Origin: Nymphaea colorata
Taxonomy: Eukaryota; Streptophyta; Magnoliopsida; Nymphaeales; Nymphaeaceae
DNA: 64,000 nucleotides
NCBI RefSeq assembly: GCF_008831285.2
Contig: NC_045143.1
Coordinates: 6,891,503-6,955,502 of the forward strand
Direction of reading: 5' to 3'
The translations under genes and the position numbers were made by a program. Positions within the stretch are counted from its first letter, which is position 1, and each line of letters opens with the position of its first letter. The notes beneath the pieces were generated by a model. It had not been told where the DNA came from, did no database searches, and saw only the letters and a list, made by a program, of their open reading frames with translations. Positions 1 to 64,000 of this stretch are shown piece by piece.

Positions 1-117
1 GCCCTTAACGACAAGACGTGTGTTATACCTTTCGATGTTATCTAATGAATCCCTCTTGGTTGTAAATATCCATTTACAACCAATGGGTTTCACACCTTCA
101 GGCAAGGGAACAACTTC

Positions 118-441
118 TCATACGTTATTATCCATCATGGACTTTATTTTCTCATTCATGGCATCCATCCACTCAAGAGATTTAGAACTCTTTATTGCTT
201 GCTGGAGGTTGACAGGATCATCCTCCATTAAGCCCATATCAACATCATGTTCTTGGAAATAGACAAAATCATTTGAAATTGTATTTCTCCTCTCTCTAGT
301 GGATCTCCTCAGTGGCACCTCTACTTGATTTTCTTGAGGTTGTTGAGTTTGTTCTTCAGTATGGAGATCGACATCATTGTCTTCTTCTGAATAGAGTGGA
401 CTCAGGTCCCTCTTCAAAGGCAATGCTTCTAACCTGATCAC
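118..441 (-). pseudogene. Copia polyprotein fragment: integrase-RT linker and RT start
   Basis: The reading frame has the basic signature RRSTRERR followed by a tryptophan-containing stretch (LEWMDAMNEKIKSMMDN), the usual link between copia integrase and reverse transcriptase. Homology continues left of the stop to the window edge in minus-strand sequence. The sequence between this fragment and the protease fragment is frame-broken, so no complete integrase is readable. It belongs to the element at 1-3604. Confidence 0.7.
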
Positions 442-745
442 CTCCTCAAACTCAATATCCTCAAAGAAATGAGCATTTCCCTTTTAAAGAAAGACTTACT
501 GAATGGATTAAAAAACTTATAACATCTTAATGTTTGTTCATTTTCCCTTATACATACAATGCAAACATTAAAGTCTGCAAAATCAAGGGACTCAAGAATT
601 CCTTTTGACATAAGGCTTTATATTCTCTTTTCAGAGATATGTCTTAAGCGTCAATGTCACAACATAATAGAATTCTAATTTGTTAATTTTACTTTTAGTA
701 CCACTAGACGTAACATGCAAGATTTCATTATATGAAGCAACCATA

Positions 746-1087
746 TCAAGCAAAAAAAAGGTTATCGCTACTAGACAAAGAACTAGTGGCAATCAAATTT
801 GAGTGCAGAAACAACTTAAATTTACTTCTTCCAAATAAACAATAATAACCAAACTTGTTCAATGAAGAAATAGTAACCAAATTCCATCTAAAAGATGGTA
901 CCACATAAGTTTCTGTCAAATTCAAATAGCAACTAGTCTTTAACAATAACCAAAAATCTACTATGGCTTCAACCTTTGCCTTCTTGTCATCGCTCACATA
1001 GATGAATCTTTCAGCATCATTTGGCGTTCGACAATTTAGGCAGTCTTGCATAGACACTATGTGAGTAGTAACACCGAATCTACCCAC
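746..1087 (-). pseudogene. Copia polyprotein fragment: protease region
   Basis: The translated fragment resembles the region just after the copia protease active site (TTHIVSMQDCLNC, then ETYVVPSFRWNLVTIS). The catalytic Asp-Ser-Gly is not in this frame: the DNA just upstream reads Val-Asp-Ser in the next frame and then switches to Val-Thr-Thr-His, consistent with loss of one base inside the glycine codon. The enzyme encoded here is therefore dead. It belongs to the element at 1-3604. Confidence 0.7.
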
Positions 1088-1854
1088 GAAGTGTTTCTGG
1101 ATACTAAAGTTAAATTAACCTCAAAACAAACCAAAAATACCAAACATGCTCACAATCAATACATGTACTTAGATGAAACAACAAATATAAATGAATTTAA
1201 ATACAATGGCCTAAATCCCATCACAAGGTACCGGTGCAACGCTAATATCCAATCTTTGGATTGAAATATTAACTGCAAGTGGCATTCTTGGTCAACAATG
1301 AATATAGAAAATTAACCCTATCAAACAACGAGTCTATCTTTGGATTGACTCGCTATTCACATGGAAACCTAAAAAATTATCACATATTCATTGCTCTGTA
1401 TACTTAAACCTGACCAAACAACAATCCTCCTTTGGGCTGATCATTGTCCGCATGGATCAAGTATACTATCATCTAATGTTTAAAACAAGCAAATTCGTAC
1501 AACAAAGGTCACTTTGGCGACATAAAGTACAAACGTACTCATTTCAAACAACAGACATAGCCAAAGATCAAATTCATAATCCAAACATTCATACAAAGCA
1601 CATACACAATTTTAATAACATGCAAAACATGATACATGAATTAAAATTTACATACAAATTTGCCCTATATTGATTCCAAAACCAAAATGATCCAATAAAA
1701 GGGGCCCAAAAGTGTCCAAAATTTTATAAATCGGTATCATAATCGTGCTTAAGAGGATGAAGAACTACTGAATTGGCCCTAAAATAGCCTGTATCGTTTT
1801 TAAACCACAACAAAAGCACCCACATGCCCTTACGTAGGGGTGAACCAGTCTTAA
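1088..1854 (-). other. Decayed gag part of the left copia element
   Basis: This AT-rich stretch lies where gag of the left copia element should be, between the protease fragment and the leader. I see no frame with a recognisable gag or zinc-knuckle motif; short open frames on both strands look accidental. Placement is inferred from element layout only. Confidence 0.4.
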
Positions 1855-2275
1855 AATTAGACGTACCGGTCAAAAATAGACCGTATCGGTTCTAAAACCC
1901 AATGAACCGGTTAAAAAATGGCAAAAATAGGTTCAAAAACTGGATGAACCGGTCCTGAAAGCCCTGAATTGGTTCTAAAACTGAATGAACCGGTCCCAAA
2001 ATGGTCCGAATCGGGTTTTAAAGGTTCGAACCGGTTCTAAAACTGAATGAACCGGTCCACCAAATGTCCGAATCGGTCCCCAAAGGTGTGAACCGGTTCC
2101 AAAAGGGTACGAACAGGTTTGAAAACCAACTGAACCGGTCCAGAAAAGATCTGAATCGGTTCCAACATGTCCGAACCGGTTTTGAATCGAGTTGAATCGG
2201 TCTGAAACTGAATGAACCGGTTCGATTCTTTTCAGAAACCGGTTTGACAATAATGAACCGTTTTTCAAAAGTTAA
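1855..2275. repeat. 21-bp minisatellite with ACCGGT core
   Basis: About nineteen imperfect units are built around GAACCGGT or GAATCGGT, spaced 19-22 bases and mostly 21 (for example at about 1986, 2008, 2027, 2048, 2070, 2091, 2111, 2131, 2153, 2174, 2194 and 2215). The core ACCGGT is palindromic. The array sits in the leader of the left copia element, between primer-binding site and gag. Because 21 is a multiple of three, minus-strand frames show a pseudo-repeat of about seven residues, but no domain is recognisable. Confidence 0.85.
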
Positions 2276-2284
2276 ACCGCATGG

Positions 2285-3020
2285 ATACGGGTCGGGTCCT
2301 GTCGGACCCGACCCGCTCCGAAAACCTTTTAAGTCAGACGGACGCGCACGGGCGAGCGGATTTTTTTTTTTTTTTTTTAAAGCTGATGGATCCGGATCGG
2401 GTCTGTCAGGACCCGACCCGGTCCGACCCAAAAGGACCGCCCGAGCTTCGTCTACACTCGACCGAAAAACCACCGTTCGCCTGCCTGACGTCGAACGATC
2501 GATTCACCTCCGGCAGGTCTCCGGGGGCCTTGGGTGAGCGCCGGCGGGTGCCGCCAGGGCCGCCGGACGTCGGCGGCAACGATGGCGGGCCGATGCCCGC
2601 CGAAAGCCGGCAAATACCACCGGTTATCCTCTGTTTTGAACATCTGCCCCTTTCTGAAGTTGGGCGACTGAAACGGCAGCCAGAACGCCGCCGGCAAGGG
2701 AGTGGGTGGGCATCAGTTCGTCGCACGGCGCCGACCGGCGACGGTGGACTCCCCGGCGAGGCTGGATGTGGCCAGACGGAGGTGGGCGAAGCCCTTTTCT
2801 CCCGCCATCGTCCCTCGCTGCCCTTCCTTCAAAACAAAAAAACTAAGGTAGGGCGCACAGAAGGCGGCCGGTCGTCACCCGAACCGGCCATCGCAGCCCT
2901 CCTACCCCGCCAGAACGCCTGACTCCAGCCGTTGCGCCCCTCCCTTCTCTCCCTTTCTCCGGTTGCAACGGAAGCCGACGGCTTCCATCGCCCACGCGAT
3001 GGAGGCCGTCGCCCCATGTC
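2285..3020. other. GC-rich leader segment of the copia element, with hairpins
   Basis: This is a strongly GC-rich island in an AT-rich window. It begins with a perfect inverted repeat (12-base arms 2288-2299 and 2304-2315, four-base loop) rich in GGGTC/GACCC, repeated in weaker form at about 2393-2420. Long open frames here on both strands are what high GC content gives by chance; none has a recognisable motif. The segment lies between primer-binding site and minisatellite, so it is most likely untranslated leader or captured DNA. Confidence 0.5.
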
Positions 3021-3126
3021 CAGTTTTTTTTTTTTTTGAAAACTTGAAGCCGAAGAACAGGGAAGAACCCAATGAGGAGACACACAAAAAAACATCCAAA
3101 AATTCAACGATTCTACGAAGAACATA

Positions 3127-3139
3127 GGCTCTGATACCA
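3127..3139 (-). other. Primer-binding site (initiator-Met tRNA)
   Basis: Read on the minus strand the site is TGGTATCAGAGCC, the standard plant LTR-retrotransposon primer site. It lies two bases inside the LTR end at 3142 and sets the element's orientation. Confidence 0.85.
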
Positions 3140-3141
3140 AA

Positions 3142-3604
3142 TGATGGGATTTCTCCCCATAGCGCACATACAAAACCAAACGCATATGCCCTAAACAGGA
3201 TCATGTTCATGCTAAATCATTGAATCAAACATAACTTTAAACTTAAAGCGGAAGCGTACCTGAATCCATCTGATCTGGTGCACGGAAAGATCGCAGCAGG
3301 GTCTTCCAGGGTACGTGCGGCGCGCTTGAGGTCTCTCTCAGATGGGGAAGAGGAAAACCCTAGAAACCAATGTTTCAGGCAACCCTTGCACGACCCCAGG
3401 GACCACTACCATTATATAACGAGGATAATTACGGATTCAACCCATCAAAGAGTCCGTAATCGCATATAGATATCTATACATTTCAAAATTACCCCATACC
3501 ATCTAAAATGACGTAATATCCCAAAATGCAATCACTTATGCGGATATTTACATTAAGACAGCCATAATGTCTGAAATTCCTCATAGACATATGTCGGCCC
3601 ATCA
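3142..3604 (-). repeat. 5' LTR of the left copia element
   Basis: The segment is about 463 bp and is bounded on the plus strand by TGATGGG and CCCATCA, the short inverted ends expected of an LTR (TG...CA on both strands). The inner end abuts the primer-binding site. The second LTR is outside the window, so the outer boundary rests on the terminal inverted repeat only. Confidence 0.7.
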
Positions 3605-4773
3605 AATGATCTTACAAGTACTATCAATAACCCATGTAATATTTAAAAATGACATCAATTAATCCTTAAAACACAACCAAAATCTGTTTCAATAGGTACA
3701 TATTTGTCAAGCTCATTTGATTGTCATTGGAGATTAACATCGACTGATTAGTACTCACGTATTCTTGAATTTATCATAATCAACCATAGTAGAAACATAT
3801 TTAACATATGTATGATCAGATCTAAGATTAGAGGAAGTAGAGAATTTGTTCTTTACCAGTCTTGGCAGAAGTGGGCCACAACGTTCTGTGGAACACTAGG
3901 ACCGAAGGTTTTGCCCTTGTCATTCTGAGGACCTAGGATCTAACATACCCAAATGAGATGATGTACTTCTACAAAAAAGGAAATAATTGGTATTGGTAGC
4001 TTTATTCTAGTTTTCTCATGCCAGATAAATGAACGGTTGAATTCAAACTATCATGACAAGTTTTTGCAAAAAGTTAAAAAATAATAGTCATATAGATTTC
4101 ACTTAAGAAAACGCAACGATCCTTTCTGTATATATTCTTAGCAAATAAAGTATGGCATCTACGCCTCCAATGTTAGATTGATAGAAAATTAATGTCTATA
4201 ATTAACATCACAAGTTTCATTGCTCAAATTCCAATAATCATTCATGTCCTAATAACTTTTGTTTTCCCCTCAGCCTTAGATATGGTAAGTTCTGTATCAG
4301 ACTACCAATGCAACAAACGTACCCCAACCATTAACATTTTTGCTCATATTCTAGTTGGAAATCTATTAATTAATGAATTCAGATTCAAGTGAACCAAGTA
4401 CACATCTACCTCACAACTCACAAGTCAATTAACTCGGACTGAATAACGCAAAGAAATGAGAGAAGGGTGCCCATTCAATTCCCTGCGTTCAATGATTATG
4501 TTTGTTCTTCTTATGTTATCAATAAGGAAGCGTTTGAATACCACAGAGCGTGGATTGGAGTCCACGTTCCTCGGCTTTTTCCCTGCAACATCACATGCAG
4601 AGGACTTACCACGGTTAAGTTTTTTTTGTCCCAAAAATCTTGTCCGTGATTCATCAAGGAGCTTGCTATAGAGAACATCTGTGCAAGTCACGCACAAGAC
4701 ACAGGTAGAATTTTTTGGTTCGTGGATGTTTATCTGTAGCATTCAAGCGCCCCCTAAGCGAATACATTATATC
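3605..4773. other. Intergenic, no gene seen
   Basis: AT-rich sequence between the left retrotransposon and the nested hAT-like elements. Short open frames at about 4192-4392 and 4425-4742 have no recognisable motif, and I see no RNA gene. Confidence 0.5.
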
Positions 4774-5422
4774 TGTCGGTGCGGAGCCAGGAGGTGGGCA
4801 GGCCACGCCTTCTCCCCGCTCCCACCAAGCTCACTGAAATTATGATAAAAACAAAATATGACCGATAATATTTTTAAAAAATTTTAATTTCACTGTTGTA
4901 AAAGTTTGAAAACTAAAATGAACCCCGTGAAACTAGGGGTGAACAATGAGTCGAGCTACTCGAACTCAACTCGTCAAAGCTCGACTTGTGAATGAGTTCG
5001 AGACGAATCATTTGCTTAACCAGTCAAGCTGAAGTTCATGAGTCGACTCATTCAAATAATCAGGTTGAGTTCGAGCTCAACACGTAATTGCCGAGTCGAG
5101 CTCGAGCCTTAATCAAGTAAATATATTCAAACAAGTTTACGAGTTTGTTGAGCATTAATCAAGTCAAGTTCGAGTTCAACACGTAACGATGAATATCAAT
5201 TCTATTCAAACGAGTTTATTAAGCTTTAATAGATTCGAGTTCGAGCTTAACACATAACGATGAATATCAATTTTATTCAAACGAGCCACCCATCGAGCTA
5301 TTCTCGAGCTCGAGGTTTCATTAGTCAAGCCGAGCTCGAGATGACTGAACTTGGGCTCTACTAGACTTGTGTTCACCCTATGTGAAACTGATTTCTGTAC
5401 CCCAATCCCGACTCAGCCCCTG
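4774..5422. mobile_element. Degenerate hAT-like element interrupted by a MITE
   Basis: The left end reads GGTGCGGAGCCAGG and the right end CTCAGCCCCTG, resembling the inverted CAG-GGCGGAG-type termini of plant hAT-like non-autonomous elements; a related element is at 22481-22685. The copy is split by the MITE at 4934-5380. No clean target duplication is visible, so this is a weak call. Confidence 0.35.
4934..5380. mobile_element. hAT-type MITE with 8-bp target duplication
   Basis: A 447-bp element has inverted ends TAGGGGTGAACA (left) and TGTTCACCCTA (right). It is flanked by CGTGAAAC and TGTGAAAC, an 8-bp target duplication with one mismatch, the length typical of hAT transposons. The interior is a degenerate run of GAGCTCGAG/CTCGAAC-like words and has no coding capacity. 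It is nested inside an older repeat. Confidence 0.8.
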
Positions 5423-5504
5423 TAACTATCGTAAATTATTAATAATGCAGGGCTGATATCCCCACCAAAAAAAAAAAGAAAAGAACAAAATTAAACATAC
5501 TGAC

Positions 5505-7871
5505 CAATGCGTTTGGTTGCTCCGACATCTACCCGTCTGAATGTCGTCAACGCAATCGAGCTATTGGCTGGTGCATACAAGGTACTAGGGAGGGGCCGGA
5601 GCTTCAACGAAGAAATGAAAGGTGTTCCACCGCCTGTTCTCACAAGGCACACATACAGGACACTTGCTACTGCTTGGGTGACCAGCTCGCTCCTAACGGC
5701 ATGGGTGGCGCTGGCCAACGTCACAGTGTCCCACAAGTCCACACCAAGGTAGAGACGGAAACTTGGTGGGGAGTTGAGGCCATCGTAGTTGCCATACATG
5801 AAGGAGGCCCGGAGGAGATACTTGCTACCAACAGTGGCCGGCAGATGATAGCAGCTTCTCGTGGCGTTGGGGAACGATCTCACTGTTTTGTACACCTTGT
5901 TAGTTTTGCCGTCAATGGCGTTGGGATCTAATAAGGGCATATTGACTCCCGTCTCCACGTACCCGTCGTCGGAGACGTAAGTGAGATTGTCACTTTCAAC
6001 ATTGGTGTAACTGGGGGTCTCTGTTAGACCACAATCGATGCTTATAAACCCTGTCAAGGGGGAGGTGAATAATTAAACAGAAGCACGTCACCGATGGAAA
6101 ACTAATTTTCTTTAAGATTACTGGCATTTTCGGTTATATCCTTAAGCAACACCATTTTGGAGGCAAAATGCCGAGTTTCTGAAAAACCAATCTTTGGCAT
6201 GGCAATTTTCACGAAGGGCATGAATAACCTGCTCTCAAGTTGTTCACATAAGGTGTTGCTTTCATCTTCTCATCTAAATACACAAACCAAGCTCCACAGA
6301 AACTTGTTAAAAAGGAAACCAATTTTCATAAAACCTAATCGTTAAAGAACGGTTTTGAGGGTGTCATTCAGGCACAACTTATGAATTTCAAAAATCCAAG
6401 ATAAACTAGCTGAATTACGAGTTTTAATGTTATGAGGTCATGAACATTGCCCTAGTAATTAGGCACACAATGTTAATAACAGTTCCACTAGACGATATAA
6501 CCTTACTCCCCTTCTTTCGGGTGAGTAAGTGATTAACAACCTACAGCTGAAAAAGTAGCTTAAAGGCCCTTAATTTTCCTACTTTGGGGTTTATAAGTTG
6601 GGTCTTCATCAGTGATGAAAATGATGTACCTTTGAACTTAGGCGTTATACCTCACCACTTAAGGCACAAGAAACATAACAGCTATGAAAATGAAAATGAT
6701 GTACCTGAAACCTACTTCTTTATTAGCCCAACCAATTACACTATGGTCCTTCAAACAACTTGTGTCATTAAAAAGATCAGCAACATTTAAAAGTAACGGG
6801 AATAAGAACCAGAATTTTATTCTTCAAAAATGGTATGAGTAATGACGTAGCCTCACTAATAAATGGCCTTTTATTGTTGGGTGACACAAAAAAGGTAATA
6901 CTAATTGTGTTGCCATCATGCATTATGATAGGCCGACCTTCAAGTCATGGCGTTCTTGATGGAAAAAAAATTAATGGCATCAGGTGGTACTATTATTTCT
7001 CTTTAGATAGTGCTATTGTTTATATATATATATAAGGCGATGAAAATATGAGTGACGGCTAACAGTGATGAGTGATCAGGAGAATAGCGAGGGGGCCGGC
7101 TGGGGCCATCCAAACCTCAACAGTGTGTTATGAGATGTGTAGTTTAGTATTTTAAGATTTCAGTTTGGCACATATAAAAATCCAGGAACTACATAATGAC
7201 CCTCCATTAAAAAAAAAATCATGAGAACGCGTTCTGTAGTTCTCTCCTCAGAACGCGTTCGGTACTAAAATATTCTGTAGTTGTCTCTCCTCGTAACGCG
7301 TTCGGTTCGCTCCTCAGAACGCGTTCTTGGGTTGTGTAACTAGACACTATTATCAGAGAGTCATAAACAGGTGGTGAGCACATAAGGTCTTGTTTGATGG
7401 CATGAAAATAAAATGTTGAAAAAAATATGTGATGAAATTTTCTTTTCTATTTTTTAATTTGAGGTTCTGTTTGATGACAGAACAAAAACGAATTTAACCT
7501 GATAAAATTAATTGTGTTTGATAACAAAAAAGTGGAAAAGAGAAGAAGCAGCCGAGGGAAAAGAGAGAAAAAGAAAGAGTGGAGAAGAGGCGACCGAGGG
7601 AAAAGAGGGAAAACGACGGCTCTCAACAAAAAAAAACTGCGGTAAAATTGGACTTTTTTACGAGTTTATTTTATCTTCGTCCTACACATTTTGCCGGTAT
7701 AAGTTTTGCGACGCACACTCCCTTCGCCGAACGTTTTTCACCGGAAACATGCCTAAGAGACTAGAGAGAGAGTAGATTTAAGAAGAGAGGGCGAGTACCC
7801 GTTTGAGCTCCTCCCAGTAAAAGGACAGCAGCACAGCAGAGCAGAAAGAGGACGCCGTGTCGTTCCATCAT
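5505..7871 (-). pseudogene. Truncated LRR-I receptor-like kinase, copy A (exons 1-2 only)
   Basis: Exon 1 (7799-7871, 73 bp) encodes a signal peptide starting MMERHGVLFLLCC; exon 2 (about 5505-6050) encodes the N-terminal half of a malectin-like extracellular domain ([41 protein letters not shown]). Exon 1 has exactly the length seen in copies B and C, with a good donor G|GTACTC. Left of exon 2 there is a poly-A run and transposon debris instead of malectin exon 3, the LRR exons and the kinase. The exon 2 donor is changed to GTCAGT and is out of phase with the paralogues. I infer a 5' fragment left by deletion, not a working receptor; a short secreted malectin protein cannot be excluded. Confidence 0.85.
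7225..7326. repeat. Four spaced copies of the palindrome GAACGCGTTC
   Basis: Copies at 7225-7234, 7251-7260, 7294-7303 (first base changed) and 7317-7326 share neighbours such as CTCCTCA and TTCTGTAG. They lie in the long intron of copy A. The array is real; function is unknown. Confidence 0.7.
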
Positions 7872-8240
7872 CTCCTCCGCAAACTTTCCCATCTCCTCTA
7901 AGAAGACCAGAGACTCTGCATACCCAGTAGTTCCTCTGCTTTTCTTTACTACGTACGCAGACGAAGTAAAGTGCAAGTGAATGCTGGTAGTTGGATCCTA
8001 GCGCCGGGCTGTCCTTTAGTGGGTCCCACCAAAATTAAAGCCTTTACCTTCGTCTTGACTTTGAGGGCAGGCTACGGATTAGAGAATTGGTCAAGGTGCC
8101 TCGGATACCGTCCATCGCCCAAGATGAACGATCGATAGCCTGGCATAGCCATAGCCGGACTATCTGCAACCCATCCGTCTCTCCAGGGTAATGGGGAGAC
8201 TTGGAACGGGTTTTCAGTGTCCTGGGTGCCTTAACAAGGG

Positions 8241-8369
8241 GTTTGATAACAGGTACGGAACACTTCATTTCAGAGACGGAGCGGAGCGTTTCTGTTACTA
8301 AACTCCGTGTTTGATAACAGGTACGGAACACTTCATTTCAGAGACGGAGCGTTTCTATTACTAAACTCC
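8241..8369. repeat. Direct tandem duplication, 68-bp period
   Basis: Two adjacent units start at 8241 and 8309 with GTTTGATAACAGGTACGGAA. The second lacks five bases (one GAGCG) and has one substitution. The repeat is upstream of the start codon of copy A, in a region without recognised genes. Confidence 0.8.
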
Positions 8370-9052
8370 CCTGTAGTTAAAGTGCTAAAAATTGTCCAAG
8401 GCAGTCTTTGCGAAAGGAGTGAGTCCTGACTGGGCTCGGTCCAGATTTATCGGCAACAAATGTACCACTGGTGAACGAGCAGGACGGCTTCCAAGCGAAG
8501 GAAAGTTCTCAAGGACCGACTGTCTTAAAGTTATGAAAGATGCTGCACATAATCACATTCTTTTACCATTGAGTAAGTAATTTCTTCCAATTTCTCCTAA
8601 ACCAGCGGATTTGGTCACTCGTTCCTGTCATAATTCCCTGCAGGTAGACAAGTCACTTTTTAACACCTTTACCTTGTTGCTCTTCATGCTATGTAAATCA
8701 AGCAAGCACAGAAATATATTTACTACATTAAGAATACAAAGACATAAAAAGGATCATAGCAAAAAGGATCACAAAAGAAGAAAACCATTGAATCTTGAGA
8801 TTTAAGGTCCTGTTATGATACTAAGAACAAGTTCTAACCTGAAAAACGCGTAAAACAAAACAGCAAGAAAGGAGGAAAAAATGCACAGAAACCCCAGAAC
8901 CGGTGAACCGATCCAAACAAATGCACTAGAATTTTCAGCAACAAGCCTTCTGTTTAAAAGACTATCTTTTAAATTACTAATCAAACAATTCTTCTGTTTG
9001 ATCCCAACAAATGCACAACTTAGTTATATACCTTCTATAGATATATATACTC
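8370..9052. other. Intergenic, no gene seen
   Basis: Mixed-composition sequence with short open frames on both strands and no recognisable domain. A TATA-like run (about 9040-9050) precedes the small open frame at 9053. Confidence 0.45.
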
Positions 9053-9247
9053 ATGGCCAACGACGACATTCACATTAATACCATCGTCTTTTCCCTCTTC
9101 ACTCTCTCCTTCTTTCTCCATTCAGGGAATGGAGCAGCAACCCACAATGTCCTTAGGTGTGGTGCCGCTAGTGCAGATCGGGCTGCAGACATCTGCAAGG
9201 GAATCCTGGCTTCCTCAGCACCAAGGAAATTCAGATCACTTCGCTAA
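9053..9247 (+). CDS. Small secreted-type open frame, possibly a gene 5' fragment
   Basis: This 64-residue frame begins with a hydrophobic stretch (IVFSLFTLSFFLHSG) that looks like a signal peptide, after an ATATATATA run just upstream of the ATG. The part after it (THNVLRCGAASADRAAD) faintly recalls the N-terminus of plant polygalacturonases (NVL-x-x-GA-x-x-DG), but with the key Asp-Gly changed, and no downstream exon of that family is visible. It could be a broken first exon or a chance frame. I do not assign a function. Confidence 0.25.
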   Translation: MANDDIHINTIVFSLFTLSFFLHSGNGAATHNVLRCGAASADRAADICKGILASSAPRKFRSLR

Positions 9248-9499
9248 AGGTTTGAACTTACATTTCTAAAAATGGCAAAATTTGGAATTGGATTAGGATT
9301 TGAATAAAAAAATTAGTTTTAAATTTTAAAATCAGGTTTTGGATTAGGATATGACCTTTTTTTTTATTCGGATTCGAATTCGAATTCAAATCCGAATATG
9401 TGAATATCCGAAAAAACAGATATGGTTAAAGATATAGTCAATTTAAATCCAATCCACTGGCATCCCTAGATTATATGGATGTAAAATATAAAAACGGAC

Positions 9500-10740
9500 A
9501 TAATCTTGGAATTTCCTTCGTGACGAGGAAAAGAACAAGCAGGGCCACATCGTGCTATGATGCATCATAACAGAGCAGAAAAATAATATTGTGGGAATAT
9601 TATATATATTGTGATACATTCATTTTTCAAACTACAAAATTAAAGCAGGTAAGATCTTTCTCAGGCATGCATCAAACGTAGATATCAGATTTGCTTATAT
9701 ATCGAAATGAATGTATTACCATGCACGGGAAATAAATTCAAACAAAATCGCTTATGCTTGTGAACAACCTAACTTTGCTCCTTCACACACACAATTCATA
9801 TGTCATAGTGTCTGCATTATGCGTACGTGTGTGCAATGTGTTAAGAAACATCAATAAAGCTTGAAACTTTTGATGTTTCAGTTCTTGTAATACAATCCGC
9901 CATATAAAGAGGGCACTAAATTTCAGATTCATTTTTGGACGCAGATATGTCGTAGGATTTTTTGAAAAATGGATATGGTTTTATAATTTTTGTATTAAAA
10001 TCAAAATAAGTAGCATCCAGCGGATATAATCTAATAGTTACATATGTTCCAATTTGGCAAACCGAAGGTCCCTGATCAGCATCACCTCATCCTTTGTGAA
10101 ATGGTACTGCCTTGTCGATCATACCCTAAATTAAGCGCTGCCTCTCTGCCTGTGCTCTCTGCTATAACGCAGTCTTTGTATTTTTAATAATAACAAAGCC
10201 ATTGAGACTAACAGCGGTCAACCCTTTTTGACTTGAGTATCAATAATGAACTACTGGCAATCTTTCTCTCAATAACAAAGATTACTTAACCGCTTCTATT
10301 TTTTGGATAATTCACATATTTGGATTCGAATATATACAAAGAAAAGTCATATCCCTGAATTTGATCAGAATCTGATTTTTACAGTTATATTCCAATACAA
10401 ATGTGAACTGAATAAGTCTGATTTTCAAAATGTTAGAGTATTGGATATTTATTTAAAACTAAATCTGATTTGAATCTAATCTTGCACATATATACGATCG
10501 AAATCGGAATTCTCTTAGATGTTATTTGTTAAATCAAAATCTGATCGGGCTTTTTAATATATCTAATTTTTTAATAGATTGGATACTCGATCTGATAAGT
10601 TGACATCCCTAACCGTGAGAAAAAAATTGATAGGTTATGTATTTTAAGCCGCAGGCGTGAAATCTACTGGCTACTATAAATACTACTATAAATATTAAAA
10701 TATTTAAGAAAACTCTACAAAACTGCTACAGGCAAGAAAG
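9500..10740. repeat. Duplicated intergenic block, copy 1
   Basis: This block shares long stretches with 25616-27010 and its first part with 43855-44187. Examples are CTTCGTGACGAGGA followed by GGCCACAT and ATGATGCATCA, then GAAGCTTGAACTTTTGATG-like sequence and runs of TCCGAATCC. It contains no genes. It lies just beyond the 3' end of copy B, as copy 2 does for copy C, so it is part of the duplicated unit. Confidence 0.75.
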
Positions 10741-12505
10741 TTTTAAAAAATTCTAAATATTTGTCAGTTATTACAATTGGAATGGACGAAATATGAAAAA
10801 TAACGAAAAAAAGATAAAGAGGTGGCATGGCGATTCCTTTAAAGAAAGAGAAAATTGCAATATTGCCTAAAAACGGAAAAGATTCAATTAGGAGCTTCCA
10901 TCGGAGCTCCTCCGCGATTCGTAGTTTCCAGAAACTTTATAAAGGAGGGAGGCAATTTTCATAAATTTTAAATACTAGCACTTTTAACCTTTAAAAACAT
11001 GGGAGGGCCAGTGGCCACTTGTCTCTCGTTCATTGTGTCCTTGACCATCTACTAGACAGCGCGTGAATAGCGCTAAAAAGGCTATGAGACTGGAAGTCTC
11101 GAGACCTTTTCCACCTTCCCTTTCTGCCATTTTTTAGAACAACCAAATTTTAAGAAGTTCAATCACAAAAAATGACGGTATGTCAATGTTGGACGCTGAG
11201 CTGACAAGGAATTCTCAAAAGGGAGGACCAACGCTACAAGATGCTAAAACTCACAAACGCAAGCGCCATTTCATTTCTCTCCATGACAAGTACCTCTATA
11301 CATAATTTATTTATAGGCCACCAAATCTCTTCATCTACCTATAATTATGTCGCACATTTATGCTTATTAAAATATAAAACTTCTTATTTAAAGAACTACT
11401 TTATTTTCACATGTCTTTTCTGTGAAACTACTAAATTAAATAACCATAATTCAATTGTAACTCACACCAAAGCTCACATTAAACATATATTGAACATTGC
11501 TTCCCTTCAATGTGCCAAATACTTCTTTACTTTCTCTAAACTTGAGGAATTTTAACAATAATAACGACTCAGTTCCTAAACCCGTCGGCAACTTCTTCTT
11601 CAAATATTGTACATTTCCTCACTGCAACAAGTCCTATTAACACCACAATTTTGCAGAAATGATATATCCTTGTTAAAAACAAGAATTTTTTGTTACAGAT
11701 TGTTCATTTATTATTACAAAAAGTCTACGCAAGTTCCTTTCGACTTACATTCTTGTCATCCAAATGATTAGACATACTGCTGCAAAAAACAGCTATACAT
11801 GGATTTTCTATTGATGATAAAGCCACCAAGTTTTGCTTCTTTAATCTCTTAATCAATAACTGCTCTTGACCCAAATGTTAAATAAAGATCATCTGCTTTT
11901 GCTTTTTCAATCATCTGTCAATATCATTGATTGAATTCACTAAGAACGTCCCTGTAGAGCGAGAGTAAGTCGTTTTTCGGGCATCAATTGGACATATTTA
12001 ATAACCGTCGTTGGTGGAAACCAAGATGAACATCCCACAATCCTCCTGTCCATGGTGTTGAGTTTTCTCCTCAGCCTCCAATGTGTCGCTCGTCACTGGA
12101 GTAGTTTGCTGGTCAAGAGGTGCAGATAAACCCTCCAAGGATTGAGAGGAGAGAGAAAAACAATTAAGAAATTGAACTGTTTATGAAACTTTCGTATAAA
12201 CACCCATATTTATCGCAGCTCCCCAAGCCTACAATGACAATGGAGGATGACATTCCAGTACTAGGGTTTCTCCCGAAGGCAAGGAAGAAACTAAGAGAGC
12301 CCTCCCAATACGCTACACAAGGCCAGGATTAGGCCACACATATATCTTCGAAATTCCCCAAATAATTGTAGTAGAAAAAAACGATTGACATAATCAACAC
12401 GGTAAGCAATTCACATACGACATGGAAAATAGTGAAGATTTTAGTGCAAGGATATCACAATAGCAACTTGTTGATACAATTTATCATGTGGATGACCGTC
12501 TTAAT
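10741..12505. other. 3' flank of receptor copy B
   Basis: AT-rich, non-coding. The part at 10680-11100 is alignable with 56260-56620 (3' flank of copy E) and the part at about 12030-12480 with 27036-27780 (3' flank of copy C). The open frame at 11241-11555 has no recognisable motif. Confidence 0.6.
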
Positions 12506-14969
12506 TTACCTTGCAGATGGATAAATGTTTGAATCCGCGTTCGATGTACGAGTAGCACTTGATGATGTTTTGCCGAATGATGATGAATATGCGGAGAATG
12601 CCCACTTTTTCCCGCTTCCACTTGTCTTTCTAGATCTCTCGATCTCCATGGCTTCTTTCAAGTGAGCCACAACTTCTGTCATAGTAGGCCTTATGACCGA
12701 CTTCTCCTCAGTGCATGTCATTGCCGTCTCCGCAACCATGCGTATGGAGTTGATATCGCATTGACCTTGTAGTCTGGGATCAATAATAACTTTGATGTCC
12801 TTTCTCATAAGTTCTGGACGAACAAGTTTAACTAGTGGGACTCTTTCTCCGTTGCAATTAGTTGATATGGCAGATCGGCCAGTAATGAGCTCAAACAGGA
12901 CAACCCCAAATCCATACACATCACTCTTCTCAGTAACTTGGTTGGTGTAACAATACCTAAATACAGAAAAAATTTTAGCGATCAAGTCATTTTAATGAAA
13001 TTAATCCTTCATCCTACTGAAGGATTGGGGGAACAAGAAAAAATAAAATAATAGGATCGTGTTGCAGAAACACAAGTATTCAAAGGGTTCCATCTCCCAT
13101 GTTTGTGAACAGTATAGAATGAAGAGCTCAGCTAATGAGTTTGTTCTATGATCAATTTCCCAGTTACCAAATATAAGGCAATCTACATTCTTAAAAATTA
13201 TACGTAATTGTCCTCTTAGTGTTCTGGGGAACCTGCACAAACCAGACCATGATGGATTCTTACATCAAATTGGACATGTTCAGTAGCCTCTCAAGGACTT
13301 TGCTCTTATTTAAAGTTGAAAGTGACTATAAGCTAGTTATGGAGCATTATCTTTGGTTTAGCAGAATAATCTAGGAACTGCACTTAAGACATTTCATGGT
13401 TGATGTAAACCTTGATTTAAATAGGCCGCCCAAAAGATTCAGTGCACTGCTGACTGACAAAATGAAACTTGCTTTCAAAAGGTCAGTAACATACTCAGGG
13501 TCTAGATACCCAGCTGTGCCAGCAACAGCAGTTGTAATATGTGTAACCTCATCTGAGACAACAGCCTTTGACAGCCCAAAATCTGCAACCTTTGCTTCAA
13601 ATTTCTCATTGACTAGAATGTTGCTCGACTTCACATCCCTGTGAATGAATGCCGGTGTACATCCTGAATGCAAGTATTCCAGACCTGCATCTCCAAGTTG
13701 TATCCATTTTAAGTATTTGGACAGTATGAAAGTTTGAAGACTGGGATCAAACCAAGTAAAAGAAAGATGACATTATTCAGAAAAGATCAGGCGCTAACCT
13801 TTTGCTGCATCCAAAGCTATGTTCAACCGTTGTTGCCAGTTCAATGCAGCAGCCGTTTCTTCTGTAAAAGATACTGTGCTTGAGATTTTTGAAAACCGTA
13901 AAACTGATTCGTTTGGTTCTCAACACATGTCAAGCACCCCAGGAGCACATTAAATGATAAAATGCCAGAACAGAGTACTTTGATTTTTGAAAATGATCAC
14001 ATATGATATGATAAACTGTAGGTGGCCTGTCAATACTAGTTTTTAGTCATAAAAATATGAACCAGAGCAAGCACTTGTGGACATACCTGAAATTAGTTTC
14101 TGAAGATTTCCATTAGACATGTACTCGTAAATGAGGATCAACTCTTTTTCATCATCACAGTACCCAACAAATTGGGTTAAATATTTATAGTGAACTTGCA
14201 TCAGCATCTTAACCTGCAGGCACATGTAAGGACTTACTGTTGGCCTATAGTTTGTGAGTGCTCCCACTGCTTTTATCCTAATATATTGTTGTCACCATAC
14301 AAACCTCAGCAGCAAATTCCTTAGTTCCTCGTTCAACAAGTCTTGAGGACAGTTTCTTAACTGCGACTTCGCTTCCATCTTTGAGACGTCCATAGAAGAC
14401 AGTGCCGAACCCTCCTCTACCAATAACTTTCTCAAAGTTATTCGTCATCTCCACCACTTGAGAGTAAGTGAAAGTGCCACTTTTGCCGGATCCCAATCCT
14501 GCATGTTGTCCCGGAAGACTGTCAACCATTTCTTTGTTGTCTTTAGGACGTCTGCCTTTCCCTGGCATAGCTATGTCAGAAATGTAGAAAGTATTGTAGA
14601 ATGTGATGTAGCTTAGAATATGGGCATGAACATAGTATTGTTCAATTTATATGTAAGCAAATTGACCTTCTAATTTACTGGACCAGCAGTGATGAGATTC
14701 AATTCAAAAGGTGGAGAACAAATTACCTTGATTGAATTTATATATCTCCTTCCACCTCTGAACTTGATCAATTCCATGTGTTATAAACTAGCTCTGTCTT
14801 AGAAGTATGGCAGAATTGGTCTATAACTAGATCCCATTTGGCATCACAAAAAATGTGTTTCTTCCATTCACAAAGTGAACTCAACAAGTTAATTTGTTTT
14901 CATATGCAGTCCTAAGCATATTTTCGGTTAGAATAATTGCGAAGCTGAGAATTACTTTCATCCGTGTCG

Positions 14970-15030
<61 letters not shown>

Positions 15031-16289
15031 CAGATTCTGATATATTTATCTATGCATGCTAAGTACTTGCAGGTTAAAAGAGCAACTCACCCTGTTTTCT
15101 TTGCTTGATCACTACAGTGACCACCAATAGAAGAATTGCGGTTGCAACAACAAGAGATACCACAGCGGGAATCACAATTAAATGCAGCTTCCTGCCCTTT
15201 TCATCTTGGTCGCATTGATTTTCTTCACAAATCTGAGGATTGCCATCAATGCTTCAATGATGAAAAAAAACGAAGAAAATATGATCTTGTCAGCATTACT
15301 GGACGGAAGACAAACTTATGGCATTATTCTTTTTTCAAGTTTCTGCAAACCTTAATATGATTACTCCCGTCTTATTTTTTTGCCGCAAGCCAGGAGGGAT
15401 TGATCCAGAGAGATCGTTGGTCGACAGGTCACTGGATTTGCACACCAAATGTTTCATGAGTAGTAAGAATTTTACAAGCGCACCATTTTAAGCTAAAGAC
15501 GTTTCTCACATGTTGTTCAAATTTTGGAGGTCTTGCAGAAATTCTGGCACTTCCCCCTTCAGGTTGTTCCTTGACAAGTTCCTAAACGAAGAATGAATTT
15601 GCAAGCAACAACAATGGCGGTAATGAAGTTAATTGAGGCCACAAACGTAAAGAGTTCGAAATTAAAGTAGCTAACTAGTCTTTGACAGACTCACAATGTT
15701 TTAAGCGCTGTCAGTTCGGAAATTTGTTGAGCAATAGTACCATTCAGCTCACTGTTAGAGAGATCCCTGCAAATGAAATATCTTATGGTACATTACTTTC
15801 CAAGAAAAGCATAGTAACAACTAGTCAGAAAACAAGCGGAAGTCTCACAAAGTCAATATTCGTGGTGTCGAAGCATTGTCACAGGTCAAACCATCCCAAG
15901 GGGGAACAGGAAGACAAGGATCTCCCCTCCAGTTTTTCTTAAGGTTATAGAACTCTTTGATTGCCTGAAGAGCATTAACTGCACACATGGAGAATGGACA
16001 ATTTAAGAAAGGAGAACAAAATCACAAATGTGTAAATTATCACTTAAAAAATCCGGGCAAAACTTTATTCCCAGTTAGAATCAGCAAAGCAGTTTCATAG
16101 ATCGAGAAGTGTCTCAATTTGCATGGAGTTAACCATGTAATAACTTATTTATTTCTCAAATGAAGTTTTTGGGACCAATTCAATCCCATAATAAGAGCAA
16201 CGTCACCTGAGTGCAGGGTGTGGGTGTTGGTGCTGGTGTGGATGATGTTGGAGGAACTTTTTAAAAAAAATTAGGTGTGGGTGGGGCAA

Positions 16290-16334
<45 letters not shown>

Positions 16335-19300
16335 TTTGTTACATTTATTTAACTGTTTAGTAACCTTATGTATTTATATTTATATATAATTTTTTTGTAT
16401 TAAAGATAGTTTAGTTATATGTACACTTAAAATTTTCAGTTTTGACTTGGTTTGGCTGACCGAACCGAATGTGCTGTGTCGGAAAAACACCAGCACTAGC
16501 ACCAATGTCCACGGGTGCGACAACCATTTAGAAAAACTGGTGATATAGATTAATAGTAGTTTTTGAGACAATATTTACAGGAAAAGTCCCAAGCGTTTGT
16601 TCGGCGTTGAATTTCCCCGAGTTTGAACTTTTGTTCCGCCTCTTAGGGCTAAGGCCTGAATCTGCATGTCAGAAAACTTCAACCAAAAGTAAGAAAACAG
16701 TACCTTAAATCATATTATGCCGTTAGAAAAAAGAAGGGAAAAAAATAAAAGCACCACTTTTAGGGAACGCAATGTAAGGAATCACACATTAAAGAAGACT
16801 TACGTACATCAGGTTACGTTTGAGTTCCATTCTTGAAATATTTCACAAGACTTTTGATTTGTATTCAGTGATATATCCAAACTTTATGCGAGTAATCGCC
16901 GAAGGGTAATACAAAATAGTGGATACCTGCCTTTTGATTTTACACTCATTAATCGGTTCCCTTACACCAAAATGTGTGTATGCTACTGTATGCTTACTGT
17001 GTACTCCTGTTTCCAAGAGGAAGTAATAAAAGCAAAATGTTAAGATCATCTACCTTCTCGAGCATCGGTTGCAGAACGCGCGACTGTAAGCGCTTTGTAG
17101 ACCTCGAAGGAGTTGAGGACTGCGCCCTCGTCTGAAGTATTGACCGATCGTATGGAGAATGAGTACTGGGAGGCAGTTTCAGGACTAGTTGAGTAGGAGA
17201 CATTGCTGCGGAAGGGGTGAACATCGACAGGATCACCCCAGTCCTGACCGTTCATTTGAACCTGCATCTGCCTCGGTTGGCGCCCAACCGGTCGCACTAT
17301 GTCGGCGAACTCTAAGTAGAGGTAGAAGCTGTCGTCAACTCCCCCAGGCCAGTTGACCAAGATCTTATCCTTCGAATAGACAGCAGTTTGCATGACGACC
17401 GACGGCATCCCAAACATTGGGTCGCCAGACTCGCTCACTGTTTCATTTGTGCTGTAGGGAGTCCCATAACTGTTGTAGTTTGGCTCCCATATGCGATCAA
17501 AGCGGTCGTCCGGGTACCTGCCGCATTCAGTAATTTACATCTAGAACGTTAGATTATGCCGAGAAAACATATATTTTCCAAAATTTTAGCCAAATAGACG
17601 TGAGCTACCCGGAGCAAAACCCAAATTTTAATTCTTAAACAATCTCATAAGTCCTGAAAATTTCAACGATACAAAATTCCAGAACATTTGAAAAGTATAT
17701 CTTACCGGATACAGGACACTCATGTGATCATTGTAGCAGTTCTTTCTTTTCATTTAATTACAAGAACACACCTAGCATTAGGAGAAATAACACAAATCAC
17801 CACTCATTTTTTATACCTAATAAACAAACAGGCATTTGGTTTTTGGGAGAAATTCTCGAAGAACCAAATAGTAACAGTAACTACTATATAACATATCATG
17901 TAAAATGACCAAAGTAATTTTTGTAAAGAATTACCCATATCTGAATTGCTTTTGAGAAGCGCGCTTAGTTTTGTTATTCTATATCAAAGCTTAACACTTC
18001 TGTTACTGTGTGGCATTTTGACAACTTCCCTTGAAAATTCATGAGTTCCTAGTTATTAAATAAACGATGGTTAATTTGTTATAAATTCAAATTAAAGTTA
18101 CATTCTTGTTATAGATTTTTGTGAATTTTTTTAACCCAATCTTATACTGAACAATTATGCAACACAATTATGTATGGTAATTGAATTTACATATATCTTT
18201 CTTTTTCTTCGACGCTGTTGTACAGAACCATATGGAAGACATCTATCCATCACAACTAAATTGAAACAGCTCGGATTTAAGATTTACGCTTCAATAATCA
18301 ACCCAAAAATTGCTATTTGAAGGGGAGAAAAGGAGCAAGTTAAGAACTACTCACACAGTATAATTATTGGCTCCAACGTCTACTCGCTTGACTGTTTTCA
18401 AAGCAAGAGAGAGCGAGCTATTGGCAGGGGCATACATGTCAGGATTGAGTGGCCGGAGCTTCAAACCAGAAATGAAAGGTATTCCACGTCCTGTGTTCAC
18501 GAGGCACACAAACAGATAGTTTGACTCTGCTTGGACGACCAACTCTGGCCGGAACGATTGATCGTTAGAAGTCAGGTTCACAGTGTCCCAGAAGTCCGCA
18601 CCAAAATAGAGGTCGAAGCTTGGTATTGTATTGAGGCGGTCATAGTTGCCGTACAGGAAGGCAGCCCGGAGGATATACTTTGTGCCAACGGTCGCCGGCA
18701 GCTGATAGCAGTTTCTTTTGTAGTTTGGGAAGGACCTCACCGTGTAGTATGCTTCGTTGGAGCCTTTCCCGATGCTGGTGGTGGGATCAATCCGACCATT
18801 CACTCCGCTGTCAATGAACCCGTCGTCGGACACATAGGTGAGGTTGTCATAGGAGTTAATGTAACTGTGAGTCTCGCTTAGTCCACAGTCGATGCTGATA
18901 AACCCTGCCACCAAATTGTGCACATAGGCTATCAGATTAGGTATAAAATCTATATCTGAACTAATATAACCTTTCAAAAATTTAAATACTACCTTCGTCG
19001 AAATCAGAATTAAACACGTCTGAGAGCAGTGGTTGGTCACACAATAATATGTTACCGTTTAAAACGCCAGTGGGAAAGCGACTAGTCCAAATAAATCCAG
19101 CACGAAAAAATTTCACTCGTAATCATTGGCACGGCACAGAGGCTGAACCAAAAACCTTACACAAGGTCTATTCCTCTTTACAGAAATGTCTTGAAAAAAC
19201 TAATGGGCCAATGTCAAGATCAACTGTCGCAAGTCTCCACTTGCAAAATCAGGTGCTTAAACATAATAACTGCAATTGAAAGCATAGTCATAAATAATGT

Positions 19301-20186
19301 TTTGGAGTTTTAAGCTGTGAGATTTTTTTTAAGTATAACATGGTGAACTAGAAAGAAAAAGTAAAATATGGTAAATTTTTAAAAATTTAAAAAATCTAAA
19401 ATGAAAGAAAATATAATAAGTGAGAAACTAATAAACATTGAAAAATAAATAGATGTGTAACAAATAAAAAAATGAAAAAAAAAAAACTGTTTGACATTAA
19501 AAAAATATGAAAAAATGAAAAAAAGGAAGAGAACACCAACAAAAGTGTTTTTTTGTTTTTAACGTTTTTCAAAAAAACTCGTTTTTTAAGTTTTAAACGG
19601 TAATTTTATTTTATTTTTGTTTTTTTTAAGAAAAAGCACGCCAATTATAACTGGGAACGGTAAATTTTCTGTTCAACCTGTAAATACTTTCAATAAAGGT
19701 AAATATACGAACGACCTTTTAGAAATAAAAAAAACAGATAGATGAGAACTAAATGTAGTATAAAACACTACAACGGCTGCCATAAGGCGACTACAATTTT
19801 ATTTCTTAATTAAAGTTGAAAAGGGCATAGAATGGCAATGAAAGTTATTTGGTATGGAAACACCAAGCTTGTGCTGTATACAGTAGTGGTCTTGGTCAAG
19901 CATATGAGGATCTACCCTTCCAAAAGGACTTATCTTATATTATCTAAGGAACAAGATTATTTCTGCAGGAAGAACAGAAGGAATTGCCAGTAAAAGATTC
20001 CTTGTTCGCCTGTTCACAGAAAGTTCTGGCCATAATTTGTCTAGATAACTATATTAGCACGAGAGTCCTTCAGCTGATGAGAAAGACTCGATTTAAGAAG
20101 AGAGCATGAATACCTGTTTGTGCTCCTCCCAGTAAGAGCACGGCAGCACAGCAGAGCAGAAAGAAGAAACCATGTACGTCCATCAT
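12506..20186 (-). CDS. Malectin-like LRR receptor-like Ser/Thr kinase (LRR-I type), copy B, intact
   Basis: Plasma-membrane receptor kinase of the family containing Arabidopsis FRK1/SIRK and IOS1. My 13-exon model: 20114-20186, 18355-18904, 17054-17517, 15849-15978, 15695-15766, 15510-15581, 15351-15431, 15091-15251, 14305-14570, 14087-14213, 13799-13861, 13495-13684, 12506-12956; all introns GT-AG, total 2700 bases, 899 residues, no internal stop. Layout: signal peptide 1-24 ([13 protein letters not shown]), malectin-like domain about 25-362, LRR N-cap (NWRGDPCLP) and three LRRs from exons 5-7 (about 363-480), transmembrane about 505-529, kinase from about 580. Catalytic features are present: GRGGFG loop (about 585), VAVKK lysine (about 606), HRD (about 701), DFG (about 721), GTAGYLDPE; the HRD arginine makes it an RD kinase. 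Ligand unknown; a defence or development role is inferred from the family. Confidence 0.93.
14969..15031. repeat. (TA)n(GA)n microsatellite in intron 8 of copy B
   Basis: Alternating TA with one interruption, followed by a GA run. The orthologous position in copy C (35154-35296) carries a longer, two-sided version. Confidence 0.9.
16288..16331. repeat. (AT)n microsatellite in intron 3 of copy B
   Basis: Uninterrupted AT dinucleotide run between exons 3 and 4 of copy B. Confidence 0.9.
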
Positions 20187-20200
20187 CTTATCCAAAATTA

Positions 20201-20229
20201 TCTCTCTCTCTCTCTCTCTCTCGCTCTCA
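20201..20229. repeat. (CT)n tract in the probable 5' UTR of copy B
   Basis: A CT run (GA on the coding strand) starts about 15 bases upstream of the start codon of copy B. Such tracts are common in plant 5' leaders. Shorter CT runs occur upstream of copy D exon 1 (about 42020-42035). Confidence 0.75.
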
Positions 20230-20323
20230 ACGTTCTAAGAAGAACAGAGCCTTCGAATAACCAGCAGTGTCTTCAAAAATGCGGGTTACATGCACAAGCC
20301 TGTGCACCTTCACGTTGATTGAC

Positions 20324-20331
20324 TATTTAAA
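20324..20331 (-). promoter_or_regulatory. Possible TATA box of copy B
   Basis: TTTAAATA on the minus strand, about 140 bases upstream of the ATG. Position and sequence fit a plant TATA box, but nothing else confirms it. Confidence 0.35.
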
Positions 20332-22480
20332 GACGATGCCAGATCAAGACTCGACTAATTGGTTGGCTAGTGCATGTTTGGTGCCCATGGATGAGTACCC
20401 TGCGGTTAAAGGAAGGAGGGGCTCCACATTGTTTGGATTTTGTTTGCACTACATTACGGTTGACTCGACTCGGCCACGGATTAAATCTATTTGACTAAGA
20501 ACCCCATTAACTGTACTGGTAATGGAACAGCAAACTAGTCTTTTTACATAGAGTCTCAGTTAAGAACCAGGCACTCTTTCTCTCTCACAACACCAAAAGA
20601 AGAAAACCAATGAACAAAAGAAAGAAGAACACCAAGAAAAGAAAACCAATGAAGAAAAGAGAGAAAGACAACGATTTTATGTGGGTGGGATATGAAGGTC
20701 CTCCTATGTCCAAAGTCGCACTCTTATAGTAGAATAAAAAAACCTTTTCCATCTTAAACATGGGGATTAAGGCACAACCGCAAGATACAAAATTATATAA
20801 ATGCCCTTACAAAAAAATTGCAAAATTTGGAGAAGCCTATTAAGTGTAGATCATGTTAAACTCACTTGGGACAAGGATGTGAAAGGATTTGTTTGGCTAA
20901 AGGATCCAAGACAGAATTTTCTCACGAGGCAACGCCCAATATACCGATTTGAATCTGAGACCAGGCACAATTAATGGGGCTGGAATGCTGTTCACCAAGG
21001 GGCAGAGACAGAAATTGTTTATAAGAGAAAATGAATTATATAGTTTCAAAGTTTTGACAGGCAGCCTCGTACTATTTTTAAACTCATGAGATTTACCATG
21101 CGTTGCAGGGCCGAGGCCATCGACCAGTATCGGCATTAATGCCTGCATGGTTATGAACTCAATGTCTGGTATGCTCATGTGAATAATACATAGAAAATTG
21201 TAACATAGATTGTTTTAAATTAATGCTAAAAGACTATTATTTTTTCCAAACAAGCGACCATCTGTTTTCGAAAGAACAGGGAGATCTAGATCTTTTATTT
21301 ATTAGCTTTTAGGGGTTCAATCAAGAGTAATCATTAAAACAAAAAAAAAAAAAAAATCAAATAGTGGGAACTGGCTGCGTAGGAAAGGGGCAAAAGGAAT
21401 TAATCGGCCATCAATGTAAGATAGAAGCTATGTAACGATTTTCAAACTCGAGCATCTCTCACGTCTCTGCATGAAAGTGAGACAGGACAGTGAAAGATTT
21501 TGATTTGTCCATCTAAAGAAGATGCAAGAGGCTTTTGAGGAGCAGATGGCGAGTGGCTTTCGAGCATGAGTAGAGAAAGAAGCAAGGGCTCGACAGATGT
21601 TTAGTTAGCTTTAATTTATTTTCATCACCTTGCGGTAGACTTGTCTCAGACACCGACTCACCATCCAGCCCATTTCTCACGATCCAGCAGACTACGATCC
21701 AACCCTTTTCTCACGCACAAACGCGCAATCGCATTGAGAGCTCATTATTCCAAATAAGACAATTTCATGTGTGGTCTCCATCCTTACCACAAAGGAGACA
21801 AGGTTAGACTTCTTACCTTCTTCCTCACGTCTGCAAACAAGGAGGAGGAGAAACCGGCAGTCCAATGTTTGGCCCCATCTGTGTTTAGCTACTTTTAGTC
21901 GACTGTATGAGGCGCATTAATAAGCTAATAACGAAAGCGGGATATTTGGTGCCATTCAGGATCGCAAAGTCCTTTAATAACCATTTTCCCTTTTATTATT
22001 GTTTGAAATTATATATATGTTTTTAAATTAACTCACTAAAGAATAAGACAGTTAGTAAATTAGTGATTAGCGTCAAATAAAGTCCACAATGACGTGAATC
22101 CCTGTCACAAGGCTCCTCTTTTAATTTTTCATTTTTGCGTTGATATAGAGGAATGCGTGATACAAGCACTGCATCACTAGTAACAGGTGACATGGCACCG
22201 TAATGGGTTGCTAATTCGCACCTACTGCAAATTAATGCAAATTGTTTATCCATCAGTAACGTCAGTTGTGTGCGCCATTAGTTCATTTGGTGCACGTACG
22301 AAAGGCATGTACACTAAAAAAAACAGAGTGAAAGTTGAGGTGTTGAGGAAATTATTTAAAAAGAAATGTACTCTTTATTTTTTTAACTTTTTTTTATTCT
22401 TACATAAACATTCCCTTTTTTCTATTAACCAAAACATTTTGGTCATTAGACCTACTACACAAAATTATGCACCCAATCGA
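20332..22480. other. 5' flank of copy B, repeat-rich, no gene seen
   Basis: Sequence up to about 20870 is alignable with the 5' flank of copy D (42290-42500), for example GGGGCTCCACATTG. At 21577-21880 there is another copy of a repeat also found at 23985-24080, 24420-24810 and 42855-43135 (GAAGCAAGGGCT, TCACGTCGTGCAAACAAG or close variants). The minus-strand frame at 20897-21178 is not recognisable. Confidence 0.55.
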
Positions 22481-22685
22481 CAGTAGCGGAGTTAAGTGTG
22501 GGTTGATGTGGGCCACTGCTCACGTAGCCAACGCCAATCCTTGAAAACCTTTATTATGATGGAGATGGAGCTGGATTTGAGTCCAGCCAAATGTAATGCC
22601 AACATTAAACTCACCTCAATATCCAAAGGCACCAAACCGGACTAAAGATAGTGCCCCTTTGATAAAGGGTCTGGCTCCACCCCTG
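22481..22685. mobile_element. Short hAT-type MITE
   Basis: A 205-bp element has ends CAGTAGCGGAG and CTCCACCCCTG (inverted match 8 of 11) and is flanked by CCAATCGA and CCAATCAA, an 8-bp target duplication with one mismatch. There is no coding capacity. Confidence 0.65.
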
Positions 22686-22756
22686 CCAATCAAGGCTCAT
22701 ATTCTGCATTATGGATTCGTTTTTTCATGTGAACTCATCCATCGCATATGTCTTTG

Positions 22757-22791
<35 letters not shown>

Positions 22792-24589
22792 ATATTCTCA
22801 AGCGCCTGCACAATAAACCATGCGCTTGCCATTCAATTACCATACGTCATGCGGTATGTATCTTAATACAACATTTATTCACAGTGTTTTACGTTCAAAT
22901 AGAGAATAAGGGTAAGGGAATAAGGAGGGCCACTACCATCATAAAGGCCGTCTAATCCGTAGTTGACTGTTCTCCCCCAGACATGAAATGATGAAAATCG
23001 GTCTCCTTCAGGTTTCAACTACCCAAACATAGCAATCAGAGGACGAATAATCCACAATATCGTTGGAGGCTTTGATTGAATTCAATAAGAGTAAATCATC
23101 TTTTTTTTTTTTGCATCAACTAGATAGATTTAATAACCATTGGTGGTGGAAACTAGGAAAAAAAAATTATTTCATCCCACTAAGTTTTTACAAATTTTGC
23201 GAATCAAGTAAATTAAATCCTCCTTTATAAAAACATTATAACAATAACCCACGAGTTTCTAAAACATTTCAAAAACAAATGCTTCATTTCCAACAATTTC
23301 TACTTTTATTCCATCCATACTCATGGAACGGAGAAATGAGTTTCTCATGTGTTTCCCGGAACCCATTTCTCATATAGATCCCTTGAAGTGGACATGTGGA
23401 AACCGGAATGTGGTGCCTAAACTAGTGGCTTTGGTCACTTGTTCCTGTTCTATGGCTGAACTCCACGGTTCAATATTGGTTGAAGCAACATATACAACGG
23501 GGGATGTGCTGTTTCCATGCTTACGGACTTCGAAAGGTGGAACCAACTTCTCCCTCTTTCTGTTTTTTTATGTTTCTGAAGTGTCAGACCTAAGTGGGAA
23601 GTGTGATACTCATTAACGCGTCTGCGTTTATGGTCCAAAGGAGTAGTTCTCACTGAACTTTCATTGGCCCACCAGCCAGCCCGACAAGCCATACTAGGTC
23701 CGTCCGAGCTCCATTCTCATGGATGAGTTACCAGTTAAAACAACCTGCAAGGGCTCCACAGTAGTTAGTTTGACTTGCATCTTCATCAACTTGCCTTTCA
23801 GTTGTGTATGTCATCGTGCATCCTACGGCCAATTTGTTAAGTTCTTTATAGAATGGGGATGGAACATAATTACCATCTTTAAAAAATCTTCCGTCCTAAG
23901 TGATTGAAATGACATATGAGAAGTGGGACAAAATTGGGAACAATCATTCAAATGGAGAACTCGTTTTTCCTCGTAATACAATTTTCTGTGTGGTCTCCAT
24001 CCTAATCCTGATGGAGATATTGAAACTAAAGGTTAGGCATGATGCCATCTTCCTCACGTCGTGCAAGGACGGGAGGTGGGAACAGAAGGGGACGACTCTT
24101 TTACAAACTAATAAGAAGCATATGATCAATGTTAGCTGTTTAATTTGGTCGCATCAGGTTGATAACTGAGCTGACAAAGACATCAAGGTTGAAGCTTTAG
24201 GTACTTAGTATTATTTTAATATTTAATTATTAATTTTCAATTAACTTAACCAATTTCATATTTCTCCTTAGTTTGGATAGTGTTTAAGTAAATTTATTAT
24301 ATTATAAATTTTTATTATTAACAAATTAAATATAATCCACTCATAATACAAGATGAAGATTTTGAGGAATATTGTTAGTTAGGTGGACATCATATTTGGT
24401 ACTCGGATGAACAGCCAGGTTAGAGGAAGAAGCAAGGGCTTCAGAGTTGTTTGACTTCTATTTTCACGACCTTGCTGTTTTCCTGACTCAATCACCATGG
24501 ATTAAACCCTTCGGTAGTATCACCATTAAGTAATGGGGATGAAGCAAAACTACCATCTTTCTAAAAAGTCTCTTACTCCTAGTTGTTGG
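22686..24589. other. Intergenic, repeat-rich, no gene seen
   Basis: It contains a (TA)n run at 22758-22796 and a copy of the flank repeat at 23900-24120. The frames at 23323-23616 and 22596-22955 are not recognisable; the second is partly microsatellite. Confidence 0.5.
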
Positions 24590-27010
24590 ATCAATGGAAA
24601 AAGCTGGGAAGAAGCATACATTCAAATGGAGCGTTCATTGTTCCAAATGAGACAACATGTGTGGTCACCATCCTTACGACGAAGAAGATAGGGAAACTAA
24701 GGTCAGGCTTCTTACCTTCTTCCTCACGTCGTGCAAACAAGAACCAAGGAAGTGGGGACAGAAAGAGGACTCCTCTCCCGCAAAAAAGCCAGTAGTTCAA
24801 TGCAGGGCAAAGCCACCAAAATTATAGCTAAAATGTTAAACTTTAAGTGGCTCTGATATATTAACGAGAAAATTTACCTTAAAATATAAATACAAAAATA
24901 GACAATTTTTGTTGGTCTATGTGGTTATTAAGGGCCCTATTGTAATGAGAATATCAACAACTTCTTTTATGAATCTATCTAAAAAAAGTAGAACAAGAGC
25001 AATGAAACACCATGTCATAATATTTTATAGATTTTGTTATTGTTTCCATTGCCAAATGGTGCCAAAGAGGCTGCTGGCAATAGTAGCACGATACTACTGT
25101 CCTATAAATCTGCTTCAAAAAGTTGGGTAGATTCATAAAACACTTATTATAGCATTACATGAATTTGCCTCATTTTTTAGTGCAAAATTATGCAACATTA
25201 TGTTATTGTTGTCAAACATGTATGCAACAATATGTTATTGTTGCCAAACATGTCCTAGAGGTTGGGATAGAAGTGGACTCCTCCATTGCAACAAACAGGC
25301 CGGGAGTCCAATGTTTGGCCCCATCTCAGCCCAGTAGGGCTCCCTCCCTAGCTAAAGAGATGACAAGGAGTACAGCAGGATTGATGCCGCCCAGGATCAC
25401 AAAGTTGCTTTACAACCAAGTTTTCAATTCTATTGTTTCAAACTAGTTTTTTAAAAAATTAATTCGTCACAGGAAAAGTGACGTTTAGTGATTTACGTCT
25501 CTAGACGTCTACAGTGACGTAAATCCCTCCCTTGCACTTTTCTTTTTTCATCTTTTGTGGAAAGTCTCAAGTGTTACTAATGTGGGATGACCGATGCGCG
25601 CAATGAGGCACTAATTAATCTTGGATTTTCCTTCGTGACGAGGACAAGAACAAGCAAGGCCACATGACGTTATGATGCATCAAACCCCAGCCGGAGACAT
25701 ACGGTTACTAGGCACCAATCTGAAAAATATTGTGGTAATAGTGTGACATATGATGCATCAAACCCCATCTCTGCTACTGCTTCATGTGTTGAGACACATC
25801 AAGAAATTGAAGCTTGAACTTTTGATGCCTCAATTCTTAGAATACAATCGGCCATATAAAACCGGTACCAATTTAAGTAGTTAGATTGAATAAAGAAATT
25901 CAGTTTCATTTTTGGACGCAGATCATATGTTATAGGATTTTTTTAGAAAAATGGATACGGTTTTATAGTTCTTGTATTAAATTTAGAATAAGTAGCATCA
26001 AGCAGATATTATTTTAGTTGCAGGTGCCCCAGTCCGGTCACTTAATTAAGATCTCTGATCAGCACCTTAACTTTTGTAAAATGGTACTGCCTTGTGGACC
26101 ATACCCTAAATTAAGGGCTGCCTCTTTGCCTTTGCAGTCGGTGAGAACAGCAGTGTTCAACCCTGTTTGACTTGAGCATCAATAATAGACAACCGGCAAT
26201 CATCCTCTTAATAACAAAGACTATTTTGGAAGATGAGATTTTGGTAAGTTTAATCACTTCTATGATCTTATTAAAGCATACATAAAAAGCATTGTGTTTT
26301 ATCTTTAGCTGAAAAAAAAATTAAGCATCTTACATCGAAGGCCAGCCTAAACCCGAGGTGTCAGTTAGGGATTCTTTAAATAATCATTTTCCATGAAAAA
26401 TAAGGTATATTAGTCCTTTTACCTAGCTTTGTTACTTTATCATGAATATGTCAATAGATCGGATTCGAATTGGATATATCTCCAATCATATTCAATTTTT
26501 GAATATTCGTATCATATTCAATTTTTGAATATTCATACATTTGGATTAGAATATGAACAAAGAAAAGTCATATGTGAATATGAATATGAATCCGAAATCC
26601 GAATCCAATATGAATCTGGTTTTTACATTTATTTCCAAATCCAAATTGAGCTGAATAGGGCTCATTTTCAAAATGTAAAAGTATTAGATATAGGATATTT
26701 ATTTAACATTAAATTTGACCTGAATCCAAATTCGATTATTTTTCATTTCTTAAATCAAAATCCAATCCAATTTTTTAATCGAGTACTAAGTTTTTTTTTA
26801 TAACCTTTTTTCTTTAAAACAATTCGATCAAATATCTAATCTATATTTGATACATTGACATCCCTAATCATAAAAAAAAATTGGTACCCTAATAATCATG
26901 GAAAAGAAATTGGTAGGTTATACAATTTTTTTTAAACGGTATGCAGGAGTGAAATCCATTGCTATTATAAATAAATATTTAAGAAAACTCCACAAAACTG
27001 TTACAGACAA
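24590..27010. repeat. Duplicated intergenic block, copy 2
   Basis: The segment 24590-26000 matches 42960-44187, for example TTGCCAAACATGTCCTAGAG at about 25240 and about 43495. The segment 25616-27010 matches 9500-10740. It is AT-rich without genes. The block marks the boundary between duplicated receptor units. Confidence 0.75.
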
Positions 27011-27781
27011 GAAAGTCGCTGGGTCATCACCCACTTGTCCATGGTGTTGAGTTTTCTCCTCAGCCTCCGATGCATTGCTATAGTCGCTGGAGCACCCTGC
27101 TGGTCATGAGGCGCCAAAGGGACCCAAGTGGAGGTTGTATGCAGTATAAAAGAATGCTTTTTTAATTAAAAAAAAAAAGGCACGTCCTTTTAGTCATTTC
27201 ACTTTTTTATTGATGAAAATTTTCATCTCAACCCCAGGCTTTCATTAAATTTCAAGTTGCATGGTCCGGCATTCTCTTAAAAAGGCACACTTCAACATCC
27301 CACAAGTTGCATGTGCCCCTCTGATCAGACTTGAGGTGGGGAGATGGACTACGAAACTGGGGAAGAAGAAGATAGTTTAATGGATGAAATGCATATGGAA
27401 ACTCAGCAGGAGGGGAAGAGGCAGAGCTGGCAGAAGTCGCTGGGTTCAAAGGGGGTCGCTTATAAGTGTCTATTGTGGACAGCAACGAACGCCCATATTT
27501 ACCGCATCTCCCCAAGCCTGCGGTGATGATGGAAGATGATATTCCAATAGTAGGGTTTCTCTTTAAGCAACTGAAAGAGCCCTTCCAATACGGTGCCCAA
27601 GGCCAGGATCAGGCTACAGATAGATCTTCAAAATGCTCCAATTAGTTGCCGTAGAAAAGCGATTGACATAATCAACACCATAAGCAATTCACATACAACT
27701 TAAAAAATAGTGGAGATTTCAGTACAAGGATATCACACTAGGAAGTGGTTGATACAACGTCACATGGATGACCGTCTTACT
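27011..27781. other. 3' flank of receptor copy C
   Basis: Homologous to 12030-12505 (3' flank of copy B), but with about 330 extra bases at roughly 27150-27480 of unknown origin. The minus-strand frame at 27252-27515 lies in that extra segment and has no recognisable motif. Confidence 0.55.
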
Positions 27782-28167
27782 TTACCTCGCAGATGGATAA
27801 AGGGCTAAATCTGAGTCCGATGTAGCAGTAGCACTAAATGATGTTTTGTTGAATGATGATGAAGATGTGGAGAATGCCCACTTTCTCCCGCTTTCACTTT
27901 TCTCTCTAGATCTCTCTACCTCCACGGCTTCTTTCAAGTGAGCCACAACCTCTGTCATAGTAGGCCTTATGACTGACTTCTCCTCAGTGCATGTCATTGC
28001 CATCTCTGAAACCATCCGTATGGAGTTGATATCGTACTGACCTTGTAGTCTGGGATCAATAATTGCGTTGATGTCCATTTTCCTAAGTTCTGGCCGAACA
28101 AGTTGAACTAGTGGAACTCTTTCTCGATTGACATCGGTTGATATGGCAGATCGGCCAGTAATGAGCT

Positions 28168-28457
28168 TGATAAACTGAGACAATGATTAGAAAAGAAGGA
28201 GGTGGAGAGAAAGAATGGCACACGGTTTACGTGGTTCAGCTTTGCAGCCTACATCCACGAGCAAGAGAGACCAATATGATGATATATTCACCACTGCTGA
28301 TACACTTGTCTTTATACATCAAGGGAATATTAAAAGGAAAGGAAATTTGAGAAATTTCCATAAACAATGTATACGTTAATTGATGACCGTTGCCCAACTT
28401 TATTTCCTTGCCAATAGTTGCCATATTGATCTTCTTTTGGTCGTTGCAATTCTGTCA
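28168..28457 (-). repeat. 3' LTR of the young copia element
   Basis: 290 bp, TG...CA ends in element orientation (TGACAG ... TTTATCA). Its first three bases are also the stop codon of the polyprotein. Confidence 0.95.
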
Positions 28458-31400
28458 CTCCCCCTCAAGTGGGGCGTACATGTTGTGACATCCCCACTTG
28501 CTAGTGGCTATATTCAATTTCAGTTTGCTGACTCCTTTAGTTAAGGCATCGGCAACTTGATCGGTGCCTTTAATGTAAGGAGTTCTAATTTCTCCAGATA
28601 TGACTTTCTCTCTGATGTAATGACAATCGATCTCAATATGTTTGGTTCTCTCATGAAATACAGGGTTTGTAGATATGTGTATTGCAGCCATGTTGTCACA
28701 AAACATATCCATTGGCTTGGTAATACTAAAACCCATTTCTTCAACAAGGTTCTTAGTCCATGTGAGCTCACTAGCACCAGATGCCATTGCACGGTATTCT
28801 GCTTCTGCACTAGACTTAGCCACCACTCTCTGTTTCTTGCTTTTCCAAGATACTAGATTTCCTCCGACAAAAACACAGTATCCTGTGGTAGATCTTCTGT
28901 CACTAATGTCACCTGCCCAATCAGCATCAGTAAAACCAACAATGTCAATATTTTTGTTTCTTTTATACCAGAGTCCTTGCCCTGGAGTACCCTTCACATA
29001 TCTGAGGATGCGATCAACTGCGTTCATGTGAGATTCTCTTGGACTTTGCATATATCTGCTAATGACATTCACAGCATAAGAGATGTCAGGACGAGTAACT
29101 GATAGATATATCAACTTACCCACAAGTCGTTGGAACCTTTCTTTTTCAACTTCAGGTTCATCATCGCAAGGTCCAATTTTGAGGTTTGGTTCAATAGGAG
29201 TGTCTGCCGGTCGAGCATCTAACTTTCCAGTCTCCTTTAAAATATCTAATGCATACTTTCTTTGACATAGCATAATACCTTTATACGATTGAGCAACTTC
29301 AATACCAAGAAAATATTTGAGTTTTCCCAAATCCTTTATGTCAAAGGTTTTCTTTAAGTAGTCTTTCAGAATCTGAATGCCTTCTGTATCATTTCCAGCC
29401 ACAACTATGTCGTCTACGTAAACTAAGACCACAGTGATGTTTTCTCCACATTTTTTGACAAATAAGCTATTGTCTGAGTGACACTTGTGGTACCTTGATT
29501 TTTCTAATGCCTGACTCAACTTTATGTACCAAGCTCTGGGAGATTGTTTTAAGCCATATATAGCTTTATTGAGTTTGCAGACTCTTCCTTTCCTTTCATC
29601 TGGGTGACCTGGTGGTAAAGACATATAAATTTCTTCATTGAGTTCTCCTTGTAAGAAGGCGTTTTTGACATCTAGTTGATGTAGACTCCAATTCAAGTTG
29701 CAAGCAATAGAAAGCAATATTCTCAAGGTGTTCATCTTTGCGACAGGAGCAAATGTTTCTTCATAATCCAACCCTTTAGTCTGTGTGAACCCTTTAGCCA
29801 CTAGACGAGCCTTGTATCTCTCTAAGGATCCATCGCTATTGTACTTTACTCTATAATGCCATTTGCACCCCACTATGTTTGTGTTTTTTGGTGCGGTGAC
29901 AACCTCCCATGTTCTGTTTCGCCTTAGAGCTTCAAGTTCTTCATCCATAGCCTTCCTCCAATTAGGATCTTCTTGAGCCTCTTGAAATGACTTAGGCTCT
30001 TGAATGTTATCAAGATTTCTAACAAACTTGGCATGATTGTTGGAAATTTGATTGTAGGACACATATTTGTTGATTGGGTAGGTTTCATAATCTACTAGGC
30101 GTGAAGGAGCGTGCCTAATTCTCTCAGATCTTCTGAGAAGTGTTGAGTTGTTCTCTACATCTTCGGTAGTAGTTGCAAGTTCTTGATCATTTGTGGGGCT
30201 TTCATTCTCAGCATGAATCTCATTATTGGCTCCCTGTACATCAACCACAGTGATAAACAAGTCATCATAATCATGCAAAGTTGAGTTAGTGGGCTCCCCC
30301 TGACTTTGTCCATCTATATTGACGTTAAAGTAAGAGAGAGATTCATTGAATTGCACATCACGGGAAATAAAAGTTTTTCTAGAGACAGGGTTATAGCAAA
30401 CGTACCCTTTACTTTGCATATCATAGCCCACAAAAATGCATTTAATAGATCGAGGACTTAACTTGTCTCTTTTTGATGGATGTTGCCACACGTATGCAAC
30501 ACATCCGAACACCCGAAGATGATCGAGCTTAGGTTGAGATCCCATGAGACGCTTGATAGGACTATGGTAGTTCAACAATTTGCTCGGAGTCCTATTAATA
30601 ACATAGCATGCTGTAGAAATAGCATATTTCCAATAATTTTTTGGTACATTCATCTGAAACAAGAAACTTCTTGCTACTTCGAGTAAATGTCTATTTTTCC
30701 TTTCAGATATACCGTTTTGTTGAGGTGTATCCACACAAGACGTCTCATGTCTAATACCATGTTCACCAAGAAAAAAATTGAAATCATGATTTTTATATTC
30801 AGTGCCATTGTCAGATCTAATACTTTTAATTTTCAGTCCATATTGAGTTTCAATCATTTTGTAAAAATTTTTGAAGTGAGAGAACACTTCGGACTTATTT
30901 TTCATAAAATAGACCCACATGGTCCTAGAAAAATCATCAATGAAAAGCACATAGTAACGAAATCCATCCATAGAATCAATAGGCGCAGGGCCCCAAACAT
31001 CAGAGTGTATTAAATCAAATGGTTTTTGGCTAATGGAATCAGATAAAGAAAATTTAGGTCTAGTCATTCTAGCAAATTTGCATATTTCACACTCTCTACA
31101 ATTGAAACAAAGATTAGGAAATAGATATTCTAAAATTCTAGAAGATGGATGTCCCATCCTTTGGTGCCAAATTTCTCCATTGTTGGCATGATTCACGTTC
31201 AATGCATGATTCATAGTTCTTATTTGATAGAGTCCATGGATGAGTTGCCCTTCACCAATCGTCTTCTGAGTCATCCGATCCTGAAAAATAACATTAGTAG
31301 CAGAAAATACTACATTGCAATTTAATTCCTTTGTAATTTTAGCAACTGATAGGAGATTGTTAGTAAGGTTAGGCATGACAAGCACATTGCTTAAATGACT

Positions 31401-32696
31401 TTTGTTAAAAAAATCTATTTTACCCGATCCATTGACAGCTATTGGAGCCCCGTTGGCAGCAGCTACAGGACCAATATCTTTAGAATGACAATAGGAACTT
31501 AAGAGAGAAGATTTATTGGCCATGTGATCTGTTGCTCCCGAGTCAACTATCCATTGTAAATCTTGACCATCAATGTTATTAACAGAAGTAAGAGCCATAC
31601 CTGATTTGATTGTACCTTTGTTCCCCAAGTTGGTTGCGATGCCGGCGGTTCTTTGGACTTGAAGTTCTTTAATCATTTCAGCCAATTTGTCCAAAGTGAT
31701 CTGATTTTCCAATGAAGTCGTGGCATGATTTGCTTGATTGGAGTTGTGATCTCTTTTTTCTTGATTGCGAGCCATGCTTCTAATGAAAGAATTCTGCCCT
31801 TTTTCAGGTTTCCCATGAAGGAACCAGCAGGAATCTCGAGAGTGCCCATTCCTCTTGCAGTGAGTGCACTTGACTTTCCTAGAGTCCTCACGTTTGTATT
31901 TGAATGACCTCTCACCGGTGGTAGAATAAGCATTATTGCTTGTTGCAAAAGCCAATTTTTCTTCATTGGGTATTTCTTGATAACCGTCAGCCAGCATTCC
32001 CATAGCCTTACGCCTGGACTCTTCACGCATAAGCAAGGATAAAACTGATGCTAGAGAAGGCAAATCATGGGCCATAAGTATTTGACTACGAAGTTGTTCA
32101 TAATCATTAGGCAGGCCGGCTAAAATTTCAAAGATGCGATCTTGTTCACGCTGCCTTTTGGCCTTAGTAAGGTCTGTAGTAAGAGGTGAGTATATGTCCA
32201 TCTCATCCCATATTGCTTTAAATGTACCAAGATATTCACTAATAGATGACATTCCTTTTTTCAAGCAACCCTTCTTTTGTGCTAATTGATACATACGGGC
32301 AGTATTGTATTGTTCTCCATAAAGGTCTTTGGCCCCTTGCCAAACTTCTTCGGCGGTTTCTAAGAAGGTAAAACTTGTTGCGATCTTGGGCTCCATAGAA
32401 TTTATGAGCCAAGATGCTACAGTGTCGTTGGTGGACCTCCATTCCTTGTATTTTGGATCATTAATGGCAGGTTTTTTTATACTACCGTCAATATAATCCA
32501 ACTTAGATTTTCCACTAAGAAATCGTGTAACTGCCTTAGACCATGGCAAATAGTTGAAACCATCAAGCAAGGTGTGAGTAATTTTGAGATTGGGGTTACC
32601 TTGTTCATGAACGACAATCTTATGCATCGACCCATCGCTGGTTTGAATGATGGTGGCTTCATCGTTGTCATTCCTGGTTTCCCTTTCTTGCTCCAT
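28455..32696 (-). CDS. Copia gag-pol polyprotein, intact, 1413 aa
   Basis: A single frame encodes all copia functions in the expected order: gag (about 30-250), CCHC zinc knuckle (CTHCKRNGHSRDSC, about 280), aspartic protease (WIVDSGATDH, about 383), GAG-pre-integrase (WHQRMGHPS, about 510), integrase (DLIHSDVW about 560, RSDNGTEY about 628, QQNGISERKNR about 660), reverse transcriptase (from about 920, catalytic YVDD about 1090) and RNase H (ADWAGD, KSSAEAEYRAM, FCDNMAA about 1333). The start ATG lies about 50 bases inside the primer-binding site. The frame ends LEGE over the polypurine tract and stops at the first LTR codon. I see no missing catalytic residue. Proteins would form virus-like particles and integrate a new DNA copy. 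Confidence 0.95.
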   Translation of the reverse strand: MEQERETRNDNDEATIIQTSDGSMHKIVVHEQGNPNLKITHTLLDGFNYLPWSKAVTRFLSGKSKLDYIDGSIKKPAINDPKYKEWRSTNDTVASWLINSMEPKIATSFTFLETAEEVWQGAKDLYGEQYNTARMYQLAQKKGCLKKGMSSISEYLGTFKAIWDEMDIYSPLTTDLTKAKRQREQDRIFEILAGLPNDYEQLRSQILMAHDLPSLASVLSLLMREESRRKAMGMLADGYQEIPNEEKLAFATSNNAYSTTGERSFKYKREDSRKVKCTHCKRNGHSRDSCWFLHGKPEKGQNSFIRSMARNQEKRDHNSNQANHATTSLENQITLDKLAEMIKELQVQRTAGIATNLGNKGTIKSGMALTSVNNIDGQDLQWIVDSGATDHMANKSSLLSSYCHSKDIGPVAAANGAPIAVNGSGKIDFFNKSHLSNVLVMPNLTNNLLSVAKITKELNCNVVFSATNVIFQDRMTQKTIGEGQLIHGLYQIRTMNHALNVNHANNGEIWHQRMGHPSSRILEYLFPNLCFNCRECEICKFARMTRPKFSLSDSISQKPFDLIHSDVWGPAPIDSMDGFRYYVLFIDDFSRTMWVYFMKNKSEVFSHFKNFYKMIETQYGLKIKSIRSDNGTEYKNHDFNFFLGEHGIRHETSCVDTPQQNGISERKNRHLLEVARSFLFQMNVPKNYWKYAISTACYVINRTPSKLLNYHSPIKRLMGSQPKLDHLRVFGCVAYVWQHPSKRDKLSPRSIKCIFVGYDMQSKGYVCYNPVSRKTFISRDVQFNESLSYFNVNIDGQSQGEPTNSTLHDYDDLFITVVDVQGANNEIHAENESPTNDQELATTTEDVENNSTLLRRSERIRHAPSRLVDYETYPINKYVSYNQISNNHAKFVRNLDNIQEPKSFQEAQEDPNWRKAMDEELEALRRNRTWEVVTAPKNTNIVGCKWHYRVKYNSDGSLERYKARLVAKGFTQTKGLDYEETFAPVAKMNTLRILLSIACNLNWSLHQLDVKNAFLQGELNEEIYMSLPPGHPDERKGRVCKLNKAIYGLKQSPRAWYIKLSQALEKSRYHKCHSDNSLFVKKCGENITVVLVYVDDIVVAGNDTEGIQILKDYLKKTFDIKDLGKLKYFLGIEVAQSYKGIMLCQRKYALDILKETGKLDARPADTPIEPNLKIGPCDDEPEVEKERFQRLVGKLIYLSVTRPDISYAVNVISRYMQSPRESHMNAVDRILRYVKGTPGQGLWYKRNKNIDIVGFTDADWAGDISDRRSTTGYCVFVGGNLVSWKSKKQRVVAKSSAEAEYRAMASGASELTWTKNLVEEMGFSITKPMDMFCDNMAAIHISTNPVFHERTKHIEIDCHYIREKVISGEIRTPYIKGTDQVADALTKGVSKLKLNIATSKWGCHNMYAPLEGE
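28458..28470 (-). other. Polypurine tract of the young copia element
   Basis: ACTTGAGGGGGAG on the minus strand immediately precedes the 3' LTR; it primes plus-strand DNA synthesis. It also encodes the last residues of the polyprotein. Confidence 0.9.
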
Positions 32697-32748
32697 AATG
32701 ACTCACTGTTTGAAGCTTGATGGTGTTTGTCTCATATGATCTTCTTAT

Positions 32749-32760
32749 GCTCTGATACCA
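32749..32760 (-). other. Primer-binding site of the young copia element
   Basis: TGGTATCAGAGC on the minus strand, complementary to initiator-Met tRNA, directly adjacent to the 5' LTR with no spacer. Confidence 0.92.
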
Positions 32761-33050
32761 TGATAAACTGAGACAATGATTAGAAAAGAAGGAGGTGGAG
32801 AGAAAGAATGGCACACGGTTTACGTGGTTCAGCTTTGCAGCCTACATCCACGAGCAAGAGAGACCAATATGATGATATATTCACCACTGCTGATACACTT
32901 GTCTTTATACATCAAGGGAATATTAAAAGGAAAGGAAATTTGAGAAATTTCCATAAACAATGTATACGTTAATTGATGACCGTTGCCCAACTTTATTTCC
33001 TTGCCAATAGTTGCCATATTGATCTTCTTTTGGTCGTTGCAATTCTGTCA
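32761..33050 (-). repeat. 5' LTR of the young copia element
   Basis: 290 bp, identical by eye to the 3' LTR at 28168-28457. It enters the kinase exon of copy C right after codon CTC, adding an in-frame TGA. Confidence 0.95.
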
Positions 33051-35153
33051 GAGCTCAAACAGGACAACCCCAAATCCATACACGTCACTCTTCTCAGTAA
33101 CTTTGTTGGTATAACAGTACCTAAATACACAAAAAAGGCTTAGCGATCAAGTCATTTTAATGAAATTAGTCTTTCATTCCACCAAAGGATTGGAAAAAAC
33201 AAAGAACAAAAAGAAAAAAGAATAGGATCGTGTTGCAGAAACACATAAAGCCAAAGGAACTCATCTCCCCTGTTTGTGAGTAGTATTGAATGAGGAGCTG
33301 ACCCTATAAAGGTAGGGATCCTAACTCCCAACATATCCTTGTGGGAAATAGAAACTAATGCTAAAGAGGAATTTAGAGATTGTAAGTAATTGCACACTTA
33401 GTGCTCTGGAAAAATGCACAAACCATACCAGGATGGGTTCTTGCATCAAATTGGACATAGTCAGTATCCTCTCAAGGACATGTACTTATGTGAAGTTGTC
33501 CGAGACCATAAGCTAGTTATGGAGGATTATCTATGGTTTACCAGAACAATCTAGGAACTGAACTTAATAAGACAATTCATGGTTGATTTAAACCTTGATT
33601 TAAATAGGCCACCCAAAAGATTCAAAGCAGAATTGATTGACTAAATTAATCTTCATTTCATGAGGACAATAACATACTCAGGGTCCAGATATCCAGCTGT
33701 GCCTGCAACAACAGTTGTAATATGTGTAACCTCATCTGAGACAACAGCCTTTGATAGCCCAAAATCTGCAATTTTTGCTTCAAAATTCTCATTAATTAGA
33801 ATGTTGCTTGACTTCACATCCCTGTGAATGAATGCCGGTCTACATCCTGAGTGCAAGTAATCTAGGCCTGCATCCTCAAATTTGTATCCCATTTTAAGTA
33901 TTTGGATAGCACAAAAAGTTGAAGACAAAGATCAAACCATGTACAAGGAATATGAAATTGTTCAGAGGATTAGGCGCTAACCTTTTGCTGCACCCAAAGC
34001 AATGTTCAACCGTTGTTGCCAGTTCAACGCATCAGCCGCTTCTTCTGTAAAAGATACTGTCCTTGAGTTTTTCGAAAATCTGAAACTGAATCTTTTCGTT
34101 CTCAACACATGTCAAGCATCCCAAGAGCACAATAAATGATAAAATGCCAGAAAGCGAATACTTTGGTGTTTGAAAGTGAGTTGAACAAATATAGGTGGTC
34201 TGTCAATACTGGTTTTCAGTCAGAATAATATGGACCAAAGCAGGCACTTGTAGACATATATACCTGAAAGTAGTTTCTGAAGGTTTCCATTAGACATGTA
34301 CTCGTAAACGAGGATCAATGCTTTTTCATCATCACAGTACCCAACAAAGGGTGTTAAATGTCTGCAGTGAACTTGCATCAGCATCTTAACCTGCAATCAC
34401 ATGTAAGAGATCACTGTTGACCAGTAGTTTACGAGTGCTTGCAATGCTTTTTTCCAAATATTTTCTTTTCACCATACAAACCTCAGTAGCAAATTCCATG
34501 GTTCCTCGTTCAACAAATCTTGAGGACAGCTTCTTAACTGCGACTTCGTGTCCATCTTTGAGGCGTCCATAGAAGACAGTGCCAGACCCTCCTCTACCAA
34601 TAACTTTTTCAAAGTTGTTCGTCATTTCCATTACTTGGGAGTAAGTGAAAGTGCAACTTTTGCCGGATCCCAATCTTGCATGTTGTCCCGAAAGACTGTC
34701 TACCATTTGTCTGTTTGCTTGTGGAGGCCCACCTTCTCCAGGCTTGTCTATGTCAGAAGAGTTGAAGGAATTGTTAGAATGTGATGTATCTTATTGTATA
34801 GGCATGAATACAGAGTCATATGGAAACGAATTGACCTTCTAACTTGCTGGACCAGCAGCGGTGAGATTCAAATCACAAGATGGAGAACAAATTTCCTTGA
34901 TTGAATTTGTATTTCCCCTTCCACCTATGTAGTTGATCAATTCCATGTGTAATTAACTAGCTCTGCCTTAGAAGTCTGGCAGAATTGGTTGATAACTAGA
35001 TCCCATTTGGCATCACAAAAATTGTGATTCTTCCGTTCACAAAGTGAGCCCAACTAGTTAATTTGTTTCCATATGCAGTCATTAACGTACTTTTGGTTAA
35101 ATTAAACAACGTATCTAAGAATTTGTTTCATCCCTTCGTGCAGTATATAATAC

Positions 35154-35296
<143 letters not shown>

Positions 35297-38200
35297 GTGC
35301 TTGTGATATGTTCATCTATGCATGCTAAATCCTTGCTGGCATGTAGAGAGAAACTCACCCTGGTTTCTTCGCTTGATCACTGCAGTTACCACCATAAGAA
35401 GAATTGTGGTTGCACTAACAAGAGATACCACAACCAGAATCACAATTAAATGCTTCCTGCCCTTTTCATCTTGGCCGCATTGATTTTCCTGACAAATCCG
35501 AGGATTGCCTTCAATTCTTCAACGAGGAAAAGAAAAAGAAGAAAAGATGATTTAGTTAGCATTACCGGACGAAAGACAAACTTATCACATTATTCTTTTT
35601 CAAGTTTGTGCAAACCTTAGTATGAGTACTCCCGTTTTATTTTTTTGTTGCAAGCCAGGAGGGATTGATCCAGAGAGATCGTTCATTGACAGATCACTGG
35701 ATTTGCACACCAAATGTGTCATAAGAATTAAATAATTTTACAACCACACCATCTTAACCTAAAGAAGCTTCTCACATGTTGATCAAATTTTGGAGGTCTT
35801 GCAAAAATGTTGGCACTGGTCCATACAGGTTGTTCCTTGACAAGTTCCTAACGAACAATGAATTTAAAGCAACAACAGTGACAGCAGTGAAGTTAGTTGA
35901 GTTCACAAACTTTACGTGTTGCAACTTAAAGCAGCTAATTAGTGTTTGACAAACTCACAATGTTTTAAGTGATGTCAGTTCAAAAATTTGTTGAGCAATA
36001 GAACCATTCAGCTCACTATTAGAAATATCCCTGCAAATGAAATGTCAGATGGTACATTACTTTCCAAGAAAAAACATGGAGCTGTCAACCATTCCGCAAA
36101 CAAGCAGAAGACTCACAAAGTCAATATTCGTGGTGTTGAAGCATTGTCACAGGTCAGACCATCCCAAGGAGAAACAGGAAGACAAGGATCTCCCTGCCAG
36201 TGTTTCTTTAGATTGTACAACTCTTTGATTTTCTGAAGAGCACTAACTGCACATAGAGGATGGAGAATTTACAAAAGGAGAAAAAATTCGCAAAGGTGTA
36301 AACATTCAATTAAAAAATCTGGTCAAAACTTCCTTCCAGATTAGATTCACCACGGTTGTTTAGTATACATTGAAAACTATCAAGCTGGTCTCAAATTGCA
36401 TGCGGATAACATTGTAATAGCTTATTTATTTCTTAAATGAAGTTTCCGTTGTAGCAAATTCAATCCCATATTGTGCATAAGAGAAAATGAACCAGAAGGG
36501 GTCATTTGGTAATAGTTATGTGATGTTATTGTTCTATGAATATGTCCCAAAAAATGAGAGAGACTCATAAAACACTTGTGCAAGTGTCCCATGAATGAAT
36601 CTTCTACAATTTTTGAAATAGATTCATGCAATAACAACTTGTTACTCTTGCCAAACAGCCCCTAAGTGCCTCTCTATGTGTGTTGAATCCCCCCCATGTC
36701 TAAAAACTTCAACCCAAAAGGAAAAACAGAGTATCCTTAATCCAGTCATTAGGAAAGGAAAGGGGAAAAAAAAAAAGGAAAACATGACTTAGACAACAAT
36801 TATGGAACCGCAGTGTAATGCATCTTGACAGTACACAGAATTCTGGTTACGTAACGAAGCATTTGAGTTCCATTCTTTGAAATATTGCACCAATACTTTT
36901 GATTTGTATTGAGCGATATAGCCATACTTTGTGAGAGTTACCGACCGAGGGTAATACAAAATAGTCGATACTTGCCTTTGACTTTACACACACTAATCGG
37001 TTCCGGCACACCCAAAGGTGCTTATTAATATACTGTATGCTTACCGTGTACCCCTGTTTCGAAGAGGAAGTAATAATGAGAGCAAAATTTTAACACCATC
37101 TACCTTCTCGGGCGTCGGTTGCGGAGCTGTTGAATGTAAGCGCTTTGTAGACCTCGAAGGAGTTGAGGACCGCGCCCTCGTCTGAAGCATTGTCCGACCG
37201 TATGGAGAATTTATACTGGGAGACGGTTTCCGGACTAGTTGAGTACAGAACACTGCTATCGAGGTAGGAAACTGAGGCATTGCCCCAGACCTGGCCGTTC
37301 ATTAGAACGTTCATCCGCCTCGATTGGGGGTCGGCCGGTCGTACTACGTCGGCGAACTCTAAGTAGAGGTAGAACATGTCGTCAACTCTCCCAGTCCAGT
37401 TCACCAAGATCTCATCCTTCGAGTAGACAGCAGTTTGCATCACGATCGACGGCATCCCAAAGAGTGGTTCACCAGACTCACTCACTGTTTCAGTTGTGCT
37501 GTTCGGAGTCCCATAACCGTCGTACTCTGGCTCCCATATGCGATCAAAGCGGTCTTCCGGGTACCTAGGTTCAGTGATTTAAATCTAGAACGTCACTTAA
37601 ATTATGCTGGATTAAAAATAAAGGAACGTACATTTTTCAAAATTTTTGCCAAATAGACGTGAGCTACACAAATGAAAAACCAAATTTTGATTTTGAAACT
37701 AATATTTGAAGTAGAATCTCATAAGACCTGAAATTTCGACGATACAAAATTCCTGAAAACCTGAAAGTTACGTCCTACCGGATACAGGACATTCATGTCA
37801 TATATAATTGTTGCAGCTCTTCGTTTCCTTTTAAGTACAAGAGCACGGTTACCGTTGGGAGAAATAACACTACTCACCCAGTCTCATCGTTGGCCCCAAC
37901 GTCTACTCGCTTGAATGTTTTCAAAGCAAGCGAGAGCGAGCTATTGGCGGGGGCATACATGTCTGGATCGAGTGGCCGAAGCTTCAAAGCAGAAATGAAA
38001 GGTGTTCCATGTCCTGTGTTCACGAGGCACGCATACAGGAAGTTCACACCAAGATAGAGGTCGAAGCGGGGCAGTTCACTGAGGCCGTCATAATTGCCGT
38101 AAAGGAAGGAGGCCCGGACAAGATACTTAGTGCCAACAGTCGCAAGCAGCTGATAGCAGTTTCTTGTGTTGTTTGGGAACGATCTCACCGTAGAGTAAGC

Positions 38201-38904
38201 CTCGCTCGCCGTAATGCCATTCTTTAGGATCTAGCGGAATGTCCACCCCACTGTCAATGTACCCGTCATCGGTGACATAGGGGAGGTTGTCTGAGTAATT
38301 GTAGTTAGCTGTCTCGCTTCGTCCACAATCGATGCTGATAAATCCTGCGACCAAATTTCAGAAATTTAATTACTAATTTACTACTACTTTTGTCGAAATC
38401 AAGAAAAAAAAAAAGAAAAGTAGAATTGTCAAGTTTAATGTCTTTTCTGTTCATGGAGTAGTCTAAACATAATAATAAATAGTATTATTAGGAAACACGT
38501 CTGAGGGCTTGGATTCCTAATGCAATAATGTGGTAGTGTTTAAAACGCCTCGTGAAAGGTTGTTAGTGAGAGTATCAAAACGGCTCCACCGAATCAGGTT
38601 CAGCTCCCAAGCTGGTTATATAATACTCACCCTCTCTCGTAAACAAAAAAAAGTGTGCACCACTCTGTATGATGACAACAATACCACAATACTCCTGTTC
38701 ATAAAAAGGATAATAATTTTTTGTAAGGACAAAAGTGGTAATGAAAAAATTAAAAGTCTCAAAAACACATCTCTTTTTTAAAATTCCTTACAATCTTGCA
38801 ACTACCACTCAACTCACTCACTCCCTCTCTCTTGCTTTGTCCCTTTTCTTTTTATCATATCGAGCAACCTGCACACCCTTATATTTCGCACATGTATAAA
38901 TGTA

Positions 38905-39236
38905 TAATGATGGGAAAGAAAGGAGGTTGGGACATTTTTGAAACACTTTTTAAGAAATGTACATTTTAGACTTTTAATTTTTAATAACCCATTTTTCTCT
39001 TTTTAAGATTTTTTTTTTTTACTTAAACAAGTGTACTTTTATCATTACACTTGTGCACAGGAGTGTGCACATAACTGGGGGAAAGAAAGGGGGTTGGTGC
39101 ATTTTTGAAACTTTTTTTAAAAAGTGGACATTTTAAACCTTTAATTTTTTTCATAATCCTTTTTTCTTTTTTAAAAAAGTTTTTTTTTTTTGCTTAAACA
39201 AGTGTATTTTGATCATTACAGGAGTGCGCAAATAAT
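38905..39236. repeat. Tandem duplication of about 165 bp in intron 1 of copy C
   Basis: Two adjacent units (about 38905-39070 and 39075-39236) share GGGAAAGAAAGG-like starts, then CATTTTTGAAAC, TTTAATTTTT, and AACAAGTGTA...ATCATTACA ends. It is non-coding. Confidence 0.75.
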
Positions 39237-39269
39237 CGGCTATCAGAGCCTTGTTTGAACAGTTCGATT

Positions 39270-39530
39270 GCGTGGTCATGGAGGTAGCAAACACGAGTGG
39301 CTCCACATCAATAGAGGTAGCAGCTCTTGCTACTCCTGTTACGCAGTGAAATGCATGCTCAAGCCTTGTTTGCTGTCAAAATGGACCGAACTAATTATCT
39401 ATTGTGGCAATTTCAATCCAATGTGCCATGGTTAGTGATCTTATGAGGTATGTCGATGGCTCTTTTCCTGCTCCTTCAAAATACATCGATGATGACCAAA
39501 CAAAACCTAAACCAAATGATGATTTTTTTT
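39270..39530 (+). pseudogene. Copia gag fragment
   Basis: Plus-strand scraps resemble the copia gag start across shifted frames: MEVANTSGSTS at about 39278, then an equivalent of DRTNYLLWQFQ and DLMRYVDGSFPAPSKYIDD to about 39490. No LTR was recognised nearby. It is an old insertion in intron 1 of copy C. Confidence 0.5.
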
Positions 39531-40448
39531 GAGAAAAACAATTTTGCTGAAAAATAACCAAGAAAAACCAAACAATATTTATGACAATAGTCTGGAAGCT
39601 TCGGTTTGCAGTTCACTCGGCAGGTCAGCTTGTCTGCAACTTTTGCTGCATCTCATCGTCAAGAATGTGAAGAAAAGAGATTCCAAGAAAAGGAATTGTA
39701 GGGACAAATGTGGGCCCAAAACATTATTTAGATGTAGACCCGAATAATTGTATACTCGACCAATTTTAGTGGAAAAAATCTGGCAGAGTCTTCACGTCCA
39801 AAATAACACATTTGATAAAATCCTTTATCCAAATCTCAATAACATAATTAACTAATTCCACAAAGTGACCTTAATCAGGCAACACGTTTACTAATAAACA
39901 ACTATCATTAAAGATAAAATGCTTACAAGAACTCATTCCAAAGCTCACGAATAATTGAGCAGATTGACTCCATTACATGCAAGGAGCAGTACCCACTTTA
40001 CTTGCTCACAAAGTGAGCGCACGAACACTTTAAAATCACTTGACTCTCAATCAAAGTCACTTGTGATTCTACTAAGCTCACCAAGTGAGCTTCTCACTTG
40101 CTCGAGTCACAAATGCTCAAGCCATAACTGCTTAAAACCTAGAAGGCCAGCACCTCTATTTATATGGGTTGAGAAAGTCGGTGGTGAAGGTTCCACCTCA
40201 TTCTACAATATATTTTTTTTTAATATGTCTAGTCATTAGCCCACCGACTAGCAAAAAGGAGGCACATTGCCTCTTGATTCTCCTGAATTTTTCCAAGAGA
40301 GACGTGATGTCTCTCAACAGGAATTTCCTGTAAAACATTCTGTATAAGCGTCCTCAGAGAAAGCCATGGCCTTAATTTGTCCAACTAGATTATCGGGTAG
40401 AATAGGTGAGGAAGCATCTCTAGAACTTGAGAAAGAGAGCGGGATTAC
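39531..40448. other. Intron 1 of copy C, no gene seen
   Basis: The stretch contains a cluster of near-palindromic CTCACAAAGTGAGC / CTCACCAAGTGAGC words (about 40008-40095) that may come from an old repeat. The frame at 39955-40239 has no recognisable motif. The last part (about 40320-40440) is alignable with intron 1 sequence of the other copies. Confidence 0.45.
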
Positions 40449-40600
40449 CTTCTTGTGCTCCTACTAGTAACAGGGCAACCGCACAGCTGAACATAAAGAA
40501 GAAACCATGAGCATCCATCATCTTTTCCGCAACTTTTCTATGTCCTAGCTCTTACAATGTCAGAGCCTCTGAATATCCAGCAACTCCTCTCCGATTCTTT

Positions 40601-40608
40601 AATATATA
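40601..40608 (-). promoter_or_regulatory. Probable TATA box of copy C
   Basis: TATATATT on the minus strand, about 80 bases upstream of the copy C start codon, within sequence that is conserved with the upstream regions of copies B and D. A start site near 40575 would give a leader of about 55 bases. Confidence 0.5.
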
Positions 40609-40689
40609 AGTGTAGATCATAGGAAGGACCTCCAGATGAACTGGACTGAAGTTCAGTGCTGTTACGTAGCAGTCTCCGTTAGTCAACAA

Positions 40690-42010
40690 TCGATGTTCAT
40701 AAACCTGCTGCCAAATTGTATTATGTGCACACCCGGAGGCAAAATTGTGCACAGGGTGATCAATTACTTATTTAAGTAAAAAAAAAAAAAAAAGCTTTGA
40801 ATGTTTATAAAGACATTAAAATTTTAAAATGTATATTTTTTATAAAAAAATTCAAAACTAACCTAACCCCAAAGATTAAAATATACAATTTTAACAAAAT
40901 TATCGAAAATACCCCACCGCCTTTTTTTTCCCCTTTGGTATATTTGTAAGTGTAAAGGGGTGTCACGCAACTCCATCTCCAGCAAATTATGCATGTCGGC
41001 TACCAGAAGAGGTATCTGAACTAATGATCTTTCAGAAATTTAATTACCAATTGTATCGAAATCAAGAAAAAGAAAAGGCAGAATTACCAAGTTTAATGTC
41101 TTTCTACCAAATTAAACATGTCTGAGACCAGGGGTTGGTCACGCAATAATATGTTACTGTTTAAAACGCCTGTGAGAAAGGGACTAGTCCAAAGACATCC
41201 GGGACGAAAAGCTTCAAATTTCTGTTCACTCGTAGTGATTGGCAACAGAAGCGGAACCAGAAACCGTACTACTCCTTTTTACAAAAATGTTTTGAAAATT
41301 TAGTGGGGCAAGGTGAAGATCAACTGTTGGAAGTCTCCGCTAGCAAAATCAGGTGCTTAAGGCGAATAACTGCAATTGTAAGTGCTTTTGGGTGACTTGT
41401 TCATAAATTGGAAACCAATAGCAGAAGGGTAAAATTTCTTTTCAAGCTGTAAACAAATTCAATAAAGTTAAATATACTAATCACTTATTAAAAACAGAAG
41501 AACAGATCGATGAGATCCAAATGTAGTATAAAGCACTACAACGACTGCCAGAAATCGAGTAAAATTTTATTTCTTCATTAAAGAAAAAAGAGGGCATAGG
41601 ATGGCTCAAAAGGTTATTTTGGTCTGGAGGCAGCAAGACTTGCCAGCTTGCAGTTCACCGCCTGAATCGTAATTCAGCTTGCCGGCAAGCTTCTGCTATA
41701 TCCGGTCGTGGTCATGGTCAAGCATACGAGGATCTTCCCTTCCAAAAGAACTTATCTATATTATCTATTGAAGAAGATTATTTCTGCAGGAAGATGAGAA
41801 GGAATTTCCGGTAAACGATTACATATTCAAGTGTTTAGAGAAGGTTGTGGCCGTAATTTGTCTAATTAACTGGATTATCAGGAGAGAGTCGTTCAACTGA
41901 TGGGAAAGACTCGAATTAAGAAGAGAGAACGTTTGAATACCTGTTTGTGATCCTCCCAGTAAGAGGACAGCAGCACAACAGAGCAGAAAGAATAAACCGT
42001 GTACATCCCT
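40690..42010 (-). pseudogene. Receptor-like kinase copy D: exon 1 and a stub of exon 2
   Basis: Exon 1 (about 41942-42010) encodes [20 protein letters not shown], clearly the family signal peptide, but the two ATG codons of copies A-C are replaced (GAG AGG). Intron 1 has the same length as in copy B (about 1.2 kb) and aligns with it. Exon 2 begins at 40704 with GFMNIDC-like codons and then a stop; one G at the exon boundary is missing, and after about 15 bases the homology ends in sequence belonging to the promoter of copy C. It is the 5' stump left by an exchange between two copies. Exon 1 of copy D might still be transcribed into copy C, but the start codon is lost. Confidence 0.82.
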
Positions 42011-42597
42011 CTCTCCGCAATACTCTCTCTCTCTCTTCTAAGAGGATCGATCCAGAGCCTTCATATAACCAGCAGTTCCTCTGCCTTTCTTTAACATGTG
42101 CGTGCGGAGAGACATATGAGGGGAGGATGCAGATGAACTATAGTGAAGTCAATGCTGATAGTTGACTCCTAGAGGGGTGGAGGGAGAGAAGGGCACTGAA
42201 TTTGAAGCTTCTGGTTACTTTTTCTTTGAACCAAGGTGGACGGTGTCCAGGGTTCCTTTTCAAGTGCTTCAAAGAGCCCCGCGATCCTCTTGTAAAGTCA
42301 AGATTCCGTGGTTTGGTTGTAAAGCAAGAAGCGGGGGCTCCACATTGCTTGGCATCTATTTGCACGACCTTGCTGTTGACTTCACTCGGCCACCATGGAT
42401 TATTAAACATGGAGATTAAGCACACCCACAAAATACAAAATTACATGACTTCCCTTACAAAAAGATTTTAGAAATTAGAGAAGCCTACTAAGTAAACATC
42501 AGGTTCCACACTCCAACAGTCTCTACTCCTAGTTACTGGTATGGTATGGCATATGACCAGTGGAAAAAATTGTGAACAAACATTAAAATGCAGAGAT
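42011..42597. other. 5' flank of copy D
   Basis: Alignable with the 5' flank of copy B (20187-20870), including GGGGCTCCACATTG and CTTACAAAAA-rich parts. No gene is recognised; the frames at 42138-42471 are not conserved in copy B's flank. Confidence 0.55.
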
Positions 42598-42720
42598 CGT
42601 TGTTCAAATAAATTATAATTTCATGTGTGGTGGTTTCTCGTTGTTCAAATAAATTATAATTTCATGTGTGGTGGTTTCTCGTTGTTCAAATAAATTATAA
42701 TTTCATGTGTGGTGGTTTCC
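42598..42720. repeat. Tandem repeat, 41 bp x 3
   Basis: Units start at 42598, 42639 and 42680 with CGTTGTTCAAATAAATTATA and are nearly identical, so the amplification is recent. A single unit-like sequence exists in related flanks (for example near 24640 and 42960). Confidence 0.92.
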
Positions 42721-42854
42721 ATCTTTACCAACCAAGGAGATAGGGAAATTAAGCTAACGTATCAAGGCTCATAAATAGCCCGGCAAAGAGATGAAAGGTT
42801 GATGCCGTCCAGGATCTAATAATCGCTTGTGTTGTTATAACTACTTGACTTGAC

Positions 42855-44187
42855 AGATAACTAAAGCAAGAAGCACGGGCTCCACAGCTGTTCAAGAAGC
42901 AGACTACCATCCAGCCCTTTTCTCACGCATAAGCGCCCAACCAAATCGAGAGCTCATTATTCCAAATAAAACGCTGTGTGGTCTCCATCCTTACAACGAA
43001 GGAGATAGGAAACTAAGGTCAGGCTTCTTACCTTGTTTCTCACGTCGTGCAAACAAGAAGCCAGGAGGTGGGGACAGAAAGAGGACTTCTCTCCCGCAAA
43101 AAGCCAGTAGTACAATGCAGTGCAGAACTACAAAATTATAGCAAAAATGTTAAACTTTGAGTGGCTCTAATATATTATGAGAAAAATTACTTTAATTGGT
43201 CTATTGGGCATTAGGGCCCCATGGTAATAAGAACATTAACAAATTCTTTCGTGAATGTGCTTCACAATCGGACAAAGTCATGAAATAACATATTATAATA
43301 TTTTTTAGATTTTTTTTTCTATTTCCATTGCCAATCAATGCTTAAGAAGCTGTTTGGAATGGTAACACAATATTACTGTCTCATAAAACTACTTAAAAAA
43401 GTGGCCTAGATTCATGGAACACTTGTTATATAGCATTACATGAAATTGTCTCTTTTTTTTTTATGATAGATACATAGGACAGTATGTTATTGTTGCCAAA
43501 CATGTCCTAGAGGTTGGGATAAAAGTGGAGTCCTCCCTTCCCTGCAACAAAGGGGCTGGTTATCCGATGTTTGGTCCCATTTGAGCTTAGGAGGTCTTCC
43601 TAATCAGGTGACACTTAGTACAGCAGAATTGATCGGTGCCATCCGGGAACACAAAGTAGCTTTATAACCAATTTTCCTTTTCCATTGTTTTCAATTAGAT
43701 TTTTTTTTTTAAATGAATTCATCACAAGAAAAGTGACACTGAGTGATTTACATCTTTAGACGTCTACAGTGACATAAATTCCTGTCTTGCACTTTTTCTC
43801 CATTTTTTGTTGGAGTCTAATGCGTTACTAAAGTGGGATGACCGATGCAAGAACTGCATCACTAACCTTGGAATTTCCTCCGTGACAAGCAAGGCCACAT
43901 CACGTTATGATGCATCAGACGGATCTGAAAAATATTTGTGGCAATATTTTATATAGTGTGATATATGCATCTTTTGCACTACAACAATTTAAAATTAAAG
44001 CGGCCAAGGCCTTTCTCAGGAATCTAATGTAGAGAGATGTACTTTACAAACAAAAGAGCTTACGCTTGCCAACGATTTTGCGCCTTCACACACACAATTG
44101 AGAAACTCTATGGGCATGTTCTGCTACTACTACATGTTTTCAGAAGCATTGAAAAACTAAAGCTTGAAACTTTTTCATGCTTTTCAG
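42855..44187. repeat. Duplicated intergenic block, copy 3
   Basis: Matches 24420-26000 over most of its length and 9500-9900 at its right end. Its homology stops abruptly at 44187, where a receptor exon fragment begins. Confidence 0.75.
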
Positions 44188-44308
44188 AAGGAGTTGAGGA
44201 CCACGCCCTCGTCTGAAGCATTGACTTGCCGTATGGAGAAAGAGTACTGGGAGGGAGGCAGATGACTAGTTGAATACAAAACATAGCTGCGGAGGTAGTA
44301 AACGCTGA
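44188..44308 (-). pseudogene. Orphan fragment of receptor malectin exon 3
   Basis: This sequence is alignable with exon 3 of copies B and C (17100-17220; 37150-37270): GGAGTTGAGGACC, GCCCTCGTCTGAAGCATTGA and CGTATGGAGAA. It corresponds to the end of the second malectin half ([11 protein letters not shown]). Neither the exon's splice donor nor the rest of the exon is present. Confidence 0.8.
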
Positions 44309-45447
44309 CAGTTATATGCACATAGTTAGTCCTTGGAGATTCACCTTCCCAAACAAAAAAAACTTGCCTCCACCCCGGTCTCTATGTGCATTTGAACTTT
44401 TAACTCCCATATATAAAAAAAAAAATGGCTCATAATGGAAATCAAAAGTTAAATCTTTAGTTAATAGAAAATATCCGTTTCCAACAACTTGCAAAGAATA
44501 TTAAATTTATAGGCCGAGTTCTCATAGCCAAACAAAAAATGCTAATCTAGACACAAACAATATCATTTTTTTAAAAATTATATATTATATATATTTGAGA
44601 ATAGTAAATGTACCATGTTCTGAATTCATGGTTGCATCATAGCCAGCTAAAATTTAAAAATTCATCATAATTCATTACCAAAACTATCATAAACCATTGC
44701 CCTACTATCTATAAACAGTGGTTAGGTAATAAATTTTTAAACTTTAGCCATCCAAAGATTTATTACACGTTACATCATTGAACTGTCCTATTCATGAAGT
44801 ACATGTACAATCTAGTCAAGCTGGTACGTGAGGCTTTATCACTTTGAAAAGTCTCGGTGTATTAATAAATATTTAAATTAATTTATCGACGAGTCACCAA
44901 GTCAAATTTGACTGGGTTCATAAATTAATTTGAGAAGGATGAGGAGAGGTGGGGGTGGTGTATTGGTATATCCGAGTCCACTTAGATCGAGAAATTTGGT
45001 AAAGCTTTTTAAACAAACATTGAGCATTCTAAGACCATCATATAATTAAATATTGGTTTCCCATTTGTAAACATTCAATATATATTATTTGCCTCGTATA
45101 GATCTGCATATATTTTTTCATATTGATCTCCTTCTAAATTTTGAAAAAGTAGAAAACAAATTATTGTTATATTATTCAAGCATTAGTTGGCACAAAGGTA
45201 AGATAAGGTTTACGGAAACCCTCATACATATGGTCCCCCTACATCTTTTTCTACCAGTCAGTGCTTCTTAATGCAAATAAGCAACTATTATATATTCTCC
45301 AACATTCGAACATGCAAAAAATTAAAACTAGCCTTCGTTTGAAACGTAATAAAGCGTGTGAACCAATGCAGGTAATACTTGACAATTAACAGAAAAGCGG
45401 ACCTCTTTGCAAAATGGTAAAACAATATAGTTTTTCTTTTCTAAATG

Positions 45448-45496
<49 letters not shown>

Positions 45497-46299
45497 AGAG
45501 AGATCACGATTTGGCAATTGCAGGCAGATGACGAAGCATTGATTATGCATGTGATATCATCTCGGAGTCTTCCATATACATTGCATCGTTCCTTGTAAGC
45601 CCCACACACACCACTATGTTATAAAGAGCTTCGAAAGTAACTGATTGCCTTTGGATGATGAACAAGCAAATGGCCACCGACGACATTTCCAACTACTGAT
45701 TGCCTTCTTCTAACCAACACTTTATGCAAATGTCAAGTACTCGCGCATAAATATTAAATAAATGGATAATATCCAAACAGGTATTATTCATTACAACAAA
45801 GAACACACTTACTAGCTAGGAAGACGGAAGGTTCACCGTTGGATCATGTGTTTGTGTCCTTCCTTGCACGATCTGCCGCTGTAAAAATGCATCGCCAACC
45901 CTTTCATCCCAACCCAACTTGCAGAATCAATTTTTGACGGTCGAGCAGTGAAGAGAAGTCCAGCGCAGCCCCCACATCTTCCTCTCGATCGCACATCACA
46001 TAAATGAGAAATGTTGAAGAAAAAAGGATGGGCCATCCCATGTCTCCTGCAATCGCGTTGCCCTCACGTGGTGACATAAAATTAAGAGGGCCCGCAGTCT
46101 GGCCTCAATGTTGACGCCGTAACTGCCATCCGTTCCCACCACCTATCGAGACAAATCAAGTTAATCGATTTTAACCTTTAATTTACTCAGTTAGGAGAAG
46201 TACATTTTTTATTTTTTTATTTTACTTTTGCTAATGCAATGTATGTAGTTTCCCTTTGGCTGCAAGACAAATTACTTACGAGAAGCTGAGACAAATCAA
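44309..46299. other. Intergenic, no gene seen
   Basis: AT-rich sequence. A (GA)n run lies at 45449-45492. Open frames at 44312-44494, 45089-45271, 45328-45609 and 45833-46036 lack recognisable motifs. Confidence 0.5.
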
Positions 46300-49200
46300 G
46301 TTAGTCTTCTTGCCTTACATCCATAGTGAAAACTCCTTGATAGGATTTTTCTTTAATTTTTTCTGCTCATTTTACACCATTATACAATAAAAAGAAACTC
46401 TATTTATTATCCACAACCTTGGTTGAGGAACACCTCCATACTTATTCCTTGATTTAGTGTATGACAGTTTTTTTTGTATAAGAGGTGGACTAACAGTTGC
46501 CAACAATCTCCCCCTCAAGTTGGTGAGCTGACATTGGTCAGTCCCATCTTAGTACTAATCCACTTGTGATGGTTCTTCACCATCGCCTTTGTAAATACAT
46601 CTGCCAGTTGCTCTTGAATGTGAACATGAGGATTGCATATGACTTTGTCCTAAGTCTTATAACAAACAAAATGATAATAAACCTCGATATACTTTGTCTG
46701 TTCATGAAACAAAGGGTTTACACCAATGTAAATCGTTACCATGTTGTCTCAAAAGAGATTTATTGGTTCAATTTTTTCTCCCATGTCTTGAAAAAGTAAC
46801 TTTAACCAAACAAGTTCACTGGCACATGCTGCCATTGCTCTGCCATTACTCTGTATTGTGCCCCACACTAGATCTGGCCACCGCAATCTGTTTTGTGTTT
46901 TACTCTTTTCCCTACAAATGTACAAAATCCAATAAATGATCTTTTATCATTTTGATCACCTACGTAGTCTGCATTTCTATACCCAGTCACATCGGATATT
47001 ATTTCTTTATGTTAGAACTCCTTTACCTAGACATGCCTCTGAGTACTATAAAATATGATGAGTTGCTTCCAAATAGATGATATATGGTCCTGCATATACT
47101 GACTTATCAGGTTGACGACAAAGTGACGTTCAGTCTAGTTACTATTAATTAAATCAATTTTTCAATTAGTCGTTGAATCTTGAATGGGCTCACCATCATC
47201 CTTTCTTAGCTTGCAATTGACTTCAAGTATCATCGATTTACAAAAAAATGTCTCAGCTCCCCCAAGTCTTTGACTTCAAGTTATCATGGAGAATAGATTT
47301 AACTTTCTACATTTGATCTTTGTTATCTATGGTGACAATAATGTCATCTACATACAAGAGCAGAATAGTGGTGTCTTGACTAGTATAGGAAGTAAGCATG
47401 GTTTAGTTGGAGCTTTTCTTGAACGCAATATTGGTGAGAAAACTATTCAATTTAGAGAACCAAGCTTGAGGAGATTGCTAGAGACCAATTTTTCCAACTT
47501 ACAGACAAAGCCTTCCTTATTGTTGATGCCTAGTGGTGGATTCATATATATTTCTCCTAAACTGCCATTCCAGAATGCATTTTTTATGTCCAGATGAAAA
47601 GTGTCCCAGTTTCTATTTGCAGCTATCGACGACCAATTCCATAGAGTTCATTTTGGTCATGGGAGCAAACTTCATTAGTCATTGGTTCCCACATGTCAGA
47701 GCGAACAAGGACAAAGAATACATCACACTAGTGAGCAGTATGATTGGACGGTAACTTAGTAGACTTTGCAAATTCACAAGCATCACATGAGTGAGTAGAG
47801 TAAGAAAGCTTCGGAAACAACATTCAAACAATATTTTGAGAAGTATATCCTAAATAATAGTGCCATAAATCAAACAATCCATGTGAAGAGGAACAACTAA
47901 ATAAAGCAAAGCTCTTATATTCAGGAAAGTGTAATCCATCTTGTTGAATGATTTTACCAATCTCCTTCTTTATTGTTGCATCCTCAAAAACAACATCATA
48001 CGAAGAAAAAATAGTTACACAATTATGTGTTTGTGTCATCTTACTGCAAGAGATTTGTGGAGATTTTAGGAACTTGAATAACTTGTAACTGTTCACCATG
48101 ATTTAGAAATTTCATGTGCCTTTTACCGGTGGCCCAAATGACGAATCCCTTCAGGGTGAAAACAGATTTGATTTCTTCAAAAGTAAAAGATGAAATAGGC
48201 TGGTTGGTCATATGGTCATTGGTACTGGAATCACCAACCAATCAAGAACAAGAGTACTAAAGTTATGGGCAAAGACATCTCTAGATCGACATGTTGATGA
48301 GCAGATTCAACGACTGGTTGAAATTATTAAGTTTGTTTTAGCCATTTGGCTGAATAGCTTTGTCATCGCACCTCTGGTGACAATATGCCAAGTCCCCCTT
48401 TTTGGCTGTTTTGTTGGTGCCTTTGTCTTATTGTGGTTTACTGATGAGGTCCAACAATGGTCACGAGTATGGCCAAGCTTTTGAGAATGGGTGCATTTGG
48501 GGCGGGGCGAGATATAGCGTTAGACTTATCTTGAGACGTAGAAGAGTTACAGTGCACTATGAAGATGGTGCCTTGATGTGGAAAGCAACCTTATGTAGAT
48601 ACTCAGTTGGTGGTGAGATTGCCACAGAGGAAGATGAGATCATAATTTTCTGATGGGCTTCTTCCCATTAAATCATGCCACAGACTGTATTAAACAATGG
48701 GCGAGGCACAATCATGAGAATTTGACTCCAAAATTGTTTGTAATCATGACCTCTTCAAGGCAGTTATTTTGAACCAAAAGATCAATGGATGGTGGCCTGT
48801 ACATGAGTAATTTATCAAACATACCAGCAGAGAGTCGCACATACACATTAAAGGGTTTATCATCACAAGTAAGTTTAGTGATTTCATTTTGAAGATCATA
48901 GACCTTAGCCGCATTACTTTGTTCTACAAAAAGTTGTTTAATTGCCTCTCGTAATTCTTTGATTGTGCCTATAAACATGAAACTTTTATTGATTTGTGGC
49001 TCCATATAGTTAATCAGCGATGGCATGTCCTTATCATTTTCAGACACCCAATTAGCATACGTGGAATCCGTTGATGCAGGTTTAGGTGTTGCATGTATCT
49101 GTGATGTAACCGGCTTTGCCTTTCCCGGTGAGCTTTTGCCCAAGTAGTGCAATCGGTCCCGGTAAAAAGAGTGGTGATGATCTTCAACGGACGATTTTCC

Positions 49201-49575
49201 TGCGCCATAATGATGTTGTTGTTAGATGAAGCAGGTCCATCCATTAAACGCCACAAGTAACTAATCTCAAATGAGGAAAGGAAGTCACACTAAATGTTTG
49301 TGTCTGAAACCATATCATAAAAGAAACAACACGAGATTCCGATTTTAAGCGGTTTGGCTTCATGCCTACATCCACGTTAGAAACTCAAACTTTAAGCAGT
49401 TTGGCTTCATGCCTACATCCATGTTAGAAACTTCAAGGTAGGATTTTTCATTAATTTTTCTACTCATTTTACACCATCATAAACAACAATTGCCAACGGT
49501 TAAGACAAACTCTATCACCCCCAATCTTGGTGAAGAAACTTCCCCCTTTATTCCTGCACTCTATTACATCAGCTC
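46300..49575 (-). mobile_element. Heavily decayed Ty1/copia element
   Basis: Two alignable, divergent terminal segments (about 46300-46505 and 49310-49575; shared words include CTCATTTTACACCAT and TAGGATTTTTC) enclose minus-strand copia remains. A polypurine-like ACTTGAGGGGGAG follows the left LTR (about 46507-46520). RNase H/RT remnants lie at about 46560-47700, a protease/GAG-pre-integrase remnant at 47824-48241, and gag at 48712-49256 (MAQENRPLKIITTLF, INYMEPQINKSFMF). The interior is only about 2.8 kb, so much of integrase is deleted. Plus-strand frames here are shadows. Exact ends and target duplication are not clear. Confidence 0.7.
48712..49211 (-). pseudogene. Gag fragment of the decayed copia element
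   Basis: The start MAQENRPLKIITTLFTG and the later frame with WVSENDKDMPSLINYMEP, EQSNAAKVYDLQNEIT are typical of copia gag; a frameshift near 49130 joins the two frames. It belongs to the element at 46300-49575. Confidence 0.65.
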
Positions 49576-50190
49576 TTTAAATCTTTTTGCTAGTTTGGGG
49601 AGTGGGGAAGAAGTAGACCTTCCCCTTCGATTTGTTTTTGTGGCTAGCAAAAAGAATCTAGGGAGCATAATAGGAAAAGAGGCTAAAAAATTTGTCACAT
49701 ACGGCTGGGTAGCTCAAATAGGGGAAAAGATGTTCCTAAAGTGCAGAAGTTTAGAGAATAGTGTTGTTTCTAGGGAGAAGAATTCTATGGTGACCTCAAA
49801 TGGGGGAAGGGAAAAGGAAGATGTGCGGACTTTGTTTAGGCGTTAGTGCAGGAATAGCAAATGGAGTGTTTGTTAGTCGGAGAGAGAGACAAGGAAGCAA
49901 ACTAAATGAGGCATCCTATAATCTGATAGAAGAGAAACCTGCCTGTCAGCCGATCGGGTCCTCAGTCTGAAACTCCTCTTAAATGAGACTAATCAGCTGG
50001 AATGTGAAGGGTAGAGACCTCACAACGATGACTAATGGTGTCGATAGAATGTGTGGGGCACACTAACTTGCCGTGCTAATCAGTGTGCTTTGTGTAAAAT
50101 GAGAAAGAAAGCCGTATGCATACTCTCTTCAAACGTAAAATCACGATGGGACTCCGGAATTTTGCGGTGAGGAAGTTGGGAGAGAGAATT
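49576..50190 (+). pseudogene. LINE scrap with endonuclease start
   Basis: At 49984 the plus strand reads MRLISWNVKG, the typical first residues of the AP-endonuclease in plant L1-type LINE ORF2, followed by a stop after about 25 codons. The preceding frame (49490-49846) could be ORF1 remnant but shows no motif I recognise. The scrap is cut at 50190 by the copia element. Short evidence, hence moderate confidence. Confidence 0.45.
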
Positions 50191-50407
50191 TGTAGGATGA
50201 CCCGTTAGAATTTTGAAAAAAAAAATCTTTTTTATTAGTCAAGATATTGTTTCAAATTCTGTTGTAACAGAGAATCCGTTGTAACTCCATATCCTTAATT
50301 TCTTGCTACTATGTATATTAAGATAGAAAGTTGTCAATAACAATGTACAAAACATACGATTCTTCCTCTTGAGCCTCTTCTTCTTCTTTCTTACTGTTAA
50401 TTTCACA
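50191..50407 (+). repeat. 5' LTR of the plus-strand copia element
   Basis: TGTAGGATGAC ... ACTGTTAATTTCACA, followed directly by the primer-binding site at 50408-50419. Confidence 0.92.
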
Positions 50408-50516
50408 TGGTATCATAGCACCCTTGTGGGTAAGAGAGTTGGCTTTCTACTCTCTTGTTTCTCTGCTTTGTGCCTTGTTCTTCATTCTGCTGTGCCCTGT
50501 TTTTCATTCTGCTCTC

Positions 50517-53500
50517 ATGGCTACCGCATCGGGCGTTCATAATAATGGTGATGATCAAATTGAAGCCAACACGTCACCCTTTCTCCTGCACCACTCGGAT
50601 AATCATGGTGCTATCCTTGTGACCAGTCCTTTAGTCGGTGACAACTATGCAACATGGCAGAGAGCAATGAAGATGGCCTTAAGTGCAAAGAACAAATTTG
50701 GGTTTGTTGATGGTTCCATTCCCAAACCTCCGCTAAACAGTCCAGACCATAAAGCTTGGATCCGCTGCAATGATCTGGTACATTCATGGCTTCTCAACTC
50801 ACTCTCAAAGGAAATCGCTAACAGCGTTATCTATGCCAATGAGGCTCGTGAGGTATGGAATGACCTACAAGATCAGTTTTTCTTAAGGTAATGCTTCTCG
50901 TATTTACCAATTGAAGAAGATGGTTTCTGATCTACGACAAGAGCAATGCTCCTTACCAAATTATTTTACTCGTCTAAAGACTTTATGGGATGAAATTGCT
51001 TCATATTCTACTGTCCCTACATGCTCTTGTGGTGCTTTTAAAGAGTTCAATTTCTGTCAAGATCGTGAGAAAGTGTATCAATTTTTGATGGGACTCAATG
51101 AATCCATTACCCAATATTAACAAGGTTTACTCCCTTGTGGTGCAAGAGGAAACTCGGCGACTACTAGTTCCACAGCTCTTAAGTTCTGAAAATACTGCGT
51201 TAGCAGTAAACTCGCTACCTTCTTATAACAAAAACTTTCAGCCAAGAGGACAGCAGTACACTAGGAACAGACCACGTCCAAAATGTGACCATTGTGGACA
51301 ACTTGGGCATATCCAAGCACGCTGTTATGCATTACATGGCTACCCGCCTAACCATCCAAAATTTAAAGCTTCACCTGAAATGGCTAAAGGCGGACACACT
51401 CAAAATGGATCCTCGGCAAATGTCACTACTGCTACAACAGTTCTCTCCCAACTGACTGAAGATCAACTCAGCAAATTAACAGCATGGCTTAGTGCTGATG
51501 ATAAACCTGCTGCCGCAAACATCGTAGGTAAGCATACACTCAATTTCTCCAATCATTTACCATGGATTATTGATACCGGAGCATCAGACCACATGACCCC
51601 CCAACTTCATTTGATGTCCAATGTCATTCCTCTACCCAAAGTGCGTCTTATTAATCTTCCAAATGGCCAGCAACTTTCAGCTACTCATACAAGAACCATT
51701 AAACTCCAGCCGAGTCTCATACTTATAGACGTCCATTACATACCAGAATTTAAATACAATCTATTGTCAATTCCTAAACTCACCAAAACCACTGACTATG
51801 CTGTTGTTTTTCTCTCATCTTGCTATCTCTTTCAGGACCATTTGTCGAAGAGGCTGATTGGAGTGGGTAGCTTATGTGGCGGATTGTACCATCTATGATT
51901 ACCAGCCAGTTCTCATGCTCTTTCTATTTCTTCTCTTAATAAATCTCATGTTTGGCATATGAGACTTGGACACCCGTCTTTTGACAAAACTCAATCTTTG
52001 AATTCTGATGTTCTTATTTCCAAGCATGAATTTCTATGTGATTATTGTCATAAAGCTAAGTTCTCCCGCTTGCCCTTTTCTCATAGTAGCAGTAGAGCGA
52101 GTTTCCCATTTGCATTGCTTCACTGCGATATTTGGGGAGGATATGCCACGACCTCACATACTAGAGCACACTACTTCCTCACTATAGTTGATGATTTCTC
52201 TTGTGCAACTTGGGTCTTCTTGATGCGCTTTAAGTCTGAAACCTTTTCTTGTTTCACTCGGTTCCATGCTATGGTAGAAAACCAATTTCATACCAAAATT
52301 AATTGCCTTCGAAGTGATAATGGTTCAGAATTTATCGCAAATAATATGCAAGAATTTCTTTATATACATGGGATAGAACACCAAACTTCATGTCTTGCGA
52401 CACCGCAACAAAATGGAAGAGTTGAAAGAAAACATCGTCACTTACTTGAAGTCGCCCGAGCGCTTCGTTTTCGTGCACACCTACCTATTAAATTTTGGGG
52501 CGAATGCATTTTAACAGCCACATTCTTGATTAATCGTCTCCCATCCCCTATTTTGAATAATAAATCTCCTTTTGAACTCTTGTTTCATAAAAAGCCCATC
52601 TATGAAGATTTGCGTGTTTTTGGATGTCTATGTTATGCTTGAAATATGAGTGCACACCGAGATAAATTTATTACACGTGCATATAGATGCATTTTTGTAG
52701 GATATCCTTCAAATAAAAAAGGATATAAAGTCTACAATCTTGACTCCAAAGAAATTTTTATATCGTGATGTGGTATTTTATGAAGACCGGTTCCCATTCC
52801 AATTTCAAAATGATGATGGTTTGAACTCACCAGCACCACAAGAAGACTATGTGAGTGAAGAAAGCGACTCTCCAATTGTAAGTGCGCATGAGCCAGTTCC
52901 ACCAATGTCGCCACCCATTCCACCTACCCATCTCGTTTCTACTGAACCAGTCAATCATCATACGAAAATCAAGTCGCCCAAGACACCCACCTTCCTATCC
53001 CAATCAGTATGTGTGCTCAAACGTGATGGTATCAGATTCGACGCCTAAGGATCCTCACTCCATGACGCCATCTTCAGGTACACAGTATCCCATTCAGAAT
53101 TATCTTTACCATTCTAAGTTTTCCCCACCACACTTTGCTTTTTTGACCTCTATTTTGAGTGATGCTGAACCTAGCTCGTATGCGGAAGCGGTGCAACATC
53201 AACACTGGTGCCAAGTTATGGCTGACGAGATCCATGCTCTCCAACAAAATACCACTTGGTCTCTTACTACCCTATCTCCAAATAAAAACCCAATTGGATG
53301 TCGTTGGGTATATAAAGTCAAACGGAGGTCTGATGGTACCATCGAACAAAGCCCGACTTGTAGCAAAAGGGTATACTCAAATTGAGGGTGTCGATTTTCA
53401 TGAGACTTTTGCTCCAGTCGCCAAGCTTACTACCATGAGGACTTTACTTGCGGTTGCTGCAACTCGTCAATGGCCCATATATCAAATGGACGTTAGTAAT

Positions 53501-54755
53501 GCATTCATACATGGGGATCTGCACGAAGAAGTTTATATGACCATTCCTCCAGGCCTTCTTCGTGAGGGGGAGTATTCCAGTACTATTGTTTGTCGCCTCC
53601 ATAAGTCCTTATACGGACTTAAACAATCACCACGTAACTGGTTTCACAAGCTCATGACTGCCCTTAAGGATGCTCATTTTATTCAATCCAATGCAGATTA
53701 CACATTATTCACTCGGCACTCTGGAAATCAGTTTATTGCTATCCTAGTGTATGTGTATGATCTTATTATTACAGGAAATGATGAGCATGGTATTTCTTCA
53801 ATCAAGATCTTTTTACACTCCAGATTCCATGTAAAAGATCTAGGAAATCTCAAGTATTTCCTAGGAATTGAGGTTGCACGAGCGCCATCCGGGATATTTT
53901 TAAATCAAAGAAAGTATGCATTGGAGATTCTTTCTGACGCTGGTCTATTAGGAGCAAAACCAGCCGAGTTTTCTATGGATCAAAAACTGAAACTAACTCT
54001 AGATGAAGGTGAACCGATTAAAGATCCAGCTATGTATCGAAGGTTAGTAGGGCGCTTGATCTATTTGACCATTACTCGTCCAGAGATAACATATTCAGTT
54101 CATACGTTAAGTCAATTCATGCAATCACCACAACTTCCACATTATGAAGCAGCTCTTCGCAAACTAAGATACTTAAAATCATCTCCTGAAAAAGGTATCT
54201 TTCTATCATCATCTAGTGAAATGCAGTTAAGAGCGTATTGTGATTCTGATTGGGTGAGCTGTCCTTCAAGTCGGAAATCAGTAAGTGGTTTTGTGGTTTT
54301 TCTTGGCAAAAGTCCAATCTCATGGAAGTCAAAGAAGCAAACTACCGTAGCCAGATCATCCGCAGAAGCGGAATATCGAGCGATGGCTACTGCTGCATGC
54401 AAAATTGTATGGTTGAAAGCACTATTAAAGGATTTGGATGTACACCATCACAAACCAATAAGTCTATATTGTGACAATAAAGCAGCCTTGTATATCTCCA
54501 AACATCCAGTTTTCCATGAACGAACAAAACATATAGAACTGGATTGTCATTTTGTTCGAGAGAAGGTTCAACAAAAAATAATTCAACCTCAGCATGTATC
54601 CACGTCATTGCAGCTGCCTGATATTTTCACAAAACCATTGGGCAGAGATATGTTTCAAAGCTTGAAGGCCAAGTTGGGTGTCACAGATTGCACACTCCAA
54701 CTTGAGGGGGAGTGTAGGATGACTGCCGAAACCGTTAGAATTTTGAAAAAAAAAA
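50517..54755 (+). pseudogene. Copia gag-pol polyprotein with frameshifts and stops
   Basis: Gag starts at the ATG at 50517 (MATASGVHNNG) and breaks at about 50880-50890 (frameshift plus stop where related elements read FSQGNASRIYQ). Further parts: zinc knuckle CDHCGQLGHIQARC (about 51285), protease WIIDTGASDH (about 51570), GAG-pre-integrase RLGHPS (about 51962), integrase 51959-52642 (RSDNGSEF, QQNGRVERKHRH), an in-frame TGA at about 52642, then reverse transcriptase from about 53200 and RNase H to the LEGEC end at about 54715. The catalytic YVDD of the reverse transcriptase reads YVYD (about 53750), so the enzyme would be inactive even with frames restored. Confidence 0.92.
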
Positions 54756-54937
54756 TCTTCTTTATTAGTCAAGATATTGTTTTCAATTCTGTTGTAACAG
54801 AGAATCCGTTGTAACCCCATATCCCTAATTTCTTGCTACTGTGTATATTACAATAGAAAGTTGTCAATAACAATGTACAGAACATACGATTCTTCCTCTT
54901 GAGCCTCTTCTTCTTCTTTCTTACTGTTAATTTCACA
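54713..54937 (+). repeat. 3' LTR of the plus-strand copia element
   Basis: 225 bp, same ends as the 5' LTR; it carries eight bases (around TGCCGAAA) that the 5' LTR lacks. Confidence 0.92.
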
Positions 54938-56259
54938 GAATTGAGTTCATTGCCTGGGGCTAAGTCAATGTTTATCAACAAAGGGTTAAATAGCTCTCGG
55001 AGGACCTGTTTTCTTATAGTGGTATAAAACTGTGGTGGGCTAGAAGTATGATAGTTCATGAACGATTGGACAGCAAGCAGCTTGCAGGTATCAAATGGAT
55101 GACTTGAAGAGAATGGATATCTCGCTTCTATAAAAGGCAGTGGGATGAAACAAGAGAATTTATCAAAATATTGGTTTGGGCAGGGTTGATCAACAGCAAG
55201 GATGTGGACAGCAGGGAAGTGGGCAGTAAAATTCATGTGATTTTAACAAAAGAAAACAGGAAAAAGGTAGATATGGGGGTGTTACTTGAGTTGGGAAGTG
55301 AGGAAATGAATGCAATGGTAGCAGACATAGTGGAGGGTGAATATAGGGCAGAAATGAATATTCTGAGATTGGGATTGAATTGCTTGGGAGAGGGGCAGAA
55401 CTATGACTGTGATATCTAAATGCATGAGGCATAGTTTCGGCAGAAAGAGCAAATGATGGGCGATATAGATTTTGGGTAAAAGGGCCAGTAGAACCAGCTG
55501 GTATGCTAGTTTTTTTTGGTGTCTTGTGCATGGTTACAACCGTTAATGTCAGGTGGCTGCAGTATTGCAGTAGATAGGTCTTCCTGCAGATCCAATGATT
55601 TTTATGGTACTCGTAGTATTTTTGCCTTGCAATATCTATTTCTTACGCTCACAACATTTTTGCCTTCCAAATTAGTATTCATTTGTATGAAATCAAGGAA
55701 AGGCCGCCTAACTCCAGCAAGTTCCTGTTGGAAGTAGTGTAGCTCTGCCCATCTTGATTTTGACAATCTTTGACGCAATTAAAAACACTAATTCATGAAA
55801 TCTAAATTGGGACATGAGACCCTATTGAATGCAAATCATATTTAACTCTCATAACCAGAGATTCGGAGAACATGGTGAGAGAGAACCAGAATGATTAAAG
55901 AAGGCGGTTAAGATTAGCTAGGAGATCGCTGTCAGCATAGGGTGTTTTCCTTCTTACTCATAGCTCACTTAAAAGTCCAAAAGGGCGAATCTGGCAAACC
56001 CATTCTTTCCCGCTCGCCTTCCTTTGCACTGCATGGTTGAGTGGAGCAGGGTAAGTGCCAGGGGGCTGGAGAGGCCATGGCCCCCCTCAAAATTTCAAAG
56101 AAAAAATATTGCTTGTAATTTTAAAAAAATTTCAGTTAGTCTGCATAAGCATTTTAAAAAATTATATTTCAGCTTCAATTTAAATTTTGAAACTTGGCTA
56201 GTTCGGTCTAGAGTAGTACTGCATTGAGATGTCGCTACTATTGTAGGTATTTAAAATAA
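54938..56259. other. Unrecognised sequence right of the copia element
   Basis: It continues the DNA interrupted by the copia element. The plus-strand frame 55171-55419 (82 codons) and overlapping minus-strand frames have no motif I can name; the plus-strand one could be part of a LINE or other old repeat. GGCTGGAGAGGCCATGGCC near 56070 is in a separate AT-rich repeat-like stretch. Confidence 0.4.
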
Positions 56260-57122
56260 TCTACGAAATAGTTGCAGGCAAGAACTTTTTCAGAAGTTCT
56301 AAAACGTCCGACAATAATTACAATTGGAAGGGACAAAATGTGCAAAAAAAGGGAATAAAGGAAAAAGGAAGAGTGTGATTCTCTTAAAGAATTATTTAAG
56401 CAGAGAAAAGATTTAATTTGGAGCTTCTTGCATGGACTAAATCAGAAATTCTCAGACGGCTGGTGCAATTGACCGTTAATTTCTAGAGATTTTACGGTGT
56501 TGAACGACGCAATTTGCATAAAAATTTAACACTATTATTTTAACCTTTCAAAATCTAAGGGGGCTAAGTCTCTCTAGTTCGTGACGTCCTTGAACATCCA
56601 GCAGAGTGCGTGTCTGAATATTGGTAATATCACGTTACGAGACACAAATTAAGTGTTAATTCCACCTTATCTTTCTGCAGACTGTATGGATACGACCAAA
56701 ATCTTCAGAAGTTCCATGATTAAAAAAAAAAAGAAAAAAAGGCAATTCAAGAGGGCCTATGCTCCCTGCCACTGACATCTTAGAACCTTTAACTATCAAC
56801 AATTTCATGATCAGTCGGGGGAAGAGAAGTGATTCATGCATGCACACACTTTTTTCTGAGATAAATAAAACCAATTTATTGATTTTAAGAATCACAACAT
56901 CAACGAAGAATAGGTAATCGAAAGTCATCCATGATCCATCAACTACTAAAGGAGAAACAGAGAAAATAAAGAAACAGACAAAGTTGCTTCCAATAAAACA
57001 ATCAAATGCCATTTTCTCCTGCCTAGAAAACGTGACATGCAACAGAACTCTCGCATTTTCGATCTGCCGTTTAAATCGGCAGTTCCCTTTTCTTTAACTT
57101 GATCAATATACTGATAAGCGCC
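56260..57122. other. 3' flank of receptor copy E
   Basis: The part at 56260-56620 is alignable with 10680-11100 next to copy B (GCAGGCAAGAA, ACAATTGGAA, GAAAAGATT, TTTAACCTTT). A minus-strand AATAAA at 56875-56880 lies about 245 bases past the stop codon of copy E and could be its polyadenylation signal. The kinase exons expected here are missing. Confidence 0.55.
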
Positions 57123-58257
57123 TTAGACGAACATCCAGGACAGTACCAGAACCAGAGCTATGACCATTGAAATCAACGATGCATTAACATTCTTGCCCTC
57201 GTGGCTCTTCTGATCTTGGCTGCATTGATCTTGTAAGCAGATCTGGGAATTGCCATCAATCCTTTTGAAGACGAAAGAGAAAAAAGAAAAGAAAAATTGA
57301 CGAGTTAGTTCATATATCCAGGAACTAAGGCGCAATATTGGTCAAACTACTTGCTCCTTTGAACTGAAGTCGAACCTTAACATTAGTTTCCCGCTCGATA
57401 TCCGTTCACGCAAGCTGTCTGGAATCGGCCCAGAGAGGTTGTTGCTCGATAGGTCTCTGATATTCATGCACCATATATATGTGACATGGAACCCATTTTG
57501 TCTAATATACATCAAGGCCACATGATATTAGCTTAAAAATGTACTCACATATTGACTAAATATGGCATTTCCTGCAAAAATGATGGCACCGAACCATAGA
57601 GATTGTTGGTGGACAAGTTCCTAAATAAAAGAGAAAACAGCGAATGAGATAATTAAAAGGAAAAAAGGTTGAAGCTAAAACATCATATCTCTTGAAAGAC
57701 TTACAATGTTCTAAGTTTGGTCAGATTTAAAATGTGGCCGCTAATCATACCATTCAGCTCACTGTTAGAAAGGTCCTTGCAAATGAAAATTTTGTGAAGC
57801 ACATCAATTAGCAAGGTGTTATCACAAGCCACTCTTTCCCCGAAGTCAGTACGTGAATTCTTACAGGCTCACTATTCGCGGTTCTGCATCACCGTCGCAG
57901 GTCAAGCCATCCCAGGGAGAAGGTAGACACGGATCAGCAATCCAGTTTTTCTGCAGTTGATAGTACTCCTTCAAGGCTGTGATGGCCGTAACTGAAAGGG
58001 GAGCTGAAATTTTGAGGGAGAATTTTTTTCTTTTTTCTGGAAAAGTTAAAGATATAGAACTGAAGAGGAGAGCTATCAGTTGAATTGTCAGCAGATTATC
58101 AATTATAATACATCTCATTATCATGACATATCTCATTCTGTTAGAGAAATATGATTTTTCTCTTCATTTTGTCACGGATAATAGTATACAGTTTACAACT
58201 TGGTAGCCAATAATTGTTTACCTAAAATATAATTGCTGTCTGTTGTATCCATATGGG

Positions 58258-58863
58258 TGTTGGGATAAAAGCGGATAGGACACGAATCTACTAAAATTGA
58301 TTCAACAACAAAATATATCTCAAATCGATCATGCAATGAGCAACGAATCAACGACCAAGCAATCCAAGCAAAGTAATCACAATCCCAAACTGCACAAGAA
58401 GATTTTACGTAAAAAACCCCTCAAAAACAATGAAGGTAAAAACCACGGGATACTACGACCCAAACTCAATCCATTATAATCAATGATATAAGTTATCCCA
58501 CGAAGGGCTACACAAAATCAACCCTCAAACAATAATATCTCATCTAAACTATATGAGAAAACAAGGAAAATATCACCGATGTATTGGGAGAAATCGTGGA
58601 TTGGGAGGAGATGCGTCTGGCTTCCTCCTCAATATCAAAATCTTGTAGCCTTCTCTTCCTTGCCTTCCTCTTCTCCTTCTCTCCTCTTGCTGTGCAGCCA
58701 CACACAAGATCTCCCCTTTCTTTTCCCTCAAAGAAGAAAACCTAGGAGAGAGAGAGACGTGAGAGAGATAGGAGGGCACCATCGGGTGCCTCCCTTTTTC
58801 TTCCACCCGTCACTTAAGTGACGGGCCGGATCGGGTCCTCTTGAGGCTGGACCTGACCCAACA
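58258..58863 (-). repeat. 3' LTR of the copia element in copy E
   Basis: 606 bp. It contains a perfect 20-bp palindrome at 58806-58825 (core CACTTAAGTG), placed close to the start of the LTR in element orientation (U3). Confidence 0.92.
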
Positions 58864-58914
58864 AGCTCACCCTCCAACCTCAAGTGAGGGAACATACCTG
58901 TAAAATGAACAAAA

Positions 58915-61900
58915 TTAATATAATACCTTAAAGGCAGTTATCCCAACTAAGTCTTTACACATATCGTGCTTCTCTTTAGGTAGAGACTTCATCATCATAT
59001 CTGCAGGATTATAATCTGTATGGATCTTATCAAGAACAAGTTGCTTCGACTCTAGAACATCACATATCCAATGATACCTCACGTCTATATGTTTTGACCT
59101 TGCATGAAAAGTATAATTCTTTCCAAGGTGAATAGCACTCTGACTGTCACAGTAAAACACATACTCGTCTTGACTAAATTGAAGTTCCTGCATGAACCTC
59201 TTCATCCATAGTAGCTCCATGCTCGCTTCTGTAGCTGCAATAAACTCTGCTTCAGTAGTAGATAATGCTACACATTTTTGAAGTCTGGATTGCCAAGAAA
59301 CTGCACCACCTGCATATATCAATAAATATCCAGATATAGATTTTCTCCCATCAATGTCTCCTGCCATGTCTGAATCTATATAGCCAATAAGAAAAGATTT
59401 TTCTGCCCCAAAACAAAGTGAAAAACTGCTAGTCTCACGAAGATATCTCAAAATCCATTTAACTTTTTCCCAGTGTTTCTTTCCTGAATTTGAGACAAAC
59501 CGACTAACAACTCCAACTGATTGAGCAATATCAGGTCTAGTACATACCATAGCATACATCAGACTACCTGTGACTGAGGCATATGGAATCTTCTCCATAT
59601 CTTTCTTTTCTGAATCTGTCCTTGGACTCTGCTTGGTGCTCCAACTTGAAATGCGCTGCAAGAGGGGTGCTAACTGGTTTTGCCTTGTTCATATGAAATC
59701 TTTGAAGTACCTTCTCAATGTAATTCTCCTGAGATAGCCATAGCTTCTTCGACTTCCTATCTCGCGTGATCTTCATACCCAAAATCTGACTAGCAGGTCC
59801 CAAGTCTTTCATAGCAAAAGACTTGCTCAACTTCTTTTTCAAGCTTAAAATTCTCGATATATTGTTGCCAACAATAAGCATGTCATCAACATAAATCAAC
59901 AAAATGACAAAATCATCATCTGAGAATTTCTTCACAAAGACGCAGTGATCTGAAGCAGTCTTGGTGTAGCCATACTCCCCCATAAATGACTCGAACTTCT
60001 TGTACCACTGCCTAGGTGCATGCTTCTGACAATACAAGTTTTTCTTTAATCTGCAAACATGGTTTTCTTTACCTTTCACAAGAAAACTTTCGGGTTGCAT
60101 CATGTAAATTTCTTCATCACGATCACCATGAAGAAATGTTATCTTTAAATCTATCTGCTCGATCTCCAAATCAAGACTGGCTGCCAAACTAAGAACAATT
60201 CTGATAGACGACATCTTGACCACCGGTGAGAATATCTCATCAAAGTCAACTCCTTTCCTCTGATTGAACCCCTTCACAACCAACCTAGCTTTGTATCTTG
60301 GGTTTAGAGAGTTTTCATCATGCTTCACTCTAAAAACCCATTTGTTTCTCAATGCCCTTTTGCATTGGGGTAACTCCACAAGCTCGAAGGTGTGGTTGTC
60401 GTAAAGTGACTGCATCTCATCCTTCATGGCTTCCATCCACTTTTCCTTGTGCACATCATGCATAGCTTCTTCATAGCATTCAGGCTCACTACTGTCAGTC
60501 AACAAAATATAGTCATGTGTGGGATATCTACTTGAGGGACGTCGCTCCCTCGTGGATCTCCGCTGTCGATCTACATTTGAGGAAGAACCCTCCAAATTAT
60601 AATCGTCATCTTCGTCATCTAAATTAGGAATATATGGCATGTCTACTTGTTCTTCTCTATCATGTATCTGCCCAATAGCATCATCTGGCACTGCTTTTGA
60701 AGTATTCTACAAAGAAATAGGCTCCACATCAACTGGCAAATAACTGCTATGAGAAGAATCTTTTACTGCTTTCTGAATATCCTCAATATTCTGATCTTCA
60801 GCAAATACCACATCCCTGCTTCTAACAAGCTTCTTCTCAATTGGATCATAAAATCTGTAACTAAATTCATCATGGCCATAACCCAGAAACACGCACTGCC
60901 TGCTTTTTTATTCCAACTTCGATCTCTCATCCTTCGGTATATGCACAAATGCCCTGCATCCAAATACACGTAAGTGCTCATAAGATATATTCTTCTCATA
61001 CCCAACTCTGTTAGGAACATCACCATCCAAAGAAACATGTGGAGACAAGTTAATCACATGAGTAGCAGTATGTAAAGCTTCACACAAAAAAGAATCAGAT
61101 AGTTTACCTTCAGATAAAAGACATCTAACTCTCTCCATGAGTATCATGTTCATTCTTTCTGCCACGCCATTCAACCGAGGAGTCTTAGGTGGAGTCTTCT
61201 GGTGCCTGATGCCATGAGATCTGCAATACTCATCAAATGGACCAATATACTCTCCCCCATTATCGCTGCAAACATACTTCAGCTTCTTTTCTGACTGCCT
61301 TTCAACCAATGCATGAAAGTCTTTAAAAACACCAAGGACTTGGTCTTTCCTCTTCAAAGAATAGACCCAAACTTTCCTGGAGAAATCATCAATAAATGTG
61401 ACAAAAGAAAGTGCACCACCATGTAAACTTACTTTCATAGGACCGCATACATTTGTATGAACCAACTCAAGTGCCTCTGACTTTCTAAAAGGTGGATGAC
61501 TCTTGAAAGAGACCCGCGTCTGCTTTCCTGCAAAACAATGACTGCATTTATCAAGTTTATCTTTCTTTACATCTTGTAGAAAGATTCTTTTTGATCAAGA
61601 ATTGCAGTCCCTTGTCACTCATATGTCCCAATCTCCTATGCCACAACTCAATAGATTTCTCATCCTGTGTCACATGTACCATGTCTCTGGAAATCAATGT
61701 CTGCATAGTATAAAGATTATTGCTGCATCTTTTGCCTCGAGCAATAATCAAGGAACCTCTGGTAAGCTTCTACTGGCCATCACCAAAAGTGTTGTGATAC
61801 CCTTCTTCATCGAGCCTTCCTGCAGAGATAAGATTCAGATGCATGTCAGGTGCATGCCTCACGTCTGTCAGCTTCAATAGAGCTCCATTCGCATTCTTCA

Positions 61901-62453
61901 GAATGACATCACCTCTGCCTACAACATGAGACAAAGAACCATTACCCATTCTCAAAGTTCCAAAATCACTAGAAATATATGAAGAGAAAAACTCTTTATG
62001 GGAAGTAACATGAAGAGCTGAACCACTATCAACAAGCCAACAAGTATCATCTCTGGCAACATTAACCATGTCAGCATCACAAACAATGAACATTTCATGT
62101 TGTGCAGCAGCTGCGACGTTATCATCTTGGTCATTTTTCTTCTCCTGTTTCTCCCCAATTTTATTCTTCTTCTTCAGCTGGAAGCAATACTTCTTTATGT
62201 GCCCTTTCTTTCCACAGTGGTGGCATTCCAAATTCTTATATCTGGGTTTGGACTTGCTTCTGCTTTTATCTCTGCCCCTGTCACTCTTGAATTTACTTCT
62301 CCATCTGTTCTCTGTGAAAAGAACCTCTGTCTGAGAAGAGCAAGCCTGAGATTTTCTTCTCATCTCCTCATTGAAAATACCTGACTTAACAGTCTCTAAA
62401 AAAACAACCCCATTAACTACAGAATTAGTAAGCGAGACTCTAAATGTCTTCAC
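58915..62453 (-). pseudogene. Copia gag-pol polyprotein, frame-broken
   Basis: From right to left: zinc knuckle CHHCGKKGHIKKYC and protease WLVDSGSALH (61770-62453), GAG-pre-integrase LWHRRLGHMS (61557-61751), integrase (60908-61465: VHTNVCGPM, FIDDFSRKVWVY, CSDNGGEY), a linker (60707-60892 and the start of the next frame, RRSTRERR), reverse transcriptase (59564-60691, YVDDM intact) and RNase H (58915-59661: DSDMAGD, ALSTTEAEF, YCDSQSA). Stops or frameshifts separate these blocks, and the gag N-terminus (62454-62940) is not in frame. The protein cannot be made as one chain. It belongs to the element at 58258-63581. Confidence 0.92.
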
Positions 62454-62929
62454 GAATCAGGCAAAGTAGCAAGCAATAATAATCCCAAAATCTCATCTTC
62501 AAATTTAACAACCATACTGGATAACTGATTGGTGATCCCCTGAAAATCATTTTGAAAATCTGACATTGAACTGCTCTCCCTGAATCTCAAATTCATCAAT
62601 ATTTTTAGAAGAAATAATTTACTACTTCCTGTCTTGGAGGCATAAAGATTTTCTAATTTTACCTACAAACTGCATGCATGATTTTCATCTTGGATATGGT
62701 TATAAACATTTTCATCCACAAATTGTTGAATGAAACCACAAACTTGTTCGTGTTAAAATTTTTCATTCCTCATCAGACTTAAAAGTAGGATTTTCTTTGG
62801 AAAAAATAGGGAGGTGCATAGCCTTCATATATAAGAGATCTTTCATCTTATTTTTTCATAGACTATAATTAGTCTCATTTAGGCTAATCATACGGCTAGT
62901 ACCAAAATCAATTTTGTTATCCACCATGT

Positions 62930-62943
62930 TGGCTCTGATACCA
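62930..62943 (-). other. Primer-binding site of the copia element in copy E
   Basis: TGGTATCAGAGCC on the minus strand, a few bases inside the 5' LTR that begins at 62947. Confidence 0.85.
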
Positions 62944-62946
62944 CTT

Positions 62947-63581
62947 TGTTGGGATAAAAGCGGATAGGACACAAATCTACTAAAATTGATTCAACAACAA
63001 AATATATCCCAAACCGATCATGTAATGAGCAACGAATCAACAACCAAGCAATCCAAGCAAAGTAATCACAATCACAAACTGCACAAGATGATTTTACATA
63101 AAAAACCCCTCAAAAACAATGAAGGTAAAAACCATGGGGTACTACGACCCAAACTCAATCTACTATAATCAATGATATAAGTTATCCCACGAAGGGCTAC
63201 ACAAAGCCAACCCTCAAATAATAATATCTCATCAAAACTATATGAGAAAACAAGGGAAATACCACCGATGTATTGGGAGAAATCGTTGATTGGGAGGAGA
63301 TGCGTCTGGCTTCCTCCTCGATATCAAAATCTTGCTCAATTCAAGTGCTCGCAGCCTTTTCTTCCTTGCCTTCCTCTTCTCCTTCTCTCCTCTTGCTGTG
63401 CAGCCACACACAAGATCTCCCCTTTCTCTTCCCCTTTCTTTTCCCCCAAAAAAGAAAACCTAGGAGAGAGAGAGACGTGGGAGAGATAGGAGGGCACCAT
63501 TGGGTGCCTCCCTTTTTCTTCGGCCCGTCACTTAAGTGACGGGCCGGATCGAGTCCTCTTGAGGCTGTACCCGACCCAACA
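62947..63581 (-). repeat. 5' LTR of the copia element in copy E
   Basis: 635 bp; extra bases relative to the other LTR include a segment around 63335-63355 and a second CCCCTTTCTTTTCC-like run near 63430. The U3 palindrome is extended to 24 bp here (63522-63545). Confidence 0.92.
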
Positions 63582-64000
63582 ATGGGTGCAACCCATAACC
63601 TAGATTTTAAGAAGCAGTAATAAAAAGCAATGGGACGTGTTGAGACCATCTACCATCTCCGGCGTCAGTCACAGAGACGTTGAACGAAAGCGCTTTGTAG
63701 TTCTCGAAGGAGTTGAGGACGGCGCCCTCGTCAGAAGCATTGGCCGACCGTATCGAGAATGAGTGTTGGGAGGCTCTTATTGGAACTGTTGAGTACAAAA
63801 CAATGCTATCGAGGTAGGGGACCATGACATCAACCCAGTCTTCCCCATTGATCTAAAGCTTCATCTTCCTCGATCGGCCGCCGGCCTGTGGCACGACGTC
63901 GGCAAACTCGAGGACGAGAAATAACCCTTCGTCCAGTCCCCCAGTCCAGTTGACCAAGATCTCATTCCGCGAGTAGACAGCAGTCTGCATCACAACCGAC

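Follow-up and report, generated by a model that had tools for sequence, protein, structure and literature searches.

A young Ty1/copia insertion in the kinase exon of a malectin-LRR receptor kinase gene of Nymphaea colorata that also carries a second lesion

Introduction

When a retrotransposon sits in the middle of a receptor kinase exon, did it end the life of that gene, or did it land in a gene that was failing for other reasons? The question is raised by a stretch of 64,000 nucleotides from Nymphaea colorata (NC_045143.1, positions 6,891,503 to 6,955,502, referred to as the window), which holds tandem copies of a malectin-LRR receptor kinase gene, one of them, copy C, with a copia element inside its exon 13. 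Seeing an insertion does not prove what caused a loss, and in this case the host gene has a second break. Nevertheless, the combination of a datable insertion, a paralogue that preserves the exact empty site, and sister copies in defence-type genes makes insertion preference, polymorphism and gene loss in receptor arrays testable at this locus.

Results and discussion

The host gene has 13 exons, and its paralogue copy B is complete and uninterrupted (Table 1). The malectin-like domain, LRR and kinase all lie within the one protein of copy B (Pfam Malectin_like PF12819, E 2.8e-83; kinase PF07714, 2.8e-47; LRR_1, 5.3e-6), as scanned on an earlier 913-aa model that had a wrong exon 11 acceptor and was later corrected to 899 aa. 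The true acceptor lies further downstream than first modelled, giving an exon of 63 nt that is in frame in both B and C. Each exon of copy B has its counterpart in copy C, whose exons 3-13 contain no stops in their aligned coding parts. Two further candidate lesions of copy C were considered and rejected: a one-base frameshift in exon 11, where paralogues E and Z share the state of C, and a lost start, which had been suggested by an out-of-frame exon 1 candidate at 42006, while a candidate at 40521 is open. The array otherwise contains several broken copies. Of copy A, only exons 1 and 2 are seen in the window. In copy D, exon 3 contains a stop, and the stretch from 44.4 to 57.1 kb yielded no convincing kinase exon (best E 0.50). 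Copy E has its exon 2 split between two frames and a stop in exon 3. Gene and array both resemble the MLRR (LRR-I) orthogroups of Arabidopsis (PMC12382012), the gene in its signal-peptide exon, malectin-like domain, short run of LRRs, membrane segment and kinase, and the array in its tandem layout with broken copies; no special feature was found in the host array by this comparison.

Table 1. Positions in the window of the copia element, its target site and the host gene copies
Feature	Position	Strand	Remark
Complete copy B, 13 exons, encoding a malectin-LRR receptor kinase of 899 aa	12506..20186	-	uninterrupted paralogue
Copy C exon 13, 3' part, 381 nt	27782..28162	-	one GAGCT copy dropped
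Target-site duplication GAGCT, left copy	28163..28167		
Structurally complete Ty1/copia element, 4,883 bp	28168..33050	-	sense orientation relative to host gene
3' LTR, 290 bp	28168..28457	-	identical to 5' LTR
Single gag-pol frame, 1,415 codons	28455..32702	-	terminated by the first triplet of the 3' LTR
Polypurine tract	28458..28466	-	abuts start of 3' LTR
Primer binding site TGGTATCAGAGC	32749..32760	-	immediately 3' of 5' LTR
5' LTR (element sense), 290 bp	32761..33050	-	begins with a triplet that stops the kinase exon in frame
Target-site duplication GAGCT, right copy	33051..33055		
Copy C exon 13, 5' part, 70 nt	33051..33120	-	ends FEL, then stop
Copy C exons 3-12	33678..37564	-	aligned coding parts without stops; splice sites (GT, AG) in place
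Copy C exon 2 (malectin-like), frameshifted	37878..38344	-	stop at residue 97; 75-nt in-frame loss relative to B
Copy C exon 1 (signal peptide), open	40449..40521	-	

What the earlier note had said about the insertion itself was borne out. The element lies in exon 13 of copy C with LTRs that match at 290 of 290 bases (28168-28457 against 32761-33050) and TG...CA ends, and the perfect GAGCT duplication is found at 28163-28167 and 33051-33055; the span of 28163-33055 given previously corresponds to the element plus both copies of the duplication. Copy B likewise proved to be the exact empty site, in that the flanks of the insert, once joined, align to its exon 13 with no gap where they meet, and taking the insert and one GAGCT out of copy C leaves 451 nt (70 + 381), the length of the uninterrupted exon of copy B (12956-12506), ending at the same stop. 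A 5-mer is shared at exactly the spacing of the duplication at 87 of 59,107 window positions, or ~1 in 680, and a GAGCT duplication that comes together with identical LTR ends is therefore not a matter of chance. The kinase frame of copy C runs into the element as FEL followed by a stop, which is the first triplet of the LTR.

The gag-pol frame runs uninterrupted from 32702 to 28458, with no stops in 1,415 codons. Pfam matches to Retrotran_gag_2, Retrotran_gag_3, rve and RVT_2 were found in the order gag, integrase core, RVT_2, with rve in 30300-31673 and RVT_2 in 29199-30299 of the minus strand, so that integrase is placed 5' of the reverse transcriptase. Because of this gag, integrase core and RVT_2 in that order, the element is classed on its sequence as Ty1/copia, at the level of the superfamily and without a lineage name. 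The Pfam search of the element pieces returned no match named protease or RNase H, and the motifs DSGA, YVDD and TKHI, all present in the frame, are taken here as copia marks that include these two domains. The primer binding site TGGTATCAGAGC presumably matches tRNA-Met. Scanning the window for Rfam families and tRNAs produced no matches, and searches of viral_contigs and genome_contigs with the reverse transcriptase region retrieved no relatives. The element resembles plant Ty1/copia elements in its 5-bp duplication, its TG...CA LTRs, the primer site after the 5' LTR, and the order of gag, protease, integrase, reverse transcriptase and RNase H in one frame, and no structural difference was found. 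PMC6317226 gives 93.4% as the share of plant LTR elements with 5-bp duplications, and reports that the primer sites of most copia groups are of the tRNA-Met type. A literature search for copia insertions in receptor genes found no direct precedent, which is not to claim that none is in print. The insertion is thus real, and ordinary in kind; it is also young, as its LTRs and its sister copies indicate.

A search of the genome of N. colorata with the LTR returned 72 candidates, of which 40 matches were scored. Among these 40, both LTRs spanned exactly 4,883 bp at four places, namely C6 (the window), C2 (2445805-2450687), C9 (15435699-15440581) and C5 (1335426-1340308), with 0, 0, 1 and 1 differences per 290 bases between the two LTRs, respectively. 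C3 is a fifth young place, where one LTR matches at 99% and the other is represented by only 80 of its 290 bases. The window copy and the C2 copy differ at one of 4,883 bases (0/1,790, 1/1,790 and 0/1,303), and its distance to the C9 copy, as to the C5 copy, is 11 of the 3,580 bases compared, which come from the two outer parts of the element. Over the same 3,580 four-copy columns, private changes number one in the window copy, none in C2, and six each in C9 and C5, and four columns split the window and C2 copies from the C9 and C5 copies. The single private change of the window copy could be an error of copying during transposition. Judged from these comparisons, the family is young and has recently been active in this genome.

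The close match between the window and C2 copies makes it possible, in principle, that the assembly placed the element into copy C by mistake. Such an artefact is extremely improbable, given that the window copy has a perfect 5-bp duplication at its exact TG...CA ends, while the C2, C9 and C5 copies each have a duplication of their own, all different (CTTTG, GGTCG and CCCCT).

At substitution rates of 7e-9 to 1.3e-8 per site per year, the age of the window insertion comes to 16-29 kyr with an upper bound of 88-163 kyr, and the element would accordingly have arrived on the order of 10^4 to 10^5 years ago. The divergence of copies B and C is much larger, with a Ks of 0.272 (0.219-0.324) and a Ka/Ks of 0.41 (0.32-0.51), both calculated with an exon 11 whose start lies five codons upstream of that in the later model. 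Given the identity of the LTRs, the insertion falls at most 3.2-4.7% of that divergence back in time. Going by its age, the insertion is probably still polymorphic. A second allele of the locus was not found in the assembly: among the best-scored candidates, the 900-bp flank matched itself at 100% and then array paralogues at 81, 80 and 73% (B at 81% and E at 80%), making 81% the best non-self match.

The main correction concerns the host copy, which is broken twice. The reading of the locus as a fresh copia insertion that follows the codons for subdomain IX in a kinase exon, and whose exact empty site is preserved in a paralogue, is supported. The "clean recent loss event" of the earlier note is not supported, as exon 2 of copy C is frameshifted as well. 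This exon measures 467 nt in copy C and 550 nt in copy B, and the shortfall consists of the 75-nt in-frame loss and a remainder that includes a frameshift in a loop of variable length. The frame that enters from exon 1 stops at residue 97, and the reading frame of copy C is thus interrupted both there and at the insertion. Provided that the assembly is correct in exon 2, copy C could not give a full receptor product even with the insert removed. Because of this frameshift, the loss of copy C cannot be ascribed solely to the insertion, and may be the older event.

Which lesion came first bears on whether the insertion alone ended a working receptor, with the exon 2 frameshift a later event or an assembly error. 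The indel is one of 1-2 bases that can be an assembly error, and it sits in the length-variable loop next to a short A run. Against this, the loop measures 37 nt in C but 39 nt in three of the five paralogues compared (A, D and E; B has 42 nt and Z 45 nt), so the simplest change is a loss of 2 nt, which is not typical of homopolymer error. As for a later event, the chance of a coding indel after the insertion amounts, under assumed indel rates, to ~3-10% for an insertion 20 kyr old, rising to 19-56% for one of 160 kyr. With the short time since the insertion and these chances of a later indel, it is more likely that the frameshift came first, and the element probably landed in a copy that was already dying.

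The coding changes of copy C fit a gene that worked until late. Polarised with E as the outgroup (D for exon 2), synonymous to nonsynonymous changes were 52:60 for C and 37:79 for B (Fisher p 0.03), so that nonsynonymous change in C is not in excess over B; these counts are rough, as the E flank is about as far from C as that of B (80 and 81%), and E is itself lesioned and perhaps not a true outgroup. With A and D as outgroups, the counts were 24:34 for C and 20:35 for B, obtained, like the Ka/Ks, with the early start of exon 11. Neither set shows relaxed constraint on the C branch, and C accordingly seems to have been under constraint, and was probably functional, until a time that is recent relative to its history. 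The pattern, together with exons 3-13 free of stops in their aligned parts and with splice sites in place, favours the insertion as the sole cause to some extent, yet when the loop and the indel chances are weighed against it, that explanation is rather unlikely. More doubtful still is the alternative that copy C has long been a pseudogene, the insertion being incidental: the broken state of several array copies (only exons 1-2 of A in the window, lesions in D and E) would agree with it, but the Ka/Ks of B and C and the unrelaxed C branch speak against it.

The preferred account, in which a Ty1/copia element of a recently active family inserted into a copy C that also has a separate frameshift, carries high confidence as a whole. 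A structurally complete element integrated in sense into exon 13 through a 5-bp staggered cut, and its LTR gives an immediate stop (FEL*), so that a transcript reading into it encodes a kinase cut off after subdomain IX. The frameshift in exon 2 is a separate lesion of this gene, more likely the earlier of the two.

The main addition to the earlier note is that a near-identical sister copy occurs in another immune receptor gene. At C2, a TIR frame ends 142 bp to one side of the junction and an NB-ARC frame starts 478 bp to the other, with winged-helix and LRR frames farther out, and the copy accordingly sits inside a TIR-NBS-LRR gene, probably in the intron between the TIR and NB-ARC exons. 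The C9 copy is in the last exon of a subtilase gene: the flanks match Peptidase_S8 and fn3_6, and the frame of the joined flanks is open for 246 aa with the junction at residue 231, at the 3' end of the coding sequence. At C5, no frames of at least 100 aa were found within 970 bp and no open runs above 45 codons reach the junction, and five flank frames gave no Pfam matches; by this measure of open frames and Pfam, the copy is intergenic. At C3, the open run is at most 32 codons and no gene was found at the junction, and a frame 1.7 kb away has a DUF677 match below the cut-off. Thus, three of the five young places are genic (copy C exon 13, the TIR-NBS-LRR gene and the subtilase last exon), all with the element in the sense of the gene.

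In Arabidopsis, ATCOPIA93 and ATCOPIA78 (ONSEN) prefer environmentally responsive genes, with a marked preference of ATCOPIA93 for exons (PMC6668482). The present family is alike in its young insertions in the exons or bodies of genes of the stress type, at three of five places as read from sequence, whereas the Arabidopsis preference was established from a large number of insertions and linked to H2A.Z with the help of mutants. The family may favour the bodies of environmentally responsive genes, five places being too few for proof. A stronger version, that this is an active low-copy family that inserts mainly into immune and stress genes in sense and thereby yields polymorphic loss alleles in receptor arrays, with the window and C2 copies belonging to one recent burst, is put forward only tentatively and seems somewhat doubtful at present.

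Flanks were obtained for nine further places. At seven older ones among these (C4 at 15.35 Mb, C8, C4 at 3.8 Mb, C14, C9 at 19.7 Mb, C1 and C4 at 7.1 Mb), no open runs above 70 codons reach the junction and one nearby frame each gave no Pfam matches. The lack of older genic insertions could also reflect selection that removes insertions from exons. The other two, single-LTR places were left out of this count; at both, the flank resembles, by eye, the gag of the element itself.

Exon lesions in the receptor array

Lesions of exon 2 appear, from the sequence, to be recurrent in the array of malectin-LRR receptor kinase genes. In paralogue E, the next copy along (in C6:6955503-6975502), exon 2 shows a separate change of frame and exon 3 contains a stop, and a search there for exons 6-8 gave no match at E 0.01. 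Copy C, the paralogue interrupted by the young copia element, has two exon 1 regions within 40449-42006, one at 40521 that is open and one near 42006 that is out-of-frame; the extra region is probably the remnant of a partial duplication upstream.

Among the best-scored matches, similar kinase exons on C6, the chromosome of the window, reach far outside it (about 6.58-7.15 Mb), with further clusters near 1.35-1.48 Mb on C6, 27.9-28.0 Mb on C1 and 26.76-26.83 Mb on C4.

Further copia elements

Further copia elements in the window
Element	Position	Strand	Structure
Second	50191-54937	plus	LTR pair, target duplication
Third	58258-63582	minus	LTR pair, target duplication

The LTRs of the second element are 92.4% identical (9 mismatches), its flanking GAATT duplication is perfect, and its coding region is broken up into several separate open pieces. 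The third element (LTR identity 90.6%, 31 mismatches; target duplication ATGGG) has exon 3 of receptor copy D (63661-63999) on one side and that copy's exon 4 (57864-57986) on the other. Elsewhere, C3:18439910-18444568 is another young member of the copia family found in copy C, with one LTR at 99% and a second LTR match spanning just 80 of 290 bases.
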